Below are positions 1-64,000 of a stretch of DNA of 64,000 nucleotides, in pieces; position 1 is the first letter of the stretch; every line of letters begins with the position of its first letter. This DNA is from Hyphomicrobiales bacterium. Lineage in GTDB: Bacteria; Pseudomonadota; Alphaproteobacteria; Rhizobiales; Rhizobiaceae. The position numbers and the translations under genes were made by a program. The stretch lies in NCBI GenBank assembly GCA_900472785.1, contig UCJH01000009.1, forward strand, positions 72,382 to 136,381, written 5' to 3'. Below the pieces are notes generated by a model that worked only from the letters and a program-made list of their open reading frames with translations, did not search any database and was not told the DNA's origin.

Positions 1-1158
1 GGTGGCGAGGCGCCGATGCTGACCGGAATTGCCAACCGTTTCCGCGGCAGGGGCCTGACGGCACGCGTCGCGATTGCCGATACGTGGGGAGCCGCCCATG
101 CCTGCGCCCGCGCCATTACCCGCGACACCGTCATCGTTCCACGCGGTGAGACCGTCCGTGCCGTCGAAAGGCTTCCGATCTCGCTGCTGCGGCTGCCGGA
201 TAAGGTCGTAGGCGATCTGCGCACGCTCGGCTTCCAGACCATCGGAGAACTGTCGAACAAGCCCCGTGCGCCACTGACGCTGAGGTTCGGGCCGGAGATC
301 GGACGAAGACTGGATCAGATGTTCGGTCGAGCCGGAGAGCCGATCGATCCCATCCGAGGGCCGGAAATCATTTCCGTCACCAGATCCTTTCAAGAGCCAA
401 TTGGGGCTGCGGAGACGATCAACAAGTATGTCGGCCGCCTTGTGATCCAGCTTGTCGACGAGCTTCAAAAGAAGGGTCTGGGTGCCCGGCGCGTCGACCT
501 CATCGTCGACAAGGTCGATAACACCCGGCAGGCCATACGAGCGGGAACTGCGAAACCCGCCCGCGACGTCGCGTGGCTGACGAAGCTGTTCAAAGACCGC
601 ACAGAGAAGATCGAACCCGGATTCGGCATCGAGAAGCTGACGCTGGTCGCGGTGTGGGCGGAGCCGCTCGACGAGACACAGAAGGTGTCGTCGCTCGTCG
701 AAGAGGAGGTGGCCGACATCACGCCGCTGATCGACATCTTCGGCAACCGCGGGCAGCGGGTCTATAGGGTCGCACCGTTCGCATCCGACGTTCCGGAGCG
801 TTCGGTTGCGCAGGTCGATGCCGCGTCGGAACCGGAGGAGGCCACCTGGTCAGGCCATTGGCCACGCCCGATACGGCTGCTTCCCTATCCGGAGCTTGCA
901 GAGGTCATCGCCCTCATGCCCGATCACCCGCCAGTTTCCGTTACCTGGCGTGGCAAGCGCCGGAAGGTGAAGCGTGCCGACGGACCTGAGCGCATATTCG
1001 GCGAATGGTGGCAGCGTACATCGGAGTGGGCAGCCGTGCGCGACTACTTCGTCATCGAGGATGAATCGGGAGAAAGGCTCTGGGTTTTCCGGTCGGGTGA
1101 CGGGGTCGACGGTGAGACCGGATCCCATCGGTGGTTTGTCCAAGGGATCTTTGGATGA
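1..1158 (+). CDS. imuB: ImuB, Y-family polymerase-like mutasome protein (5' end cut by window)
   Basis: The reading frame is open from base 1, so the N-terminal part, including the palm region, lies outside the window; 385 residues remain. What is visible matches the thumb and little-finger part of ImuB/DinB-like proteins: an HhH-like stretch ([21 protein letters not shown]), then [20 protein letters not shown], then a divergent C-terminal domain. ImuB is known to be a catalytically inactive Y-family homologue that links ImuA and DnaE2 to the beta clamp in damage-induced mutagenesis. The stop codon overlaps the dnaE2 start (ATGA at 1155-1158), which indicates translational coupling in an imuA-imuB-dnaE2 type operon. 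imuA should lie just left of the window. Confidence 0.88.
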
Positions 1159-4100
1159 GGTACGCAGAGCTCCAGGTCACGACCCATTTCAATTTCCTCC
1201 GCGGAGCGTCCTCGGCCGCCGAGCTTTTCGAGCGTGCCAAGGAACTCGGCATCGACGCCATCGGCGTGGTCGACCGTAACTCTCTGGCAGGAATTGTCCG
1301 CGCACTGGAGGCTTCCCGGGCAACTGGGATCAAGCTCATTGTCGGCTGCCGCCTTGATCTCCAGGACGGGATGTCCGTACTCGTTTATCCGACCGATCGC
1401 GCAGCGTATTCCCGGCTGACGCGCCTGATCACGCTGGGGAAGTCCCGTGGCGGAAAGAACAACTGCATCCTGCACTGGGACGACGTCATCACCTACTCGG
1501 CGGGCATGATCGGGATCCTTGTGCCGGATCTCGCCGACGATACCTGTGCCGTGCATCTCAGGAAGATGTCAGAAGTGTTCGAGGATCGAGCCTATCTGTC
1601 CCTCTGCCTGCGCCGTCGGCCGAATGACCAACTCAGGATCCACGAGCTTTCGAACATGGCGACGCGGTTCAAGGTGAAGACCGTCATAACCAACGATGTG
1701 CTATTCCATGAACCTGGACGGCGGCAGCTTCAAGACATCGTCACCTGCATCCGCATGGGCACGACGATCGATGAGGTCGGTTTCGAACGCGAGCGCCATG
1801 CCGATAGATATCTCAAGCCTCCGGAGGAGATGGATCGTCTCTTTCCCCGGTATCCGGAAGCGCTGGCCCGTACGATGGAGATCGCCAGCCGATGTAAATT
1901 CTCGCTGGAAGAACTCACCTACCAATATCCTGAGGAAGCCATCATTCCCGGCAAGACGCCACAGGAATCCCTTGAGCATTATGTATGGGAGTGCATCCCG
2001 GATCGATATCCGGAAGGATTGCCGCCCGATGTCCTGAAGACCGTCCGGCACGAACTCGACCTGATCCAGAAGATGCGGTACGCGCCGTATTTCCTGACGG
2101 TGTTCTCGATCGTCAGGTTCGCGAGAAGCCAGAACATCCTGTGTCAGGGCCGCGGTTCGGCAGCCAACTCTGCTGTCTGCTATATTCTCGGGATCACCAG
2201 CATCGATCCGTCGACCAACGACTTGCTCTTTGAACGCTTCGTCAGTCAGGAGCGTGACGAGCCGCCGGATATCGACGTGGATTTCGAGCATGAACGCAGG
2301 GAGGAGGTCATCCAATGGATCTACAAGACCTACACGCGTGAGAAGGCCGCCCTCTGCGCCACCGTTACCCGGTACCGTGCGAAGGGCGCGATCCGTGACG
2401 TCGGCAAGGCGCTCGGCCTCCCGGAGGATCTGATCAAGGCGCTGTCGTCGGGCATGTGGTCGTGGTCCGAGGAGGTCAGCGACCGGAATGTCCGCGAACT
2501 CAATTTGAATCCTGACGACCGCCGACTGGTGCTGACCCTGCAACTCGCGCAGCAGCTCATGGGAGCGCCACGGCATCTCGGCCAGCACCCCGGTGGTTTC
2601 GTGCTGACCCATGACAGGCTGGACGACCTCGTTCCGATCGAGCCGGCGAGCATGAAGGACAGGCAGATCATCGAGTGGGACAAGGACGACGTCGAGGCGT
2701 TGAAGATGATGAAGGTCGACGTGCTCGCGCTCGGGATGCTGACCTGCATGAGCAAGGCGTTCGATCTCATCCGCGACCACAAGGACGAGGATCTGAACCT
2801 GGCTACGATAAAGCAGGAGGATTCCGCGACCTACGCCATGATCCGCAAAGCCGACACTCTCGGCACCTTTCAGATCGAATCCCGCGCCCAGATGGCGATG
2901 CTTCCCAGGCTCAAGCCACGGACATTCTACGATCTCGTAGTACAGGTGGCGATTGTCAGACCGGGGCCGATCCAGGGGGACATGGTACATCCGTATCTTC
3001 GCCGCCGAGAGGGTAAGGAGAAGGTAGAGTATCCCACGCCGGAACTCGAGGCGGTGCTCGGCAAGACCCTCGGGGTGCCACTTTTTCAAGAATCCGCGAT
3101 GCGCGTCGCGATGGTCTGCGCCGGATTCACGGGCGGCGAGGCCGACCAGCTTCGCAAGTCGATGGCCACGTTCAAATTCACTGGAGGGGTCTCGCGCTTC
3201 AAGGACAAGCTCGTCAACGGCATGGTGAAGAATGGCTACACCCTGGACTTCGCCGCGAAGACATTTAGCCAACTCGAAGGATTTGGATCCTACGGCTTCC
3301 CGGAAAGCCACGCGGCGTCGTTCGCCCTGATCGCGTATGCGTCGAACTTCGTCAAATGCCACCATCCGGACGCGTTCTGCGCAGCGCTCCTGAACTCGCA
3401 GCCTATGGGCTTCTATGCCCCGGCGCAGATCGTCGGCGATGCGCGCGCGCACGGCGTCGAAGTCGGACCTGTGTGCATCAACCGTTCCCGATGGGACTGC
3501 ACGCTCGAGAGGATCGGCAACACCGACCGCCACGCAGTCCGGTTGGGCATGCGCATGGTCAAGGGACTTGCCGCGGCCGAGGCCGCCCGGATCACCGCTG
3601 CCCGGATGATGACGGACTTCGACAGCGTCGATGACGTCTGGCGGCGATCAGGCGTTCCTGCCGAAGCTCTCGTGCAGCTCGCGGAGGCGGATGCATTCCG
3701 TCCGTCCTTGGAGCTCGAGCGCCGCGATGCTCTGTGGGCGATCAAGGCTCTGAGGGACGAACCACTGCCGCTGTTCGCTGCCGCCGCCGCGCGCGAGGAG
3801 CGGACGATCGCCGAGCAGCAGGAACCCGAGGTCACGCTCAGGCAGATGACCGATGGCCACAATGTCATCGAGGACTACAGCCACACGGGCCTGACCCTAC
3901 GACAGCATCCGATCGCCTTCCTGCGCAAGGATCTCGAAAGGCAGAACATAGTGACCTGCGAGGCGGCCATGAACGCCCGCGATGGCAGGTGGGTCTGCGC
4001 GGCCGGGCTGGTTCTCGTCCGTCAGAAACCAGGATCCGCGAAGGGCGTGATGTTCATTACGATCGAGGACGAGACCGGCCCCGCCAATATCGTCGTCTGG

Positions 4101-4424
4101 CCGAAGTTGTTCGAGAAGCGGCGGCGCGTCGTTCTGGGCGCGAGCATGATGGCGGTCCACGGAAGGATCCAGCGCGAAGGCGACGTCGTCCATCTCGTCG
4201 CGCAACAGCTTCTGGATCTCTCCGGAGATCTGTCGGCGCTGGCCGACCGCGACATCGATTTCAAGCTGCCGTCAGGACGCGGCGATGAATTCGCCCATGG
4301 ATCTCCCGGAGGAGGAGATTCCCGTGACCGGCCTAAGCCGAAGCCGATGCCGGAGGCGAGGGACATCTACGTCAGGGATCTGCACATCGATACGCTGAAG
4401 GTGAAGGCTCGCAACTTTCATTAG
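1155..4424 (+). CDS. dnaE2: Error-prone DNA polymerase DnaE2 (ImuC)
   Basis: A 1089-residue C-family polymerase. I chose ATG 1155 because the protein then begins [18 protein letters not shown], the usual DnaE2 N-terminus; an earlier in-frame start would only add residues inside imuB. A PHP domain occupies about the first 280 residues. The catalytic palm has PDIDVDF at about 371-377 (three acidic residues). An HhH region and a C-terminal OB domain ([17 protein letters not shown] and following) complete the standard order and length. It performs translesion synthesis together with ImuB. It overlaps imuB by 4 bp. There is no sign of frameshift. Family assignment is secure; placement in a mobile element is inferred from context only. 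Confidence 0.95.
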
Positions 4425-4462
4425 CGTTGTCGCGAATGCCACGAATCTCGTAGAGACCAATC

Positions 4463-5410
4463 ATGGACGTGTACCAACAGCAGCTTCGCTTCGGAGTGAG
4501 GAAGCCCATCTTCCGGAGCGAGATGATCGCTGGCTTCGAATGCGGTCTCGTGCATGGTGGCCGTCACGACCTGCTCGCGACGACACGGCACACCGCTGCG
4601 GAACGAATGCGCGCTCATTTCGAGATCGTCGCCGGGCATGGAATGGTGACCGTGAGGGACGGCCTGGTTCCCGGCCATCACGTGATCGAACGGCTGAAGT
4701 CGGCTCGCGCCGCTGGGGTTGAAGGCATCTGGGATCTTTCGCATTATCATCGCAACCTCGACCCCGTTCGCTGCGCACGGATAGTCGCGGAGGCATCAAT
4801 GACTGTGTCAGGCAACGAGCGCTTATGGCTTTGCCCCGTCAACGAGCCGTCGCTGTACCCGCTGCTGGCAGGCATGCCCCGACACGAAGCCATCGACATG
4901 GCCGTCACGATGGCGCGCACAGCAAGAGACCATCATCCGAATGTCGGAATCCTCACCAACGATCCCATAACCGGAGTGGGAGATAGGCAGTACGAAGCGA
5001 CCGATGCCATCGTCTCCGCAGTCGAGGTGGACGTGATCGGTGTCAACTACTACCCTCATACGGCACGAACGATCCTGTCGAAGGTGCTGCTGAAGACCTG
5101 GCGTAGGTACAGGAAGCCGATCATGGTGTCGGAAACGAGCTGGCATGACGGGCATCCTGTCCATCACCGCCGACATCCCGGCTTCCACAAAGGAGCATGG
5201 CTACGGCATGTCCTCGATCAGGTCGACATCGCCCGGATGCACGGTGCTGACATCGTCGGCGTGTGCTGGTATCCGATCATCGATTGCCCTCCATGGAACT
5301 CGCCGCGTTCTGGCCGTCGCTGGAGCCATGGACTGATCCGGAGCGACTTGTCAGTCGACACGGCGCTTTCGATAGAACTCGGCAGACTTCAGTTATCGGA
5401 AGCCGCGTGA
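4463..5410 (+). CDS. Glycoside hydrolase-like (beta/alpha)8 protein next to dnaE2
   Basis: A 315-residue protein starting 38 bp after dnaE2 on the same strand, so it is probably co-transcribed. Two motifs resemble the clan GH-A acid/base and nucleophile glutamates: CPVNEPS with E128, and MVSETSWH with E224. They are spaced as in a TIM-barrel retaining glycosidase, and VDVIGVNYYPH between them resembles GH1-type VGVNYY segments. The protein is shorter than typical GH1 enzymes (about 450 residues). The substrate is not evident and no signal peptide is visible, so it is probably cytoplasmic. Why such an enzyme sits behind a mutasome is unclear; it may be a passenger gene. Confidence 0.6.
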   Translation: MDVYQQQLRFGVRKPIFRSEMIAGFECGLVHGGRHDLLATTRHTAAERMRAHFEIVAGHGMVTVRDGLVPGHHVIERLKSARAAGVEGIWDLSHYHRNLDPVRCARIVAEASMTVSGNERLWLCPVNEPSLYPLLAGMPRHEAIDMAVTMARTARDHHPNVGILTNDPITGVGDRQYEATDAIVSAVEVDVIGVNYYPHTARTILSKVLLKTWRRYRKPIMVSETSWHDGHPVHHRRHPGFHKGAWLRHVLDQVDIARMHGADIVGVCWYPIIDCPPWNSPRSGRRWSHGLIRSDLSVDTALSIELGRLQLSEAA

Positions 5411-5438
5411 AGGCACCGTCGCATGCGGCCGGAGCAGT

Positions 5439-6071
5439 TTACCGCAGAAGCCCATCGACATCGAACTCATCCCAGCCTTGTAGCTCGGTGGCCGTTTCAT
5501 CGATCGGTGCCCCAGTCGTTTTCCGTGCCTTAGCTGCCTTCTTAAGTGAGCGGGTGAGTTTCGCCCTATACGCTGCCTGCCGTCGGTTTTCGGCCCTTGC
5601 GGCAATATCCTCCTCGCGCCATTCATCCACAATGCCTCGGTCAAGGAGGTCTTCGATCACACGGGGATCGAAGACGTGGAATGTTATCTGTCTCGCACGA
5701 CCGTTCAGCCTCACCGTCCTTGTTCCGGCACTTGGAAGACGACCGTCCTTCAGCCAGCGATGGCGCTCACCCACTGAAATTCCTAGAATATCCTGGATTT
5801 CGCGCGGAATGACCGGCAGGTTTTCGATTCCTTCCAGCGCCTTGGTGACGGCAATTGAGGTCGAGGCAAATTCATCCTCGCAAACCTCCGCCATCCCAAG
5901 TTTCAGCGTCATCCCGTCCACGTCGAGAGACTTCCGTACCGCTCCGGGAAGGCCCGCTCGAACCTCCAGGAGGATGCCTTTAGCGCGGACGGCCGATCCG
6001 AACGATGCCGTCGGTGACAGCGGCCACGTCTGAACGAGGGACGGGGGAACGATTATTTTCTTCTTCGGCAT
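5439..6071 (-). CDS. Hypothetical protein with a possible HTH segment
   Basis: A 210-residue protein that I do not recognise. Residues about 95-125 (REIQDILGISVGERHRWLKDG) read like a MerR/excisionase-type helix-turn-helix, followed by a wing-like stretch rich in Arg. The C-terminal part is Lys/Arg- and Ala-rich and probably helical, then acidic at the end. This suggests a nucleic-acid-binding protein, but it is inference. It is convergent with the glycosidase-like gene (28-bp gap) and starts 179 bp before the ferritin-like gene in the opposite direction. No partner gene is in the same operon. Confidence 0.6.
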   Translation of the reverse strand: MPKKKIIVPPSLVQTWPLSPTASFGSAVRAKGILLEVRAGLPGAVRKSLDVDGMTLKLGMAEVCEDEFASTSIAVTKALEGIENLPVIPREIQDILGISVGERHRWLKDGRLPSAGTRTVRLNGRARQITFHVFDPRVIEDLLDRGIVDEWREEDIAARAENRRQAAYRAKLTRSLKKAAKARKTTGAPIDETATELQGWDEFDVDGLLR

Positions 6072-6192
6072 CGCGCGTAAATGGGTCTGGCGTTGTCCAG
6101 GTTCAACACTGGCTAGGATGCGTTTCGCGTACCGCTCATTGTCTCTGTCATATCACCCAGAGCCACTCCATCCACTGAGCGCGCCGTGATCT

Positions 6193-6217
6193 GGAACATT
6201 CCTTTTGGCGGGCCGTT
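6193..6217 (+). promoter_or_regulatory. EcfG-type (general stress response) promoter of the ferritin-like gene
   Basis: GGAAC at 6193-6197 and CGTT at 6214-6217 are separated by exactly 16 bp, an exact match to the EcfG/RpoE2 consensus of alphaproteobacteria. It lies 33 bp before the start codon at 6251, a suitable distance for a promoter. Confidence 0.75.
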
Positions 6218-6250
6218 AGCTGGTTCCCATACCCTGCACGGAGAGAATTC

Positions 6251-6700
6251 ATGGTCACCATGGTCGGAAACGAAGGCAATATCGCGAAACTCGTCAAGGA
6301 TCTGCTTTACCTTGAACACGACGCCATCGCCGCATACGATTCCTGCGTCGAACGGCTCGATGACAAGACGCTCGGCGCGAAGATCGCCGAGTTCAAGCAG
6401 GACCATCTGCAGCACGTCGTCGTTCTGAACGAGATGGCACGCGAACTCGGTATCGAGGCCCCGACCGAAGGCGACATGAAGCAGATGCTGACCACGGGCA
6501 AGATTGCGCTCGCCGACCTCATGGGAGATTCGGCAATCCTCAAGGCGATGAAGACAAACGAGGATGACACGGTAACGGCGTACGAACGCGCGTCCCGGCA
6601 TGAGGATGCGATCCCGCAGTCGAAAGCTTTCTTCATGAAGGCTCACGAAGACGAGCTGCGACACCGTGCTTGGATGGAGACAACTGCGAAGTCTATGTGA
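6251..6700 (+). CDS. Ferritin-like, DUF2383-type stress protein
   Basis: A 149-residue, all-helical protein. It contains repeated E-x(n)-H pairs of the ferritin-like type: YLEHDAIAAYDSC, FKQDHLQHVVVLNEMA, TAYERAS, and AHEDELRHRAWMETTA. These fit a four-helix bundle with a di-metal site. The start has a good ribosome binding site (GGAGAG 7 bp upstream). The perfect EcfG promoter at 6193-6217 implies induction by general stress. Its role is likely metal handling or protection from oxidative damage. No partner gene is co-oriented. The exact metal and reaction are unknown. Confidence 0.75.
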   Translation: MVTMVGNEGNIAKLVKDLLYLEHDAIAAYDSCVERLDDKTLGAKIAEFKQDHLQHVVVLNEMARELGIEAPTEGDMKQMLTTGKIALADLMGDSAILKAMKTNEDDTVTAYERASRHEDAIPQSKAFFMKAHEDELRHRAWMETTAKSM

Positions 6701-6801
6701 ACTTGAAAAACAGGTGGGCGATCCTCATCTAGGAATCACCACCCACATTGTCGACGGCCTGCAGTAACCATGACGGTTGCGCGTTCGCTGTCGCGGGTGA
6801 C

Positions 6802-6845
6802 GAGGGCGCTCCCCATGACGGGTCGAGCGCCCTCTGTTTGTTTTC
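6802..6845 (+). terminator. Rho-independent terminator
   Basis: A 10-bp inverted repeat, GAGGGCGCTC (6802-6811) and GAGCGCCCTC (6825-6834), followed by TGTTTGTTTTC. It lies about 100 bp after the ferritin-like gene and before the convergent SRAP gene. Confidence 0.65.
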
Positions 6846-6902
6846 AGAAAGCAGAGATCAATGGTCATTGAACATGATCACTGCCTCCGTTGCATCGACA
6901 GC

Positions 6903-7502
6903 TCAGTCGGCCCCCTGGCGCACCTGCTTCACCGCCAGACTCCCCTCCGGCAACGCCTTTAGCAGACTTTCCTCATCTTTCGTCAGATGCAGCCAGTGCT
7001 GCCAGTCTTCCGGGCGAAGCACCACGATCTGACGGTCGTGGATCGGTGCTACGTCTGGCCCCGGTGAGGTTGTCAGCATCGTGAAGGACGGCGGCTGGTT
7101 GCCTTCCCCCTCTCTCCACAAACCTGCTATTGCGAGGAACGGGACCTTGTTGAGGGTGAACCGATGCTTCGCTTTGGGGTACTTTTTGCCTGTGAATTCA
7201 AAGAACGCCGAAGCTGGGATGAGGCAGCGCCGACTGTCTGCGAAGTGACGGCCCTCGCTTCTGAAATTAAACACCGGGCCACCCTTGCGACCTGCGGGAG
7301 GCGGGAACCCAAACTTCATGGCCGCCAGCTCTACGGTGTCCGGATCTATGGCGCGCATAACCGGACCGATGTCACCGATCCTGATGTCGTCTGATTGCGG
7401 AAGATCGAGTTCCGTCTGGTGTGAAGGAACGCTCAACTCAAGATCCTGCATCATCTTGCAATATTCAGCATAGGCGATGTGCTGCTCATAGTCATTGCAC
7501 AT
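6903..7502 (-). CDS. SRAP-family protein (YedK/HMCES-like abasic-site crosslinking protein)
   Basis: A 199-residue protein. Members of this family use Cys2, exposed after Met removal, to form a thiazolidine crosslink with abasic sites in single-stranded DNA. The start MCNDYEQ provides that Cys2. Other family residues are present: Asn in PVFNFRSEG, the active-site Glu in IPASAFFEF, and the His in APIHDRQIVVL. The length is normal. It acts as a shield of abasic sites at replication forks and is often grouped with SOS and mutagenesis genes. Here it lies between the mutasome and the ku genes, which fits a DNA-damage island. It is convergent with the ferritin-like gene. Confidence 0.88.
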   Translation of the reverse strand: MCNDYEQHIAYAEYCKMMQDLELSVPSHQTELDLPQSDDIRIGDIGPVMRAIDPDTVELAAMKFGFPPPAGRKGGPVFNFRSEGRHFADSRRCLIPASAFFEFTGKKYPKAKHRFTLNKVPFLAIAGLWREGEGNQPPSFTMLTTSPGPDVAPIHDRQIVVLRPEDWQHWLHLTKDEESLLKALPEGSLAVKQVRQGAD

Positions 7503-7588
7503 GATGTCGGTACTCTTGATTGCGGGACCTGGAAGCTAAGCCAGCGGTGATCTTGCCCCCTCCGGCGAAAAGAGCTCTCTGGCTGGAG

Positions 7589-7894
7589 CTACCGCGGAGA
7601 AATGCATCTGGCCCTCTCACCGTCGTTGCTGACGTAAGTGTCGTTCAGCGCATCATAACCCAGACGATAGCGAGCGGCGCACCACGTGATGTGCCTGACC
7701 TCGCTCGACGAGAGGACGGAAGACACCCCGTTTGTGGAACCGAGGCTCTCTTCAGTATACGCCGAAGCGGCCTGTCCACCGACATCAATAGTCGCGGGTT
7801 CCGGGATCTGGAAGGCGTTCGCAGTCGTCAGCCAGGAGACAAGGAAGATGCCGCTAAAAGCAGCGATGCTGGTGAGCTTGGCGACTTTGTACAT
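7589..7894 (-). CDS. BA14K-like small secreted protein
   Basis: A 101-residue protein with a clear signal peptide (hydrophobic IAAFSGIFLVSWLTT, ending at ANA/F about residue 27). The C-terminal part WCAARYRLGYDALNDTYV followed by a DG-R-x-C segment matches the BA14K pattern (yCxxRYxSYDPxTGTYxxxDGxRxxC). BA14K proteins are common in Rhizobiales; the Brucella member is immunoreactive and has been linked to lectin-like activity. It lies 24 bp downstream of an EcfG-type promoter. The function here is unknown. Confidence 0.65.
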   Translation of the reverse strand: MYKVAKLTSIAAFSGIFLVSWLTTANAFQIPEPATIDVGGQAASAYTEESLGSTNGVSSVLSSSEVRHITWCAARYRLGYDALNDTYVSNDGERARCISPR

Positions 7895-7919
7895 TGAAGT
7901 GACCGATTGTTAGAACCAT

Positions 7920-8159
7920 CTAAGAAACGGCATTTGAAAGGGTTTGGTTCCTTTCAGTAACAGCGGCCGATCGTTCGACAAGTGCCTGCACCACGGTCTC
8001 GGCGCGTGCTAGACACACCAGTGCGCCTTCGACGACGGTTGATTGAGGTCGCCCATCTTTGAGATCCAGGACGCGGTTGCTCGCGGGTGCGGTGATCACC
8101 GCGAAGTGCCCACCTGGGCTATAGATCGCGATACGATATCCTTTGAATTCACGCACCAT
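7920..8159 (-). CDS. Hypothetical small protein
   Basis: A 79-residue protein that I do not recognise (starts MVREFKGYRIAIYSPGG). The frame is open further upstream, and starts at 8168 or 8177 are equally possible; I chose 8159 because it overlaps least with the gene before it. It probably belongs to the ku operon as its last gene. The middle part resembles a short beta-rich fold (YRIAIYSPGGHFAVITAPA), and no catalytic motif is visible. Confidence 0.45.
   Translation of the reverse strand: MVREFKGYRIAIYSPGGHFAVITAPASNRVLDLKDGRPQSTVVEGALVCLARAETVVQALVERSAAVTERNQTLSNAVS
7926..7951 (-). promoter_or_regulatory. EcfG-type promoter of the BA14K-like gene
   Basis: Read on the minus strand, GGAAC (7951-7947) and CGTT (7929-7926) are separated by 17 bp, within the EcfG consensus. 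It lies 32 bp before the start codon at 7894 and overlaps the 3' end of the upstream small gene. Confidence 0.7.
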
Positions 8160-8520
8160 GCTGGGCATGGCGCACATCCTGGCGAGTCCCGTGCCGCAAA
8201 TGATGGTCGGACGATACTGGCTCGTCGCGCCGCGCAAACGCGGGCGCAGGCGGTGAAGAGAGCACCATCGCTTCTGTCACCCAGACCCTGCCGTCGACGT
8301 ATTCGCCACGACGGATCGCGGTTGCGGCGAGATCGCGATAGTATTCCGCGAAGCGGACAAGTCGTCTGAGGGATTTCTCCGGGGGCAGTGCTGTCACCTT
8401 CATGGCTTCGCATGTGACGATGACCAGCCAGACCGAGGCACCGTCAGTCAAGGCTATCTGTCCGTTTTCGTAGTAGATGAACGGTGCGGGTTCGCAGAGG
8501 GTTATCTCGACTTCGCTCAT
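8149..8520 (-). CDS. Hypothetical protein in the ku operon
   Basis: A 123-residue protein starting MSEVEITLCEPAPFIYY. Its ATG is one base after the ku stop codon (TGACATG), so translation is likely coupled to ku. The N-terminal 70 residues look like a mixed alpha/beta fold; the C-terminus (SSPPAPAFARRDEPVSSDHH) looks disordered. I recognise no family. A role in end joining is suggested by position only. Confidence 0.55.
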   Translation of the reverse strand: MSEVEITLCEPAPFIYYENGQIALTDGASVWLVIVTCEAMKVTALPPEKSLRRLVRFAEYYRDLAATAIRRGEYVDGRVWVTEAMVLSSPPAPAFARRDEPVSSDHHLRHGTRQDVRHAQHGA

Positions 8521-8521
8521 G

Positions 8522-9337
8522 TCAGCCCGCCTTCCTACTCTTGAGTTCATCCGAGACGGATTTCCGCAGTGCATCCATGATGTTGACTACGTTCGATTTC
8601 GCCTCGGCGACCTCAGATTTCTTGCCCTTCGCAACTTTGTTCGGCTTGAGCGCCTTCTTCTTCTCAGCGATGAGCTTCAGCAGACTTTCCTGGATAGGGT
8701 CGCTCACCATGTCAGGCGACCAGCGGGTTGTCTTCTGTTTGATGAGCTGCTGAACGAGAGGGATCAGATCCGGATCGGCTTCGTCGTCTATATCTTCGAA
8801 ATAGGCCTCTTCAGGTCGGACCTCATCGCCGAAGCGGAGCGACCACAGGACGATGCCGTCATCGCGCGGTTCGAGGACAACCGCCTTCTCCCGGCGGCCG
8901 ATGACGAGTTTCGATATCCCCACGACCTTGTCGGCCTTCATCGCATCACGGATAACGGCGAAGGCCTCGTTGCCTACCGCGTCGTCCGGCATCAGGTAGT
9001 GGGGCTTCTCCAAGTAGACCCATTCGATGGAGTCGGCCGGAGCGAATTTCTCGATGTCGATCGTCTTCACGGTGTCGAGCGCGACATTGTCAAGGTCGTC
9101 GTCCGTGAGGATGACGTAATCGTTCTCCCCGCGCGCGTAGCCCTTGGCTTCGTTCTCGTTCTTGACAGTTTTGCCAGAGACAGAGTCGATGTACTGTGAG
9201 ACGACGCGGTTGCCCGTCTCCTTGTTCAGGGTGTGGAAGCGAACCTTTTCGCTCTCGGACGTCGCCGGGGTCATGGCGACTGGACACGTGACCAGCGACA
9301 GCTTGAGATAGCCTTTCCAATAGGGGCGAAGCGCCAT
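8522..9337 (-). CDS. ku: Ku DNA end-binding protein (second of two)
   Basis: A 271-residue bacterial Ku homologue. It begins MALRPYWKGYLKLSLVTCPV, the canonical Ku start, and continues with FHTLNKETGNRVVSQYID, the beta-barrel core (PDDAVGNEAFAVIRDAM, VLEPRDDGIVLWSLRF) and a C-terminal helix ending in KSRKAG. Ku forms a homo- or heterodimeric ring on double-strand ends and recruits LigD in non-homologous end joining. It follows the other ku gene after 11 bp. Paired ku genes are typical of rhizobia, where heterodimers are possible. No ligD lies in this window. Confidence 0.93.
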   Translation of the reverse strand: MALRPYWKGYLKLSLVTCPVAMTPATSESEKVRFHTLNKETGNRVVSQYIDSVSGKTVKNENEAKGYARGENDYVILTDDDLDNVALDTVKTIDIEKFAPADSIEWVYLEKPHYLMPDDAVGNEAFAVIRDAMKADKVVGISKLVIGRREKAVVLEPRDDGIVLWSLRFGDEVRPEEAYFEDIDDEADPDLIPLVQQLIKQKTTRWSPDMVSDPIQESLLKLIAEKKKALKPNKVAKGKKSEVAEAKSNVVNIMDALRKSVSDELKSRKAG

Positions 9338-9348
9338 GTCCTGTCTCC

Positions 9349-10254
9349 TTACCCTGCCTTGCGCTGCGGGGCAGCCTTCGACGACGCGGTCTTCGGTGCC
9401 GTCCCGCGCGCGGCGCGTTGCCTGCCAGCACCAGCGTTGGCATTGGCGGCGGTGCGTTTCGGCTTGTCTTCCGCCGCCTTCATCAGGCCTGCACTCTCCC
9501 GGAGCGCGGCCAGCAGGTCGTTCGGCTTGGAGACCGCAACCTTACTGCGTTTCGGCAGCGCTTTGCCCTCGATCTTCGCCTTCACCATCTCCTCAAGCGC
9601 GGCTTCGTAACGATCGTCGAAGGTTGCCGGGTCAAAGTCGCCCTTCTTGGTGCTGATGATGTGCTTCGCCAGATCAAGCATCTCGCCTTCGATCTTGATT
9701 TTCGGCATTCCCTCGAACGCCTTCTTCGATGAGCGGACCTCGTAGTCGTAGTTCAGGGTGGTGGCGATGAGCCCCTTGCCGTGGGGGCGGATCAGGACAG
9801 TTCGCATTCGGCGGAAGAGCACCGTCCTGGCAATGGCAGCAACCTTCGACTTCCGCATGCCGTCGCGGAGGGCCGCGAAGGCATCGGATCCCATTCTGTC
9901 CGGGGTCAGGTAGTAAGGCTTGTCGAAGTAGACGTCGTCCACGTCCGAGCACGGTATGAACGCTTCGATCTCAAGCGTCTTGTTGCTCTCCGGGATCGTT
10001 GCTGCGACCTCATCAGGGTCAATGATGATGTACTGGCCGTTCTCGATCTCAAACCCCTTGGTCTGCGCCTCTTTCGGAACAGGCTCTTCGGTCTCGCTGT
10101 CGATGAATACTCGATTGACGCGGTTTCCGGTGGCGGTGTTGATAGTATTGAACGTAATGCGATCCGACGTCGAGGCGGCGGTGTAGAGGGCTACCCCTGC
10201 GGACACCTCGCCGAATTTGATGAAGCCCTTCCACTGTGCACGCTGGCCTGCCAT
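9349..10254 (-). CDS. ku: Ku DNA end-binding protein (first of two)
   Basis: A 301-residue Ku homologue. I chose ATG 10254 because it gives MAGQRAQWKGFIKFGEVSAGVALY and has GGGAGA 8 bp upstream; the frame is open to 10278. The core matches the second ku gene (FNTINTATGNRVNRVFID, then YLTPDRMGSDAFAALRDGM). The C-terminal tail is longer and rich in Lys, Ala and Arg (AAPQRKAG end), as in Ku proteins with DNA-bridging tails. It is the first gene of a four-gene leftward operon with the second ku and two small genes. A promoter resembling the EcfG type lies upstream (10293-10318). Confidence 0.93.
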   Translation of the reverse strand: MAGQRAQWKGFIKFGEVSAGVALYTAASTSDRITFNTINTATGNRVNRVFIDSETEEPVPKEAQTKGFEIENGQYIIIDPDEVAATIPESNKTLEIEAFIPCSDVDDVYFDKPYYLTPDRMGSDAFAALRDGMRKSKVAAIARTVLFRRMRTVLIRPHGKGLIATTLNYDYEVRSSKKAFEGMPKIKIEGEMLDLAKHIISTKKGDFDPATFDDRYEAALEEMVKAKIEGKALPKRSKVAVSKPNDLLAALRESAGLMKAAEDKPKRTAANANAGAGRQRAARGTAPKTASSKAAPQRKAG

Positions 10255-10292
10255 CGAACTCTCCCACGCAACTGACACAACTTTGGCGATTC

Positions 10293-10318
10293 AACCGAAT
10301 CACTTGGCGAATCGTTCC
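10293..10318 (-). promoter_or_regulatory. Imperfect EcfG-like promoter of the ku operon
   Basis: On the minus strand GGAAC (10318-10314) is followed after 16 bp by CGGTT rather than CGTT. It lies about 39 bp before the ku start at 10254. The -10 box deviates by one inserted base, so the call is tentative. Ku genes in Sinorhizobium are known to be partly under RpoE2 control. Confidence 0.4.
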
Positions 10319-10456
10319 GGACCAAAAAGCGACTCTTTTTCAATGGCTTGATTCAGTTTCCACCACAACCAGAGGAGTCGAACCAAGCCGCTGGAATCGA
10401 TGCATCTTTTCGCCAGGTCGCGAGTTACCGTCGTACCGCAACCGCAGGAGAGTCCC

Positions 10457-10636
10457 ATGAGCAAGCGCGAGCTGATCGATACAGGAACCGACAAGCGTTA
10501 CGTCCGCCGTGACGAGAATGGCCAGTTCAAGGCGTCTGTCGATGTTGGCAGATCTCTGTCCGCTGACAAGCGCCACGAGGCGAAGCACGATGCGAAGCCA
10601 GGGGAGGGCGACAAAGGCGACCACAAGCGCACGTGA
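10457..10636 (+). CDS. Small hydrophilic hypothetical protein
   Basis: A 59-residue highly charged protein (MSKRELIDTGTDKRYVRRDENGQF, then Lys-, His- and Asp-rich to the end). The start has AGGAGAG 7 bp upstream. Its stop overlaps the GTG start of exonuclease III (GTGA at 10633-10636), so the two are translationally coupled. It resembles small rhizobial proteins beside repair genes, but no function is known to me. It is likely disordered and basic in parts. Confidence 0.6.
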   Translation: MSKRELIDTGTDKRYVRRDENGQFKASVDVGRSLSADKRHEAKHDAKPGEGDKGDHKRT

Positions 10637-11433
10637 AGGTCGCAACATACAACGTCAACGGCGTGAACGGTCGGCTCGATGTGCTGCTTCGCTGGCTAGC
10701 CGAGGCGGCGCCGGACGCTGTCGTGCTCCAGGAACTTAAGGCCCCTGATGCCAAGTTTCCGGTAAAGGAGATCGAGAAGGCCGGATACGGGGCTGTGTGG
10801 CACGGCCAGAAGTCCTGGAACGGGGTCGCGATACTTGCCCGCGGTCAGGATCCTCTGCTTACGAGGAAAGGGCTTCCGGGTGATCCGGAAGACGATCAGA
10901 GCCGATACATTGAGGCAGTCATAGACGGCATCGTGGTAGGTGGCCTCTACCTGCCGAACGGCAATCCATATCCCGGTCCGAAATTCGATTACAAGCTTCG
11001 CTGGTTCAAACGCCTGCACGATTATGCAGCCGAATTACTGGAGCTAGAGGTGCCTGTCATCCTGGCGGGGGACTACAACGTCATGCCCACGGAGCTTGAT
11101 GTCTACAAGCCGGAGCGGTGGAAGGATGATGCGCTCTTCCGCATCGAAGTGCGCGAAGCTTTCCGCGAGCTGGTCGAGCAGGGCTGGACCGACGCTCTCC
11201 GGCAGCTACATCCAGGAGAACGCATCTACACGTTCTGGGACTATTTCAGGAATGCGTATGGGCGGGATGCCGGACTTCGACTGGATCATTTCCTACTCAG
11301 CCCCGATCTTGCCGATCGGCTCGGGAAGGCTGAAGTGGACAAGCACGTCCGCGGATGGGAGCACACGAGCGACCATGCCCCGGTTTGGATTGAACTCGCC
11401 GACAAGCCAATCAAGAAACGGAGAAAGTCATGA
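10633..11433 (+). CDS. xth: Exodeoxyribonuclease III (ExoA/Xth type)
   Basis: A 266-residue exonuclease/AP endonuclease of the EEP superfamily, starting at GTG and giving MKVATYNVNGVNGR. Catalytic motifs are in order: Asn in TYNVNGV, Glu in VVLQELKAPDAKFP, Asp and Asn in LAGDYNVMPTELD, and the terminal Asp-His in TSDHAPVWIEL. The length is normal. It cleaves abasic sites and trims 3' blocked ends. The position, divergent from the two ku genes, suggests end processing for non-homologous end joining or base excision repair. A small gene follows with ATGA overlap. Confidence 0.93.
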   Translation: MKVATYNVNGVNGRLDVLLRWLAEAAPDAVVLQELKAPDAKFPVKEIEKAGYGAVWHGQKSWNGVAILARGQDPLLTRKGLPGDPEDDQSRYIEAVIDGIVVGGLYLPNGNPYPGPKFDYKLRWFKRLHDYAAELLELEVPVILAGDYNVMPTELDVYKPERWKDDALFRIEVREAFRELVEQGWTDALRQLHPGERIYTFWDYFRNAYGRDAGLRLDHFLLSPDLADRLGKAEVDKHVRGWEHTSDHAPVWIELADKPIKKRRKS

Positions 11434-11639
11434 GCACAGAATGGCGGGCTGATCTGCGGCTCAAGCTGGAGGATCTGGTCGATAAATTCGTCGTAGAGGG
11501 AGCCGAGCATAGAGAAGTCATCGAGGCGGTCCGCACGGAGATCGAACATCTCTGCAAGGCCTATGAATATGATCCCGATCCCGCTGACGACGACACTGTG
11601 ATCGACGAACCTGCGAACGACTGGCCTGCGGCTACCTGA
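11430..11639 (+). CDS. Small acidic hypothetical protein
   Basis: A 69-residue protein whose ATG overlaps the exonuclease III stop (ATGA, 11430-11433). The N-terminal two thirds are predicted helical (WRADLRLKLEDLVDKFVVEGAEHREVIEAV); the C-terminus is strongly acidic (DPDPADDDTVIDEP). No family is recognised. It may assist or simply be co-expressed with the exonuclease. Confidence 0.6.
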   Translation: MSTEWRADLRLKLEDLVDKFVVEGAEHREVIEAVRTEIEHLCKAYEYDPDPADDDTVIDEPANDWPAAT

Positions 11640-11697
11640 ACATTTGCATCCTGCTAACTCGATCGCAAGGAGTTCGGCCGGACAGCGGCGAGATCGA

Positions 11698-12672
11698 TCA
11701 GGGAGTAGAAAGACGGACAGCGACAACCTTCTCCAGCAGCTCCAAGAACTTCCCGTTCTCCTGCGAGCACTTCCAGAAATTCACGAAACGGCAGACGAGC
11801 TGAACGTTCTCGGGCTCGTAGTGCCCGTTACTGTCGATCCGATCCACCGAGGCAAGCATGTCGTAGTCTAGGTTCTCTTGACCGTCGACGTGCAGAGGTA
11901 GCCCGGTGATGGCGCAGATGCCCTCCTGCTTGATCATGAGATCGGCAAGGCGCGCTTTCATCTCCGGCTCAGGGCAGAGGAGCCTCTTATCCTTCAGGGT
12001 TCGGAGGACCTGCTGACCGTTCGAGTTTCGCACAGTGTCCCTGATCGTCATCATCATACGGGAGAGCACCAATTCCGAAAGCTCGACGTTACTTCCAAGG
12101 CTCTTTCCTTTGTCTGCGCCAAGGCGGTTTCTCCACTCCCGGAGCTGGTGCCACTGGTCGAGGTCATCGCCGTCGATCAATGCCGCGATGTATTCCTTCA
12201 TCATCGGATCGGCCACGCGGAAGACGGCCTGCTGCGTCGTCAGGTAGTCCTTGGCCTTAGGATGGATTGAGTTCCAAGTGAGAGGGACAGTACGACGGTT
12301 GCGGCGTGACCAAGGCGTGACGGGTTTCGCGATCATCACCTTCCCGTCGTACTCCTCAAACACCGGATCGGCTTCTGTCGTGGTGGCCCAGTAAAGGTCG
12401 TTGCCAGCACGGTGGAGCCAGATGTCATCCTCGCTTTCAGCGATCCGGGTTGCTCTATTGAACCAAGTCGTAGCTCGGCCTTTGACGTCGCTCTCGGTTA
12501 CACCCTTGGGTGCCGCCCTCATTTCCAGCCGGAGAAATTCCTCCCTATCTCCGGCGCGCCATGCCTCGAAGTAAGGAAGGTCGTAGCTGAGAGCCACGAC
12601 CTTCCGCTCCAGGCAATCCGCCCACAGCTCGTTCGCGTCCCCTGTCATTGCAATCAATATCTCGCCAGCCAT
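11698..12672 (-). CDS. HNH endonuclease with possible N-terminal base-reading domain
   Basis: A 324-residue protein starting MAGEILIAMTG (the frame is open to 12723). The C-terminal part contains an HNH-like site: CAITGLPL, then MLASVDRIDSNGHYEPENVQLVC. The N-terminal part (ATTWFNRATRIAESEDDIWLHRAGNDLYWA) resembles PUA/EVE-like domains that read modified bases in type IV restriction enzymes, but this is only a visual impression. It starts 79 bp after the tniQ stop on the same strand, so it is the last gene of the transposition operon or the first cargo gene. It could be modification-dependent restriction, or a nuclease serving transposition. Confidence 0.6.
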   Translation of the reverse strand: MAGEILIAMTGDANELWADCLERKVVALSYDLPYFEAWRAGDREEFLRLEMRAAPKGVTESDVKGRATTWFNRATRIAESEDDIWLHRAGNDLYWATTTEADPVFEEYDGKVMIAKPVTPWSRRNRRTVPLTWNSIHPKAKDYLTTQQAVFRVADPMMKEYIAALIDGDDLDQWHQLREWRNRLGADKGKSLGSNVELSELVLSRMMMTIRDTVRNSNGQQVLRTLKDKRLLCPEPEMKARLADLMIKQEGICAITGLPLHVDGQENLDYDMLASVDRIDSNGHYEPENVQLVCRFVNFWKCSQENGKFLELLEKVVAVRLSTP

Positions 12673-12751
12673 GCCACCCCTCCAGATTGCCCTCTGGATC
12701 GCAGGAATCCCCTTTGGGTGCAAGATAGCCTGGCCCTGGCGTTGTCGGAGC

Positions 12752-14935
12752 TTACTCCTTCTTCAGCTTCCTCGGGTTCTTGAAGTGCATGTACAGGGAC
12801 CGCAGCGCCACAGCCGCAACTTCGACATCCCAAGCCGTGCGGATCCTGAATTCCGCAGTGACGGATTCCCGCGCGGTCTTCTTCGACCACTTGAAAACCG
12901 ACCATTCCTCGCGGATCTGCCACTGGTTGGCGACGAAGACTGGCCATTCGCGCGAGGATGACTTCCTGAAGGTCTTTCGGACGATGAGGTCGTTACCATT
13001 GACCAGAAGCTCGACATAGGTCGCGCGCGTCGCGGTGTACGCCTTCACGTCTCGGCCTCCCATCGACGTCGGGAGAACGAATGAAGGGCAGACGCTTGCC
13101 ATTTCCTCCCGGAACCGCGGCCAGATCGCCGGATCGCCACTTCCGTGCCCCAAGGATCCGATTGCGAGCTCCATCGACTTCCGCTCGACAATGTAGACCT
13201 TGTTGCGGGTCGGCAGCCTGGCATGCCGTCTCAGGATGCCCAACTCCAGTAAGCGGGCTTCGAGATGATCCTCTTTGCATCCGAGACGATCAAGGTAGAG
13301 CTTGGCATTCACGTACTTCCCATGGAAGTCCTCAAAGGACCTTCGATCAAGGTAGACACGGCCGTCTTCGCCCTCGCGGGTCTTGATCAGGTTCGCGTCG
13401 ACCAGGATCGTCACGACCTCGGGCTGGTAGCCCATGAGTTCGGCGGCTTCGATCCTTCGGATTTCCCGGTCGCCCACTTGCCGCCGGAACGGCTTCTTAT
13501 GGACAATGGCCTCGAACTGCCAAGCTGAGATACCTTTTCGCCTCCGGTCGATCCTGCAGACCGACATCCTCCCGGCAAGTACGGCCTCGACGATCTGGGC
13601 ATCAGTGCACCCGATCTGCCGGGCGAGATACCCGATGCGATGCACCTGGCCGGATCCATTCGTGCAGGTGACACCGCGAATGCTCTGAGCGACCCTGTCG
13701 ATCTCGGATCCTCGCAACGCAAGTCCATGGCCCGCCGCGCCGAACAGCCGCGTATTGTTGAAGCCTGTGATCACACCGCTTTTCGCCAGCTTCCGTACGC
13801 ACTGCTGGCTGCATCCCAGCCGACTGGCAGCCTCGCTTACGGAGATCAGGTCTCGCGCTACAGCATGAAGCTCGTCCACCCGCTCTCGGCTGAGGAAGGC
13901 GCGGGATGCGGCCGACGCATCTTTCGGCACCAGACCGGCTTGCTGGGCAAGTCTCCTCAGGCCACGGACATCGGCTCCGAACTCGCCGGCGGCTTCCTTT
14001 ATCGTGAACTCCTGGTGCGGTAGCTCGATCTTGAGGTTTTGTCGACCGATACGCCCGACGGACGCGAATGCGCGGCGAGACGCGTTGTCGACATCCGGCC
14101 ATAGCGCTGCGCGCCGAAACCAGCCGTAAGCATTCTTGACCCCGCGATTGCGTTCGTCTTGCGAGACATGCTCTTCGAGCCAGCGGACGAACGCTGCCTC
14201 GACCTCGGTCGCGGATCCACGCAAGGTCTCGAAACCACGGCGGCAGTGTCCGGGATCCGCTCGAGGTGTCTTCGTGGTCCATGGATTCGCCACAAGACGA
14301 CCGACCATTGCGCAGGCGTCGATCACCTCGTGCAGCGGGGCTGAATCCAGGACCGGGCGCTCTGCCCCGGCCACGTAGCCGAGCCGGGACAACACATACC
14401 ATTCGAACCCGTCGGATTCCTCTGAGCGAGGCCGTGCACGAGGGAGGTATTCGCCGTCGGGAGCGCTTTCAAATGACGGAAACCACCACTTGATGCGATC
14501 TCCTGCCGCCGTCTCTTGTTCGATGGGGACACTGTGCAGGGGGCAGATCTGGAAATCAATGATGTCCCACCAAGATCGATGATAAGGCCCCTCCGCCAAG
14601 CATGCTCGGCAAAATCGCCGATTATAGAAGGACACCTGCCTTTTACGGAGAGTCTGACCCGCCAGGCAGTGAAAGTTGCCGTTCCAAACCGGAGTCCATC
14701 TGACAAGGGATTGCTTCCTGTCTTCCGGAAGAGGGAGGAGGAGCAGCTCGTTGAGGATCTCCTTAAGGACGATGTTGCGGCCGTTGATCTCCATTTCATT
14801 GGCATGGACGCGCGCACTGGCCTGATAGCCTTCACCGACAAGACGGGCGAAATAGTCCTGTGCTGGCTCGCCCGTTTCGGGTTTTGTCTGCCATGAAGCG
14901 AAGGGAAGGCGGCCTTTCCGGACGGAATGGTTCAT
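12752..14935 (-). CDS. tniQ: TniQ/TnsD-like target-selection protein
   Basis: A 727-residue protein; I chose ATG 14935, one base after the tniB stop (TGAGATG). The N-terminal TniQ domain shows the zinc-finger pattern C109-x2-C112-x18-C131-x2-H134 with SWWDIIDFQICPLHSVPI. Five successive HTH-like modules follow at about 310-336, 363-389, 432-457, 493-517 and 543-568 (for example ISVSEAASRLGCSQQCVRKLA and IGYLARQIGCTDAQIVEAV). The C-terminal 150 residues are not recognised. It is far longer than Tn402-type TniQ (about 400) and nearer in design to TnsD of Tn7, which binds a fixed chromosomal site. Its likely role is to recognise the tRNA-Arg region and recruit TniB. Confidence 0.85.
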   Translation of the reverse strand: MNHSVRKGRLPFASWQTKPETGEPAQDYFARLVGEGYQASARVHANEMEINGRNIVLKEILNELLLLPLPEDRKQSLVRWTPVWNGNFHCLAGQTLRKRQVSFYNRRFCRACLAEGPYHRSWWDIIDFQICPLHSVPIEQETAAGDRIKWWFPSFESAPDGEYLPRARPRSEESDGFEWYVLSRLGYVAGAERPVLDSAPLHEVIDACAMVGRLVANPWTTKTPRADPGHCRRGFETLRGSATEVEAAFVRWLEEHVSQDERNRGVKNAYGWFRRAALWPDVDNASRRAFASVGRIGRQNLKIELPHQEFTIKEAAGEFGADVRGLRRLAQQAGLVPKDASAASRAFLSRERVDELHAVARDLISVSEAASRLGCSQQCVRKLAKSGVITGFNNTRLFGAAGHGLALRGSEIDRVAQSIRGVTCTNGSGQVHRIGYLARQIGCTDAQIVEAVLAGRMSVCRIDRRRKGISAWQFEAIVHKKPFRRQVGDREIRRIEAAELMGYQPEVVTILVDANLIKTREGEDGRVYLDRRSFEDFHGKYVNAKLYLDRLGCKEDHLEARLLELGILRRHARLPTRNKVYIVERKSMELAIGSLGHGSGDPAIWPRFREEMASVCPSFVLPTSMGGRDVKAYTATRATYVELLVNGNDLIVRKTFRKSSSREWPVFVANQWQIREEWSVFKWSKKTARESVTAEFRIRTAWDVEVAAVALRSLYMHFKNPRKLKKE

Positions 14936-14936
14936 C

Positions 14937-15869
14937 TCAGGCCCCCATCTTGAAGTATTCGCGGGTGTCGCCGGGACGCTGCCGGATGGCAGCCTGCTCA
15001 TACAGATGACGAGGAAGAATCCGCGGGGCATCGTCGTTTAGGGCCTGCCATGCGGCTGGACGTACGACGTTGAATACCTGCCCGATCGCACCTCCTGTGA
15101 AATCAAAGAGGTCGCGCGCGATGGACTTGCTTGCCAGTCCAGAGGATTCCGAAAACGGAAGCCGGAGATTGACTTCCCGCAACAGGAGCCGGAATTGATC
15201 GAAAGCATCCTCTCCGAATGGCGCGAGGATCATTTTGGGAAATCCGCCTCGTCCGGCCAATGGTGCGTTGGCCTGGACATACCCGTAGATGTCTTCCTCG
15301 CCTACTAGCAGCACGTTGAGGACTTCGGTGTCGGCGAGTTGCTTCAGGAAACTGTAGAAATCCCTCCGGTGGTTCTTGCTGCGATCATGAAAGAAAAACT
15401 GGGCATCATCGATGATTACCAATTGCGCTCCCGCGCGGACAATCCTCGCGACCGCATTTCTCATAAGACTGGCGACCTTGATTTTCGGAGCAGTTCCCGG
15501 GCCTGTGGCCTCATAGATCATTTCAGCGAGGCTTTGCGGGGTATTCTCACCCGTGACCGGCAGGTAGATGACTGGATGAACGACTCCATGATCGGTATGA
15601 AACGGCGGCCACCGATTGCAGTAATGCTTGATGATGTCGGTCTTTCCAGCACGGGTCTTTCCCATCAACCCCGCGACCATGCGGGTTCCATGGCTGCCGC
15701 CCGCAACAGGATAATGCAGCTTCTCGATGAAAGCGGTGATGTCATCGAAGACCGGATAGGTGACGAGGAGAGTATCGATCAGTGTTTTCCGCTCCAGGCG
15801 GCCAAGCATACTGACGGCACGCCGGGCTTCCGGGGTCTCGAATTTGGTGGTGTGAAAATGAGTGATCAT
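14937..15869 (-). CDS. tniB: TniB/TnsC-like AAA ATPase of transposition
   Basis: A 310-residue AAA+ ATPase. Walker A is GKTRAGKT at 70-77 and Walker B is LVIIDDA at about 150-156, followed by a sensor-like LLVGEEDIYG. The start ATG 15869 has GGAAAA upstream and begins 2 bp after the tniA stop; an upstream GTG at 15884 would add five residues. In Tn7 and Tn402 systems this protein couples target recognition (TniQ) with the transposase and polymerises on DNA. It is one of a set of four genes in the order TnsA-like, TniA, TniB, TniQ. Confidence 0.92.
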   Translation of the reverse strand: MITHFHTTKFETPEARRAVSMLGRLERKTLIDTLLVTYPVFDDITAFIEKLHYPVAGGSHGTRMVAGLMGKTRAGKTDIIKHYCNRWPPFHTDHGVVHPVIYLPVTGENTPQSLAEMIYEATGPGTAPKIKVASLMRNAVARIVRAGAQLVIIDDAQFFFHDRSKNHRRDFYSFLKQLADTEVLNVLLVGEEDIYGYVQANAPLAGRGGFPKMILAPFGEDAFDQFRLLLREVNLRLPFSESSGLASKSIARDLFDFTGGAIGQVFNVVRPAAWQALNDDAPRILPRHLYEQAAIRQRPGDTREYFKMGA

Positions 15870-15871
15870 GG

Positions 15872-18199
15872 CTACTTTTTCCACGTTGGATTTCTAGCGA
15901 GGAGGTCATCGATGTCGTCGTCGTCATCGAGAGCAGGCGGCGGAGCGGTCTCACGAGGAAGTGGCCCATGATGGGTGCCATCGGCCTTCTTCTGTTTGCG
16001 CGTCTTAGGAGTCTCAGGCTCCGGCACAACGGGGGCGGACGGCGGCACATTCTCCTTGATGTCGATTGGAAGGGTGTAAAGATTGGTGTTGACCGCTGCC
16101 GCTGTTGACATGTTGATCGCGCCATTAGCTTCCTGGCGGGCAAGCTCGAGCGTCTTCCTTCGTCGATCGGCAATGACGTGACCTTGGACGAATTTTGCCA
16201 ACTTGTGAGCCGGATCAAGCTTCTTCCGGTTTTCCTCGATCAGATCCAAGATCATTCGGTGCATCCTCCGACGCGCCTCCAGGAGGGTGGGAACCTGCCT
16301 TTTCGCTCTCGCCTCGCTGCGACGGTAGGCCAGGACCATCTTGTGAATGTCCATGCTCATGTCCTTGCAGTACTCAAGATCAGGTCCCACCGCCTGCACC
16401 TCGATGCTTTCCTCGCGGTAGGGGTCGGTTACCCAGGCTTGCCCGATGTTGTTGACGTTGATGGTGAGATCGAATGTGGTCGTGGCGTGTCCGGGCCTGG
16501 CTCTCTTCGTCTTCGGATGTAGCGACAAAGCAAGCAAGCCTGGTGCGTTGTAGTGGATTCCATCGGTGCGGATGCCATCCTTCTGGATCGTCACTCGCCG
16601 ATGCTCTCCGGCTAGACGGGCGAAGATCGAACGATCGAGCAGCGGGCGGCGCGGGATCGATGTTTCGTGCTTTGCCCAGAGTTCTGCTGGAACTCCCTCG
16701 AAGGTGAGAAGGTCACCGCCCAGACCCGCACGCGGTGTCTGATGATGGATAGTGGCGATCCAGTGCTGCAGCACGGTCTCCACCTCGGACAATGACAGCA
16801 AGGGCACTGCCATGTCGCGATCCTCTCCGAACAGTTCCCGAATTTTCGGGGATTCCATGGTGGAGCCGGGCAGGGCATGGAAGACATCCCTTGTGATGGT
16901 TCCCAGGGCTCTCTCAAGCGCGCCCTTGTCCCCGGGGCGCCCTGGCCTGTACTCAACGATATCGAAACCAAGGGTTCTGGCCGCCGCACTGATCGAGTCA
17001 CCAATAAAATGCAGCGCATTATCGACGCCAAGGCGGTTGAATAGTCCGAACCATGGCCAGGACACGCCCGCTAGAAGGCGGTCTTCAAGACCGAAGATCG
17101 CAAGTTCGAGCCCCCTCAAGAACGTCGTATACGACGGGTCGCCAAAGCTCGGCAGAGCAGCGATCACAATTCCGGTCATCCGCTCCCGGAAGACAAGCAG
17201 GTCAAGACGACCGAAGGCGAGGGGATTGGCATCGAGATACGCCACGATATCCGTTTTGAGATGGTCGACGTCCACGATATCCATCAGGCACTGAGGCCGC
17301 GCGATACGAATGTATTGCTGGTTCTTCGCCGCGGCAGTTTCCTGACCGAAGCGAAGCAGGTCCCTCGTGTAGAAATCAACGGAGCTCAGCTTCTCGTCGA
17401 ACGAGCTTTTGCCGATCTTCAACACGCCCTCGCTATCGACTCCCCGGTGCCGGACAGTCTCAAAGCGCGGATCGTTGAGGAGTAGCTCAATGAAATGATC
17501 CTGCATCGTCTTGTAGTCGCCCTTCGGCTGCGACCATGCAAAATGGGCGGCGATCTCGAGTGCCTCGTGGATCAGCGGATGCAGGCGCAGGGTTTCATTG
17601 CCGCCACGCTTCTTCCTTGCGAAGTTCATCAGACGGTCGAACCGCGTGCCACCGCGATCCCTTCCAACCATCTTTCGCAGCCATTCGTAGCTCGGAGGTT
17701 CCTCACCTCTTCTAGCCGCAATCTCCGCGAGGAATTCCCGGGTGATCTTCTTCGACGGGCCGCGTGAAGAGCGTACCTTCTCAAAGAACGGATAATATTC
17801 ATCGACATAGTCCATCGCGCGCTCGGCCTCGAGGCGATCGGCTTCCGCCAAGGCTAGCGCCGATCCTGGCAGTCGACGCCTGCCATCGGATCCGACGGGG
17901 ACGATACGCCCCGCCTTCTCCAGCTTCCGCATACCAGCATTGGAAAGCGGGACCTGCTCGCCGTTTTCAAGGCGGGTGAAGATCGCTACCTTCGTGGACA
18001 TCTGGGTAAGCTGCAGCCACTCTTTGAATCGTGTTTCGCTGTACTTCTGCCTGCCCTCGGAAAAGAGCAGCACACGATCACCTGGCTTCAGGTCGAAGAT
18101 CTGGCCGTCAACCTCACCCGGTACGATAGCCGGAAGCTCGAGATCCTGTGCCGTCAATACCGGCTGCATGAATTCAAAATGTTTGGAGACGAAAGACAT
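15872..18199 (-). CDS. tniA: TniA/TnsB-like DDE transposase (Mu-type C-terminal domain)
   Basis: A 775-residue rve-superfamily transposase. ATG 18199 overlaps the upstream stop (TAATG), which supports this start over the open frame to 18319. The catalytic triad is D312 (VDVDHLKTDI), D393 (RLGVDNALHF) and E429 (DKGALERALGTI), with the D-x35-E spacing of DDE enzymes. The N-terminal 290 residues include HTH-like DNA-binding regions; the part after 550 matches the Mu-type C-terminal domain, and the end is charged and disordered. It binds the end repeats and performs strand transfer. It should bind the three repeats at 22,701-22,762. Confidence 0.93.
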   Translation of the reverse strand: MSFVSKHFEFMQPVLTAQDLELPAIVPGEVDGQIFDLKPGDRVLLFSEGRQKYSETRFKEWLQLTQMSTKVAIFTRLENGEQVPLSNAGMRKLEKAGRIVPVGSDGRRRLPGSALALAEADRLEAERAMDYVDEYYPFFEKVRSSRGPSKKITREFLAEIAARRGEEPPSYEWLRKMVGRDRGGTRFDRLMNFARKKRGGNETLRLHPLIHEALEIAAHFAWSQPKGDYKTMQDHFIELLLNDPRFETVRHRGVDSEGVLKIGKSSFDEKLSSVDFYTRDLLRFGQETAAAKNQQYIRIARPQCLMDIVDVDHLKTDIVAYLDANPLAFGRLDLLVFRERMTGIVIAALPSFGDPSYTTFLRGLELAIFGLEDRLLAGVSWPWFGLFNRLGVDNALHFIGDSISAAARTLGFDIVEYRPGRPGDKGALERALGTITRDVFHALPGSTMESPKIRELFGEDRDMAVPLLSLSEVETVLQHWIATIHHQTPRAGLGGDLLTFEGVPAELWAKHETSIPRRPLLDRSIFARLAGEHRRVTIQKDGIRTDGIHYNAPGLLALSLHPKTKRARPGHATTTFDLTINVNNIGQAWVTDPYREESIEVQAVGPDLEYCKDMSMDIHKMVLAYRRSEARAKRQVPTLLEARRRMHRMILDLIEENRKKLDPAHKLAKFVQGHVIADRRRKTLELARQEANGAINMSTAAAVNTNLYTLPIDIKENVPPSAPVVPEPETPKTRKQKKADGTHHGPLPRETAPPPALDDDDDIDDLLARNPTWKK

Positions 18200-19098
18200 T
18201 ATCCGAGCCTCCTGGACACGGTGGTGGATGGTCCGAACGGGCGGCTCATGTCGAATTCGATCTTGCCCACGTACGCTAATCGTAGGATCGAGCTGGCTAC
18301 GACATTTATGCCAGCACATGGACGAGCGGCTTCAGGTGCCTCATCTTGCCATCGTTCCGTCAGCACGTTGAATGGCACCGCCTCGGACAGATGAGCCACG
18401 GTAGCTGGCAGCGGGTGATCGAGAATGCTGCGTTCGACGGCAGAGAGATCCGTTTCACCCCATCGCGGCCTATTGGAGTGGATTAGATTGCGGTTGTAGA
18501 AGCGAGGCTGACTGAGGATCTGTCCAGCCCACATGATTTCATAGGTTGCGCCGCAGTCTTTTTCTAAGGAGAGACCAAGTTCCCGATTACGTTTGCTGCA
18601 CCGCGCTGCATCGACGTCATGCAGGAAATCGATGAATCCGACCGTGCCGTTCCGGCGGAGCACGGCTACATCAGGAATGTGATCTTTCCACTCGGTGCTC
18701 GTTTCATCGCGCGTGGCCGCGATGTAGCGGATCGTAATCGGGAAGGGGGCGATGGCGATGATATCCGGATCGCCGTCGAGCAGCGTAAGTCCATGCAACA
18801 TCCATGGTCCCCGGGCAATCACCATGCCGGATGACCGCACCTTCCTCGTCGTAAACTTGAAGCGACTGTGCTCGCGCACACGGGCCGGAAACGACACGCG
18901 CGGCTCGTGATCCGCCGAGAACAGATACTCGAACGTGCGGCGCAAGTGCTCGGGCTTCCATTCAGACGCATGAGGAACGCACTGCAGGAGCACCTTGTAG
19001 TCATCGAGTGTCGATCGCTTGCGGTCATCCGACGGCAACGGCTTCGTTACGCGGGTCGGCTTCTTCATTTTTCGGGCAGGGCGATGAGGACTTGGCAT
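18199..19098 (-). CDS. TnsA-like protein, apparently lacking two catalytic residues
   Basis: A 299-residue protein, first gene of the transposition operon. Residues 92-200 follow the TnsA nuclease pattern: LLDGDPDIIAIAPFPITIRY, then DHIPDVAVLRRNGTVGFIDF. The aspartate of the PD motif (142-143) is present. At the position of the first catalytic Glu there is ARGPWMLH, and where the E-V-K motif is expected there is FIDFLHDVD, without Lys. It may thus be a non-cleaving subunit. The start at 19098 has AAGGAG 7 bp upstream; an in-frame ATG at 19278 with GGAGAGG at 8 bp is also plausible and would add 60 residues. The stop overlaps tniA by one base. Confidence 0.7.
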   Translation of the reverse strand: MPSPHRPARKMKKPTRVTKPLPSDDRKRSTLDDYKVLLQCVPHASEWKPEHLRRTFEYLFSADHEPRVSFPARVREHSRFKFTTRKVRSSGMVIARGPWMLHGLTLLDGDPDIIAIAPFPITIRYIAATRDETSTEWKDHIPDVAVLRRNGTVGFIDFLHDVDAARCSKRNRELGLSLEKDCGATYEIMWAGQILSQPRFYNRNLIHSNRPRWGETDLSAVERSILDHPLPATVAHLSEAVPFNVLTERWQDEAPEAARPCAGINVVASSILRLAYVGKIEFDMSRPFGPSTTVSRRLG

Positions 19099-19953
19099 TT
19101 TGACTCTCCTTTTTACGTGAAAAAAGGACAGCTCACCGATGTCCGCCAGGGCGGGGGCAGGCGAGGCGGCCAATGGAGCCAGCTTTTTCAGCAGAGATGT
19201 CGAGATCCCGAACTTTTCGAGATTTTCGATATCGATCGGCATGTTGCGTACGCACGGGCTGTGAGCATGACTGATCATTGGCAATGCCTCTCCGTTCACG
19301 CCCCGGGTGCCGGAGCGCGTTCGATGAACTATCTGTTGACATCGGCCAGAACGGGTGGATTTCGCCTGGCGCGCATGCAAGGTCCCACAGGTCGAACCGC
19401 TCGGCAAGAGCTGTGGAACCGCTAACAAATTGATAAGATTGAGGATTCGACGATGGATCCTTGAGGCGTGCGCCAAGTATATCGCGACAAGCGAGTCCTG
19501 CGCCGAGTCCTTTTTGGGACATCGTTGCAAGTAGATCGCAAGCACCGACAGGCTCTGCAATCGAGACGGCGTAGCATCTGCGGAAGTCAAACGACCCGAC
19601 AGCGCAACCCGCGGCAGGGACGATGTGGTGCCTTTGAATCTTTGAAGTCTCGCAGTCGCGTGCGAACGCGCGGCCTTAGGCTCGCGAAGGGATTCCTATT
19701 CGTATTCGCATCGTGTGCATCGCCATGTTTCCTTCATGGAATCCTGGTGGCTCGGCTGTGGCATCATCATGAGCCGGGGAGCCGTATGGATTGCGAGAAA
19801 CCATATGTTCCGTTTCTGTTCTGACGTCAACGGGCCCCACTGAAATTTTCCGGTTGGCTGGAGTGTCGACGAGCCGGATTGATTTCTATGTGATCTCTCA
19901 ACCTTTTCGTGCGAGGCTGCCGCGACAGGGGAGTCGGTCACGGCGGGGGAGAC
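19099..19953. other. Gene-free divergent region between tnsA-like and DUF4365 genes
   Basis: This 855-bp stretch has no convincing gene; the short frames in it are fragmentary. It should carry the promoters of both divergent operons. The last 180 bp before 19098 may be coding if the longer TnsA-like start (19278) is used. A small palindrome GTTC-GAT-GAAC lies at about 19319-19329. No copy of the 19-bp end repeats was seen here. Confidence 0.55.
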
Positions 19954-20514
19954 GTGCTCACAAAGAACCACGCACAGGAGGGGCTGAGCCGGGCATACAT
20001 GCAAGCGGTGTCATCCACGGCGCGAGTATGGATGAGTATGCAGGACGAATTCGACTATGGATTCGATGGCCAGCTCGACTTGATCGCGGACATCCGGGTG
20101 GATCCAGACGGTCGACGGCAACTCATAAAGGCCGGATATGTCATCGATTTCCAGCTCAAGTGTTCGCAGAACTGGACCGAGATCGGTGACGACATCGTCT
20201 GGAGCATCAAGTCTAGCGCGTACAACAAGCTCGCAGGACGCGGTGCGGGTGCGATACCGTCCGTTCTCATCCTGATGTGCCTTCCGGATGATCAGACACC
20301 GTGGGCTGAATTCTCGGAAGATTCGCTCGTCCTTCGTAAGTGCTGCTACTTCACCACGATATCTGGCCCGCGACTGGAAAATGACGCCTCCACGAAGCAA
20401 ATCAGGATCCCCAGGACCAATCTTCTGGATTCATCGAGCTTGTTGAGCATCCTCGAGCAGAATAGAACCCGCCTCGACGGCTTCTTCGCACCAAGGGCCG
20501 AGGAAGCGCCATGA
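19954..20514 (+). CDS. DUF4365 protein, putative PD-(D/E)XK nuclease
   Basis: A 186-residue protein. The pattern matches DUF4365: LSRAYMQAVSSTARVW, then YGFDGQLDLIADI, then YVIDFQLKCS, then YNKLAGRGAG, SVLILMCLPDD and PWAEFSED. D38 (in GFDGQLDL) and Q67-x-K69 (FQLK) fit a PD-(D/E)XK core of the QxK type. The start is uncertain: GTG 19954 has GGGGGA very close upstream, and GTG 19909 is also open. It is the first gene of a three-gene operon; its stop overlaps the next start (ATGA). DUF4365 domains are often found in antiphage loci. The function here is inferred, not shown. Confidence 0.75.
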   Translation: MLTKNHAQEGLSRAYMQAVSSTARVWMSMQDEFDYGFDGQLDLIADIRVDPDGRRQLIKAGYVIDFQLKCSQNWTEIGDDIVWSIKSSAYNKLAGRGAGAIPSVLILMCLPDDQTPWAEFSEDSLVLRKCCYFTTISGPRLENDASTKQIRIPRTNLLDSSSLLSILEQNRTRLDGFFAPRAEEAP

Positions 20515-21626
20515 AGATCAGTCGCCAAAACATAGAGCGCTACCTCGATGATCGTGGCTGGAAGCGTCAGGTTAGCGCAGACGCGTCCTTGATAAGGTAC
20601 CAGCTCACGGGCGACGAAGGCTTGAACGGAGCCGTGAATATCTTCTTTTCGAGTACCGACGATCTGGACGTGCGCGTAAACGAAGCTGCTGCAGCGCTGG
20701 AGGTGATCCGGCAGGTCTACAATCTCTCCGAACCAGCTTTGCGGGCTGGCCTGACGTCCCTGGCGTTTGACAAGATTCTCGCCACGATCCCCGACGACTA
20801 CATCAGAAACGAATCCATAGAGCTTCGTGCGGCCAGATCCTACCTGAATGGAATGAAGGGCTTGATCGCAGCATCCGCGATGAGCGAGCTGACAGGCGAG
20901 CGGACATTCCGGAGAACGAACAAGGAGGCTTCGGACTATGCGGACAGGTGCCGGTTCGCGCATACCTTCAAGGGCAGCTTCGGCCTCGCTATCGAATCTC
21001 CAGTAGGATTCAATGACCAGACTGAACTTGCGTTCATCGAGCCGACGATCCCATTTGGTCGCAAGGTAATCCGCCGCATCGCGAACGGCCTCCAGTCGGT
21101 TGTAAAGTCCTTCAGTGAGGATAGTCTATCGCCGATCCTGGACGCTGCCGATGGTCTCAACGCCAACATGTGCAGCGAGTTGGTCAGCATAATCGATCGG
21201 TCAGAGATCCCCCGGATCGATATCGCTTTTGTGCTCTCGCCCGAGTGGGAGCCCGACGTTCCGCCACCGCCGGCCTTCCACATCGATGCCCGATATCGAG
21301 AGCTGCTGAAGGACGCATCCGCCCGACTGACCTCTGAGGACGACGCGCAACCTGTTACAGTTGTCGGCCGCATCGTCAACTTGCACGCAGATCTCGATCC
21401 CGATGACCTGCTAGATGCCGACGTCGATCGCATCGTTCAGGCGAACTGGGATAGCCCCGAGCACGGCCTCATCAAGGTTTCAATCGGCTTGAGTCCGGCA
21501 GGTTACCTTGCCGCGGTCGAAGCTCATGGCAAAGGTCAGCTCATTTCCGTTCAAGGCGCACTGCGACGCAAATCGCGTTCGTGGATCCTACAGGATGCAC
21601 AGGAGCCGAGGTTCATCCAGATATGA
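20511..21626 (+). CDS. Unknown protein, middle gene of the putative defence operon
   Basis: A 371-residue protein that I do not recognise. The start overlaps the DUF4365 stop (ATGA at 20511-20514) and the stop overlaps the HEPN start (21623-21626). The N-terminal half is mixed, with a helical part at about 85-145. The C-terminal 90 residues (VTVVGRIVNLHAD, then KVSIGLSP, GQLISVQGALRRKSRSWILQDA) show alternating beta strands like an OB fold, suggesting nucleic-acid or ligand binding. No transmembrane segment or catalytic motif is visible. Its position between a nuclease-like and a HEPN protein suggests a sensor or scaffold. Confidence 0.65.
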   Translation: MKISRQNIERYLDDRGWKRQVSADASLIRYQLTGDEGLNGAVNIFFSSTDDLDVRVNEAAAALEVIRQVYNLSEPALRAGLTSLAFDKILATIPDDYIRNESIELRAARSYLNGMKGLIAASAMSELTGERTFRRTNKEASDYADRCRFAHTFKGSFGLAIESPVGFNDQTELAFIEPTIPFGRKVIRRIANGLQSVVKSFSEDSLSPILDAADGLNANMCSELVSIIDRSEIPRIDIAFVLSPEWEPDVPPPPAFHIDARYRELLKDASARLTSEDDAQPVTVVGRIVNLHADLDPDDLLDADVDRIVQANWDSPEHGLIKVSIGLSPAGYLAAVEAHGKGQLISVQGALRRKSRSWILQDAQEPRFIQI

Positions 21627-22180
21627 GTGTTGGTGATCAGGATTCGGCATTGTCGCGGCTGGACTTCGATCGTCTGAGCTTTGATCCCCGGGAGCTTTCC
21701 GCGCGGCTTGCTGCAGCAGAGGATTGGGGGAAGCTGGTCGTTTGCCACATCTATCTCGACCACATCCTCACAGCAGCCCTGACGGATCATATGCCGAGAG
21801 CCGAATCCTATCTGAAGAGCGGCTACAAGACATTCGCAGATAAGGTTGCACTATGTCAGGCGCTTGCGATTATCGACGACGAGATCGCTGTGACGCTGAA
21901 GTCCATCAACCGTCATAGAAACAAGTTCGCCCACCGACTTGTATTTGACGTTCCGGACGAAACCAAGGTTGCCCTCTTCAAGGAATTCTCACCGTCGAGG
22001 CCGAAGGAGCATGTTCTCGGCCCGGATGGGTTCGACAATTTCCTCTTCACCGTCGTGATGCTTTCAGAATTTGAACGCATCTACACCCAGGTGATCGCCG
22101 AAAAAGATAGGGAGATCGCGTTCCATCGCGAGCGGATGCTGGAGATCGCGATCGATATGTTCGCGGAGCCAAGGATTTAA
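21623..22180 (+). CDS. HEPN-domain protein (MltR/DUF4145-like)
   Basis: A 185-residue, mainly helical protein. It contains KTFADKVALCQALAIID and the motif R99-N100-KFA-H104 (INRHRNKFAH), the HEPN signature RN-x3-H that forms the RNase site in many toxins and defence effectors. The closest overall pattern that I know is MltR/DUF4145. ATG 21623 overlaps the preceding stop. It ends the three-gene operon. It may be an RNase effector, or a non-catalytic HEPN protein as in MltR. The following 520 bp to the transposon end repeats are gene-free. Confidence 0.75.
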   Translation: MSVGDQDSALSRLDFDRLSFDPRELSARLAAAEDWGKLVVCHIYLDHILTAALTDHMPRAESYLKSGYKTFADKVALCQALAIIDDEIAVTLKSINRHRNKFAHRLVFDVPDETKVALFKEFSPSRPKEHVLGPDGFDNFLFTVVMLSEFERIYTQVIAEKDREIAFHRERMLEIAIDMFAEPRI

Positions 22181-22700
22181 TCCTTCCGGCCTATTGGTGG
22201 TAGGGTTGTGATACGCGTTCTGGCGCCTGCGCTTGAGAGCCATGTACCGTGTTTGAAGCTATATTTTTACTATTCTAAGCCATTTCTTGCGTCTTTTTAA
22301 TGTAACTTCGGTGCCGATATCCGCGTGCCGTAATTACATGCATAATTCTGTGTGTCAGGGTGTATAGATCCGGTGAAATCTCGCAATTTTTGGCGCGGTT
22401 GCACGAAAAATAGGCCGAAATTTATTTTCCAACCCATTCCGAAGCGATGTTGAGCTTGAGCGTTACTCTCAAGGACTCAATCCTTGTGGAGACGTGCTAG
22501 CGCCTTCTTCGCCGTTCCAAAAACATCCACAAAATGATCGGAAAAAGAGCCTGCCGAGCGGTGCTGCCGCTCTCGTTTCGATCGACTGCCCTGGGGCCAT
22601 GCAGGCGGCTGCGGCAGATCAATGCTAACTGCCCGACGACCGGCCACAAAATGCCTTATCGGAGGCCGTTTACTGATTTTATTGGGTTATTTTGAACTGG
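22181..22700. other. Gene-free segment before the transposon right end
   Basis: These 520 bp contain no credible gene. The first part is AT-rich relative to its neighbours. Two overlapping inverted repeats lie at 22,455-22,486: CTTGAG/CTCAAG and CAAGGA/TCCTTG. They could form alternative hairpins but have no T run. I saw no integrase, CRISPR repeat or tRNA-like structure. Confidence 0.6.
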
Positions 22701-22768
22701 GTGTACGCTGATGCCAAGCCCAGTGCACGTTGTTGGCAAGCTGGTGTACGCTGTTGCCAAGCACTACA
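22701..22768. mobile_element. Putative right end of the Tn7-like element: three 19-bp repeats and terminal TACA
   Basis: Three repeats lie at 22701-22719 (GTGTACGCTGATGCCAAGC), 22723-22741 (GTGCACGTTGTTGGCAAGC) and 22744-22762 (GTGTACGCTGTTGCCAAGC). The first and third differ by one base; the second differs from the third by three. The 21-22-bp spacing (two helical turns) is like the TnsB sites of Tn7 ends. The array is followed by ACTACA ending at 22768, so the outward-read end begins TGTAGTGCTTGGC, consistent with the usual 5'-TGT. The flank GAAGC (22769-22773) would be one copy of a 5-bp target duplication. Confidence 0.75.
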
Positions 22769-22775
22769 GAAGCTT

Positions 22776-22852
22776 TGGTGCACCCGACTGGATTCGAACC
22801 AGTGACCTCTGCCTTCGGAGGGCAGCACTCTATCCAGCTGAGCTACGGGTGC
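22776..22852 (-). tRNA. tRNA-Arg, anticodon CCG, with encoded CCA
   Basis: A 77-nt tRNA gene on the minus strand. The acceptor stem is GCACCCG with CGGGTGC, the discriminator base A and CCA (22778-22776). D-arm AGCTGGATAGAGT, anticodon stem CTGCC/GGCAG with loop CTCCGAA, and T-arm ACTGGTTCGAATCCAGT are all standard. The anticodon CCG reads CGG arginine codons. The 3' end faces the putative transposon end, 7 bp away. Confidence 0.96.
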
Positions 22853-23062
22853 ATTCTTGGACGGCGGTGCCGTCGAAGCAGGCTGTGACCGGTTCATAGC
22901 TCAGGACTGCCGCCGCTTCAATGGCGAATGCATCTCAAGCCAAAGGAATTTCCCGCATCGGGGCCGGGCGGGCACGCGGATGCAATCCGCAGGACGGTCG
23001 CATCCGTAGAGGATTGAAAGAGGGATCTCTCGGCTAGGCTCTACAACAGTCAGGGAAACGGG

Positions 23063-23761
23063 ATGACGTCGCTTGAGACAGGACTGAAGGCGGTGGTTGT
23101 CGGCGCGAGCGGCGGCATCGGTTTGGCGGTCGCTGCGGCGCTGGAGGCCGATCGCCGATATGCCTCCGTCATCAGGCTTTCGCGCTCCCAGACTGGTCTT
23201 GATCTCGTAGACGAGGCGACCATCCGGCAGGCGGCATCTGACGTCGGTGACCGTTTCGGGACTATAGATCTGGTCTTCGATGCAACGGGTGCACTTGCCA
23301 TGGATGGACAGGGGCCGGAGAAGACCATTCGGGCGATCGATCCGGCAGCGATGGCAAAACAATTCGCGGTCAACGCCATCGGGCCCGCGCTGCTTCTGAA
23401 ACATTTCGCACCCTTGCTGCACAGGGATCGCCGCGCGGTGTTCGCAACGCTGTCGGCGCGTGTCGGCTCCATCGGCGACAATCGGCTGGGCGGCTGGATT
23501 TCCTATCGTGCGGCCAAGGCCGCGCTGAACCAGATCGTCCGGACTGCGGCGATCGAGATCGCTCGAAGCCGCCCGCTGTCCTTGGTCGTGGCGCTCCATC
23601 CCGGTACCGTGGAGACGTCCTTGAGTGCGGACTTCAGTCGCAACCACGCAGTCTTCTCGCCAGCCGAGGCGGCAGCGAAGCTGCTTGCCGTGCTTGAGGG
23701 GCTGGACTCATCCCGAACAGGCGGATTTTTCGCTTATGACGGCCAGTCGATCGAATGGTAG
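23063..23761 (+). CDS. SDR-family oxidoreductase (C-factor-like)
   Basis: A 232-residue short-chain dehydrogenase. The nucleotide-binding motif is VVGASGGIGLAVA (about 11-23), and the catalytic region has S in LSARVGSI and Y-x3-K in ISYRAAKAALNQIV. The end GGFFAYDGQSIEW is typical of the CsgA/C-factor-like group of classical SDRs. Substrate unknown; cytoplasmic. It is the first protein gene beyond the tRNA, in what looks like chromosomal backbone. It is convergent with the xyl-type ABC operon, with a terminator between them. Confidence 0.88.
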   Translation: MTSLETGLKAVVVGASGGIGLAVAAALEADRRYASVIRLSRSQTGLDLVDEATIRQAASDVGDRFGTIDLVFDATGALAMDGQGPEKTIRAIDPAAMAKQFAVNAIGPALLLKHFAPLLHRDRRAVFATLSARVGSIGDNRLGGWISYRAAKAALNQIVRTAAIEIARSRPLSLVVALHPGTVETSLSADFSRNHAVFSPAEAAAKLLAVLEGLDSSRTGGFFAYDGQSIEW

Positions 23762-23770
23762 GCGCACAAC

Positions 23771-23800
23771 AAAAAATGCCGCGCTTCATGGGCGCGGCAT
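23771..23800 (-). terminator. Terminator of the XylF-type ABC operon
   Basis: A 9-bp stem, ATGCCGCGC (23776-23784) and GCGCGGCAT (23792-23800), is followed on the minus strand by a run of six T. It lies between the convergent SDR gene and ATPase gene and terminates the leftward operon. Confidence 0.8.
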
Positions 23801-23823
23801 CATTTCTCTGAAAGCGGTATCGG

Positions 23824-24609
23824 TCAGGCTGTCTGCATGGCGCCCGGACCGGCGATGGCGCCGGGCGGGACCTTGCCGAGGATGATCATGCCCAGCACTT
23901 CGTCCTTGGTCACGTCTTCGGTGCGGGCATGGCCGACGACCTGGCCGTTCTTCATTACCGAAACACGATCGGCGAGGTCGAAGACGTCGTGGATGTCGTG
24001 GCTGATGAGGAAGATGCCGATGCCTTCGCGCTTCAGCTGCTTGATCAGTTCCCCGACCTGCGCCGTTTCCTGCGGGCCGAGCGCTGCCGTCGGCTCGTCC
24101 ATGATCAGGATGCGAGCGTCGAACAGGATGGCGCGAGCAATGGCGACGGACTGGCGCTGACCGCCGGAGAGTGCCTTTACCGGCTCCTTGAAGCGGCGGA
24201 AGTTGGGGTTGAGGCGCCCCATGACTTCGCGCGCCTTGGCCTCCATCGCGACGTCGTCCAGCGTGCCCCAGGGGGTGCGCAGTTCGCGGCCGAGATAGAG
24301 ATTGGCGGCGGCATCGACGTTGTCGGCGACGGCGAGCGTCTGGTAGATCGTCTCGATGCCGTAGCCCTTGGCATCGCGCGGATTGCCGATCTGCACCGGT
24401 TCGCCGTTGATCAGGATTTCTCCCGAATCGCGCTTGTAGGCGCCAGACAGGATCTTGATAAGCGTCGATTTGCCGGCGCCGTTGTGACCGAGAAGGGCAA
24501 CGACTTCGCCGGGATAGAGATCGACCGAGGCATTGTCGACGGCGTGGATGCCGCCGAAGGAGATGGAGATGTTCTTCATCTCCACGAGGGGAGTGCGCTG
24601 TTGGGTCAT
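23824..24609 (-). CDS. Sugar ABC transporter ATP-binding protein (single domain, XylG-like)
   Basis: A 261-residue ABC ATPase with one nucleotide-binding domain. The open frame extends upstream to 24798, but [25 protein letters not shown] at 24609 fits the family. Walker A is [14 protein letters not shown], the signature is [15 protein letters not shown], Walker B is [12 protein letters not shown] and the switch His is in [12 protein letters not shown]. coli XylG is about twice this length because it has two fused domains; here one domain must dimerise. It is last in the binding protein-permease-ATPase operon (13-bp gap to the permease). Confidence 0.9.
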
Positions 24610-24622
24610 TGTTCGTACTCCT

Positions 24623-25948
24623 CTACTTGGCCCGGCCGCGATAAACGGTGTCGAGCCACACGGCCATGACCAGCACGACGCCGATGACGATGCTTTGCAG
24701 CGGCGTATCGACCCGAAGCAGAACCATGCCGGATTGCAGTGATTGCATGACGATGGCGCCCAGAACCGCACCGGCGATCGTGCCCATGCCGCCGGCAAGC
24801 GATGTACCGCCGATGACCGCTGCGGCGATCGTATACAGTTCGTCGAGCGTGCCCTGGGCGTTGGTTGCCGCGTTGAGGCGAGCCGTCGAGATCGCCGCGG
24901 CGATGGCGCAGAGGGCGCCCATCAGCGCGAAGATACGCACCGTCACCCAGCGGGTCTTGATGCCGGCAAGCTCGGCAGCTTCAGGGTTGCCGCCGATGGC
25001 GAAGACGTAGCGGCCGAAACGGGTGCGCGTTGTCAGGAAGCTCATGGCAATGGCGATGCCGACGGCCATCAGAACCGGAACGGCGATGCCGAGCGGAATC
25101 TGCAGCCCACCTTCAGGCCAGGGGATATTGTGCAGCTCGGCATACTTCTTGGCGAGGTTGACCGGCATGTAATAGCTGTTGAGAACCCAGACGGTGCCGA
25201 GAACGCTGAGGCAGCCGATGACCGACAGGAAATACTCCGCCCACATCGGACGCAGCGGGAAACCGAAGCGCTTGCGCTGCTTGCGGGAGTTGACGATCGA
25301 CAGGACGATGAAGACGCAGGCGATGACGCCGACGATCCAGCTCGCCGTCGCCCCGATCGAGCCGTCCGCGCCGCCGCCCATGATGCGGAATTTCGTATCC
25401 ATCGGCGCAACGGTGGCGCCGCTGATGACGAGGAACGCGCCGGCGCGCCAGATCAGAAGGCCACCCAGCGTCACGATGAAGGAGGGAACGCTGAGGAAGG
25501 CGACGATCATGCCCTGGAAGGCGCCGATCGCCGTCCCAAGCGCGATGCCGACCACAAGCGCGATGATCCATGTCGTCGGATTGTCGAAGCCAATGAGCGG
25601 CGGCAGGATTTTGGCCTGGGTGATCGCCATGATCATGCCGACGAAACCGAGGATCGAACCGACCGAGAGGTCGATGTTGCGGGTGACGATGACCAGAACC
25701 ATGCCTGTCGCCATCACCGAAACCGAGGATGCCTGAACGGTCAGGTTCCAGAGGTTGCGGGGCGTCAGGAACAGGCCGCCGAACAGGCCGCCGGTAAAAA
25801 GCTGAAAGCCGAGCCAGATGATCAGCAAGGCACCGATCATGCCGAGAAGGCGCGTGTCGATCTCGGTTGCCTGCAGGAAGCGCTGCAAGGCAGGTCCCTG
25901 GGTCTTGAGCGTGCTGCTGGCAGGTGCGGCAATGGTGTTGTTTGCCAT
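24623..25948 (-). CDS. Sugar ABC transporter permease (XylH-like)
   Basis: A 441-residue inner-membrane protein of the ribose/xylose permease family. Many hydrophobic segments are visible. The family motifs include [20 protein letters not shown] near the N-terminus, [28 protein letters not shown]-like residues in the middle, and [21 protein letters not shown] near 330. It is slightly longer than E. coli XylH (393) because of a central insert ([12 protein letters not shown] to QIPLGIAV). It works with the XylF-like binding protein and the single-domain ATPase. A stem-loop lies between it and the binding-protein gene. Confidence 0.9.
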
Positions 25949-26098
25949 ATCCCGGGTACTCCCCCTTATTCTTGTCTCTACGGCGCCGCGTGCCTTTTGG
26001 GTACACAGGAACGCTGTAACGCTTGGATCGCTGCAGAATTCCGCCCTGAATCAAAGCTGACCCAGGCGATCCTGCCATCAGGTGACGCCCATCATAGA

Positions 26099-26126
26099 AG
26101 CGCCGCAACGAGGTCGCTGCGGCGCT
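26099..26126 (-). promoter_or_regulatory. Intercistronic stem-loop after the XylF-like gene
   Basis: A 9-bp perfect stem, AGCGCCGCA (26099-26107) and TGCGGCGCT (26118-26126), lies in the 215-bp gap between the binding-protein and permease genes. It has no T run, so it probably stabilises the 3' end of the binding-protein mRNA or partly attenuates transcription. Confidence 0.55.
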
Positions 26127-26163
26127 CTTGACGGGACCTTACATGCCCCCGATCAGGATCGGA

Positions 26164-27204
26164 TCAGTTGCAGACGGCAACCGTTCCAGCCTTGACGCCC
26201 TGGCAGGTTTCTTCCTTGGAAATCCAGCCGGCATCGATGACGACGTTGAGGTTGTCCTTGGTGATCGGCTGCGGAGCGATGAAGAAAGACTGCATCTCCA
26301 CAGCCTTCGGCCCACCGGCAAACTTCACAGTGCCCGGAATGGCGTCCATCGCGGTGCCGCCGGCCAGTGCTACGGCGATTTCGCCGGCCTTCTTGCCGAG
26401 TTCGCGCGAATCCTTCCAGACCGAAACGGTCTGCGTGCCGAGAGCGACGCGGTTCAGGGCGGCCTTGTCGCCATCCTGGCCGGAAACCGGTACCGAACCG
26501 GCAAGACCCTGGGCTTCGAGAGCAGCAACGACGCCGCCGGCCATGCCGTCGTTGGACGAAACGACGCCGTCAACCTTGTTGTCGTTGGCGGTCAGGAACT
26601 GTTCCATGTTCTTCTGCGCGACTTCAGGCTTCCAGCCGTCCGTGTAGGCTTCGCCGACATTCTTGATCTTGCCGGAATCGATGGCTTCCTTCAGCACTTC
26701 CATCTGTCCGGAGAACAGGAAGTCTGCGTTCGGATCGGTCGATGCGCCCTTGATGAAGACGTAGTTGCCTTCCGGCTTGACCTTGAACACTTCGGCTGCC
26801 TGCATGCGGCCGACTTCCTTGTTGTCGAAGGTGATGTAGTAGGCAGCCGGATTTTCGATCAGGCGGTCGTAGCCGACGACCGGAATGCCTTCAGCAGCGG
26901 CCTTTTCGATCGCCGGGCCGATGGCTTCGGAATCCTGGGCCAGAACGATGATGGCGTTTGCGCCCTGGGCAATCAGCGATTCGATGTCGGTCAGCTGCTT
27001 TGCGGCAGAAGCTTGAGCGTCAGCCGAAACATACTTATCGCCGGACGCTTCGAGCGCTGCCTTGATGGCGGCTTCGTCCGTCTTCCAGCGTTCTTCCTGG
27101 AAGTTCGACCAGGAAACGCCGATCGTGAGATCTTTCGCGATGGCAACGGAGTGCAAGGAAACGATGATGGCAGCCCCTGCCATCAGCTTGAAAACTGATT
27201 TCAT
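26164..27204 (-). CDS. xylF: XylF-type sugar-binding protein of an ABC importer
   Basis: A 346-residue periplasmic binding protein. ATG 27204 (SD GGGAGGAC) gives a clean signal peptide, cleaved after about AIA23. The mature protein follows E. coli XylF closely: [66 protein letters not shown] and [26 protein letters not shown]. XylF binds D-xylose, so that is the likely ligand; a related sugar cannot be excluded. It begins the leftward operon and is divergent from the ROK regulator. The operator palindrome at 27310-27330 lies in the shared intergenic region. Confidence 0.88.
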
Positions 27205-27309
27205 GTAGTCCTCCCAAGAGACTGCTGACCGCCCGTGCGAACCTCCCGCACGACCCACCGGTCAGCCAAAAAACACTATCGAAATGATCGCCAACTTCGG
27301 TGGCGAGTT

Positions 27310-27330
27310 TTTTCTCGACAGTCGAGAAAA
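27310..27330. promoter_or_regulatory. Palindromic operator between xylF-like and ROK genes
   Basis: TTTTCTCGA (27310-27318) and TCGAGAAAA (27322-27330) form a perfect 9-bp inverted repeat around CAG. It lies about 106 bp before the binding-protein start and 118 bp before the ROK regulator start. Position and symmetry fit the binding site of the adjacent ROK repressor. Confidence 0.65.
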
Positions 27331-27447
27331 TAGATGTCAGAGTTTTAGAAGGCTGTCAACAAGGCTTGTCACGTCTTGTTTTGCCAGCGAGCAGATGCTT
27401 TGGGAGGGGCATGTGTTTGGAATGTTCAGGCTCAACGGAAATGCGCA

Positions 27448-28695
27448 ATGCTGACCAAATCCAGCACTGAATCGGTGCGTCAGCAGAACAGTGCTCTGGT
27501 CCTTTCAGCCTTGCGGCGCTCCGGCCCGCTTTCCCACACAGACATTTCCGCGCAGACCGGTCTCGCCTCGGCGACCGTCTCCGTCATCACGGCCGAGCTC
27601 GAGCGTGCTCTGGTCATCGAGAAGTCGGAGCAGCCCGCCCATAGTGGTCGAGGGCGGCCGCGGGTGTTTTTTTCCCAGAGGCGTGCGAGCGGTTATCTGA
27701 TCGTCGTGCGGATCTCGTCCGATGTCGTCCAGTACTCCATGATCGATTATAGCGGTACCCTGATCGACCGGCTGGAGGAACCACGCAATCATGGCGTTGC
27801 CGGAACGGCGCCCTTCGCCCGCAGCCTGCTCGATGCGCTTGATCGTCTCGCCTTGCGATCGCGTCTTGAAAAAGCACAGGTTCTTGCCATTTCGATCAGC
27901 AGCAAGGGTATCGTCGACAGCGAGCGTCCGCGCCTGCTGTGGTCGCCTGTATTCGGCAACGAACAGATCGATTTTGCAGCATTGCTGCAGCCCCACTGGT
28001 CCGCCAAGGTTACGCTCAACAATGAAACGCTGCTCGTCGCACAGGCGCTTGGCCTGAAGGCCGACAAGTCGGGCGCCGGCACCTTTCGCGCGCTCGCGGC
28101 GCTTTCGCTGGGCCACAGCATCGGCGTCGGGGTGGCCCGCAAGGATCGGTTCGGCGAACTGGAAGTCACGGCACCCAATTTCGGCCACATGCTGCATTCG
28201 CCGAATGCCGGCCTGTGTCGCTGCGGTTCCTATGGCTGCGTCGAGGCGTCGGCGGGGTTCTATGGGATCCTGCGCACCGCCTTCGAGGTGCCGCCCGATA
28301 CGATACCGGCAAAATTTGTCCCGCTGGCGGAGATGGACAAGATTGCCGTCAGTGCCCGGCAGGGCAATCGCATGGCCGGTTATGCCTTCCGCCAGGCGGG
28401 CATTGCGCTGGGCAACGGGCTGTCGCGCATGTTGAGTCTCTACGATCGCATGCCGATCTTCATCACGGGGCCGGGAACGCGCTATTTCGAGCTTCTGCAG
28501 AAGGGCATCGATGAAGGGCTTGCGCAGTCGCATCAGGTGCGCCGGCAGGGTCCGCCGGACATCTCGATCATTTTTGACGAGCAGCGTCTGGTCTTCGACG
28601 GGCATCTGGACCGGGCCTTGACCGACATCGACAACGACATCGCCGCATCGCGTGTGGTCTCGGGAAGCGCTGCGGCTTCGAGACAGGAAGCCTGA
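27448..28695 (+). CDS. ROK-family transcriptional regulator (XylR-type)
   Basis: A 415-residue protein; the start at 27448 gives MLTKSSTESVRQQNSALVLSAL. The N-terminal winged HTH (SHTDISAQTGLASATVSVITAELERALVIE) is followed by a ROK domain. The zinc-binding motif of the family is present as GLCRCGSYGCVE, and SLGHSIGVGVA fits the sugar/ATP-binding part. ROK repressors of this type control xylose or related sugar genes, and binding of the sugar releases DNA. It is divergent from the XylF-type operon and convergent with the inositol dehydrogenase-like gene. Confidence 0.88.
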   Translation: MLTKSSTESVRQQNSALVLSALRRSGPLSHTDISAQTGLASATVSVITAELERALVIEKSEQPAHSGRGRPRVFFSQRRASGYLIVVRISSDVVQYSMIDYSGTLIDRLEEPRNHGVAGTAPFARSLLDALDRLALRSRLEKAQVLAISISSKGIVDSERPRLLWSPVFGNEQIDFAALLQPHWSAKVTLNNETLLVAQALGLKADKSGAGTFRALAALSLGHSIGVGVARKDRFGELEVTAPNFGHMLHSPNAGLCRCGSYGCVEASAGFYGILRTAFEVPPDTIPAKFVPLAEMDKIAVSARQGNRMAGYAFRQAGIALGNGLSRMLSLYDRMPIFITGPGTRYFELLQKGIDEGLAQSHQVRRQGPPDISIIFDEQRLVFDGHLDRALTDIDNDIAASRVVSGSAAASRQEA

Positions 28696-28700
28696 ACGCA

Positions 28701-28727
28701 AGATGCCGGATCATCGACCCGGCATCT
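28701..28727. terminator. Hairpin between ROK gene and idhA-like gene
   Basis: AGATGCCGG (28701-28709) and CCGGCATCT (28719-28727) form a 9-bp stem in the 54-bp gap between two convergent genes. No strong T run follows on either side, so termination is probable but not certain. Confidence 0.5.
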
Positions 28728-28749
28728 GGCTTGGTTCATGTGAGCAGGA

Positions 28750-29742
28750 TCAGCCGACGGCGATCAGCTTCTTTTCCTTGACCGACTGCACGGCGGCATC
28801 GGCGAGCGCCAGGGCGGCAAGGCCATCGGCACCGGACGGTGTGATCGCCGTGCCCTTTTCGATCGCGGAAATGAATCCGGCGATCTCGTTGGCATAGGCT
28901 TCGGTGTAGCGGGTCATGAAGAAATCATGCAGCGGCGGGCGGGTGTAGCCGTCGCCATTGGCGATCTCGATCGATACGGGACGCTGGTTTTCCGCCGAGA
29001 CGACACCTTTCGAGCCGTGCACCTCGATGCGCTGGTCGTAGCCGTAGGTGGCGCGGCGCGAGTTCGAGATGATCGCCTGCTTGCCGGACTTCGTCTGCAG
29101 GATGACCGAGACGCTGTCGTAGTCGCCGGCCTTGCCGATTTCCGGATCGACCAGAACCGCTGCGGTGGCGGTCACGGCGACGATTTCTTCGCCCAGCAGG
29201 AAGCGGGCCATGTCGAAATCGTGAATGGTCATGTCGCGGAAGATGCCGCCGGAACGCTTGATGTAATCGACCGGCGGAGCGCCCGGGTCGCGAGACGTGA
29301 TGGTGACCATTTCGACATCGCCGATCTTGCCGTCGTCGATCGCCTTGCGGACGGCCATGAAATGCGGATCGAAGCGGCGGTTGAAGCCGACCATCAGCTT
29401 GCCCTTGGTCTCGGCGACGACCTTCATGCAGGCGCGGACGCGATCGACGTCGAGGTCGATCGGCTTCTCGCAGAAGATCGCCTTTCCGGCGCGGGCGAAG
29501 CGCTCGATCAGGTCGGCATGGGTATCGGTCGGCGTGCAGATCACGACGGCATCGATATCCTTCGACGTCTCGATTTCTTCAATGGCGCGAACGTCGCAAC
29601 CATATGCCTTGGCGATGGCGCTGGCCGCATCGGGAAAAGCGTCCGCGACCGCGACGAGAACGGCGTCCGGATTTCCGCTGACGGCTTTCGCGTGGACCTT
29701 GCCGATACGTCCGGCGCCGAGAAGACCAAATCTGACTGTCAT
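28750..29742 (-). CDS. idhA: Inositol 2-dehydrogenase-like (Gfo/Idh/MocA family)
   Basis: A 330-residue NAD-dependent dehydrogenase. The N-terminal motif MTVRFGLLGAGRIGKVHAKAV is the Rossmann fold of IolG/IdhA. The family Lys is in CEKPIDLD, and the catalytic region includes GGIFRDMTIHDFDMARFL. IdhA oxidises myo-inositol to 2-keto-myo-inositol in the cytoplasm. The rest of the iol genes are not in the window, so related cyclitol or sugar substrates remain possible. Its upstream region has a near match to the GGAA-N6-TTCC site linked to IolR in Sinorhizobium. Confidence 0.85.
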   Translation of the reverse strand: MTVRFGLLGAGRIGKVHAKAVSGNPDAVLVAVADAFPDAASAIAKAYGCDVRAIEEIETSKDIDAVVICTPTDTHADLIERFARAGKAIFCEKPIDLDVDRVRACMKVVAETKGKLMVGFNRRFDPHFMAVRKAIDDGKIGDVEMVTITSRDPGAPPVDYIKRSGGIFRDMTIHDFDMARFLLGEEIVAVTATAAVLVDPEIGKAGDYDSVSVILQTKSGKQAIISNSRRATYGYDQRIEVHGSKGVVSAENQRPVSIEIANGDGYTRPPLHDFFMTRYTEAYANEIAGFISAIEKGTAITPSGADGLAALALADAAVQSVKEKKLIAVG

Positions 29743-30095
29743 CTTTCATCTCTTTCGAAAGGCAGCATGGGGCTGCAAAGGACGGGATGATGCCGCTCAT
29801 CCCGCGAAGGCGCCGCAGACCGAAATCTGCGCTGGTTTGAATTGGTGCAGGGCGTAGGCGTTGATTGCCTGTGCCGTGTGATCTCCCGTTGCTCTGATCT
29901 TTCCGAATCGTCTCTTCGGAATAAAAGAGCAATATTTATTATTTTCGGAATATTTATTCTATTCGCTCCCGTTCCGTCAAGCGCGCAGGAGCCTTATGCG
30001 CTTGCAGCCATCGTCTTTTTGACCATAAAGATGTGCAGACCACGGCACGGCGCTGAACGGGTGCCAGGACCGCCTTTCATACCAAGGATACTTTG
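29743..30095. promoter_or_regulatory. Upstream region of the idhA-like gene with possible IolR-type site
   Basis: A 353-bp region without a gene between two divergent genes. It contains an AT-rich tract (29,930-29,965). GGAA-TATTTA-TTCT at 29947-29960 matches the published GGAA-N6-TTCC IolR-type motif except for the last base. An inverted TTCCGAA/TTCGGAA pair lies near 29,900-29,922. Assignment as operators is tentative. Confidence 0.35.
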
Positions 30096-30368
30096 ATGAT
30101 CAAGCTTATCGATCCGGATCACCCTTTCTACCGGCCTCTCTGGATCCGACTGCTGATCATCGGACTTTGTGCTGTCTGGACGGCGGTTGAGTTTCGCAAT
30201 GACGAGAATACCTGGGGCATGATTTTTCTTGCGGTCACCACCTATACCGCTTGCACCCTGCTGATCTTCTTCAAGCCGAAACCAGTTGCCGTCGAAGAAG
30301 CGAAAGCGGATGCCGTCGCGCCCGAGCCAGTCACCGGGACTGAAACGAAGTCCGGCGATCAAGTCTAG
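30096..30368 (+). CDS. Small membrane protein
   Basis: A 90-residue protein starting MIKLIDPDHPFYRPLWIRLL. Two hydrophobic segments (about 15-30 WIRLLIIGLCAVWTAVEF and 40-60 MIFLAVTTYTACTLLIFF) suggest two membrane helices with a charged cytoplasmic tail rich in Glu and Ala. A TTG codon precedes the ATG. I recognise no characterised function; similar short proteins are common in rhizobia. The stop overlaps the convergent J-domain-like gene by 4 bp. Confidence 0.65.
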   Translation: MIKLIDPDHPFYRPLWIRLLIIGLCAVWTAVEFRNDENTWGMIFLAVTTYTACTLLIFFKPKPVAVEEAKADAVAPEPVTGTETKSGDQV

Positions 30369-30832
30369 CGGAGCCTCTGCATCACGCTGATCCGTCGCAT
30401 CGCCTCATCGATCAGCATGTTGGCGATTTTCATCCGGGTCGTCGCATTCAGGCGAAAGTCGGCACTATGCCGGTCCGGATGGTTTTGTGCGGCAAAGGCC
30501 CGCCGCTTGGCCGCGAGGCTTGCGGGGGTTTCCGATTCGGCCAGCGCGAGATCGGCAGCGATGTCTTCGGGGCGCGTGCGGGCCAGGTGATCGGGCATGA
30601 CTGGTTTGGCAAGCGGCAGGGCAGGCGCCAGCATGTCATCGCCGGCGGTATCGAAATAGGCACGGTAGACCAGCGCGTGATCGGCGGACGCCGTCTGTCC
30701 GCTGCCGGTAACGAAGCCGGGGCCAAGGCCGCGGACACTGCGCGGCGACGATTCGTCAGCCCCGGCCTGTGCTTCGTCCTCTTCCGCTTTCAATCGTTCC
30801 AGCACCGACTGGAAAACCGACATTCCGAACAT
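30365..30832 (-). CDS. J-domain-like protein
   Basis: A 155-residue protein. The C-terminal third has a J-domain-like helix pair around an HPD motif: AAKRRAFAAQNHPDRHSADFR, then ATTRMKIANMLIDEAMRRI. The HPD tripeptide is what DnaJ proteins use to stimulate Hsp70 ATPase. The N-terminal part is acidic and low in complexity. I chose ATG 30832 (MFGMSVFQ, with GGAG 6 bp upstream) over 30862. No zinc domain is seen, so it may be a specialised co-chaperone. Client unknown. Confidence 0.6.
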   Translation of the reverse strand: MFGMSVFQSVLERLKAEEDEAQAGADESSPRSVRGLGPGFVTGSGQTASADHALVYRAYFDTAGDDMLAPALPLAKPVMPDHLARTRPEDIAADLALAESETPASLAAKRRAFAAQNHPDRHSADFRLNATTRMKIANMLIDEAMRRISVMQRLR

Positions 30833-30888
30833 CTGCTGCTCCGATGAAACCAGGCTTGTCAAAGCATGGCAGGATTTTGCGAGGCTGG

Positions 30889-31878
30889 TCAGGCCGTGCT
30901 TTGCTTCATGATCAGGTCGTAGAGCAATTTCGCACTCGGGGGGAGCGCCCGTCCCTTGGCGGTGATCAGGCTGTACGGCCGGATCTGGATGTCGAACGTG
31001 ATCGGAAGAACGCGAATATGGCCAGCCTGGCTGTCGTCGCCGGCGATCAGATTGGCGACATCCCGGGCGACAGGGGCAACCGCATTGGTGTTGCGCACGA
31101 TCGAGATCGTCAGGATGATCGAGGAGGTGTTGATAATCGTGGCGGGCAGGGGGACCCCCGCCGAAAGAAAACTATCCTCGACCGCACGCCGCAACAATGT
31201 TCCCTGCGGCTGGAACACCCAGTCATAGCCCGGGAGGTCGGCTGGGACGATGACGTCCTTTTCCAGAAGCGGATGGCCGGCCCTGACGATCAGGCAGACA
31301 TCTTCGGCACCGATCTCGACAAGATTGAACAGGCGCGGATTGAGGTCGTCGGGAATGCGGCCGATCACGAAATCATGCCGCGCCGCCTGCAATTCGCGCA
31401 CCAGGACGTTGCTGTTCTCGATCTGGATATTGATTTCGATGCCGGGATAGGCGGTGGAGACCTGCCGGATGGCAGGGACCGCCAGATTAAGCGCGGGACC
31501 GGTTACGGACCCCAGCGATACCGAACCGCCGCTTCCCGTCTTCAACTCGTTGATTTCACGCGCTGTTTCCCGAAGCTCCAGAAAAATGGTGCGTGCCCGG
31601 CGCGCAAGTGCCTTGCCGTATTGCGTCAGTTCCACGCCGCGGGCAACCCGGGCGCAAAGCGGTGCTTTCAGAATATTCTCGATCTCTCCGAGCATGCGCG
31701 AGGCCGCCGGTTGAGAGATGCTCAGCGCATCCGCCGCCGCGCTGATCTGGCCATGCTCCTCGATCGCGAGAATCAGTCTAAGATGGCTGATCTTCAGGCC
31801 GATACGGAATATCCCTACTTCGGAATAGTCGACGGACGGAGCGACCGGCAAAATCCTGTCGTCGATAATTTCCGCCAT
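30889..31878 (-). CDS. gbpR: LysR-family regulator GbpR
   Basis: A 329-residue LTTR, with ATG 31878 preceded by GGAGAGG. After about 25 extra N-terminal residues comes the HTH (LRLILAIEEHGQISAAADALSISQPAASRMLGEIE) and then the ligand-binding domain. GbpR of Agrobacterium is divergent from chvE and controls its expression in response to sugars; the same arrangement is found here. The N-terminal extension before the HTH fits GbpR. The shared intergenic region has a palindrome at 31934-31949. Confidence 0.88.
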   Translation of the reverse strand: MAEIIDDRILPVAPSVDYSEVGIFRIGLKISHLRLILAIEEHGQISAAADALSISQPAASRMLGEIENILKAPLCARVARGVELTQYGKALARRARTIFLELRETAREINELKTGSGGSVSLGSVTGPALNLAVPAIRQVSTAYPGIEINIQIENSNVLVRELQAARHDFVIGRIPDDLNPRLFNLVEIGAEDVCLIVRAGHPLLEKDVIVPADLPGYDWVFQPQGTLLRRAVEDSFLSAGVPLPATIINTSSIILTISIVRNTNAVAPVARDVANLIAGDDSQAGHIRVLPITFDIQIRPYSLITAKGRALPPSAKLLYDLIMKQSTA

Positions 31879-31933
31879 CTTCCGTCCTCTCCGCTGCTCG
31901 CATTTGCGAAAAATCACACTGTTTTGCATTATT

Positions 31934-31949
31934 ATATCGAAATTGATAT
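31934..31949. promoter_or_regulatory. Palindrome in the gbpR-chvE intergenic region
   Basis: ATATC-GAAATT-GATAT is an imperfect-centre inverted repeat about 56 bp before the gbpR start. LysR-type regulators bind such dyads in divergent promoters, so it is a candidate GbpR site. TTGACA (31972-31977) may be part of the chvE promoter. Confidence 0.45.
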
Positions 31950-32072
31950 GAAGATACACCGATATTGTATTTGACAGTTATGATGATTGATTCCAGTTTG
32001 CGGCGATGTGCGCCAGCGTGCTTTGGAGCGTTAAGGCCTGGGAGGGCTTTCTTTCACCCCCTTGAACCTCCG

Positions 32073-32093
32073 CCGGGGACTTCGGTCCCCCGG
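32073..32093 (+). promoter_or_regulatory. Stem-loop with TTCG loop in the chvE leader
   Basis: GGGGAC (32075-32080) and GTCCCC (32085-32090) enclose TTCG (32081-32084), and flanking CCG/CGG pairs extend the stem with one bulge. It ends about 75 bp before the chvE start. A UUCG tetraloop makes a very stable RNA hairpin; it may protect or regulate the leader. No T run follows. Confidence 0.5.
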
Positions 32094-32166
32094 CCACGCG
32101 AAGCGCTGCACATATCAAGGCCGGCTTTGAGTTCCGGTCTCGATCAACACAGATGGGAGAGATCGC

Positions 32167-33228
32167 ATGAAATTGATTACTTCGCTACTTGCCGCCGCTG
32201 CGATCAGCGTGGCTGCATTCGTCGCGCCGGTACTGGCCCAGGACAAGGGCGTTGTCGGCATCTCGATGCCGACCAAGACCTCGACCCGTTGGATTTCCGA
32301 CGGCGAGACCATGGAAAAGCTGTTCAAGGAAGCCGGCTATACCCCGGACCTGCAGTTTGCTGACGACGACATTCCGAACCAGCTGGCCCAGATCGAGAAC
32401 ATGGTCACCAAGGGTGCCAAGGTTCTCGTCATAGGCGCTATCGACGGCACCACGCTGTCCGACATCCTGCAGAAGGCTGCCGACGCTGGCGTCAAGGTCA
32501 TCGCTTACGACCGCCTCATCCGCGACTCGGGCAACGTCAACTACTACGCGACCTTCGACAACTTCCAGGTCGGTGTTCTCCAGGCAACCTCGCTCGTCGA
32601 AGGCCTGAAGCTCGACACGGGCGTCAAGAACATCGAACTCTTCGGCGGTTCGCCGGACGACAACAACGCCTTCTTCTTCTACGACGGCGCGATGTCGGTT
32701 CTGCAGCCGCTGATCGACAGTGGCAAGATCGTCGTCAAGTCCGGCCAGATGGGCATGGAACAGGTCGGCACGCTGCGTTGGGACGGTGCTGTTGCACAGG
32801 CCCGCATGGAAAACCTTCTCTCCTCGACCTACACCGATGCCAAGGTTGACGGCGTTCTGTCGCCTTACGATGGCCTGTCCATCGGCATCATCTCGGCTCT
32901 CAAGGGCGTTGGCTACGGCTCGGGCGATCTGCCGATGCCGATCGTCACCGGCCAGGACGCCGAACTGCCGTCCGTCAAGTCGATCCTCGCTGGCGAACAG
33001 TATTCCTCGGTCTTCAAGGACACCCGCGAACTGGCCAAGGTTGCCGTCAAGATGACCGACGCGATCCTGAGCGGCGGCGAGCCGGAAATCAACGACACCA
33101 AGACCTACGACAACGGTGTCAAGGTTATCCCGTCCTACCTGCTGAAGCCGGTTTCGGTTGACAAGACCAACGTCAAGGACGTTCTCGTCGGCGCCGGCTA
33201 CTACACCGAAGACCAGATCAACAACTGA
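32167..33228 (+). CDS. chvE: Periplasmic sugar-binding protein ChvE
   Basis: A 353-residue periplasmic binding protein with a signal peptide cleaved after about VLA24. The sequence matches Agrobacterium ChvE in pattern: [62 protein letters not shown] and [11 protein letters not shown]. ChvE binds arabinose, galactose, glucose and other monosaccharides for the GguAB importer; in Agrobacterium it also presents sugar signals to VirA. It is followed by a strong terminator and gguA. Here it most likely feeds the adjacent arabinose-type pathway. Confidence 0.94.
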
Positions 33229-33244
33229 TCCGTCTTCCTTATTC

Positions 33245-33274
33245 GAGGCCCGCGATTCGTTGCGGGCCTCTTTT
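33245..33274 (+). terminator. Terminator/attenuator between chvE and gguA
   Basis: GAGGCCCGC (33245-33253) and GCGGGCCTC (33262-33270) form a 9-bp stem followed by TTTT. It lies 17 bp after the chvE stop. It probably lowers transcription into gguAB so that the binding protein is made in excess. Confidence 0.85.
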
Positions 33275-33348
33275 ATCCAGATGAGGGAAATTGTACTGTC
33301 GGTCGGTCTGACCTCATCTTTCACGGACTGGCGCTGGAATGCTTGAAC

Positions 33349-34884
33349 ATGGATAATATCATTCTTGAAATGCGCGGGATCACCAAGACGTTTCCTGGCG
33401 TCAAGGCGCTGGACAATGTCAACCTGAAGGTTCGCGAAGGTGAAATCCACGCGCTGGTCGGCGAAAACGGCGCGGGTAAATCGACACTGATGAAGGTGTT
33501 GAGCGGCGTCTATCCCGCTGGTAGCTATGACGGCGAGATCCACTACGACAATCAGGTTCGCAGTTTTTCGACGATTTCCGACAGCGAACACATCGGCATC
33601 ATCATCATCCACCAGGAGCTGGCGCTCGTGCCGCTGCTCTCGATCGCCGAAAATATCTTTCTCGGAAACGAGATTGCGACCAACGGCGTCATCGATTGGA
33701 AGCAGACGTTTTCCCGCACGAAGGAACTTTTGAAGAAAGTCGGGCTCAACGAGCCGCCGACGGCGCGGATCACAGATATCGGCATCGGCAAGCAGCAGTT
33801 GGTGGAAATCGCCAAGGCGCTGTCGAAGAAGGTCCGGCTGCTCATTCTCGACGAGCCGACCGCCTCGCTCAATGAGACGGATTCCGATGCGCTCCTGAAG
33901 CTGCTCATGGAATTCCGCAAGCAGGGCATGACCTCGATCATCATTTCGCACAAGCTCAACGAGATCAAGAAGGTCGCCGACAAGATCACCATCATCCGCG
34001 ACGGCGGTACGGTGGAAACGCTGGACTGTCACAACGAGGACATCAGCGAGGACCGGATCATCAAGGGCATGGTCGGCCGCGACATGGAAGACCGCTATCC
34101 CGCGCGCGAGCCGAAGATCGGCGAGACGCTGCTGGAGGTAAAAAACTGGAATGTCTTCCATCAGCACCACCGCGACCGGCAGTTCCTGCATGACGTCAAT
34201 TTCAAGGTCCGTGCCGGTGAAGTCGTCGGTATCGCGGGTCTGATGGGCGCCGGCCGGACCGAGACTGCGATGAGCCTTTTCGGCAAGTCGTGGGGCCACA
34301 AGATCACCGGCGATGTCTTCATGCACGGCAAACCGGTCGATGTCAGCACTATTCCGCGCGCCATCGAGGCGGGGCTGGCCTATGTGACCGAAGACCGCAA
34401 ACATCTCGGTCTCGTTCTCAACAACAACATCATGCACAACACCACCCTGTCAAATCTCGACGGCGTCGCCAAAAGCGGTGTGATCGACGAACGCAGGGAG
34501 CGGGAAGTCGCTACCGGTTACCGGACCAAGCTGCGCATCCGTTCGCATTCGATCTATCAGGAGGCCGTCAATCTTTCCGGCGGCAACCAGCAGAAGGTCG
34601 TGCTGTCGAAATGGCTGTTCACCAATCCCGAGGTGCTGATCCTCGACGAGCCGACGCGCGGCATCGACGTCGGCGCGAAATACGAAATCTATACAATCAT
34701 CAACCAGCTTGCAGCAGAAGGTAAAGGCATTCTGATGATCTCGTCGGAAATGCCGGAGCTTCTCGGAACCTGTGATCGCATCTACGTCATGAACGAAGGT
34801 CGCATCGTCGCCGAGCTTCCGAAGGGCGAAGCAAGCCAGGAATCCATTATGCGCGCCATCATGCGCTCCGGGGAGAAACACTAA
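33349..34884 (+). CDS. gguA: Sugar ABC transporter ATP-binding protein GguA
   Basis: A 511-residue protein with two ABC domains. First domain: Walker [17 protein letters not shown]; the signature is replaced by the [18 protein letters not shown] type; Walker [14 protein letters not shown]. Second domain: [12 protein letters not shown] (degenerate Walker A), [16 protein letters not shown] and [18 protein letters not shown]. This is the pattern of the sugar-importer ATPases. A TTG at 33343 is an alternative start. The stop overlaps the gguB start by one base (TAATG). It energises uptake of ChvE ligands. Confidence 0.95.
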
Positions 34885-36092
34885 TGGTCGCCGAAACCAG
34901 CGCTCAGAAAACAACACCATCCATCGGGGACTACCTCCGGAACAACATCCGCGAATACGGCCTTCTCGTCGCGCTCGTCGTCATCATGCTGTTCTTCCAG
35001 GTCGTGACAAATGGCGTTCTGTTCAAGCCCGTCAACATCACCAACCTCATTCTGCAGAACTCGTTCATCGTCATCATGGCGCTGGGCATGCTGTTGATCA
35101 TCGTCGCCGGCCATATCGATCTTTCGGTCGGCTCGATCGTCGCCTTTACCGGCGGCCTGTCGGCGATCATGCTGGTCAAATGGGGCATCCATTTCTCGAT
35201 CGTCGTTCCGCTGTGTCTTATTCTCGGCGGTCTCGTCGGAGCGGCTCAGGGCTACTGGGTCGCCTACCAGAAAATTCCGTCCTTCATCGTGACGCTCGCC
35301 GGCATGCTGGTGTTCCGCGGCCTGACCTATCTGATCCTGCAGAACCGCCCGATCGGCCCTTTCCCGAAGGATTTCCAGTCTCTTTCGACAGGATTCATTC
35401 CTGACTTCTTCTATTTCCTCAATCCGATACCCGGCACAGTCACGAACTTCTTCGCGCTCGTTGTCGTCGTCGCGCTTGTCGCTCTCGCCATTTATTACGG
35501 CCTTCGCGATCGCCGGGACAATGAGAAGCACGGTACGGAAAACGAACCCTTCGCGTTTTTTGCCGGCCAGATGGCGATCATTGCAGCCGTTTCGATTTTC
35601 CTGGGCTTCATGCTCTCGACCTACAAGGGCTTCCCGAACGTTCTGGTCGTGATGGGCCTACTGATCGCGGTCTATACCTTCATAACGACACGCTCGACGA
35701 TCGGTCGCCGCATCTATGCGATGGGCGGCAACGAGAAGGCGGCGAAGCTTTCCGGTATCAACACCGAACGGCTGACCTTCTACACCTTCATCAACATGGG
35801 TGTGCTGGCGGCTCTGGCCGGCATGATCATCGCGGCCCGACTGAACTCCGCAACGCCGAAGGCCGGTGTCGGCTTCGAGCTTGACGTCATCGCCGCCTGC
35901 TTCATCGGCGGGGCTTCGGCCTCGGGTGGCGTTGGCAAGATCACCGGCGCGGTCATCGGCGCCTTGATCATGGGCGTCATGAACAACGGCATGTCGATCA
36001 TGGGCCTCGGCATCGACTATCAGCAGCTCGTCAAGGGTCTGGTGCTTCTCGCTGCCGTCTTCTTTGACGTCTACAACAAGAACAAGGGCTGA
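34884..36092 (+). CDS. gguB: Sugar ABC transporter permease GguB
   Basis: A 402-residue inner-membrane permease with many hydrophobic segments. Typical family parts: [72 protein letters not shown] and GGVGKITGAVIGALIMGVMNNGMS. It pairs with GguA and ChvE as a multi-sugar importer. The start overlaps the gguA stop. A stem-loop follows it before gguC. Confidence 0.94.
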   Translation: MVAETSAQKTTPSIGDYLRNNIREYGLLVALVVIMLFFQVVTNGVLFKPVNITNLILQNSFIVIMALGMLLIIVAGHIDLSVGSIVAFTGGLSAIMLVKWGIHFSIVVPLCLILGGLVGAAQGYWVAYQKIPSFIVTLAGMLVFRGLTYLILQNRPIGPFPKDFQSLSTGFIPDFFYFLNPIPGTVTNFFALVVVVALVALAIYYGLRDRRDNEKHGTENEPFAFFAGQMAIIAAVSIFLGFMLSTYKGFPNVLVVMGLLIAVYTFITTRSTIGRRIYAMGGNEKAAKLSGINTERLTFYTFINMGVLAALAGMIIAARLNSATPKAGVGFELDVIAACFIGGASASGGVGKITGAVIGALIMGVMNNGMSIMGLGIDYQQLVKGLVLLAAVFFDVYNKNKG

Positions 36093-36151
36093 CCGTCAAG
36101 GTCGGTCAATCGCAGTACAAAACATGCAAATGGACGGCGTGGCCGTCGAAA

Positions 36152-36173
36152 GGAGAGGGTGCAAACCCTCTCC
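36152..36173 (+). promoter_or_regulatory. Stem-loop between gguB and gguC
   Basis: GGAGAGGGT (36152-36160) and ACCCTCTCC (36165-36173) enclose GCAA, a GNRA-type tetraloop. The stem is 9 bp and perfect. There is no T run, so it may stabilise the transporter mRNA or attenuate rather than stop transcription. Confidence 0.55.
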
Positions 36174-36249
36174 GTGGATAGTTGTTGCCTGAAATCGGCC
36201 TTTTTGGGCTTGGCATCACCGCATCCCGTTCCAGAAAGAGGATAAGACT

Positions 36250-37242
36250 GTGCTGATATCGCAGATTCGGAATGAAGATGGTTCGATCACGGTTGCCGTC
36301 CGTGAAGCCGGCGGCGTGGCGCATGCCGTCAAGGGTGCGACCAGTGTTCACGCCCTGGCGCTCGAGGCGGCCAATTCGGGCCGCAGCCTGAAGGCTGTCG
36401 TCGAAGCCAAGGGCCTTGGCGACGAAATCGATCTCGAGGCGGTCTATGCCGATGGCCGTTTCCTGCCACCGATCACCCATGACGATCCGGCGCACCTGCA
36501 TCTGACGGGTACGGGCCTGACGCATCTCGGTTCGGCCGCGACGCGCGATGCCATGCACGCCGCCGTTTCCAAGGTGGAAGAAGGCGCCACCGACACGATG
36601 AAAATGTTCAAGATGGGCTTGGAAGGCGGCAAGCCGAAAGCCGGCGAAATCGGCGTGCAGCCGGAATGGTTTTACAAGGGTAACGGCACGCAGGCCACGC
36701 CGCCGGGCGGTGCGCTTCTCTCGCCATCCTTTGCGCTTGATGGTGGCGAAGAGCCGGAAATGGCGGGCATCTACGTTATCGGCGACAATGGTCAGGCTTT
36801 TCGCGTCGGCTTTGCCGTCTCCAACGAATTTTCCGATCACGTGACGGAGCGGATCAACTACCTCTACCTCGCCCATTCCAAGCTTCGGCCCGCGAGCTTC
36901 GGTCCGGAAATCCGGATTGGCGCGCCGCCGGCCGATATTCGCGGTACCTCGCGCATCATCCGCAACGGCGCCGTTTTCTGGGAGAAGCCGTTCCTCTCGG
37001 GTGAAGCGAACATGTCCCATACCTTCGCCAACCTCGAACACCATCACTTTAAATACGGCATTTTCCGTGCGCCGGGCGATGTGCATGTCCATATGTTCGG
37101 AACCGCCACGCTGTCCTTCGGCGACGGCATCAAGACCGAGCCGGGCGATGTCTTCGAGATCGAGGCGGCCGAATTCGGCCTGGCGCTGCGCAATACGCTG
37201 GCTTTGTCGGGCGAAGACGAGATCACCATCGGACAGCTCTGA
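36250..37242 (+). CDS. gguC: GguC, FAH-family (AraD1-like) protein
   Basis: A 330-residue protein starting at GTG with AGAGGA upstream. The fold is of the fumarylacetoacetate hydrolase type, and the order is that of Agrobacterium GguC behind gguB. Typical parts are LPPITHDDPAHLHLTGTGLTHLG, EWFYKGNG, PEMAGIYVIGDNGQAFRVGFAVSNEFSDHV and GPEIRIGAPP. AraD1-type members are predicted to be 2-keto-3-deoxy-L-arabonate dehydratases. The following genes encode the enzymes before and after that step, which supports this role. Confidence 0.85.
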   Translation: MLISQIRNEDGSITVAVREAGGVAHAVKGATSVHALALEAANSGRSLKAVVEAKGLGDEIDLEAVYADGRFLPPITHDDPAHLHLTGTGLTHLGSAATRDAMHAAVSKVEEGATDTMKMFKMGLEGGKPKAGEIGVQPEWFYKGNGTQATPPGGALLSPSFALDGGEEPEMAGIYVIGDNGQAFRVGFAVSNEFSDHVTERINYLYLAHSKLRPASFGPEIRIGAPPADIRGTSRIIRNGAVFWEKPFLSGEANMSHTFANLEHHHFKYGIFRAPGDVHVHMFGTATLSFGDGIKTEPGDVFEIEAAEFGLALRNTLALSGEDEITIGQL

Positions 37243-37317
37243 GCTGTTGTTGCAATTTGAAAGCGATGCGCCGGTCCCAAGACGGTGCGCGCGAACACCA
37301 AGGAGGCTTTGAAGCCC

Positions 37318-38751
37318 ATGACTCTCCACCAAAACCTGATTGCCGGCGAATGGGTCGGCGCGGACGGTGTCGAAAACATCAATCCGTCGAATACCAACGA
37401 GGTCGTTGGCGTCTATGCCCGCGCCAGCGCGGACGATGCCAAGAACGCGATTGCTGCCGCCAAGGCTGCCTTTCCGGCCTGGTCGCGCTCCGGCATTCTG
37501 GAGCGCCATGCGATCCTGAAGAAAACCTCTGACGAGATCCTGGCTCGCAAGGAAGAGCTTGGAAACCTGCTCGCTCGCGAAGAGGGCAAGACGCTTCCGG
37601 AAGCGATCGGCGAAACCATTCGCGCCGCGCAGATCTTCGACTTCTTCGCCGGCGAAGTCCTGCGTTTGTCGGGCGAGGTGCTGCCCTCCGTCCGCCCGAA
37701 CATCGGTGTCGAGATCACCCGCGAGCCGATCGGCGTCGTCGGCATCATCACGCCATGGAACTTCCCGATCGCCATTCCCGCATGGAAGATTGCGCCGGCG
37801 CTTGCCTATGGCAACACCATCGTCTTCAAGCCGGCGGAACTCGTACCGGCCTGCTCCTGGGCGATCGCCGACATCCTGCACCGCGCCGGGTTGCCCAAGG
37901 GCGTCTTGAACCTCGTCATGGGCAAAGGTTCGGTCGTCGGCCAGGCCATGCTCGACAGCCCGGATCTCGCCGCCATCACCTTCACCGGCTCCACCGGTAC
38001 CGGCAAGCGCGTCGCGGCGGCCTCCATCGAGCATAACCGCAAGTTCCAGCTGGAAATGGGCGGCAAGAACCCGATGGTCGTGCTCGATGACGCCGATCTG
38101 ACCGTAGCCGTCGAAGCTGCCGCCAATTCCGGCTTCTTCTCGACCGGCCAGCGCTGCACGGCATCCTCGCGCCTGATCGTCACGGAAGGCATTCACGACA
38201 AGTTTGTCGCAGCCCTCACCGAAAAACTGAAGACGCTGGTTGTCGATGACGCATTGAAGGCCGGCACGCATATCGGCCCGGTTGTCGATGCCGGCCAGTT
38301 GAAGCAGGACACCGACTACATCGCCATCGGTCAGTCGGAAGGTGCAAAGCTTGCCTTTGGCGGCGAAACCATTTCCCGCGACAATCCGGGCTTCTTCCTG
38401 CAGCCGACGCTGTTTACCGAAGCCACCAACCAGATGCGCATCAGCCGCGAGGAAATCTTCGGACCCGTCGTTTCGGTCATCCGCGTCAAGAATTACGACG
38501 AGGCGCTCAGCGTCGCCAACGATACGCCGTTTGGCCTGTCGGCGGGCATTGCGACGACCAGCCTCAAGCATGCGACGCATTTCAAGCGCAACTCCGAAGC
38601 CGGCATGGTGATGGTCAACCTGCCGACCGCAGGCGTGGATTTCCATGTGCCGTTCGGCGGACGAAAGGCGTCCTCTTTCGGCCCGCGCGAGCAGGGCAAA
38701 TACGCCAGCGAGTTCTTCACCGTGGTGAAGACGGCTTACACGCTGGCTTAA
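37318..38751 (+). CDS. 2-oxoglutarate semialdehyde (2,5-dioxovalerate)-type aldehyde dehydrogenase
   Basis: A 477-residue NAD(P)-dependent aldehyde dehydrogenase. Key residues: Lys in IVFKPAELVPACSW, the glycine motif TFTGSTGTGKRVAA, Glu in LEMGGKNPMVV and the catalytic Cys in FFSTGQRCTASSRLIV. The start 37318 has AAGGAGG 11 bp upstream. In the non-phosphorylative arabinose pathway this enzyme turns 2-oxoglutarate semialdehyde into 2-oxoglutarate. Its place between gguC and the arabonate dehydratase-type gene supports that substrate over others. Confidence 0.88.
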   Translation: MTLHQNLIAGEWVGADGVENINPSNTNEVVGVYARASADDAKNAIAAAKAAFPAWSRSGILERHAILKKTSDEILARKEELGNLLAREEGKTLPEAIGETIRAAQIFDFFAGEVLRLSGEVLPSVRPNIGVEITREPIGVVGIITPWNFPIAIPAWKIAPALAYGNTIVFKPAELVPACSWAIADILHRAGLPKGVLNLVMGKGSVVGQAMLDSPDLAAITFTGSTGTGKRVAAASIEHNRKFQLEMGGKNPMVVLDDADLTVAVEAAANSGFFSTGQRCTASSRLIVTEGIHDKFVAALTEKLKTLVVDDALKAGTHIGPVVDAGQLKQDTDYIAIGQSEGAKLAFGGETISRDNPGFFLQPTLFTEATNQMRISREEIFGPVVSVIRVKNYDEALSVANDTPFGLSAGIATTSLKHATHFKRNSEAGMVMVNLPTAGVDFHVPFGGRKASSFGPREQGKYASEFFTVVKTAYTLA

Positions 38752-38803
38752 CGTTTCTCGCTGCTGCGGTTGGACCGGGCGGTGCTTAAAGGGATAAGGG
38801 ACA

Positions 38804-40543
38804 ATGCATAAGAAAGCGGAATGGCCGCGCAGGCTGAGATCGCAGGAATGGTACGGCGGCACGAGCCGTGACGTGATCTACCACCGCGGCTGGATGAAGA
38901 ACCAGGGTTACCCGCACGATCTGTTCGACGGCCGGCCGGTGATCGGCATCCTGAACACATGGTCGGATATGACGCCGTGCAACGGTCATTTGCGCGAGCT
39001 TGCGGAAAAGGTGAAGGCCGGTATCTGGGAGGCTGGTGGCTTCCCGATGGAAGTTCCAGTGTTCTCGGCATCGGAAAACACCTTCCGCCCGACCGCGATG
39101 ATGTATCGCAACCTGGCCGCACTCGCGGTCGAGGAAGCGATCCGTGGCCAGCCGATGGATGGCTGCGTGCTTCTGGTCGGATGCGACAAGACCACGCCGT
39201 CGCTTCTGATGGGCGCGGCATCGGTCGATCTTCCATCGATCGTCGTCACCGGCGGGCCGATGCTAAACGGCTATTTCCGCGGCGAGCGCGTCGGCTCCGG
39301 CACGCATCTGTGGAAATTTTCCGAGATGGTGAAGGCCGGCGAGATGACGCAGGCCGAGTTCCTCGAGGCAGAGGCGTCGATGAGCCGTTCGTCCGGCACC
39401 TGCAACACCATGGGCACGGCTTCCACCATGGCCTCCATGGCAGAAGCGCTGGGCATGGCCCTGTCCGGAAATGCCGCGATCCCGGGCGTCGACTCGCGCC
39501 GCAAGGTCATGGCGCAGCTGACCGGCCGCCGCATCGTCCAGATGGTCAAGGACGATCTGAAGCCATCCGACATCATGACCAAGCAGGCTTTCGAAAACGC
39601 GATCCGCACCAATGCGGCGATCGGCGGATCGACCAATGCCGTCATCCATCTGCTGGCGATGGCAGGCCGCGCCGGCGTCGATCTGACGCTGGACGACTGG
39701 GACCGTTGCGGTCGCGACGTGCCGACGATCGTCAACCTGATGCCATCGGGCAAGTACCTGATGGAAGAGTTCTTCTATGCCGGCGGCCTGCCGGTGGTGC
39801 TGAAGCGTCTCGGCGAAGCCGGTCTCCTGCACAAGGACGCGCTCACCGTCTCCGGCGAAACCGTCTGGGACGAAGTCAAGGAGGTCATCAACTGGAACGA
39901 GGATGTCATCCTGCCGGCCGAGAAGGCCCTGACGCAGTCGGGTGGCATCGTCGTCGTGCGCGGCAACCTCGCGCCGAAGGGGGCAGTACTGAAGCCGTCC
40001 GCCGCTTCGCCGCATCTGCTGACGCACCGTGGTCGTGCGGTCGTGTTCGAGGACATCGACGATTACAAGGCCAAGATCAACGACGACAATCTCGATATTG
40101 ACGAGACCTGCGTCATGGTCATGAAGAACTGTGGTCCGAAGGGCTATCCGGGCATGGCAGAGGTCGGCAATATGGGTCTGCCGCCGAAGGTGCTCAAGAA
40201 GGGCATCACCGACATGGTGCGCATCTCCGATGCCCGCATGTCCGGCACCGCCTACGGCACCGTCGTGCTGCACACCTCGCCGGAAGCAGCGGTCGGTGGT
40301 CCTTTGGCCGTCGTCAAGAATGGCGATTTCATCGAACTGGACGTGCCGAACCGCCGCCTGCATCTCGATATTTCGGAAGCGGAACTGGCGCAGCGGCTGA
40401 CCGAGTGGCAACCGAACCATGACCTGCCGACATCTGGCTATGCCTGGCTGCATCAGCAACATGTCGAGGGTGCCGATACCGGCGCCGACCTCGACTTCCT
40501 CAAGGGATGTCGCGGCAGTGCTGTCGGCAAGGACAGCCACTGA
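38804..40543 (+). CDS. L-arabonate dehydratase-type enzyme (IlvD/EDD family)
   Basis: A 579-residue iron-sulfur dehydratase. Three cysteines fit the cluster ligands of the sugar-acid dehydratases: MTPCNGH, LVGCDKTTPS and SSGTCNTMGTAS. RMSGTAYGTVVLHTSPEAAVGGPLA near the C-terminus is the active-site region of the sugar-acid group. The rhizobial L-arabonate dehydratase of this family is a known [2Fe-2S] enzyme. It probably converts L-arabonate to 2-keto-3-deoxy-L-arabonate, upstream of GguC. D-xylonate or related acids are alternative substrates. It is the last gene before a strong terminator. Confidence 0.88.
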   Translation: MHKKAEWPRRLRSQEWYGGTSRDVIYHRGWMKNQGYPHDLFDGRPVIGILNTWSDMTPCNGHLRELAEKVKAGIWEAGGFPMEVPVFSASENTFRPTAMMYRNLAALAVEEAIRGQPMDGCVLLVGCDKTTPSLLMGAASVDLPSIVVTGGPMLNGYFRGERVGSGTHLWKFSEMVKAGEMTQAEFLEAEASMSRSSGTCNTMGTASTMASMAEALGMALSGNAAIPGVDSRRKVMAQLTGRRIVQMVKDDLKPSDIMTKQAFENAIRTNAAIGGSTNAVIHLLAMAGRAGVDLTLDDWDRCGRDVPTIVNLMPSGKYLMEEFFYAGGLPVVLKRLGEAGLLHKDALTVSGETVWDEVKEVINWNEDVILPAEKALTQSGGIVVVRGNLAPKGAVLKPSAASPHLLTHRGRAVVFEDIDDYKAKINDDNLDIDETCVMVMKNCGPKGYPGMAEVGNMGLPPKVLKKGITDMVRISDARMSGTAYGTVVLHTSPEAAVGGPLAVVKNGDFIELDVPNRRLHLDISEAELAQRLTEWQPNHDLPTSGYAWLHQQHVEGADTGADLDFLKGCRGSAVGKDSH

Positions 40544-40574
40544 CACGGCACAAACGAAACATCGAAATCCATGG

Positions 40575-40604
40575 AAAAAAGCGAGGTGAAAATCTCGCTT
40601 TTTT
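40575..40604. terminator. Bidirectional terminator after the chvE-ggu-arabonate cluster
   Basis: AAAAAAGCGAG and CTCGCTTTTTT form a perfect inverted repeat (40575-40585 and 40594-40604), with T runs on both strands. It separates the rightward cluster from the leftward DMT exporter gene. Confidence 0.9.
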
Positions 40605-40622
40605 ATTGGCGGCATCAAACTG

Positions 40623-41504
40623 TCACAGACTGATCAGCGCGGTGCCACAGACAGCCAGCGCCGCGCCCAGCCAGGCTGCTTTTGGTGGAGCGATGCCGGT
40701 GCGCGCCCAGACCATTGGGAGGATGACCACCGGCGTCATCGATGAAAGCGTCGAGACAATCCCAACATTGCCATTTTCAAGCGCGGCCATCAACAGCGAC
40801 ATCCCGAGACCCGTGCCGAAGAAGGCGGATCCGAGGGCAATCAGTTGCGTCGGCGTGGTTAGAGGCGAACGATCTCTCAGACTGGCGATCGGGAGCAGGG
40901 TGGCAAGGATAAAGACCAATGCCGCAATACCCGCACGCACCGTCATTGCGGTAAAGGGCTCCACACCGGCGGCCATGGCCGGGCGGGCACATAGGCTACC
41001 GAGAGCCTGACCGGCAGCCGTGATCACGCCCAAGCCGATACCGAGCCAAAATGTCTTCGTCGCTGTTGCTGTCTTTGTCGAGCTGGTTGGGAAGCCGACG
41101 GCCAGGACAATGCCGACAAGCACCAGTAGGACGCCAAAACCCTGTCGCAGGCTGATTGTTTCTCCAAGCACGGCATAACCGAGCAGGAGCGCGAAAGGCG
41201 AAGCAAGCGAGAACAGAAGTGCTGTCGTCCGTGCGCCGGCGGTGTAGATTGCCGCAAAATAGGTCGTTGTCGCGATGACGATACCGAAGACGCTTGAGGC
41301 GGCAAGGTATCCGAACTGCCAGGCTTCGAGCGAGCGCCAGCCGCCAACGGCAATCGACACGGCACCCGTCATCAGGAAAGAGGCGACCATTTGCCAGCGC
41401 GCAAGCCGGAACACGTTGATGCGTCCCTTCAGTTCGCCGACCAGCATGCCACTCATCGCAATGCAGGTGGCTGCCGCGAGCGCGAAGATTTCAGAAATAT
41501 ACAT
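40623..41504 (-). CDS. DMT-superfamily transporter (EamA)
   Basis: A 293-residue membrane protein with about ten hydrophobic segments in two EamA repeats, for example TTYFAAIYTAGARTTALLFSLASPFALLLGYAVLGE in the first and NVGIVSTLSSMTPVVILPMVW in the second. Members export amino acids, metabolites or drugs; the substrate here is unknown. It stands alone between a terminator and the leftward transglutaminase-like cluster. Confidence 0.85.
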   Translation of the reverse strand: MYISEIFALAAATCIAMSGMLVGELKGRINVFRLARWQMVASFLMTGAVSIAVGGWRSLEAWQFGYLAASSVFGIVIATTTYFAAIYTAGARTTALLFSLASPFALLLGYAVLGETISLRQGFGVLLVLVGIVLAVGFPTSSTKTATATKTFWLGIGLGVITAAGQALGSLCARPAMAAGVEPFTAMTVRAGIAALVFILATLLPIASLRDRSPLTTPTQLIALGSAFFGTGLGMSLLMAALENGNVGIVSTLSSMTPVVILPMVWARTGIAPPKAAWLGAALAVCGTALISL

Positions 41505-41603
41505 TGAATTTGCCCGAACATAACCGCTGGCCGGTCATGCCACAAAGCCAGTCAAATCCCCAGATAAATCCGGCGGGCATTACGGAATACCAAAATGACG
41601 GGC

Positions 41604-42422
41604 TCAGCTTTGGCTCTGGCTTTGTCCTTGCTGCTCCACCGTTACAGCCACTTTCAGGGTTTCGCTGGAAGCGCCATGGATAAGTCCGGAGATCGGCGCC
41701 GCATCCCGATAATCCAGCCCGCAGGCGATGCGGACATAGCGGTCGTCAGGACACATCTTGTTGGCGGCGTCGAAACCGACCCAGCCGATGGCGGCGAGAT
41801 GCACCTCCGCCCAGGCATGACTTGCCGTCTGCTCCGGTTGATCTTCCATCATCAGGTAGCCGGAAACATAGCGGGCCGGCAGGCCGAGCGTGCGAGCCGC
41901 CGCGATCATGATGTGGGTATGATCCTGGCAGACGCCGCTCTTTTGCAGCAGCGCCTGCTCGGCCGTCGTTTCCGTGCCGGTCTCGCCCTGTCGGTATTCG
42001 ACCGTCTCGGCGATCGTCGCCATCAGCGCATGCATCTTGGCAAGATCGGTTTCGCCGACCATCGATTTCGCGAGATTGCGGATCGGTTTTGCCATTTTCG
42101 TCAGCGGCGTTTCGCGCAGATAGAGCCAAAGCGGCGCATAGGCCTGATGCACGCCAAAGACGCCTGCCTTGTCCTCCGTCTCGACTTCGCCATTCGCGAT
42201 GATACGGATCGACGTCTGGTCGCCGTTGACGCTGACGAGGTTGGTTCGATTGCCGAAATGATCGTCGTATCCAACCTCCATCCGGGCGCCCTCGACGGAG
42301 GTTTCCCAACTCAGCACCGTCTGTCCCGGCTGCGTCAGGGGCGTCAGCCGCAGGCGCTGCAGCGAATACTGTACGGGTTCCTCATAGGTGTATTCGGTCG
42401 TGTGGCTGATTTTCAGACGCAT
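41604..42422 (-). CDS. Transglutaminase-like cysteine protease domain protein
   Basis: A 272-residue protein. The N-terminal part (MRLKISHTTEYTYEEPVQYSLQRLRLTP) is the bacterial transglutaminase-like N-terminal region. The catalytic triad is Cys in SGVCQDHTHIM, His in SHAWAEVHL and Asp in VGFDAANKM. It belongs to a conserved leftward set with the alpha-E and ATP-grasp genes, with short gaps. Comparative genomics has predicted that this set makes and cleaves a peptide-like product. No signal peptide is visible. Confidence 0.9.
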   Translation of the reverse strand: MRLKISHTTEYTYEEPVQYSLQRLRLTPLTQPGQTVLSWETSVEGARMEVGYDDHFGNRTNLVSVNGDQTSIRIIANGEVETEDKAGVFGVHQAYAPLWLYLRETPLTKMAKPIRNLAKSMVGETDLAKMHALMATIAETVEYRQGETGTETTAEQALLQKSGVCQDHTHIMIAAARTLGLPARYVSGYLMMEDQPEQTASHAWAEVHLAAIGWVGFDAANKMCPDDRYVRIACGLDYRDAAPISGLIHGASSETLKVAVTVEQQGQSQSQS

Positions 42423-42443
42423 GTCGCTCTCCCCCAGCCCAAC

Positions 42444-43382
42444 CTAGTAGAACCGGTAGCCGTCGGAGATTTCCTGTCCCAGACGGTTATTGTGGCTGAT
42501 GAAGTTCTCGATGTATTCGTGCAGGCCCTGATCCATGACATCCTTGATCGAGTGGCTGCGCAGCGAAGCCAGCGTTTCCTCGGCTGTTGCATGGGCATTG
42601 TGCGCCTCGCCGTATTCGCGCGCCAGATAGCCGAGATTGCTGGAGATTTTTTCGTAGCAATAGGCCAGCGAGCGCGGCATCCGGCCGTTGAGGATCAGGA
42701 AGTCGGCGATGTTGGACGCCTTGTACTCCGCCTCGTAGACCCAGCCATAGGAACGATGTGCCGAGACCGAGCGCAGGATCGATTCCCACTGGACGTTGTC
42801 GATCGAGGAACCTACCTGGCTGACGGCGGGCAAAAGGACATAATATTTCACGTCGAGAATGCGGGCGGTGTTGTCGGCCCGCTCGATGAAGGTGCCGATG
42901 CGCGAAAAGTTGAAGATCTCGTTGCGCAGCATCGTGCCGTGAAACGCGCCGCGGATAAGCCCCGTCTTGCGCTTGATGGCGTCGATCACCTCGGGCAGGT
43001 CCGCTGCCTTGACGCGACGGGCCAACAGCGTCTTCAGGTCGAGCCAGCACTCGTTGGTCGCTTCCCAGGTTTCGCGCGTCAGCGCCGTACGCACCATGCG
43101 GGCGTTGTTGCGGCCGGCGTCGATGCAGGACATGACGCTCGACGGATTGCTGCGTTCGCGCAGCAGGAAATCGATCGCGTCGGCGCTGGTCAGCTTTTCA
43201 TGGGTGTCGTCGTAGATGTCGCGGACGCCCGAACTTTGCAGCACACCATCCCAGTCGTCTTCCGTGGCCTCGGAGCGGGTGAGCGACATGCGCAGGCCGG
43301 CATCGATCAGCCGAGCGCTGTTTTCCGCGCGCTCGATATAGCGGAACATCCAGTACAAACCGTTTGCGGTTCTTCCAAGCAT
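42444..43382 (-). CDS. Alpha-E domain protein
   Basis: A 312-residue, mostly helical protein. It begins MLGRTANGLYWMFRYIERAENSARLIDA, the standard alpha-E start, and carries several conserved Arg/Glu positions (for example GTFIERADNTARILD). It starts 6 bp after the ATP-grasp gene. Its biochemical role is unknown, but it always accompanies the circularly permuted ATP-grasp protein, so the two probably form a complex. Confidence 0.9.
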   Translation of the reverse strand: MLGRTANGLYWMFRYIERAENSARLIDAGLRMSLTRSEATEDDWDGVLQSSGVRDIYDDTHEKLTSADAIDFLLRERSNPSSVMSCIDAGRNNARMVRTALTRETWEATNECWLDLKTLLARRVKAADLPEVIDAIKRKTGLIRGAFHGTMLRNEIFNFSRIGTFIERADNTARILDVKYYVLLPAVSQVGSSIDNVQWESILRSVSAHRSYGWVYEAEYKASNIADFLILNGRMPRSLAYCYEKISSNLGYLAREYGEAHNAHATAEETLASLRSHSIKDVMDQGLHEYIENFISHNNRLGQEISDGYRFY

Positions 43383-43388
43383 AATGCG

Positions 43389-44798
43389 TCAGTCCTCCAG
43401 AACCCAGGTATCCTTGGTGCCGCCGCCCTGGCTGGAATTCACCACCAGCGATCCGGCTTTCAATGCCACGCGGGTGAGCCCGCCCGGTATGATCTGCACC
43501 TTGTCGGAAACGAGAACGTAAGGCCGAAGGTCCACATGGCGTGGCGCAATGCCCTTGTTGACGAGGATCGGCACCGTCGAGAGCGACAGTGTCGGCTGCG
43601 CAATATAGTTGTTGGGTCGTGTCTTGAGTTTTTCGGCAAAGGCCGTTCGTTCCTTCTTCGAAGCCGTCGGCCCGACCAGCATGCCGTAGCCGCCCGAGCC
43701 ATGAACTTCCTTGACGACGAGATCGGCGAGGTTTTCCAGAACGTATTTCAGGCTGTCCGGTTCGGCGCAGCGCCAGGTGGGCACGTTTTCGAGCAGCGGC
43801 TTGCGACCCGTATAGAATTCGACGATCTCCGGCATATAGGAGTAGATCGCCTTGTCGTCGCAGATGCCGGTGCCGGGCGCATTGGCGATGGTGATGTTGC
43901 CGGCGCGGTAGACGTCCATGATGCCGGGAATGCCGAGCGCCGATTCGGGCTTGAAGGTGAGCGGGTCGAGATAGTCGTCGTCGACGCGGCGGTAGAGCAC
44001 GTCGATCGCCTCGTAACCGCGCGTCGTACGCATCTTCACCTTGCCGTCGATGACCCTGAGGTCCGAGCCCTCGACCAGTTCGACACCCATCATGTCGGCG
44101 AGAAAGGAATGCTCATAATAGGCGGAATTATAGATGCCAGGGGTCAGCACGGCAACGCGCGGCTTGCCTTCGCAGCCAGGAGGGGCGAGCGAAGCGAGGC
44201 TCTGGCGCAAGAGGTAGGGGTAATTTTCCACCGGCCGCACACGGTTCTGATGGAAGAGTTCCGGGAACATCTGCATCATCGTTTCGCGGTTTTCCAGCAT
44301 GTAGCTGACACCGGATGGCGTGCGGGCATTGTCCTCCAGAACGTAGAACTGGTCCTCGCCGGTGCGCACGATATCGGTGCCGACGATATGGGTATAGACG
44401 CCGCCCGGCGGCCGGAAGCCGATCATCTGCGGCAGGAAGGCGACGTTGCGTTCGATCAGTTCGCGTGGAATGCGACCGGCCTTGATGATCTCCTGTTTGT
44501 GGTAGATATCGTCGAGGAAGGCGTTGAGCGCGATGACCCGCTGCTCGATGCCCTGTGCCAGCTTGCGCCATTCGCGACCGGAAATGATGCGCGGGATCAG
44601 GTCGAAGGGGATGAGTTTTTCGGCGCTGTCGGCGTGTCCGTAGACCGCGAAGGTGATGCCTGTCTTGCGGAAGATATTTTCGGCGTCTTTCGATTTTGCA
44701 ATCAGGCGTGCTCTGTCCTGGGCTGCGTACCAATCATTGTAAGTCGTATAAGGCTGGCGCGGGCTGTTGTCCGCATTCATCATTTCGTCAAATGCCAA
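43389..44798 (-). CDS. Circularly permuted type-2 ATP-grasp protein
   Basis: A 469-residue protein, first of the three-gene leftward set. Typical parts: AQGIEQRVIALNAFLDDIYHKQEII, EDNARTPSGVSYMLENRE, LYRRVDDDYLDPLTF, VHGSGGYGMLVGPTASKKE and the C-terminal SSQGGGTKDTWVLED. These fit the DUF404/DUF407-type permuted ATP-grasp ligases, which are predicted to form amide bonds. The product is unknown. Alternative starts at residues 6 or 7 cannot be excluded. Confidence 0.9.
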   Translation of the reverse strand: MAFDEMMNADNSPRQPYTTYNDWYAAQDRARLIAKSKDAENIFRKTGITFAVYGHADSAEKLIPFDLIPRIISGREWRKLAQGIEQRVIALNAFLDDIYHKQEIIKAGRIPRELIERNVAFLPQMIGFRPPGGVYTHIVGTDIVRTGEDQFYVLEDNARTPSGVSYMLENRETMMQMFPELFHQNRVRPVENYPYLLRQSLASLAPPGCEGKPRVAVLTPGIYNSAYYEHSFLADMMGVELVEGSDLRVIDGKVKMRTTRGYEAIDVLYRRVDDDYLDPLTFKPESALGIPGIMDVYRAGNITIANAPGTGICDDKAIYSYMPEIVEFYTGRKPLLENVPTWRCAEPDSLKYVLENLADLVVKEVHGSGGYGMLVGPTASKKERTAFAEKLKTRPNNYIAQPTLSLSTVPILVNKGIAPRHVDLRPYVLVSDKVQIIPGGLTRVALKAGSLVVNSSQGGGTKDTWVLED

Positions 44799-45151
44799 CG
44801 GTGTGATCCCCTTTTTTTGTCATTTGAGTACAACAGCTAAGGCAATGCAAGAAGCATGCTCGTTTCAGGGCAAAAGAAATTTCGAGCGCTGAAATGCCAA
44901 ATTTTTGAACGAAATACCGCAGAGCCGATGGTTCGCGGAGCCACGCCTTTCGGTGTCTCCCTGCGCCTCAGCCGATCGGCTTGGTCTGCTGCGCCCGATC
45001 GCGCCTTGGATTTGGGCAATTGCATCCTGGTTGGACACTGTCCGATCGACCGTCATCGCGATTTCCTGAATGTCATCATCACGAATTTTGTTTTGACCAA
45101 CACTGTCCGCCTCTCTATCGCAGGCGCTGCTGTATCGACCAAGGAGACGTT
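44799..45151. other. Gene-free divergent region
   Basis: These 353 bp lie between the ATP-grasp gene and the second DMT transporter. No convincing gene or strong hairpin was seen. It should hold two divergent promoters. Confidence 0.5.
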
Positions 45152-46042
45152 ATGACCCTCGACCGCCTGGCTCCGGCCATCTTCGTCCTCCTGTGGTCGA
45201 CGGGATGGGTGGTCGCGAAATATGCCGGCCTCTTTGCCGATCCGCTGACCTTTCTCGTGCTTCGCTATCTGGCCGCCGTGAGTTTGTTCGTGGTCTTCTG
45301 CCTTGTTACCGGCGCGCAGTGGCCGAAAAGCCGAAGCGAGGCGGGGCATGCGGTTATTTCCGGCATGTTCTTGCATGGGCTCTATCTGGGCTCGGTCTGG
45401 TGGGCGATTGGGCAGGGGGTTCCGGCAGCGCTCTCTGGCATCATCGCCGGACTGCAGCCCCTGATGACAGCGGCCGTCGCGCCGGGCCTGATCGGGGAAC
45501 GGTTGACCGGTCAGCAGCGGCTTGGCCTGTCCATCGGTTTTGTCGGCATCGCGATTGCCGTCCTTCCGAAGGTTCTTGCCATCGATACCGAAGTCACCCC
45601 GATTGCCGCATTTCTGGTCATTGTCAACATCGTCGGGATGGCGGCCGCGACCTACGGGACGATCCATCAGAAACGATATCTGCAAGCTGTCGATATCCGC
45701 GCCATCGCCACGCTGCAGTATATCGGCGCCCTTATCGTCACCATTCCGCTCGCGTTGATGCTGGAAGATTTGCATGTGACGTGGAATATCGAACTGTTCG
45801 CAGCGCTTGCCTGGTCGGTGCTGGGCCTTTCGATGGGGGCAATCGCGCTGCTCCTGTATCTCGTCCGCCGTGGGCAGGTCTCAAGGGCGGCGTCGCTCAT
45901 CTACCTCGTGCCGCCTCTGGCAGCCATACAGGCTGCGCTGCTTTTCGACGAAGCGCTGACAGTGCCGATGATCATCGGCACTGTTGTTGTCGTGATCGGC
46001 GTCTACCTGACCAACCGCAAGGTCGTCACTGCTCAGGCCTGA
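45152..46042 (+). CDS. DMT-superfamily transporter (EamA)
   Basis: A 296-residue membrane protein with two EamA repeats; ATG 45152 has AAGGAG 8 bp upstream. It begins MTLDRLAPAIFVLLWSTGWVVAKYAGLFADPLTFLVLRY, and the middle has PAALSGIIAGLQPLMTAAVAPGLIGE, typical of RhaT/EamA-type exporters. It has about ten transmembrane segments; the substrate is unknown. The open frame extends further upstream, but this start has the best ribosome binding site. Confidence 0.87.
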   Translation: MTLDRLAPAIFVLLWSTGWVVAKYAGLFADPLTFLVLRYLAAVSLFVVFCLVTGAQWPKSRSEAGHAVISGMFLHGLYLGSVWWAIGQGVPAALSGIIAGLQPLMTAAVAPGLIGERLTGQQRLGLSIGFVGIAIAVLPKVLAIDTEVTPIAAFLVIVNIVGMAAATYGTIHQKRYLQAVDIRAIATLQYIGALIVTIPLALMLEDLHVTWNIELFAALAWSVLGLSMGAIALLLYLVRRGQVSRAASLIYLVPPLAAIQAALLFDEALTVPMIIGTVVVVIGVYLTNRKVVTAQA

Positions 46043-46132
46043 GTGCGGAGGAAAAACAAGCCTCCAAGGCTGGCATGCGTTCAAGCCGTTCTTGCACGTG
46101 TCCGCTCAGCCGGCTACGCGATGGGCTTGTTT

Positions 46133-46357
46133 CTACGCGCCGTGCGCCGGACCTTCTTCCTTGACCTCGCGGGGGGTGGGTGCGGTTATGGCGCCATGGT
46201 CCGGATCTCTGACATCCTGGCCTTTCGAGCCGTCCGCGGCCTCCGGCAATTCGCGGGCGCGGTCGCTGCGTCTCGAATCGCGCAGGCTCGTCGCCTCGCC
46301 GATGAGCGCATCGAGTTCGTCTTCGGAAAAGTCTGTGAGGTCGAAGGTCCTGTCCAT
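46133..46357 (-). CDS. Small acidic hypothetical protein
   Basis: A 74-residue protein starting MDRTFDLTDFSEDELDALIGEATSLRDSRR, preceded by AAGGAG at 7 bp. The N-terminal 35 residues look helical and acidic; the rest is hydrophilic and probably disordered. No family is recognised. It lies between the DMT gene and the DEAD-box helicase gene. Confidence 0.5.
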   Translation of the reverse strand: MDRTFDLTDFSEDELDALIGEATSLRDSRRSDRARELPEAADGSKGQDVRDPDHGAITAPTPREVKEEGPAHGA

Positions 46358-46504
46358 GATGGTCTCCTTGGGTTCGCTTGGAAGTACGATAAACGCACGA
46401 CTTGGCAAATCGACCCATGGGGCAGGCAAATTTCATTGAAATCGGTCGCCAGCGATTTGGCTTTGAGACGCGCCCGCGTCGGGAGAACAGCGCAACCCTT
46501 TAAC

Positions 46505-46529
46505 GAAAAACGGCGGGGTTTCCCCGCCG
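46505..46529 (-). terminator. Terminator of the DEAD-box helicase gene
   Basis: CGGCGGGG (46511-46518) and CCCCGCCG (46522-46529) form an 8-bp GC stem with a 3-base loop, followed on the minus strand by TTTTT. It is 34 bp after the helicase stop. Confidence 0.85.
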
Positions 46530-46562
46530 CTCGTCAGTCTTGAATGTGCTGGCTACGAAAGC

Positions 46563-48089
46563 TTACGCTTCGTCGCGGCGTTGGCCGCTGGCGCGCTTGC
46601 GCATGCCATTGGCGCCGTTCGGATTGCCTTCGCGCGACTGGCCATTGCTGTTCCCGCCGCCATGGTTGCGGTTGCGCGACTCACCCTGCTTGAAGCCTGG
46701 ACGTCCGTTGCGGTTGCCGCCGGGACGCTTGGCAAGAGCCTTTTCGTGGGCAGCCTGTGCCGCCGGGCCCTGGCCCTTGCGGTGCTGCTTGGATTGCGTG
46801 TCTGCATCGCTCAGCAGTTCGTCGCCGGCAAAGCCGCCGGCTGCTGCCGGACGGGCACGCGGCGCATGATCGGCGCGCGGTTCGTGGCGCTGGCCGCCAC
46901 CGTTGCCGCCGCCCGGGCGCTGGCCGCCACGCGAGCCCTTCGGGCGGGCGCGATCAGCCGGCACTTCGCCGCTGGCGGTGGTGATCTCGATCTTCATCAG
47001 GCGTTCGATATCGCGCAGCAGGCGGATTTCGTCCGGCGAGCAGAAAGCGATGGCGATGCCGTCGCGACCGGCACGGGCCGTGCGGCCGATGCGGTGGATA
47101 TAGGCTTCCGCCACTTCCGGCAGGTCGTAGTTGTAGACGTGGGTGACGCCGGGGATGTCGATACCGCGGGCGGCAACGTCGGTTGCCACGAGAACGCGGG
47201 TCTCGCCGTCACGGAAAGCCTTGAGGGCACGCTCGCGCTGGCCCTGGCTCTTGTTGCCATGGATCGAGGCGACCGAGAAACCGACATGCTCGAGGTGCTT
47301 CATCAGCTTTTCGGCACCATGCTTGGTGCGCGAGAAAACCATGGCGCGGCCATCGGGGTTTTCGGTGAGCGTCTTCTTCAGGATTTCAGTCTTCTGGCTG
47401 GCGCCCTGGACGAAGTGCACATACTGCTCGACCTTGTCGGCAGCCTTGCCCGGAGGCGTAACCTGCACGGTGACCGGATCGGTCAGGTATTCGCTGGCCA
47501 GTTCGGCGATCGCCTTCGGCATGGTGGCCGAGAACAAGAGCGTCTGGCGCTTCTTCGGCACCATCTTGGAAATCTTGCGCAGGTCGTGGATGAAGCCGAG
47601 GTCGAGCATCTGGTCGGCTTCGTCGAGCACGAGGAAGCGGGCCTGGGTCAGGGTGACGGCCTTGCGGGCGATGAGATCGAGCAGGCGGCCGGGCGTTGCG
47701 ACGAGGATATCGACGCCGCGGGCAAGCTGTTCCGACTGCTTGTTGATCGAGGCGCCGCCGACGACGAGGCCGATCTTGAGCGGGGTCTTCTTGACGAAGT
47801 CCTTGAGGTTGGATGCGATCTGGTTCACCAGCTCGCGGGTCGGGGCCAGAACCAGCGCGCAGATATTGCGCGGGTCGGGACGCTTGCCGCTGGCCAGCAT
47901 CTTCTCGATCATCGGCAGGCCGAAAGCGGCCGTCTTGCCGGTGCCGGTCTGGGCGAGACCGATCAGGTCATTGCCTTCCATCACGAGCGGGATTGCCTGC
48001 GCCTGGATTGGCGTCGGCACTTCGAACCCCTGGGCGGCGAGGGTCGAAAGAATATGCTCGGAGAGGCCAAGGTCTTTGAAAGTGGTCAA
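46563..48089 (-). CDS. DEAD-box RNA helicase (RhlE-like)
   Basis: A 508-residue helicase. Motifs in order: Q motif (TPIQAQAIPLVM), I (AQTGTGKTAAF), Ia (PTRELVNQI), II (VLDEADQMLDLGF), III (FSATMP), IV/V (VATDVAARGIDIPGVTHVYNYD) and VI (YIHRIGRTARAGRDG). The C-terminal 120 residues are rich in Arg, Gly and Asn, as in RNA-binding tails. The start is probably TTG 48089 (LTTFKDLGLSEHIL); the frame is open to 48233 without a better start. It acts in RNA remodelling, for example ribosome assembly or cold adaptation. Confidence 0.92.
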   Translation of the reverse strand: MTTFKDLGLSEHILSTLAAQGFEVPTPIQAQAIPLVMEGNDLIGLAQTGTGKTAAFGLPMIEKMLASGKRPDPRNICALVLAPTRELVNQIASNLKDFVKKTPLKIGLVVGGASINKQSEQLARGVDILVATPGRLLDLIARKAVTLTQARFLVLDEADQMLDLGFIHDLRKISKMVPKKRQTLLFSATMPKAIAELASEYLTDPVTVQVTPPGKAADKVEQYVHFVQGASQKTEILKKTLTENPDGRAMVFSRTKHGAEKLMKHLEHVGFSVASIHGNKSQGQRERALKAFRDGETRVLVATDVAARGIDIPGVTHVYNYDLPEVAEAYIHRIGRTARAGRDGIAIAFCSPDEIRLLRDIERLMKIEITTASGEVPADRARPKGSRGGQRPGGGNGGGQRHEPRADHAPRARPAAAGGFAGDELLSDADTQSKQHRKGQGPAAQAAHEKALAKRPGGNRNGRPGFKQGESRNRNHGGGNSNGQSREGNPNGANGMRKRASGQRRDEA

Positions 48090-48387
48090 TTTTATTGCCT
48101 TTTCGGGGCGCCAAACGCATTCGCCGGAACAGCACCATGCGGTTCCGGTGTCGATTGGCGTCAAGAACCCCGCGTGATTTGGGAACTTGTAGGTTGATAA
48201 AGCGGTCTGCGCTGATTTTGCCACGGTCGGCAAAACATTCTCTGGTGCGCTTATCCTTCGTTAGGGATCAATGAGATCCCGCAGGCCGCTCACGCGGCGG
48301 CCGGAAGGTGACGCTGCGCCCCATGTCGTTGTTTTGGCGGTAAAAGTCAAGTGATAGTTTTTGCAGTTGCGAAGGGCAGCCCTGCGT

Positions 48388-49488
48388 TCACGGCATGGCA
48401 AGCTGGAAATCACCACGGCCCAGCACCGCGCCATTCACGAGAATATCGACGCTATGGCCGCCGGCATAGTATTGCCGCGTGGTGATCGCGCGCATCGCAT
48501 GCTGCCGGGTCAGGCTGATGGTTTCGCCCGAACCGAGAGTAAGGCTGGTCCACTTGAAAACCTTCGGCGCGAGTTGTCCGTTGGCCTTGCGATGATGGAT
48601 GGCATAGTCGATCATCAGCCTTTGCGGCTGCTGTCCCGCATTGACGAGCGTGACGGCCATCCGAAGCTGCGTGCCGAATTCCACCACCGGCGTCTCGATG
48701 GCCAGGTCGGCCCGAACCGCCGGTGCCGGGGCAAATCCGAAATTGGCAAGCGCTTCGCCATGTCCCTTCTTCAGAAGGGTTCGGGACGCATGTCGCAACA
48801 ATTGACGCCTTTGCACTGAAGCGCCTGCGATGGCGTCACGCACGAAAGCGGCAACCAGATCCGGATGGTCCTTGGCGATGTCGTTCAGACTGTTGGCCAC
48901 CGAGCGGCGGACATAGTCTTCCGGATCGTCGATCAGTGCGGTGAGGATCGGCAGGATCGGCTTTGGATCGCGGATCAGCGCCGGCAGCCGCATGGCCCAT
49001 GGCAGGCGGGGGCGGGTGCCTTCGGACGCGAGCCGGCGGACGTGATGGTTCGGATCGCCGACCCAGCCGCGGATCGTCGCCAGCGCGCGGTCCTGATCAC
49101 TATGGATGAAGGCGCGAATACCGAATTCTGCGGTGAAATGCGGAGTCAGGGCCTTGAGAAGCCAAAGTCCGATATCGAGATGGGGCAGCCCTTTTGCGGC
49201 GATGAACTGGTTGACTGGCAGAAGTTCCCAACCCGACAGGCCGGGCCTGCCGTCCTTCGGAAGACTTGCCGAGAGAATCGCGGCTGCCTGCGGAAAATCC
49301 ACCGGCAGGGTTTCGATCAACGCGTCGCGGATCTGTTGCGCCCGGTGCATCAGTTCAAGCGCATCCATGCCGGCCGCCGCGATATCGATAAACCGGCTCT
49401 TGTCGAAGGCGGCGTCGACGGTAGAGACAATCCCGGCCATGCGTTCGACGAGGCCCGGATAGAGCAGGTTTTTCAGCGGTTCGGCCAT
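48388..49488 (-). CDS. DNA alkylation repair protein (AlkC-type)
   Basis: A 366-residue protein; ATG 49488 has GAGGAC upstream. Residues 90-230 are helical HEAT-like repeats (DPNHHVRRLASEGTRPRLPWA, DPEDYVRRSVANSLNDIAKDHPDLV), as in AlkC/AlkD glycosylases that remove alkylated bases without flipping. The C-terminal 110 residues (VEFGTQLRMAVTLVNAGQQPQRLMIDYAIHH) look like the Ig-like beta domain found in some AlkC proteins. It would excise N3- or N7-alkyl adducts. The gene stands alone, divergent from the host-attachment gene. Confidence 0.82.
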   Translation of the reverse strand: MAEPLKNLLYPGLVERMAGIVSTVDAAFDKSRFIDIAAAGMDALELMHRAQQIRDALIETLPVDFPQAAAILSASLPKDGRPGLSGWELLPVNQFIAAKGLPHLDIGLWLLKALTPHFTAEFGIRAFIHSDQDRALATIRGWVGDPNHHVRRLASEGTRPRLPWAMRLPALIRDPKPILPILTALIDDPEDYVRRSVANSLNDIAKDHPDLVAAFVRDAIAGASVQRRQLLRHASRTLLKKGHGEALANFGFAPAPAVRADLAIETPVVEFGTQLRMAVTLVNAGQQPQRLMIDYAIHHRKANGQLAPKVFKWTSLTLGSGETISLTRQHAMRAITTRQYYAGGHSVDILVNGAVLGRGDFQLAMP

Positions 49489-49591
49489 GTTGTCCTCAAG
49501 GGGTTGGGTTCGATCATATGGCAACAGATCGCGCAAAACAGGCGCGCGCCGCGACTTTCCCCACCAAGTTTGGATCGCTGCCGTTTTTCAA

Positions 49592-49617
49592 GGAACCATC
49601 CGACTCCTGTGGGCGTT
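49592..49617 (+). promoter_or_regulatory. EcfG-type promoter of the host-attachment-family gene
   Basis: GGAAC (49592-49596) and CGTT (49614-49617) are separated by 17 bp. The site lies about 76 bp before the start codon at 49694. It fits the consensus of the alphaproteobacterial general stress sigma factor. Confidence 0.65.
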
Positions 49618-49693
49618 GGGGAAAGTTGCTCGGGCATAGGCCGTTCGGGCCTGCCGCCAATGAGCATTGGAAAGCATGATCCAGGAGCAGACA

Positions 49694-50140
49694 ATGACCA
49701 CCACATGGATTCTCGCCGCCGACGGAAATCAGGCCCGCCTTTTGAAGGGCGTCAACTTTCTGAAGGACGACAACCAGAACCTTGAACAGGAGGTTTTCCA
49801 ACTGGATACCAAACGCGCACAGGATATCATGGCCGACAAGCCCGGGCGCAGTCACTCATCAGTGGGGCATGGCCGCTCCGCCATGGAATACAGCAGTGAC
49901 CCTGTGCGCGAGGAACAGCAGAAATTCACCTCCGACGTCGCCAGCAAGATCGATGGCTATGCGCAGGCGGGCGCTTTTGACCGACTGGTCCTGTGCGCCG
50001 CGCCCCAGACGTTGGGTGACTTCCGATCGATGTTGTCTGCAAAAGTGCGCGAAAAAACCACGGTTGAGATCAACAAGGACTACAGCAACTTGCCGACCGA
50101 CAAGCTGATCGCGTCGGTCAAGTCGGTCATGTTCAACTAA
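49694..50140 (+). CDS. Host-attachment protein family (PF10116-like)
   Basis: A 148-residue protein; ATG 49694 has AGGAGCAG upstream. It matches the rhizobial host-attachment family: TTTWILAADGNQARLLKG at the N-terminus, DKPGRSHSSVGHGRSAME in the middle, and FDRLVLCAAPQTLGDFRSML plus the C-terminal TVEINKDYSNLPTDKLIASV. The fold resembles eRF1/Pelota-like RNA-associated domains. The name comes from an attachment phenotype in Agrobacterium; the real function is unclear. An EcfG-type promoter upstream suggests stress induction. Confidence 0.82.
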   Translation: MTTTWILAADGNQARLLKGVNFLKDDNQNLEQEVFQLDTKRAQDIMADKPGRSHSSVGHGRSAMEYSSDPVREEQQKFTSDVASKIDGYAQAGAFDRLVLCAAPQTLGDFRSMLSAKVREKTTVEINKDYSNLPTDKLIASVKSVMFN

Positions 50141-50146
50141 ACCTGA

Positions 50147-51739
50147 TCAAAAGTCCGTCGCAACGCCACCTTCGCGCTTGCGACGGGCGACGAACGCGTC
50201 GAGCTCTTCCTCGATTGCCGGATCGAGCGGCGGCTTTTCGTATTCGTTGAGTTTTTCCTTGAAGACACGATTGGCGTGATCATAGGTCGTCGGTCGTCCA
50301 GCCTCGGTCCAGGTCTCGAAATTGCGCCAGTCCGAAAGGATCGGCGAATAGAAGGCCGTCTCGTAACGCGCCAGCGTATGAGCGGTGCCGAAATAATGGC
50401 CGCCCGGGCCGACGTCACGCACGGCATCGAGGCCGAGTGCGTCTTCACTGACGTCCAGCGGCGTCAGAAACTCCGCCACCATCTGCAGCATGTCGACGTC
50501 GAGGATGAATTTTTCGAAGGACGCCGTCAGGCCGCCCTCGCTCCAGCCCGCCGAATGCATGATGAAATTGCCGCCGCCTTGCGTCAGAGCCCAGAGCGAG
50601 AAGCCGGACTCGTAGGCTGCCTGTGCGTCGAGCGTGTTGGAGGCATTGGTGTTGGAGGTGCGGTAGGGGATGTTGTACCTGCGGGCGAGCTGGCCGCCAG
50701 CAATCACGGCCTTCATATATTCCGGCGTTCCGAAGGCCGGCGCACCGGTCTTCATGTCGACATTCGACGTGAACCCGCCATACATCACGGGCGCGCCCTT
50801 GCGCACCATCTGCGTGAAGGCGATGCCGGCCAGGGCCTCGGCATTCTGCTGCACGACGGCACCGGCAATGGTGACCGGAGCCATGGCGCCGGCGAGCGTG
50901 AACGGCGTGACCACCACCACCTGATTGCGCGACGACATCTCGATGATGCCCTGCAGCATCGGCCCGTCCAGGCGCAGCGGCGAGGAGGTGTTGATGATGG
51001 TGAAAAGCGACGGTTCCTGCTCCATCTGCTCGGCCGAAATGCCACGGCCGATCCGGGCAATCTCGATGGCATCGATATTGCGCTGCTGTCCGAGCGAGTA
51101 GCAGTGAAAAACCTTGTCGGTCAGCTTGACCATATCGGACAGGCAATCGAGATGACGCACCGACGCATGAATGTCGATCGGCTCTACAGGATAGCCACCG
51201 GTCGTGTGGATGATGTCGTAGGACTGCGCCAGCTTCACCAGTTTGCGGAAGTCTTCCTGGTTACCGGCGCGGCGGCCGCCTTCACGGTCCGCGACGAACG
51301 GTGCCGAGGCGATCTGGGCGAAGACGAGGTTGTTGCCACCGATCCGGACGTTGCGGATTGGATTGCGGGCATGCAGCGTGAACGCCGGCGGCACGGAGGC
51401 CATCATCTCCATGATCAGGCCGCGGTCGAAACGGACGCGGTCAGTGCCGTCAGCCACATCGGCGCCTGCGGCCTTCATGCGGCTTCGGGCTTCCGGCAGG
51501 ATCACGTCCATGCCGATTTCTTCAAGGATAGTCAGCGAGGCATCGTGGATCGCCTCAAGCGCGTCTTCACCAAGCACGGTCGATTTCGCCATCGTATTGA
51601 CGAGATTGAGATATTTCGAGTTTCCTGTCGATCGGCGCGATGTTCTGTCTCCGCCGCGACCGCCTGCGCGCCGACGGCGCTCGACGGGGGTATCGGTCTG
51701 ATCGGGCAGGGGAGGTGAGGAAAATTCGTTGTCGCTCAT
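50147..51739 (-). CDS. Trimethylamine methyltransferase (MttB) family protein
   Basis: A 530-residue protein; ATG 51739 follows from the start MSDNEFSSPPLPDQ. The first 45 residues are low-complexity and Arg-rich (RRRRAGGRGGDRTSRRSTGNS). The rest matches the MttB/MtgB family: ASLTILEEIGMDVILPEAR, HARNPIRNVRIGGNNLVFAQ and PVMYGGFTSNVDMKTGAPAFGTPEYMKA. No in-frame TAG is read through, so it is a non-pyrrolysine member and more likely to act on a betaine-type substrate with a corrinoid partner. No such partner is in the window. Confidence 0.85.
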   Translation of the reverse strand: MSDNEFSSPPLPDQTDTPVERRRRAGGRGGDRTSRRSTGNSKYLNLVNTMAKSTVLGEDALEAIHDASLTILEEIGMDVILPEARSRMKAAGADVADGTDRVRFDRGLIMEMMASVPPAFTLHARNPIRNVRIGGNNLVFAQIASAPFVADREGGRRAGNQEDFRKLVKLAQSYDIIHTTGGYPVEPIDIHASVRHLDCLSDMVKLTDKVFHCYSLGQQRNIDAIEIARIGRGISAEQMEQEPSLFTIINTSSPLRLDGPMLQGIIEMSSRNQVVVVTPFTLAGAMAPVTIAGAVVQQNAEALAGIAFTQMVRKGAPVMYGGFTSNVDMKTGAPAFGTPEYMKAVIAGGQLARRYNIPYRTSNTNASNTLDAQAAYESGFSLWALTQGGGNFIMHSAGWSEGGLTASFEKFILDVDMLQMVAEFLTPLDVSEDALGLDAVRDVGPGGHYFGTAHTLARYETAFYSPILSDWRNFETWTEAGRPTTYDHANRVFKEKLNEYEKPPLDPAIEEELDAFVARRKREGGVATDF

Positions 51740-51885
51740 GATATTTCCATCGCGTTTGGACACAAAGGAGATGTTGCAGATTTGCGCCTGCCGACGCGCC
51801 ACCATTTGCGACAGCAAACTTCCTTGAAAGGAAACCGCATCGAAATCGTGCCCGTTTGCAGGCGCCGGCTGCTATTCCAGACGCG

Positions 51886-52611
51886 TCACGCTGGCTGTTT
51901 TACGCCGCAGAGCATCTCGCGTTTTGCGCCATAACCCCGGCGTCGTTCAACCGTAAATCCCGCAGCCTGCAGATTGCGCCGGACGAAACCGGCTGCGGCA
52001 TAGGTGGCGAAAGTGCCGCCGGCCACCGTTCTGTCGAAGACGCAGCGCATGAGATCAAGCGACCACAGGTCGGGATTGCGCAACGGCGCGAAGCCATCGA
52101 GATACCACGCATCGAAGACCGGCGCGGAGAAAGGCAGCCGTATCTCGGCAGGCCCGATGATTACGGTCAGCCGCACATCGCTGCCAAAGTCGATTGAGAC
52201 GTCACCTGTCGGTCGCTCCGGCCAGGCGCCGCAGAGCGCCTGTTTTTCCGCGTCGATTTCCGGCCAGCGCGACAATGCACGGTCGATCTCGTCCGCCTGC
52301 ATCGGGAAACGCTCGAAGGAAATGAAATTCAGACGCTGGCCGTCACGCCGTTGCTGTTTCCACTGCCGCCATGTCTCGCAGAAGTTCAGCCCCGTCCCGA
52401 AACCGAGTTCGCCGATGGTGAAATCTATCGTCTCCGGCCAGCGCGAGACCAAGCCGTTGCCACCGAGGAAGACATAGTCGCATTCCAGCCGGCCATCCTC
52501 GCGGCAATAAAAATGATCGCCAAATTCGGCCGAATAGGGCATATCGCCCTCATGCCATTCAAGGGTCTGGCGCTCCGGCGATGATGGATCTTCGATCTGG
52601 TCGGCTGTCAT
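51886..52611 (-). CDS. mnmD: tRNA 5-aminomethyl-2-thiouridine methyltransferase MnmD
   Basis: A 241-residue SAM-dependent methyltransferase; ATG 52611 is the start giving MTADQIEDPSSPERQTLEWHEGD. The SAM site is in FTIGELGFGTGLNFCETW, and the catalytic-loop region has WYLDGFAPLRNPDLWS. This is the methyltransferase half of MnmC, which makes mnm5s2U at the wobble position of some tRNAs. In E. coli MnmC is one fused protein; here a separate FAD-dependent gene runs divergently 39 bp away. Confidence 0.9.
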   Translation of the reverse strand: MTADQIEDPSSPERQTLEWHEGDMPYSAEFGDHFYCREDGRLECDYVFLGGNGLVSRWPETIDFTIGELGFGTGLNFCETWRQWKQQRRDGQRLNFISFERFPMQADEIDRALSRWPEIDAEKQALCGAWPERPTGDVSIDFGSDVRLTVIIGPAEIRLPFSAPVFDAWYLDGFAPLRNPDLWSLDLMRCVFDRTVAGGTFATYAAAGFVRRNLQAAGFTVERRRGYGAKREMLCGVKQPA

Positions 52612-52650
52612 ATCCCGTCGGATAATCCTCATGCGGAAGAAGGTCAATCG

Positions 52651-53790
52651 ATGACGGATTTGCTGATCGTCGGTGGTGGCATTATGGGTCTCTGGGCGGC
52701 TGTGATGGCGCAACGCGCGGGCATCGAGACGACACTTGTCGAGCGTGCCGCCATCGGCGCGGGGGCAAGCGGCGGCATTCTCGGCGCCTTGATGCCGCAT
52801 ATGCCGGACAATTGGAACGAGAAGAAGCAGTTCCAGTTCGACGCGCTGGTGTCGCTGGAAGCGGAGATCGCCATGCTCGAGGCCGAAACCGGCCTGTCGG
52901 CGGGCTACCGGCGATCCGGCCGCATCATTCCGCTATCCAAGCCGCATCTGCGCGGCATTGCGCTCAAGCATCAACAGGAAGCTCTCGAAAACTGGACATC
53001 CGCGGATCGTTCATTTTTCTGGCATGTCCGGGAAGCGCCTCAATACGCCGGCTGGCCGGATCATGCGGCGGCGGAAAGCGGCGTCGTCTTCGATACGCTG
53101 GCAGCCCGCCTCGCACCGCGGTCGCTGCTCGACATGCTTGTTTCGGTGCTGCGCAACGCTCCTCGCACCCATGTCCGGGAAGGCACCCATGTCCTCCGTC
53201 TCGACCCGCTTGCCGGCAAGGCCGAGCTTGCAGGCGGCGAAATGATCGCTTTTAAAACCTGCATTCTCGCGGCCGGCGTGCAATCCTTTCCCCTGATCGA
53301 CGCATTGCATGGGGGGGCCTTCAAGGCGAGTGGAACGGCTGTAAAAGGGCAGGCCGCTCTCCTGAAAGCCGATGTCGATCCGTCTTGGCCGGTGATCTTC
53401 TCGGATGGTCTCTATATCGTGCCGCATGAAAACGGCTGTGTTGCCGTGGGCAGCACGAGCGAAAACAGCTTTGAAGATCCGCTGACCTGCGACGCGCGGC
53501 TTGACCATCTCATCCAGCGGGCCGTTGAGGTGGCGCCAATGCTTCGGGAGGCAAAAATTCTGGAACGCTGGGCGGGCCTGCGACCGAAAGCGATCGGACG
53601 CGAGCCCATGATCGGCCGTCACCCGGATTTCCCGCATCTGATGACGATGACGGGCGGCTTCAAGGTCAGCTTCGGGCTGGCACAACGGATCGCCGCCTTC
53701 GTTGTCAGTGAGATCACCGGCGACAATCGCATAGACCTGCCAGGCTCGTTTCGGTGTGAGAGCCATATCGCGTTGATGCTGGGTACATAA
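52651..53790 (+). CDS. FAD-dependent oxidoreductase, possible MnmC oxidase half
   Basis: A 379-residue DAO-family flavoprotein. The FAD-binding motif LLIVGGGIMGLWAAVMAQRAGIET is at the N-terminus and GASGGILGALMPH follows. The C-terminal part has WAGLRPKAIGREPMIGRHPDFPHLMTMTGGFKVSFGLA, typical of DadA/MnmC2-type enzymes. It is divergent from mnmD (39-bp gap), which suggests that it may be the cmnm5U-cleaving partner of MnmD. Glycine or D-amino-acid oxidation is the alternative. Confidence 0.8.
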   Translation: MTDLLIVGGGIMGLWAAVMAQRAGIETTLVERAAIGAGASGGILGALMPHMPDNWNEKKQFQFDALVSLEAEIAMLEAETGLSAGYRRSGRIIPLSKPHLRGIALKHQQEALENWTSADRSFFWHVREAPQYAGWPDHAAAESGVVFDTLAARLAPRSLLDMLVSVLRNAPRTHVREGTHVLRLDPLAGKAELAGGEMIAFKTCILAAGVQSFPLIDALHGGAFKASGTAVKGQAALLKADVDPSWPVIFSDGLYIVPHENGCVAVGSTSENSFEDPLTCDARLDHLIQRAVEVAPMLREAKILERWAGLRPKAIGREPMIGRHPDFPHLMTMTGGFKVSFGLAQRIAAFVVSEITGDNRIDLPGSFRCESHIALMLGT

Positions 53791-53839
53791 AACGCCCTGC
53801 AACCGGACGGCAGCAGGGCCTGAGAAGGATTGACGGACA

Positions 53840-54229
53840 TTACATCCAGTAGGGCGGAACGCCGTAATAATCATAGACGCGGCGACCGTTTTCCTTGTTC
53901 CAGTCATACTCGTCGTCACCACGGTATTTCGGTGCGTTTTCAACTTGGTCGCGGGTCACATCCGTCCTGTAGCCGCCGAGATTTTCATCATAGCTGAGTT
54001 TCGCCCAAGGCAGAGGATAGTGGTCCTCGCCAATGCCCAGGAACCCGCCGAAGCCGAGAACGGCATAGGAGACACGGCCGCTGCGCTTTTCCAGGATAAC
54101 GCGCTCGATCGAGCCGATGTGCTTGCCGTCCGCACCATATACCCGCGTGCCTTCGACCTTGTCGCTGGCAATCAAATCGTGGGTTTCCTTGATGCTGGGA
54201 TCCTGCAAATTCGGATTGTGAAAGGTCAT
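53840..54229 (-). CDS. PRC-barrel domain protein
   Basis: A 129-residue protein. The PRC-barrel pattern is TRVYGADGKHIGSIERVILEKRSGRVSYAVLGFGGFLGIGEDHYPLPW. The C-terminal end (YDYYGVPPYWM) is Tyr- and Pro-rich. PRC-barrel proteins without other domains are common stress proteins in rhizobia. The EcfG promoter at 54265-54289 supports stress induction. Function unknown; cytoplasmic. Confidence 0.85.
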   Translation of the reverse strand: MTFHNPNLQDPSIKETHDLIASDKVEGTRVYGADGKHIGSIERVILEKRSGRVSYAVLGFGGFLGIGEDHYPLPWAKLSYDENLGGYRTDVTRDQVENAPKYRGDDEYDWNKENGRRVYDYYGVPPYWM

Positions 54230-54264
54230 CGTTTTCTCCCTTAATCGAATGGATATGGACGATT

Positions 54265-54289
54265 AACGGAGCAGCAGCGCGTTGGTTCC
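54265..54289 (-). promoter_or_regulatory. EcfG-type promoter of the PRC-barrel gene
   Basis: On the minus strand GGAAC (54289-54285) and CGTT (54268-54265) are exactly 16 bp apart. The site lies 36 bp before the start at 54229, a textbook position. Confidence 0.75.
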
Positions 54290-54427
54290 AAACATTTTTC
54301 GAGCCGAGCAGGGCGCTTTTCGGTGTTTTTCAACCCGGCAAGCCGGTCACATCTTCGGCGCTGGATTCGTCATTCTGTCACGCAAATCACCTAGGGACTT
54401 GGCGGTCAGACCGACCGGAGCCGCCGC

Positions 54428-55237
54428 ATGCGTTACGCCATCTATTTCACGCCTTCCATCCACGATCCATTGTCGATTGCGGCGGCGAGCTGGTTTGGTC
54501 GCAACGTCTACTCCGGAGAAACAGTCGAGCGCCCGTCCGGCATCGGCCTGAGTTCGCAGGAACTGGCCTTCTATACCGCGGTTCCCCGCCGCTACGGGTT
54601 TCACGCGACGATCAAGGCGCCTTTCCATCTTCATCCGGAAGCCAACGAGGCGGCTTTGCTCAAGGCTCTGATGCAGTTCGCCGGGAGTATCACGCCATTC
54701 GACATGCCACGCATGGAGATTGCGAGGCTGGGCGATTTTTATGGACTGGCGCCGGTGATCCCGAGCGATGCAATGCAGCTTCTGGCCGCAACGGTGGTCC
54801 AGGTTTTCGACGCCTTTCGCGCGCCGCTCGGCGAGGCGGAGATCGAACGTCGGGATCCGTATGGCCTCACCGCGCCGCAATTCGCCAATCTCCACCGCTG
54901 GGGCTATCCATACGTCATGGACGAGTACCGGTTTCATATGATGCTGACCGGTCCGCTTGCCGCAAAGAGTTCCAATCGGCTGGAAACGGCCTTGCGCCAG
55001 GTTTTCGAGCCCGTGCTCGCTGAACCGATGAAGATTGCGAGCCTTGCTCTCTTTGTCGAGCCCGAGCCGGGTGCGCCGCTGCGGGTCCATTCGCAGCATC
55101 CGCTGGGCAAGATTTCTGCTCGCCGGCCATCGCCATCCGAGGGGCGGCCGGGGCACTTGCCCGTTGCCGAGACGGGCTTTGCCTTTAGCGAGCGAACCGC
55201 AGCGCGGGCCATACGCGGCCTCGACGGCGGTTGGTAG
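54428..55237 (+). CDS. DUF1045 protein, 2H phosphoesterase-like
   Basis: A 269-residue protein. It begins MRYAIYFTPSIHDPLSIAAASWFGRN, as usual for DUF1045. Two His-containing motifs fit the 2H phosphoesterase pattern: RRYGFHATIKAPFHL at about 60 and YRFHMMLTGPL at about 175. DUF1045 proteins also occur in phosphonate (phn) operons; no phn gene is in this window. The C-terminal 45 residues are low in complexity. It precedes the uricolytic operon on the same strand with a 145-bp gap, so it is probably separate. Confidence 0.8.
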   Translation: MRYAIYFTPSIHDPLSIAAASWFGRNVYSGETVERPSGIGLSSQELAFYTAVPRRYGFHATIKAPFHLHPEANEAALLKALMQFAGSITPFDMPRMEIARLGDFYGLAPVIPSDAMQLLAATVVQVFDAFRAPLGEAEIERRDPYGLTAPQFANLHRWGYPYVMDEYRFHMMLTGPLAAKSSNRLETALRQVFEPVLAEPMKIASLALFVEPEPGAPLRVHSQHPLGKISARRPSPSEGRPGHLPVAETGFAFSERTAARAIRGLDGGW

Positions 55238-55382
55238 CGGACCGCCTGCCGGCCTTCGCCTAGACCGCAACGTCTGGAGAAGACTTGCGAAATCCTCTTT
55301 GAAACTATCTGTCCCTTCGAATTTGATCTCGACTTTCCGGTCTCGGGTGTTACCGTTCCGGCATATTTCGAAGGATGATTTG

Positions 55383-56312
55383 ATGAAAGACAGTTCCTAC
55401 CCGCGCGATCTCGTCGGCTACGGCCGCAACGTTCCGCAGGTGCGCTGGCCGGGCGATGCGCGGATCGCGGTTCAGTTCGTTCTGAACTACGAGGAGGGTG
55501 GCGAAAGCTCGATCCTCGATGGCGACAAGGCTTCCGAGTCGCTGCTGTCGGAGATCGTCGGGGCGCAGCCCTGGCCCGGTCAGCGAAATCTCAACATGGA
55601 ATCGATCTACGAATATGGTTCGCGCGCCGGCTTCTGGCGGCTCTGGCGGATGCTGACCAGCCGCAAGATCGACGTCACCGTCTATGGCGTGACGCTGGCC
55701 ATGGCGCGCAATCCGGAAGCCGTCGCGGCCATGAAGGAGGCCGGCTGGGAAATCGCCAGCCACGGCTATCGCTGGCTGGAATACAAGGATTTTCCGGAAG
55801 AGGAAGAGCGCAGGCATATCCTCGAGGCGGTGCGTCTGCACAAGGAATTGACCGGCTCCCATCCGCTCGGCCTGTATCAGGGAAAGCCATCCGGCAACAC
55901 GCTGAGGCTGGTGCTGGAAGAGGGTGGCTTCGTCTATTCCTCCGACAGCTATGCCGATGACTTGCCCTACTGGGTTCCCGGGTTGACGAAAGACCAGCCG
56001 CATCTGATCATTCCCTACACCCTCGATGCCAACGACATGCGTTTTGCCACGCCGCAGGGGTTCAATTCCGGTGACCAGTTCTTCACCTATCTGAAGGATA
56101 CGTTCGATGTACTCTATGCGGAGGGCAAGGAAGGTTTCCCGAAGATGATGAATATTGGGCTGCATTGCCGGCTGGTCGGTCGCCCGGGGCGCGCCGCAGC
56201 GCTAGCCCGGTTCATCGACTATGTTCTCGATCACGAGAAGGTCTGGGTGCCGAAGCGGATCGATATCGCCCGGCACTGGTACGCGCATCACAAACCGGAG
56301 GGCGGACCGTGA
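55383..56312 (+). CDS. puuE: Allantoinase PuuE (polysaccharide-deacetylase type)
   Basis: A 309-residue NodB-like hydrolase. ATG 55383 is the start giving MKDSSYPRDLVGYGRNVPQVRWPGDARIAVQFVLNYEEGGE, as in PuuE. Other typical segments are SRAGFWRLWRML, ASHGYRWLEYKDFPEEEERRHI and YSSDSYADDLPYWV. PuuE opens allantoin to allantoate without a metal. It starts the operon puuE-uraD-alc-allA-uraH and its stop overlaps the uraD start. Confidence 0.92.
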   Translation: MKDSSYPRDLVGYGRNVPQVRWPGDARIAVQFVLNYEEGGESSILDGDKASESLLSEIVGAQPWPGQRNLNMESIYEYGSRAGFWRLWRMLTSRKIDVTVYGVTLAMARNPEAVAAMKEAGWEIASHGYRWLEYKDFPEEEERRHILEAVRLHKELTGSHPLGLYQGKPSGNTLRLVLEEGGFVYSSDSYADDLPYWVPGLTKDQPHLIIPYTLDANDMRFATPQGFNSGDQFFTYLKDTFDVLYAEGKEGFPKMMNIGLHCRLVGRPGRAAALARFIDYVLDHEKVWVPKRIDIARHWYAHHKPEGGP

Positions 56313-56815
56313 TGGGGGACCGCAGTGATTTCGTGGCGCGTTTCGGCGGCGTCTTCGAGCATTCGCCCTTTGTCGCCGAACGTGCCTTCGATGCCGCGCC
56401 CGAGATGCAATTGACGGCAGATGCAGTGCATTCCGCGATGTGCGACGCCTTCCGTGCTGCAACGGCCGAAGAGCGCCTGGGCGTGTTGCGCGCCCATCCA
56501 GATCTTGCCGGAAAGCTGGCCATCGCCGGTGGCCTGACGGACGATTCGAAGGCCGAACAGGCGTCCGCCGGCCTCGATCGCCTGAGCCCGGGCGAACATG
56601 CGCGTTTTACGGCGTTGAACACGGCCTATGTCGAAAAATTCGGCTTTCCCTTCATCATCGCCGTCAAGGGGCTGACGAAGGACGATATTCTTGCTGCTTT
56701 CGAAGACAGAATTGGCAACGGCAGCGATCAGGAATTCGCAACGGCCTGTGCGCAGGTCGAGAAGATCGCGCGTTTGCGCCTGCAATTCATGCTTCCAGGA
56801 GAAGACAATGTCTGA
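56312..56815 (+). CDS. uraD: OHCU decarboxylase UraD
   Basis: A 167-residue protein that decarboxylates 2-oxo-4-hydroxy-4-carboxy-5-ureidoimidazoline to S-allantoin. Typical segments: FVARFGGVFEHSPFVAERAF, LRAHPDLAGKLA (with the catalytic His), LNTAYVEKFGFPFIIAVKG and the C-terminal EKIARLRLQFML. The start is ATG 56312, with GTG 56309 as an alternative; both overlap the puuE stop. The stop lies inside alc (8-bp overlap). Confidence 0.93.
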   Translation: MGDRSDFVARFGGVFEHSPFVAERAFDAAPEMQLTADAVHSAMCDAFRAATAEERLGVLRAHPDLAGKLAIAGGLTDDSKAEQASAGLDRLSPGEHARFTALNTAYVEKFGFPFIIAVKGLTKDDILAAFEDRIGNGSDQEFATACAQVEKIARLRLQFMLPGEDNV

Positions 56816-57848
56816 CACCACGTCCACCGACCTGCCCGATTTCACGGTTGGCGCGGTCAATCTCGCCTCCGCCCGTCTCGGCGCGCGGGGACTTTATGCA
56901 ACGGACGACTTCTTCGCGCCGCTCGACCGGATGCTGCAGGATGAGCCCGCGAAATTCCTGCCCGACGTCTACGACGACAACGGCAAATGGATGGACGGTT
57001 GGGAAAGCCGCCGCAAACGCGTGCCCGGCCATGACCACGGCGTCATCCGGCTGGCCATGCCCGGCGTGATCCACGGCTTCGATGTCGATACCAGCCATTT
57101 CACCGGCAATTATCCGCCCTATTGCAGCATCGAGGCGGCCTTCATCGAAAGCGGCGATCCGGACGATGCCACAGCCTGGACCGAAATCATCGCCAAGTCA
57201 CCACTCGGCCCCGGTATCGGCGCGGCCGCGCATCATTTCTTCCGGACATCCGGTGCCGCTGCGGAGAGAATATGGACGCATCTGCGGCTGCATATCTATC
57301 CGGATGGCGGCATCGCACGCCTGCGCGTCTACGGCACGGCACATTTCGACTGGAGCAAGGTCGGAGCCACCGAAGTGGTCGATCTTGCCTATATCTACAA
57401 CGGCGCAAAGTCGTTGGCCTGGTCCAATGCGCATTACGGCGTTCCGGACCAGATGCTCGGTCCGGGGCGGGGCATCAACATGGGTGATGGCTGGGAGACG
57501 GCCCGTCGCCGGGGACCCGGCCATGACTGGGCGATCATCCGGCTCGGCCATCCCGGCCTGATCAACCGCGTTGTCGTCGATACCGCCCATTTCAAGGGGA
57601 ATTTCCCGGATACCTGCGAATTGCTGGGAGCCAACCTGCCCGGCCATTCCGATACGTTCAGCGAGGCGGAGATTGCCGATTCCGAAACCTGGAAGCCGAT
57701 CCTAACGCGCCAAAAATTGCAGATGGACCACATCCACGAGTATACGGGTGATGCCCTGCAGGCGATCGGCCCGGTGACGCATGTGCGTTATGCCATGTAT
57801 CCGGATGGCGGCACCAGCCGTCTGCGGCTGTTCGGCACCAAGGCCTGA
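56808..57848 (+). CDS. alc: Allantoicase
   Basis: A 346-residue protein built of two similar jelly-roll halves, visible as a repeat: GWESRRKRVPGHDHGVIRLAMPGVIHGFDVDTSHFTGNYPP in the first half and GWETARRRGPGHDWAIIRLGHPGLINRVVVDTAHFKGNFPD in the second. It splits allantoate to ureidoglycolate and urea. ATG 56808 overlaps the uraD end by 8 bp, and the allA start follows 3 bp after its stop. The length is normal. Confidence 0.94.
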   Translation: MSDTTSTDLPDFTVGAVNLASARLGARGLYATDDFFAPLDRMLQDEPAKFLPDVYDDNGKWMDGWESRRKRVPGHDHGVIRLAMPGVIHGFDVDTSHFTGNYPPYCSIEAAFIESGDPDDATAWTEIIAKSPLGPGIGAAAHHFFRTSGAAAERIWTHLRLHIYPDGGIARLRVYGTAHFDWSKVGATEVVDLAYIYNGAKSLAWSNAHYGVPDQMLGPGRGINMGDGWETARRRGPGHDWAIIRLGHPGLINRVVVDTAHFKGNFPDTCELLGANLPGHSDTFSEAEIADSETWKPILTRQKLQMDHIHEYTGDALQAIGPVTHVRYAMYPDGGTSRLRLFGTKA

Positions 57849-57851
57849 TGG

Positions 57852-58361
57852 ATGCGCGCTCTGCCGATCCGCTCGCTGACTGCCGAAGCGTTTCGCCCGT
57901 TTGGAGACGTCATCGAGGCGGACCCGGCGCGGATGCGACTGATCAATGGCGGCACGACGGAACGTTTCCATGCACTGGCAACCGTCGATGTGGCGGGCGA
58001 AGGCGCGCGGCCGATTCTCAACATTTTCCGGGGGCAGCCGCGCCGCTTTCCCTATGCCATCGACATGATGGAACGACATCCGCTCGGCAGCCAGAGTTTT
58101 ACGCCGCTTTCGGGGCGTCCGTGGCTCGTCGTGGTTGCGCCCGATGCCGGTGGGCGCCCCGGCCGGCCTTTGGCATTCCTGGCAGGGCCGCGGCAGGGCA
58201 TAAATTATCACCGCAATGTCTGGCATCATCCGCTCATGACGCTCGATGGCGTCAGCGATTTCCTGATTGCCGACCGGGAAGGCCCCGGCAATAATCTGGA
58301 AGAATTCTTCTACGACGAGGCTTTCCTCATCGAAGAACCGGTAAGGGATACGGATCTATGA
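57852..58361 (+). CDS. allA: Ureidoglycolate lyase AllA
   Basis: A 169-residue protein of the AllA family, which splits ureidoglycolate to glyoxylate and urea. Typical residues include [57 protein letters not shown] and [12 protein letters not shown], with the conserved His residues. The stop overlaps the uraH start (ATGA at 58358-58361). Confidence 0.92.
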
Positions 58362-58714
58362 GTGGACGCCTGACGACGCATGTTCTCGATACGGCACTCG
58401 GCAAGCCGGCGCGGGGCCTGGCCATCGACCTTTTCCGGATCGAGGGGGAAACCAGAACGCTGATCCGCTCGGTCGTCACCAACGCAGACGGCCGCGTCGA
58501 TGGGCCGATGCTTGAGGGCATTGCCTTCGAAGTTGGAACTTACGAACTGCTGTTCCATGCGTGCGACTATCTGCGCGCCACCGGCGTCAAGCTGCCGGAA
58601 CCCGCCTTCCTCGATGTGATCCCGCTACGCTTCGGCATCGCCGATGCCGGCAGCCACTATCACGTGCCGCTCCTGCTTTCGCCATTCAGTTACTCGACTT
58701 ATAGGGGGAGTTGA
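58358..58714 (+). CDS. uraH: 5-Hydroxyisourate hydrolase (transthyretin-like)
   Basis: A 118-residue protein ending in YRGS, the family signature tetrapeptide. The N-terminal part [23 protein letters not shown] has the conserved His and the C-terminal half has [19 protein letters not shown]. It hydrolyses 5-hydroxyisourate, the product of urate oxidation, to OHCU for UraD. It is the last gene of the operon and is followed by a hairpin. Confidence 0.94.
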
Positions 58715-58738
58715 GGTCGGTTATCCTCGATAGAGCAT

Positions 58739-58771
58739 CACACTTATACGATATTTCGTACAAGTGTGTTT
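58739..58771 (+). terminator. Hairpin terminator after uraH
   Basis: CACACTTATACGA (58739-58751) and TCGTACAAGTGTG (58756-58768) pair over 13 positions with one non-Watson-Crick position and a TATT loop, followed by TTTG. It ends the uricolytic operon. Confidence 0.7.
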
Positions 58772-58829
58772 GTCCGGGAGCGTGTGATGCGCACAATTAA
58801 GTTTTCGAAAGCAAGAGACGATGCTCTGG

Positions 58830-59966
58830 TCAATCCGAAATCACATCCCTGCTGACGTCGCGAATGTCGCGTTTGCCGCAGAGCGCCATGGTGATGTCGA
58901 GTTCCTTGCGGATGATTTCCAGCGCCAGCGTAACGCCTTGCCCGCCCATCGCGCCGAGGCCGTAGAGGAAAGGGCGGCCGATATAGGTGCCCTTGGCGCC
59001 GAGCGCGATCGCCTTCAGCACGTCCTGGCCGGAGCGAATGCCGCCGTCGAGATGGACTTCGATCTTGTCCCCCACCGCATCGACGATTCGTGGCAGCATG
59101 CCGATCGAGGACCGCGCGCCGTCGAGCTGGCGGCCGCCATGGTTGGAGACGATGATGGCATCGGCGCCTGTCCGGGCCGCCATCTGCGCGTCCTCGACGT
59201 CGAGAATGCCCTTGAGAATCAGAGGGCCACCCCACATCTCCTTGATCTCGGCGACATTTTCCCAGGACAGTTGCGGATCGAACTGCTCGGCAGTCCAGGA
59301 AGAGAGCGAGGAAAGGTCGGAGACGTTCTTGGCGTGACCGACGATGTTGCCGAAGCTGCGGCGCTGGGTTTTCAGCATCCGCATGCACCAGAGGGGCCGC
59401 GTCGCCATCTGCCAGATGTGCTTCGGGGTGAATTTTGGCGGTGCCGAGAGGCCGTTGCGCAGATCCTTGTGACGCTGGCCAAGAATCTGCAGATCGAGCG
59501 TCAGCACCAGCGCCGAGCATTTTGCCGCTTTGGCACGATCGATCAGGTTTTTGACGAAGTCCCGGTCGCGCATGACATAAAGCTGAAACCAGAACGGCTT
59601 CTTTGTGACCGAGGCGACATCCTCGATCGAGCAGATGCTCATGGTCGACAGCGTGAAGGGGACGCCGAACGCTTCCGCCGCCTGCGCCGCCAGCATCTCG
59701 CCATCGGCATGTTGCATGCCGGTCAGGCCCGTCGGCGAAAGCGCCACCGGCATGGAAACCGGCTGTCCGATCATCGTGCTTGCCAGCGACCGGTTTGTCA
59801 TGTCGACGAGGACCCGCTGTCGCAGCTTGATGTCGTGGAAATCGGCTTCGTTTGCCCGATAGGTGCCCTCGGTCCAGGCGCCGCTGTCGGCATAGTCGAA
59901 GAACATTTTCGGCACGCGCCGTTTGGCCAGCGCTTTGAGTTCGCGAATGTCGAGGGGCTTGGACAT
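58830..59966 (-). CDS. FMN-dependent alpha-hydroxy-acid dehydrogenase (LldD-like)
   Basis: A 378-residue flavoprotein; ATG 59966 gives MSKPLDIRELKALAKRRVPKMFFDYADSGAWTEGTYRAN. The active-site His-Gly-Gly-Arg is in VSNHGGRQLDG; FMN-binding parts include VEVHLDGGIRSGQDVLKAIALGA and YIGRPFLYGLGAMG. L-lactate or another 2-hydroxy acid is the likely substrate; glycolate is an alternative given the nearby glyoxylate-producing operon. It is convergent with that operon. Confidence 0.9.
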   Translation of the reverse strand: MSKPLDIRELKALAKRRVPKMFFDYADSGAWTEGTYRANEADFHDIKLRQRVLVDMTNRSLASTMIGQPVSMPVALSPTGLTGMQHADGEMLAAQAAEAFGVPFTLSTMSICSIEDVASVTKKPFWFQLYVMRDRDFVKNLIDRAKAAKCSALVLTLDLQILGQRHKDLRNGLSAPPKFTPKHIWQMATRPLWCMRMLKTQRRSFGNIVGHAKNVSDLSSLSSWTAEQFDPQLSWENVAEIKEMWGGPLILKGILDVEDAQMAARTGADAIIVSNHGGRQLDGARSSIGMLPRIVDAVGDKIEVHLDGGIRSGQDVLKAIALGAKGTYIGRPFLYGLGAMGGQGVTLALEIIRKELDITMALCGKRDIRDVSRDVISD

Positions 59967-60029
59967 GACCGGGTTCCATTGACGTGAGAAACCGCCATAC
60001 CACGTCCGGGGAAGGCTTGTTAAGAGCAC

Positions 60030-60068
60030 ACACCGCAAGAGGTAAAATAAATTTACCTCTTGCGGTGT
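60030..60068. terminator. Long perfect hairpin after the DUF992 gene
   Basis: A 17-bp perfect inverted repeat, ACACCGCAAGAGGTAAA (60030-60046) and TTTACCTCTTGCGGTGT (60052-60068), with a 5-base AT loop. It lies 30 bp after the DUF992 stop and 64 bp before the hydroxy-acid dehydrogenase start, so it probably ends the DUF992 transcript. Confidence 0.75.
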
Positions 60069-60097
60069 TTCGATTAATCGCTGTTAGCGATAAGGGT

Positions 60098-60631
60098 TCA
60101 GTTGACAGCGTTGAGCGTCACGGACGTCCCGGTTGCGGCAATGTTCAGTCCCAACTGGCCGGTCACGCTGACCGTCTGCAACTGGATGGAACCGGATGTG
60201 CCGCCGACAAGAATGTTTGCGCCGATGCCGGCGCCAACGGTCGCTTCGGCGCTGGCACCTTGATAGATGCCGCTCAATGAGCCGCGATGGTAGCCGGCTG
60301 TCGGTGCAAACACCGCCCAGACCAAGCGGCCGCGTGTCGTGAAGCCGAGGTCCACGCCCATCTTGCGGATGGCGCCGGTGTAATGATCCGTGCGCTTCGC
60401 CCCCACGGTCGACTGGAAGACGCAATCGGCTTCCTTGGCGGAGCCGAGCACATAGCCTACGCCGCCGCCGATGCTGCAATCGAGATAACCGATCTTGACG
60501 CCGTTGCTGTCGTCAGCCTCTTCATAGGGAGCCGGGGCTTGTTCATACACAGGGTCGGCGGCGTGCGCGGCGATCGCGGTTGAAAAGATTGGTGCCGTTG
60601 CAAGAAGCGCTGTGGCGAGAATTTTGTTCAT
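60098..60631 (-). CDS. DUF992 secreted protein
   Basis: A 177-residue protein with a signal peptide (MNKILATALLATAPIFSTAIAAHA, cleaved at about AHA24). After it comes the DUF992 domain: VKIGYLDCSIGGGVGYVLGSAKEADCVFQS, then GRLVWAVFAPTAGYHRGSLSGIYQGASAEATVGAGIGANILVGG. Two cysteines could form a disulfide. Function unknown; DUF992 proteins are periplasmic or exported in Rhizobiales. It stands alone. Confidence 0.85.
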   Translation of the reverse strand: MNKILATALLATAPIFSTAIAAHAADPVYEQAPAPYEEADDSNGVKIGYLDCSIGGGVGYVLGSAKEADCVFQSTVGAKRTDHYTGAIRKMGVDLGFTTRGRLVWAVFAPTAGYHRGSLSGIYQGASAEATVGAGIGANILVGGTSGSIQLQTVSVTGQLGLNIAATGTSVTLNAVN

Positions 60632-60833
60632 GGATTTTCTCCTGCTTGAATCGCTGCCGGCCGGGCTTGGTTCGTGGGGCCTCTTGGATTCCGACGAGCG
60701 TTAACGCCCGTACAGCTAGAATGATCCATTCGGACATTTCGGAGGCAGGATTTTGCATTCCCGTCAGGTGTGACAGGAGGGAGACACCATTGCCGCAGGC
60801 TTTTGCCACCACGCCCCGTGTCTCCGGGTCACT

Positions 60834-62141
60834 TCAAAGACCGGTCTTGACCGCCTTGCCGGCGACGTAGGTTTCCGTGATCGCCCGGTCGTCGCCCATG
60901 GTCTGGAGCAGGAAGAGTTCGTCGGCGAGCGAATTGACGACTTCGGCCTTCAGCGCCATCGCCGGGGTTGCAGCCATGTCGAGCACGACGAAATCGGCGT
61001 CGGTGCCGGGCTCCAAGGTTCCGATCCGGTCGGCCAGCGACAGGGCCTCGGCGTTGCCGCGGGTCATCAGGTGGTAGCTCTCGAACGGATTGAGCCTTTC
61101 GCCCTGCAATTGCTGGATCTTGTAGGCCTCGTCCAGCGTGCGCAGCATCGAATAGCTTGACCCCCCGCCGATATCGGTCGCCACGGAAACGCGGACCGGC
61201 TTGGCGCGACGACCAAGCTTTTTGAGCGGAAACAGGCCGGAGCCAAGAAAGAGGTTGGAGGTCGGGCAATGCACCGCAACCGAACCGGTATCGCTCATCA
61301 CATCCATTTCCCGTTCCGACAGGTGGATGCAATGGCCGAGCAATGTCTTTGGACCGAGCATGCCGTAGCGGGCGTAGACGTCTGTATAGTCCTGCGCTTC
61401 CGGGTAGAGCGAACAGGTGAAATCGATCTCGTCGCGGTTTTCCGACAGATGCGTCTGCACATGCAGATCGGGGAATTCCTGGATCAGCGTCTGCGTTGCC
61501 CGCATCTGTTCCGGCGTCGAGGTGATCGCAAAGCGCGGCGTGATAGCGACGTGGTTTCGGCCTTTGCCGTGCCATTCTTCGATCACTGCGCGGGTCTCGT
61601 CATAGCCCATTTCCGGCGTATCGAGCAGGCCCTGCGGCGCGTTGCGGTCCATCATCACCTTGCCGGCGATCATGCGCATGTCGCGCCGCAGGGCCTCCGC
61701 GAAGAAGGCGTCGACGGACGACTTGTGGACGGAGCAATAGGCCACGGCCGTGGTCGTGCCGTGCCGGATCATCTCGTCGAAGAAATGCGTGGCGATGCGT
61801 TGCGCATGGGCGCTTTCGACGAAGCGGCATTCCTCCGGAAAGGTATAGGTGTTCAGCCATTCCAGCAGGTTGGCGGCATAGGAGCCGATGACCTGCATCT
61901 GTGGAAAATGCAGATGGGTGTCGATGAAACCCGGCAGGATCAGGTGCGGCCGATGATCGATCTCCGCAATGCCCTCGGGCGCCTGCGCCTTGACGGTTTC
62001 ATAGGCGCCGCTCGCAAGGATGAGGCCCTCGGCAATAAGCAGGGCGCCATCGCTTTCATAGGCATAGGCAGCGTGATCGTCGAGGCTTTCCGGTTTGCGC
62101 AGGAAGCTCAGGGTCCGCCCGCGGATGAGCATTGTCGTCAT
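60834..62141 (-). CDS. guaD: Guanine deaminase
   Basis: A 435-residue amidohydrolase; ATG 62141 overlaps the puuD stop (ATGA). The metal-binding motif HxH is in GFIDTHLHFPQM; later motifs are THLSENRDEI, LGHCIHLSERE and VATDIGGGSSYSML. It deaminates guanine to xanthine. It is translationally coupled to the urate oxidase-like puuD gene. Xanthine dehydrogenase, needed between the two steps, is not in the window. Confidence 0.92.
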   Translation of the reverse strand: MTTMLIRGRTLSFLRKPESLDDHAAYAYESDGALLIAEGLILASGAYETVKAQAPEGIAEIDHRPHLILPGFIDTHLHFPQMQVIGSYAANLLEWLNTYTFPEECRFVESAHAQRIATHFFDEMIRHGTTTAVAYCSVHKSSVDAFFAEALRRDMRMIAGKVMMDRNAPQGLLDTPEMGYDETRAVIEEWHGKGRNHVAITPRFAITSTPEQMRATQTLIQEFPDLHVQTHLSENRDEIDFTCSLYPEAQDYTDVYARYGMLGPKTLLGHCIHLSEREMDVMSDTGSVAVHCPTSNLFLGSGLFPLKKLGRRAKPVRVSVATDIGGGSSYSMLRTLDEAYKIQQLQGERLNPFESYHLMTRGNAEALSLADRIGTLEPGTDADFVVLDMAATPAMALKAEVVNSLADELFLLQTMGDDRAITETYVAGKAVKTGL

Positions 62142-63376
62142 CGGCTCCTGCTTTCCGCAGCCGCACCTTCGAACCACGCCGCCAGCAACTGGCGTTCCTC
62201 CGTCGTCATCTCGGTGATATTGCCCGGCGGCATGGCATGGCTGCGTCCGGCCTGAATATAGATTTCGCGGGCATGCCCGGCGATCTCGGCGTCGTTTTCC
62301 AGCAATACCCCCTTCGGCGGGCGATTGATGCCCTCATAGACCGGTTCTGCCGAGTGGCACATGGAACAGCGCGTCGAAATCATGTCCTTCACCGCCGGAA
62401 AATGGGCGTTGGCCGCAAAACGCTCGAAGGCGGGAGCGACCTCGGCCGCCTCGCTGTCCGTCAGCACCTTGGGAACCGTCGAGAGCCACATGATCAGGAT
62501 GAAGAGGATCAGCGTCACGATCCAGGTCCAGGTCGGCTGGCCCTTGCGTGCATGCGTCGTGTTGAACCAGTGGCGGATGGTGACACCCATCAGGAAAACG
62601 AGCGCCGCGATCACCCAGTTGAACGCCGTGGCGAAAGCCAGCGGATAGTGGTTCGACAGCATGAAGAAGATGACGGGCAGCGTCAGGTAGTTGTTGTGCA
62701 GCGAGCGCTGCTTGGCGATCACGCCATATCTCGGATCGGGCGTGCGCCCGGCAATCAGGTCGGCGACGACGATGCGCTGGTTCGGCATGATGATGAAGAA
62801 GACGTTGGCCGACATGATTGTCGCGGTGAAGGCGCCGAGATGCAGGAAGGCGGCACGCCCGGTGAAGACCTGCGTATAGCCCCAGGCCATGACCACCAGC
62901 GCGACATAGAGAATGCCCATCAGCGTCCAGGTGTTCCTGCCGAGCGGCGACTTGCAGAGCAGGTCGTAGAAGATCCAGCCGATGCCGAGCGATGCCAGCG
63001 AGATCAGGATGGCGGTCGTCGAGGAAATATCCAGCACATGGCGATCGACGAGGAAGAGATCGGCACCGCCATAATAGACCAGACAGAGCAGGGCGAAGCC
63101 GGACAGCCAGGTCGTATAGGCTTCCCATTTGAACCAGGTCAGGTGTTCCGGCATCATCGCCGGGGCCACCAGGTATTTCTGGATATGGTAGAAGCCGCCG
63201 CCATGCACCTGCCATTCCTCGCCATAGGCGCCAACCGGCAGATGCGCGCGCTTCACCAGCCCGAGATCGAGCGCGATGAAATAGAACGACGATCCGATCC
63301 AGGCGATGGCGGTAATGACATGCAGCCAGCGGACGGCAAAAGCGAGCCATTCCCAGGCGATCGCGAATTCATACAT
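62138..63376 (-). CDS. puuD: Urate oxidase PuuD (membrane protein with cytochrome c domain)
   Basis: A 412-residue protein. The N-terminal 300 residues have about eight hydrophobic segments (AIAWEWLAFAVRWLHVITAIAWIGSSFYFIAL and following). The C-terminal domain carries one c-type heme motif, CSMCH, and a distal Met region (SHAMPPGNITEMTTEERQLLAAWF). PuuD proteins oxidise urate to 5-hydroxyisourate and pass electrons to the respiratory chain instead of making peroxide. Its product is the UraH substrate encoded on the other strand of this region. It begins the puuD-guaD pair. Confidence 0.92.
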   Translation of the reverse strand: MYEFAIAWEWLAFAVRWLHVITAIAWIGSSFYFIALDLGLVKRAHLPVGAYGEEWQVHGGGFYHIQKYLVAPAMMPEHLTWFKWEAYTTWLSGFALLCLVYYGGADLFLVDRHVLDISSTTAILISLASLGIGWIFYDLLCKSPLGRNTWTLMGILYVALVVMAWGYTQVFTGRAAFLHLGAFTATIMSANVFFIIMPNQRIVVADLIAGRTPDPRYGVIAKQRSLHNNYLTLPVIFFMLSNHYPLAFATAFNWVIAALVFLMGVTIRHWFNTTHARKGQPTWTWIVTLILFILIMWLSTVPKVLTDSEAAEVAPAFERFAANAHFPAVKDMISTRCSMCHSAEPVYEGINRPPKGVLLENDAEIAGHAREIYIQAGRSHAMPPGNITEMTTEERQLLAAWFEGAAAESRSR

Positions 63377-63455
63377 TCAGTGTCCCCATTCTTGCCTCCC
63401 GCTTCGTCACTGTGCGAAAAAACGACGGCAGGGGAAAGAGGCAAATGCGATGTCT

Positions 63456-63989
63456 CTATCGCCCTGCGAGAATTGCGATCATTTCTTTTGTCTTCAAGCC
63501 TTGGCGTGCCTTCTCGAAGCTGGAATATGACAGGCGCCCGCTGGCGAGCGCGGCGGTCAGGCGCTGACAAGCGACTTCAAGTGCCTTTGCGGACGACGTG
63601 TGGGTGTAGACTGCCATTTCGGCGACAGCGTCCGGTGCCGCCAGTTCCTTGCGGCAAAGCTGCAAAAATTTCTCCCGCAGCTTGGCATCCTTTTTCAATT
63701 CGCTCTGCATCGCCTTGTAGTCTTTGGCATCTGTCTTTTTCGTTTTTTCAGGCGGCGAGATCGTCAGGGTATAGCTGAGATAGGGTTGGGGATCGGGAAC
63801 AAGTTTGCTGAACTGGCGTCGCGCTTCGTTGGCAATGGCGCGATCACGCACCACATCGCCCGATGAAGCGCCGAGCTTGACGTCAGCGAGCTTGGCATAG
63901 GCGTCCGTCTCCAAATGCACGACAGTCGTCCCTGTGCAGGAGGCGAGCGCAAAGGTCAGGAATAGGCAGGTGATAATCATTTTCAACAT
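63456..63989 (-). CDS. Putative lipoprotein
   Basis: A 177-residue protein starting MLKMIITCLFLTFALASCTG. The signal peptide ends in the lipobox LASC, with Cys18 as the lipid anchor. The rest is hydrophilic with several Lys-rich helices (YKAMQSELKKDAKLREKFLQLCRKEL). No domain is recognised. The start is 11 bp from the window end, and its promoter lies outside. Confidence 0.75.
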   Translation of the reverse strand: MLKMIITCLFLTFALASCTGTTVVHLETDAYAKLADVKLGASSGDVVRDRAIANEARRQFSKLVPDPQPYLSYTLTISPPEKTKKTDAKDYKAMQSELKKDAKLREKFLQLCRKELAAPDAVAEMAVYTHTSSAKALEVACQRLTAALASGRLSYSSFEKARQGLKTKEMIAILAGR

Positions 63990-64000
63990 GAATGGCTCCT

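Follow-up and report, generated by a model that had tools for sequence, protein, structure and literature searches.

Tn7 uses TnsABCD to insert at attTn7 beside glmS, and its genes run in the order tnsA-B-C-D away from the right end; the gene set of Tn5053/Tn402 is TniABQR. The roles of the individual Tns proteins of Tn7 have been described (PMC10293859), and TnsD-type homing to tRNA genes has been reported for CAST I-D (CyCAST, Tn7575) and CAST I-B2 (PmcCAST) (PMC10293859, PMC11406308). Within the Tn5053 clade, the absence of tnsA has been linked with a resolvase (PMC8649781). The available portion of PMC6360697 contains nothing on the element analyzed here.

We analyzed a stretch of 64,000 nucleotides (the window) that carries the right-hand part of a complete Tn7-like transposon, 45,977 bp long, which in all likelihood homes to the 3' end of tRNA-Arg(CCG). 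Its left end is 23,208 bases ahead of window base 1, and its right end is position 22,768. The range given in the first-pass annotation, 11,698 to 22,852, covers only about one quarter of the element, the left end lying outside the window. The features at the right end are as follows.

Positions 1 to 22,768: right-hand portion of the element, 22,768 bp (the left end is at G000:C139:49173)
Positions 22,701 to 22,719, plus strand: repeat R3, resembling a transposase-binding site, at offset 50
Positions 22,723 to 22,741, plus strand: repeat R2, resembling a transposase-binding site, at offset 28
Positions 22,744 to 22,762, plus strand: repeat R1, resembling a transposase-binding site, beginning 7 bp from the end
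Positions 22,769 to 22,773, plus strand: target-site duplication GAAGC (other copy at C139:49168-49172)
Positions 22,776 to 22,852, minus strand: tRNA-Arg(CCG), intact, with encoded CCA; the element ends 7 bp from the tRNA 3' end

The termini are TGT and ACA, each accompanied by three inverted 19-bp sites, and the GAAGC duplication is perfect, with both copies on the same contig. Three matches to the 19-bp repeat were found in the window when up to 3 mismatches were allowed, versus 0.01 expected in shuffled sequences; they are the three repeats that the first-pass annotation had noticed at the tRNA side, and their spacing is 22 and 21 bp. The TACA that closes the element at 22,768 and the encoded CCA starting at 22,776, both also proposed at that stage, were verified in the sequence, and the search suggested for a left end recovered inverted copies of the repeats together with the second GAAGC at the far end of the element. 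The offsets of the sites from the ends are identical across three elements (7, 85 and 116 on the left; 7, 28 and 50 on the right), with the outermost left site being degenerate in the Sinorhizobium meliloti USDA1021 element (3 mismatches) and the Rhizobium leguminosarum USDA 2370 element (4 mismatches).

Comparison of occupied and empty sites supports the proposal that the element uses the 3' end of tRNA-Arg(CCG) as its attachment site, as do the left end and the GAAGC duplication. In a genome of the same genus (G692), flank comparison showed the site to be unoccupied, with the left flank continuing to 25 bp from tRNA-Arg, and the site is also empty in strains Rm41 and SM11. The relatives in USDA1021 and USDA 2370 each lie 5 bp from tRNA-Arg(CCG) and have both ends; the duplication is perfect in USDA 2370 (AAGAC) and imperfect in USDA1021 (AAGAT/AAGAC), where the last base of the element has changed. 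All three elements at tRNA-Arg(CCG) share one orientation, with the right end towards the target gene, as is characteristic of Tn7-like elements at fixed sites. Repeats beside this tRNA in the absence of tni genes, which would have spoken against the proposal, were not encountered: among 35 tRNA-Arg(CCG) loci (33 distinct), at least two copies within 300 bp were present only at the window's own locus and in USDA1021, and both loci have tni genes. The tRNA-Arg(CCG) locus of G689 contains remnants of another subtype.

The operon of TnsA-like, TniA, TniB and TniQ genes reported by the first-pass annotation was borne out, TniB by Pfam, TniA by profile matches to TnsB, and the TnsA-like protein and TniQ by fold matches.

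Positions 12,752 to 15,031, minus strand: TniQ, 759 aa, TnsD-sized, the proposed reader of the tRNA site (Pfam score near cut-off, fold, zinc finger)
Positions 14,937 to 15,884, minus strand: TniB/TnsC AAA+ ATPase (Pfam)
Positions 15,872 to 18,319, minus strand: TniA/TnsB DDE transposase, 815 aa, with D352, D433 and E469 invariant in 12 of 12 proteins
Positions 18,202 to 19,098, minus strand: TnsA-fold protein, 299 aa from the conserved part (ORF readable to 19,590), with Glu replaced by Met and Lys by Leu

TniB scored 44.1 bits against PF05621 (cut-off 22.4), identifying it as an AAA+ regulator of the TnsC/TniB type. TniA scored 16.3 bits for Mu-transpos_C, under the Pfam cut-off of 21.7; its profile matches to PseTnsAB (6.5e-63), Tn6677 TnsB (6.1e-51) and Tn7 TnsB (5.7e-17) mark it, at the sequence level, as a DDE transposase of the TnsB type. 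TniQ falls just below its Pfam cut-off (26.3 bits versus 27) and gave a weak match (E 0.07) in a sequence search of solved structures. All ten structure matches of its predicted model at E <= 0.001 are to TniQ (one at 5.2e-06), with low TM-scores (0.23-0.44) and a mean model pLDDT of about 72. The zinc-finger residues C141, C144, C163 and H166 are invariant in 8 of 8 proteins, and helix-turn-helix matches follow further on, consistent with a TniQ/TnsD target selector with a zinc finger.

The TnsA-like protein has no Pfam match, including none to Pfam TnsA, and no TnsA came up when solved structures were searched by sequence. The only Foldseek matches of its model at E <= 0.001 are to Tn7 TnsA (1f1z, 1t0f), with low TM-scores (0.32-0.40) and a mean model pLDDT of about 72, and NF033179 was matched by 10 of 10 TnsA-like proteins at E <= 0.1, the window's protein scoring 22.6 of 110 bits. 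The predicted fold is thus that of the TnsA endonuclease. We take Glu-Asp-Lys to be the catalytic positions of TnsA. The Glu and Lys positions are lost in all 13 TnsA proteins of a clade that forms one side of a branch of the TniA tree (support 100/99) and retained in all five outgroups; none of the 13 has the Glu-Asp-Lys set of a cut-and-paste Tn7 element. Judged from the aligned residues, the second cutting enzyme of this clade, the TnsA-fold protein, seems no longer to have its active site.

The remaining annotated genes of the element within the window are cargo or look like it.

Positions 1,131 to 4,424, plus strand: error-prone polymerase DnaE2
Positions 8,522 to 10,278, minus strand: two adjacent Ku-like genes (8,522-9,337 matches a Ku model; 9,349-10,278 by reading)
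Positions 11,698 to 12,723, minus strand: HNH-like protein adjoining tniQ (assigned to HNH by reading; Pfam, NCBIfam and PADLOC gave no match)
Positions 19,909 to 20,514, plus strand: DUF4365 / PDC-M02A candidate defence gene
Positions 20,511 to 21,626, plus strand: PDC-M02B candidate defence gene
Positions 21,581 to 22,180, plus strand: protein without a family match

Upstream of DnaE2 are an ImuB-like gene (IMS_C match) and an ImuA-like gene, the latter named by position only. The HNH-like gene was considered as a replacement for TnsA, being the best-conserved neighbor of tniQ in USDA1021 (79%). It was rejected on several grounds: neither the USDA 2370 element nor the Root708 stretch contains a match to it; of 394 genomes in the family 10 carry it, and 9 of these have no TniA match; and the three plasmid neighborhoods examined, out of 23 records, have no annotated tni gene within 8-10 kb of it. 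It looks like cargo, outside the tni set.

A tRNA-side junction was found at 6 of the 18 loci studied, with both ends in four (the window's element, USDA1021, USDA 2370 and G1014) and at the tRNA side only in two (G619 and G551). The more distant relatives lie 4-7 bp from other tRNA genes: G619 beside tRNA-Thr(GGT), G1014 beside tRNA-Glu(CTC) with a perfect ATAGT duplication, and G551 probably beside tRNA-Arg(TCT). At the G551 locus a 3' fragment of a tRNA is present, resembling an island junction. At the other twelve loci no junction was found: four sit on short contigs, and the DNA examined for Root708, G595, G660, G445, G266, G836, G906 and G801 showed none. Root708 has a tniA with an internal stop and its tRNA-Arg on a different contig, and in G836 there is a tRNA-Glu(CTC) some 24 kb upstream, which has no end repeats. 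A tRNA rule for every relative was abandoned, as G660, G445, G836, G906 and G801 have no clear junction over 79-139 kb. A scan for triple repeats at a threshold of 13 of 17 matches gave four hits, every one at a junction; lower thresholds recovered the G551 junction plus hits in L070, L105, L114 and L119, which we took for chance. In the last pieces of the junction search (L133-L151), tRNA genes and their 3' flanks were inspected by eye. Five weaker TniA matches (G105, G394, G415, G393 and G602) were left out of the relatives, as were 2,872 of 2,873 plasmid records, all below 60% identity.

Tn7-like homing is supported by the two ends with their site arrays, the 5-bp duplication, the empty site in relatives, the repeated occupation of tRNA-Arg(CCG) and the intact tRNA. 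By analogy with their families, TniA (TnsB) would bind the 19-bp sites and TniB (TnsC) would connect TniA with the target, while TniQ, which is TnsD-sized, would read the tRNA gene and direct the right end to a point just beyond the encoded CCA, a few bp away. Since islands classically occupy the 3' ends of tRNA genes, and the G551 fragment has the look of an island junction, one might instead suppose an integrase-driven tRNA island that happens to carry tni genes; this is scarcely credible given the 5-bp duplication and the presence of a site array at each end, and three complete elements gave no match to PF00239 or PF00589 (resolvase and integrase) at E <= 0.001. RNA-guided insertion, as in a type V-K CAST with a guide matching the tRNA gene, would fit the report that V-K elements usually insert at tRNA genes (PMC11406308), but it too is very improbable: the longest exact word that the element and the 150-bp site have in common is 12 nt, short of 13 nt, and occurs once (versus a mean of 2.2 in 200 random host pieces), TniQ is 759 aa long, and no Cas match was found among the scanned ORFs, a subset of all ORFs.

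How the transposon moves is less certain. The TnsA-fold partner may have ceased to cut the 5' ends, in which case insertion would proceed by copy-in, with the cointegrate resolved by host recombination and TnsA perhaps retained as a structural subunit. The insertions observed are simple, which is equally expected from cut-and-paste, and a TnsA-like protein that still cuts through a rearranged active site would account for them. The retained fold, the Asp of the (D/E)xK position (13 of 13), the Asp of the PD position (9 of 13) and a Lys one residue past the lost position in G595 all speak for such an enzyme. We nevertheless consider it unlikely, because the lost Glu and Lys have no common substitute across the 13 proteins and the Arg just before the helix is not constant (Lys in G660, Ser in G445). 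Returning to copy-in, its extension to the whole clade is a tentative proposal, about which we are somewhat more doubtful than confident: TnsA would be kept as a catalytically dead structural subunit, insertion would be by copy-in without a resolvase of the element's own, and TniQ would have been repeatedly retuned so as to recognize the 3' end of one tRNA gene or another, with the element landing 4-7 bp from the CCA. The loss of Glu and Lys in all 13 proteins of the clade looks new, and so does the lack of a resolvase match in three complete elements.

These elements provide a natural test of TnsA roles beyond cutting, as the clade has kept the gene after losing two active-site residues. They also offer natural TniQ-tRNA pairs (Arg-CCG, Thr-GGT, Glu-CTC and probably Arg-TCT) from which rules of TnsD-type reading could be derived without CRISPR. 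A site at a tRNA gene would always be present, and insertion leaves the tRNA whole.

The element resembles Tn7 in its tnsA-B-C-D order from the right end, in facing the target gene with that end, and in its TGT/ACA ends, TnsB-type site arrays, 5-bp duplication and large TniQ/TnsD protein. It differs from Tn7 in its target, a tRNA 3' end, in the loss of the TnsA Glu and Lys, and in having proteins that are only distantly alike. With Tn5053/Tn402 it shares the TniA/TniB/TniQ naming and a probable copy-in route, but unlike them it retains the TnsA fold and lacks a resolvase match. In CAST I-D and I-B2, as proposed for these elements, insertion beside tRNA genes is steered by a TnsD-type protein, with different tRNAs for different elements (PMC10293859, PMC11406308). 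The CAST systems have a fused TnsA-TnsB and CRISPR, whereas the genes here are separate and no Cas match was found among the scanned ORFs. The insertion point of CyCAST is 30-33 nt beyond the tRNA, compared to 4-7 bp here. Because TnsD-type homing has already been published for CAST I-B2 and I-D, the element described here represents a variant of known tRNA homing.

The repeats, the TACA terminus, GAAGC and tRNA-Arg(CCG) all lie where the first-pass annotation had placed them, and the 19-bp repeats (three matches versus 0.01 expected) are far above chance. When the repeat consensus was run against the window's own genome, 54 matches with up to three mismatches were obtained; the reversed pattern gave 41, and for this reason the best mismatch class alone is informative. 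That class (zero or one mismatch) contains seven matches: three next to the tRNA, three in inverted orientation at C139:49179-49306 (C139 is the contig that bears the window), and one on another contig. The inverted copies and second GAAGC expected beyond base 1 are thus present at the far end of the element on the same contig; the left junction reads GAAGC followed directly by TGTGG, and the tRNA-side junction CTACA followed directly by GAAGC. The element occupies C139:49173-95149 (45,977 bp), with its right half inside the window. Measured from the left end, its sites begin at 7, 85 and 116 bp; measured from the right end, they begin at 7, 28 and 50 bp. These offsets are identical in two relatives, in both of which the outermost left site is degenerate.

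An empty tRNA-Arg site, as proposed for comparison, was found in a genome of the same genus (G692), in which the left flank of the window's element (88% and 79% identity) continues to 25 bp from the tRNA gene. Occupied sites were found in two other species. Sinorhizobium meliloti USDA1021 carries on pSymB a related 33,950-bp element (TniA 64-66% identical to the window's) 5 bp from the same tRNA-Arg(CCG), while Rm41 and SM11 lack this element, their sequences being 99.6% (Rm41) and 98.7% (SM11) identical to its left flank over 2,616 columns. The USDA1021 duplication is imperfect (AAGAT/AAGAC), the last element base is T, and tniQ (L017:4255-6459; L numbers denote stretches of sequence) has an in-frame stop; therefore, this copy may be decayed. 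Rhizobium leguminosarum USDA 2370 contains a 33,491-bp related element at tRNA-Arg(CCG) with a perfect AAGAC duplication. The same repeats beside this tRNA without tni genes would have argued against the proposed attachment site, but among 35 tRNA-Arg(CCG) loci (27 of the window's genus, two places being entered twice, and 8 plasmid records; USDA 2370 left out), at least two repeats within 300 bp of the tRNA occurred only at the window's own locus and in USDA1021. Separately, in G689, a genome belonging to the window's genus, tRNA-Arg(CCG) is accompanied by remnants of an element of a different subtype (L090, L101, L102), one end of which resembles that of the G619 element described below.

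Counting the window's own genome, TniA was detected in 14 of 394 genomes of the family (E <= 1e-15), 3 of 297 of the order (E <= 1e-20) and, with a profile, 5 of 385 of the class (E <= 1e-60); a single search of genome contigs returned 2 loci. A tRNA junction was present at 6 of the 18 loci studied, the remaining 12 being contig-limited or without a clear junction. In genome G619 (TniA 35% over 682 residues), three 22-nt repeats with the 22/21 spacing of the window's element end in CTACA 6 bp from tRNA-Thr(GGT). A triple-repeat scan of 17 sequences (360,081 bases) gave four matches, all at the junctions described up to this point. In G551, a weaker repeat triple is followed 7 bp on by a partial tRNA, its 3' half, which matches an intact tRNA-Arg(TCT) ~18 kb further along (L061:7480-7590; L119:6508-6584); with this fragment between element end and intact copy, the arrangement resembles a second island at that tRNA. 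Both operons are at contig starts, and no left ends were found for these two elements. In G1014, a member of another family, an element of 32,773 bp (TGTTG...CAACA) has a perfect ATAGT duplication that takes in the final A of the CCA of tRNA-Glu(CTC), and its operon is at the end away from the tRNA.

The cargo has the following features.
Matches: Mrr-like, DruM/DruF-like, Vsr, DUF4365, PDC-M02B
Further matches: RNase H, AAA/M41, IMS_C, DnaE2, ferritin-like, SRAP, Ku, exonuclease-like
Window 1-4424 and L011:11305-12108: a mobile set for SOS mutagenesis, made up of ImuA-like (named by position), ImuB-like and DnaE2 proteins, also in the USDA 2370 element (79-89% identity, among the matches listed)
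Window 11698-12723: HNH-like protein without a family match, sharing 79-80% identity with its USDA1021 counterpart; two plasmids also have it next to repABC genes, and its gene is a candidate for a role in restriction or defence
L010:4111-10519 and L011:3-4877: Druantia-like defence block (cytosine methylase, DruF-like protein, very large helicase-domain protein)
C139:65433-68055 (before the window): small uncharacterised gene that the three complete elements share at 87-89% identity, a closer match than that of their transposases; it adjoins an AAA/M41 (IetA-like) gene (61-62%; only half matched in USDA 2370, among the matches listed)
Some modules are common to relatives at 79-89% protein identity (for USDA 2370, among the matches listed) although TniA is only 64-66% identical, which suggests that modules have been exchanged.

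The first operon protein did not match Pfam TnsA, and sequence searches with it found no TnsA among solved structures. The NCBIfam TnsA-like model was matched by 10 of 10 members, and Tn7 TnsA provided the only matches with E <= 0.001 (TM-scores 0.32-0.40) to the AlphaFold model of the window's protein (mean pLDDT 71.6). We aligned 18 proteins, 13 from this clade and five outgroups, at what we take to be the catalytic positions of Tn7 TnsA. The outgroups have E...PD...(E)xK, whereas in the clade the Glu position is Met, Ser, Ala or Val and the Lys position is Leu, Phe, Val, Met, Glu or Arg; the second Asp is retained in all 13 and the first in nine. In a TniA tree of 17 rows (Root708, a further relative, was omitted because of an internal stop), the 12 clade rows fall on one side of a branch with support of 100/99. 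From these substitutions we infer that the clade protein has probably lost 5'-end cleavage. Without TnsA, ShCAST forms cointegrates, according to PMC9371665. Since no resolvase or tyrosine-recombinase match was found inside the three complete clade elements, we assume that cointegrates would be resolved by host recombination.

TniQ, the proposed reader of the target site, has a stop-to-stop length of 717-815 residues in 8 of 13 relatives and of 551 in G660, another of the genomes compared; in the remaining four it is truncated or interrupted. It has helix-turn-helix matches, a TniQ-like core and a Cys/His finger invariant in all eight aligned proteins, the same layout as that of the TnsD proteins that read DNA directly, as given in PMC10293859; no guide-like match to the site was found in the element. 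Our searches of the open-licence literature found no earlier description of the alphaproteobacterial set, its 4-7 bp spacing or the apparent loss of the TnsA Glu and Lys positions. The principle of Tn7-like homing to tRNA genes is already known, because CAST I-D and I-B2 have been described as using TnsD to home to tRNA genes (PMC10293859 and PMC11406308) and Tn7-like insertions downstream of tRNAs are noted in PMC8649781.
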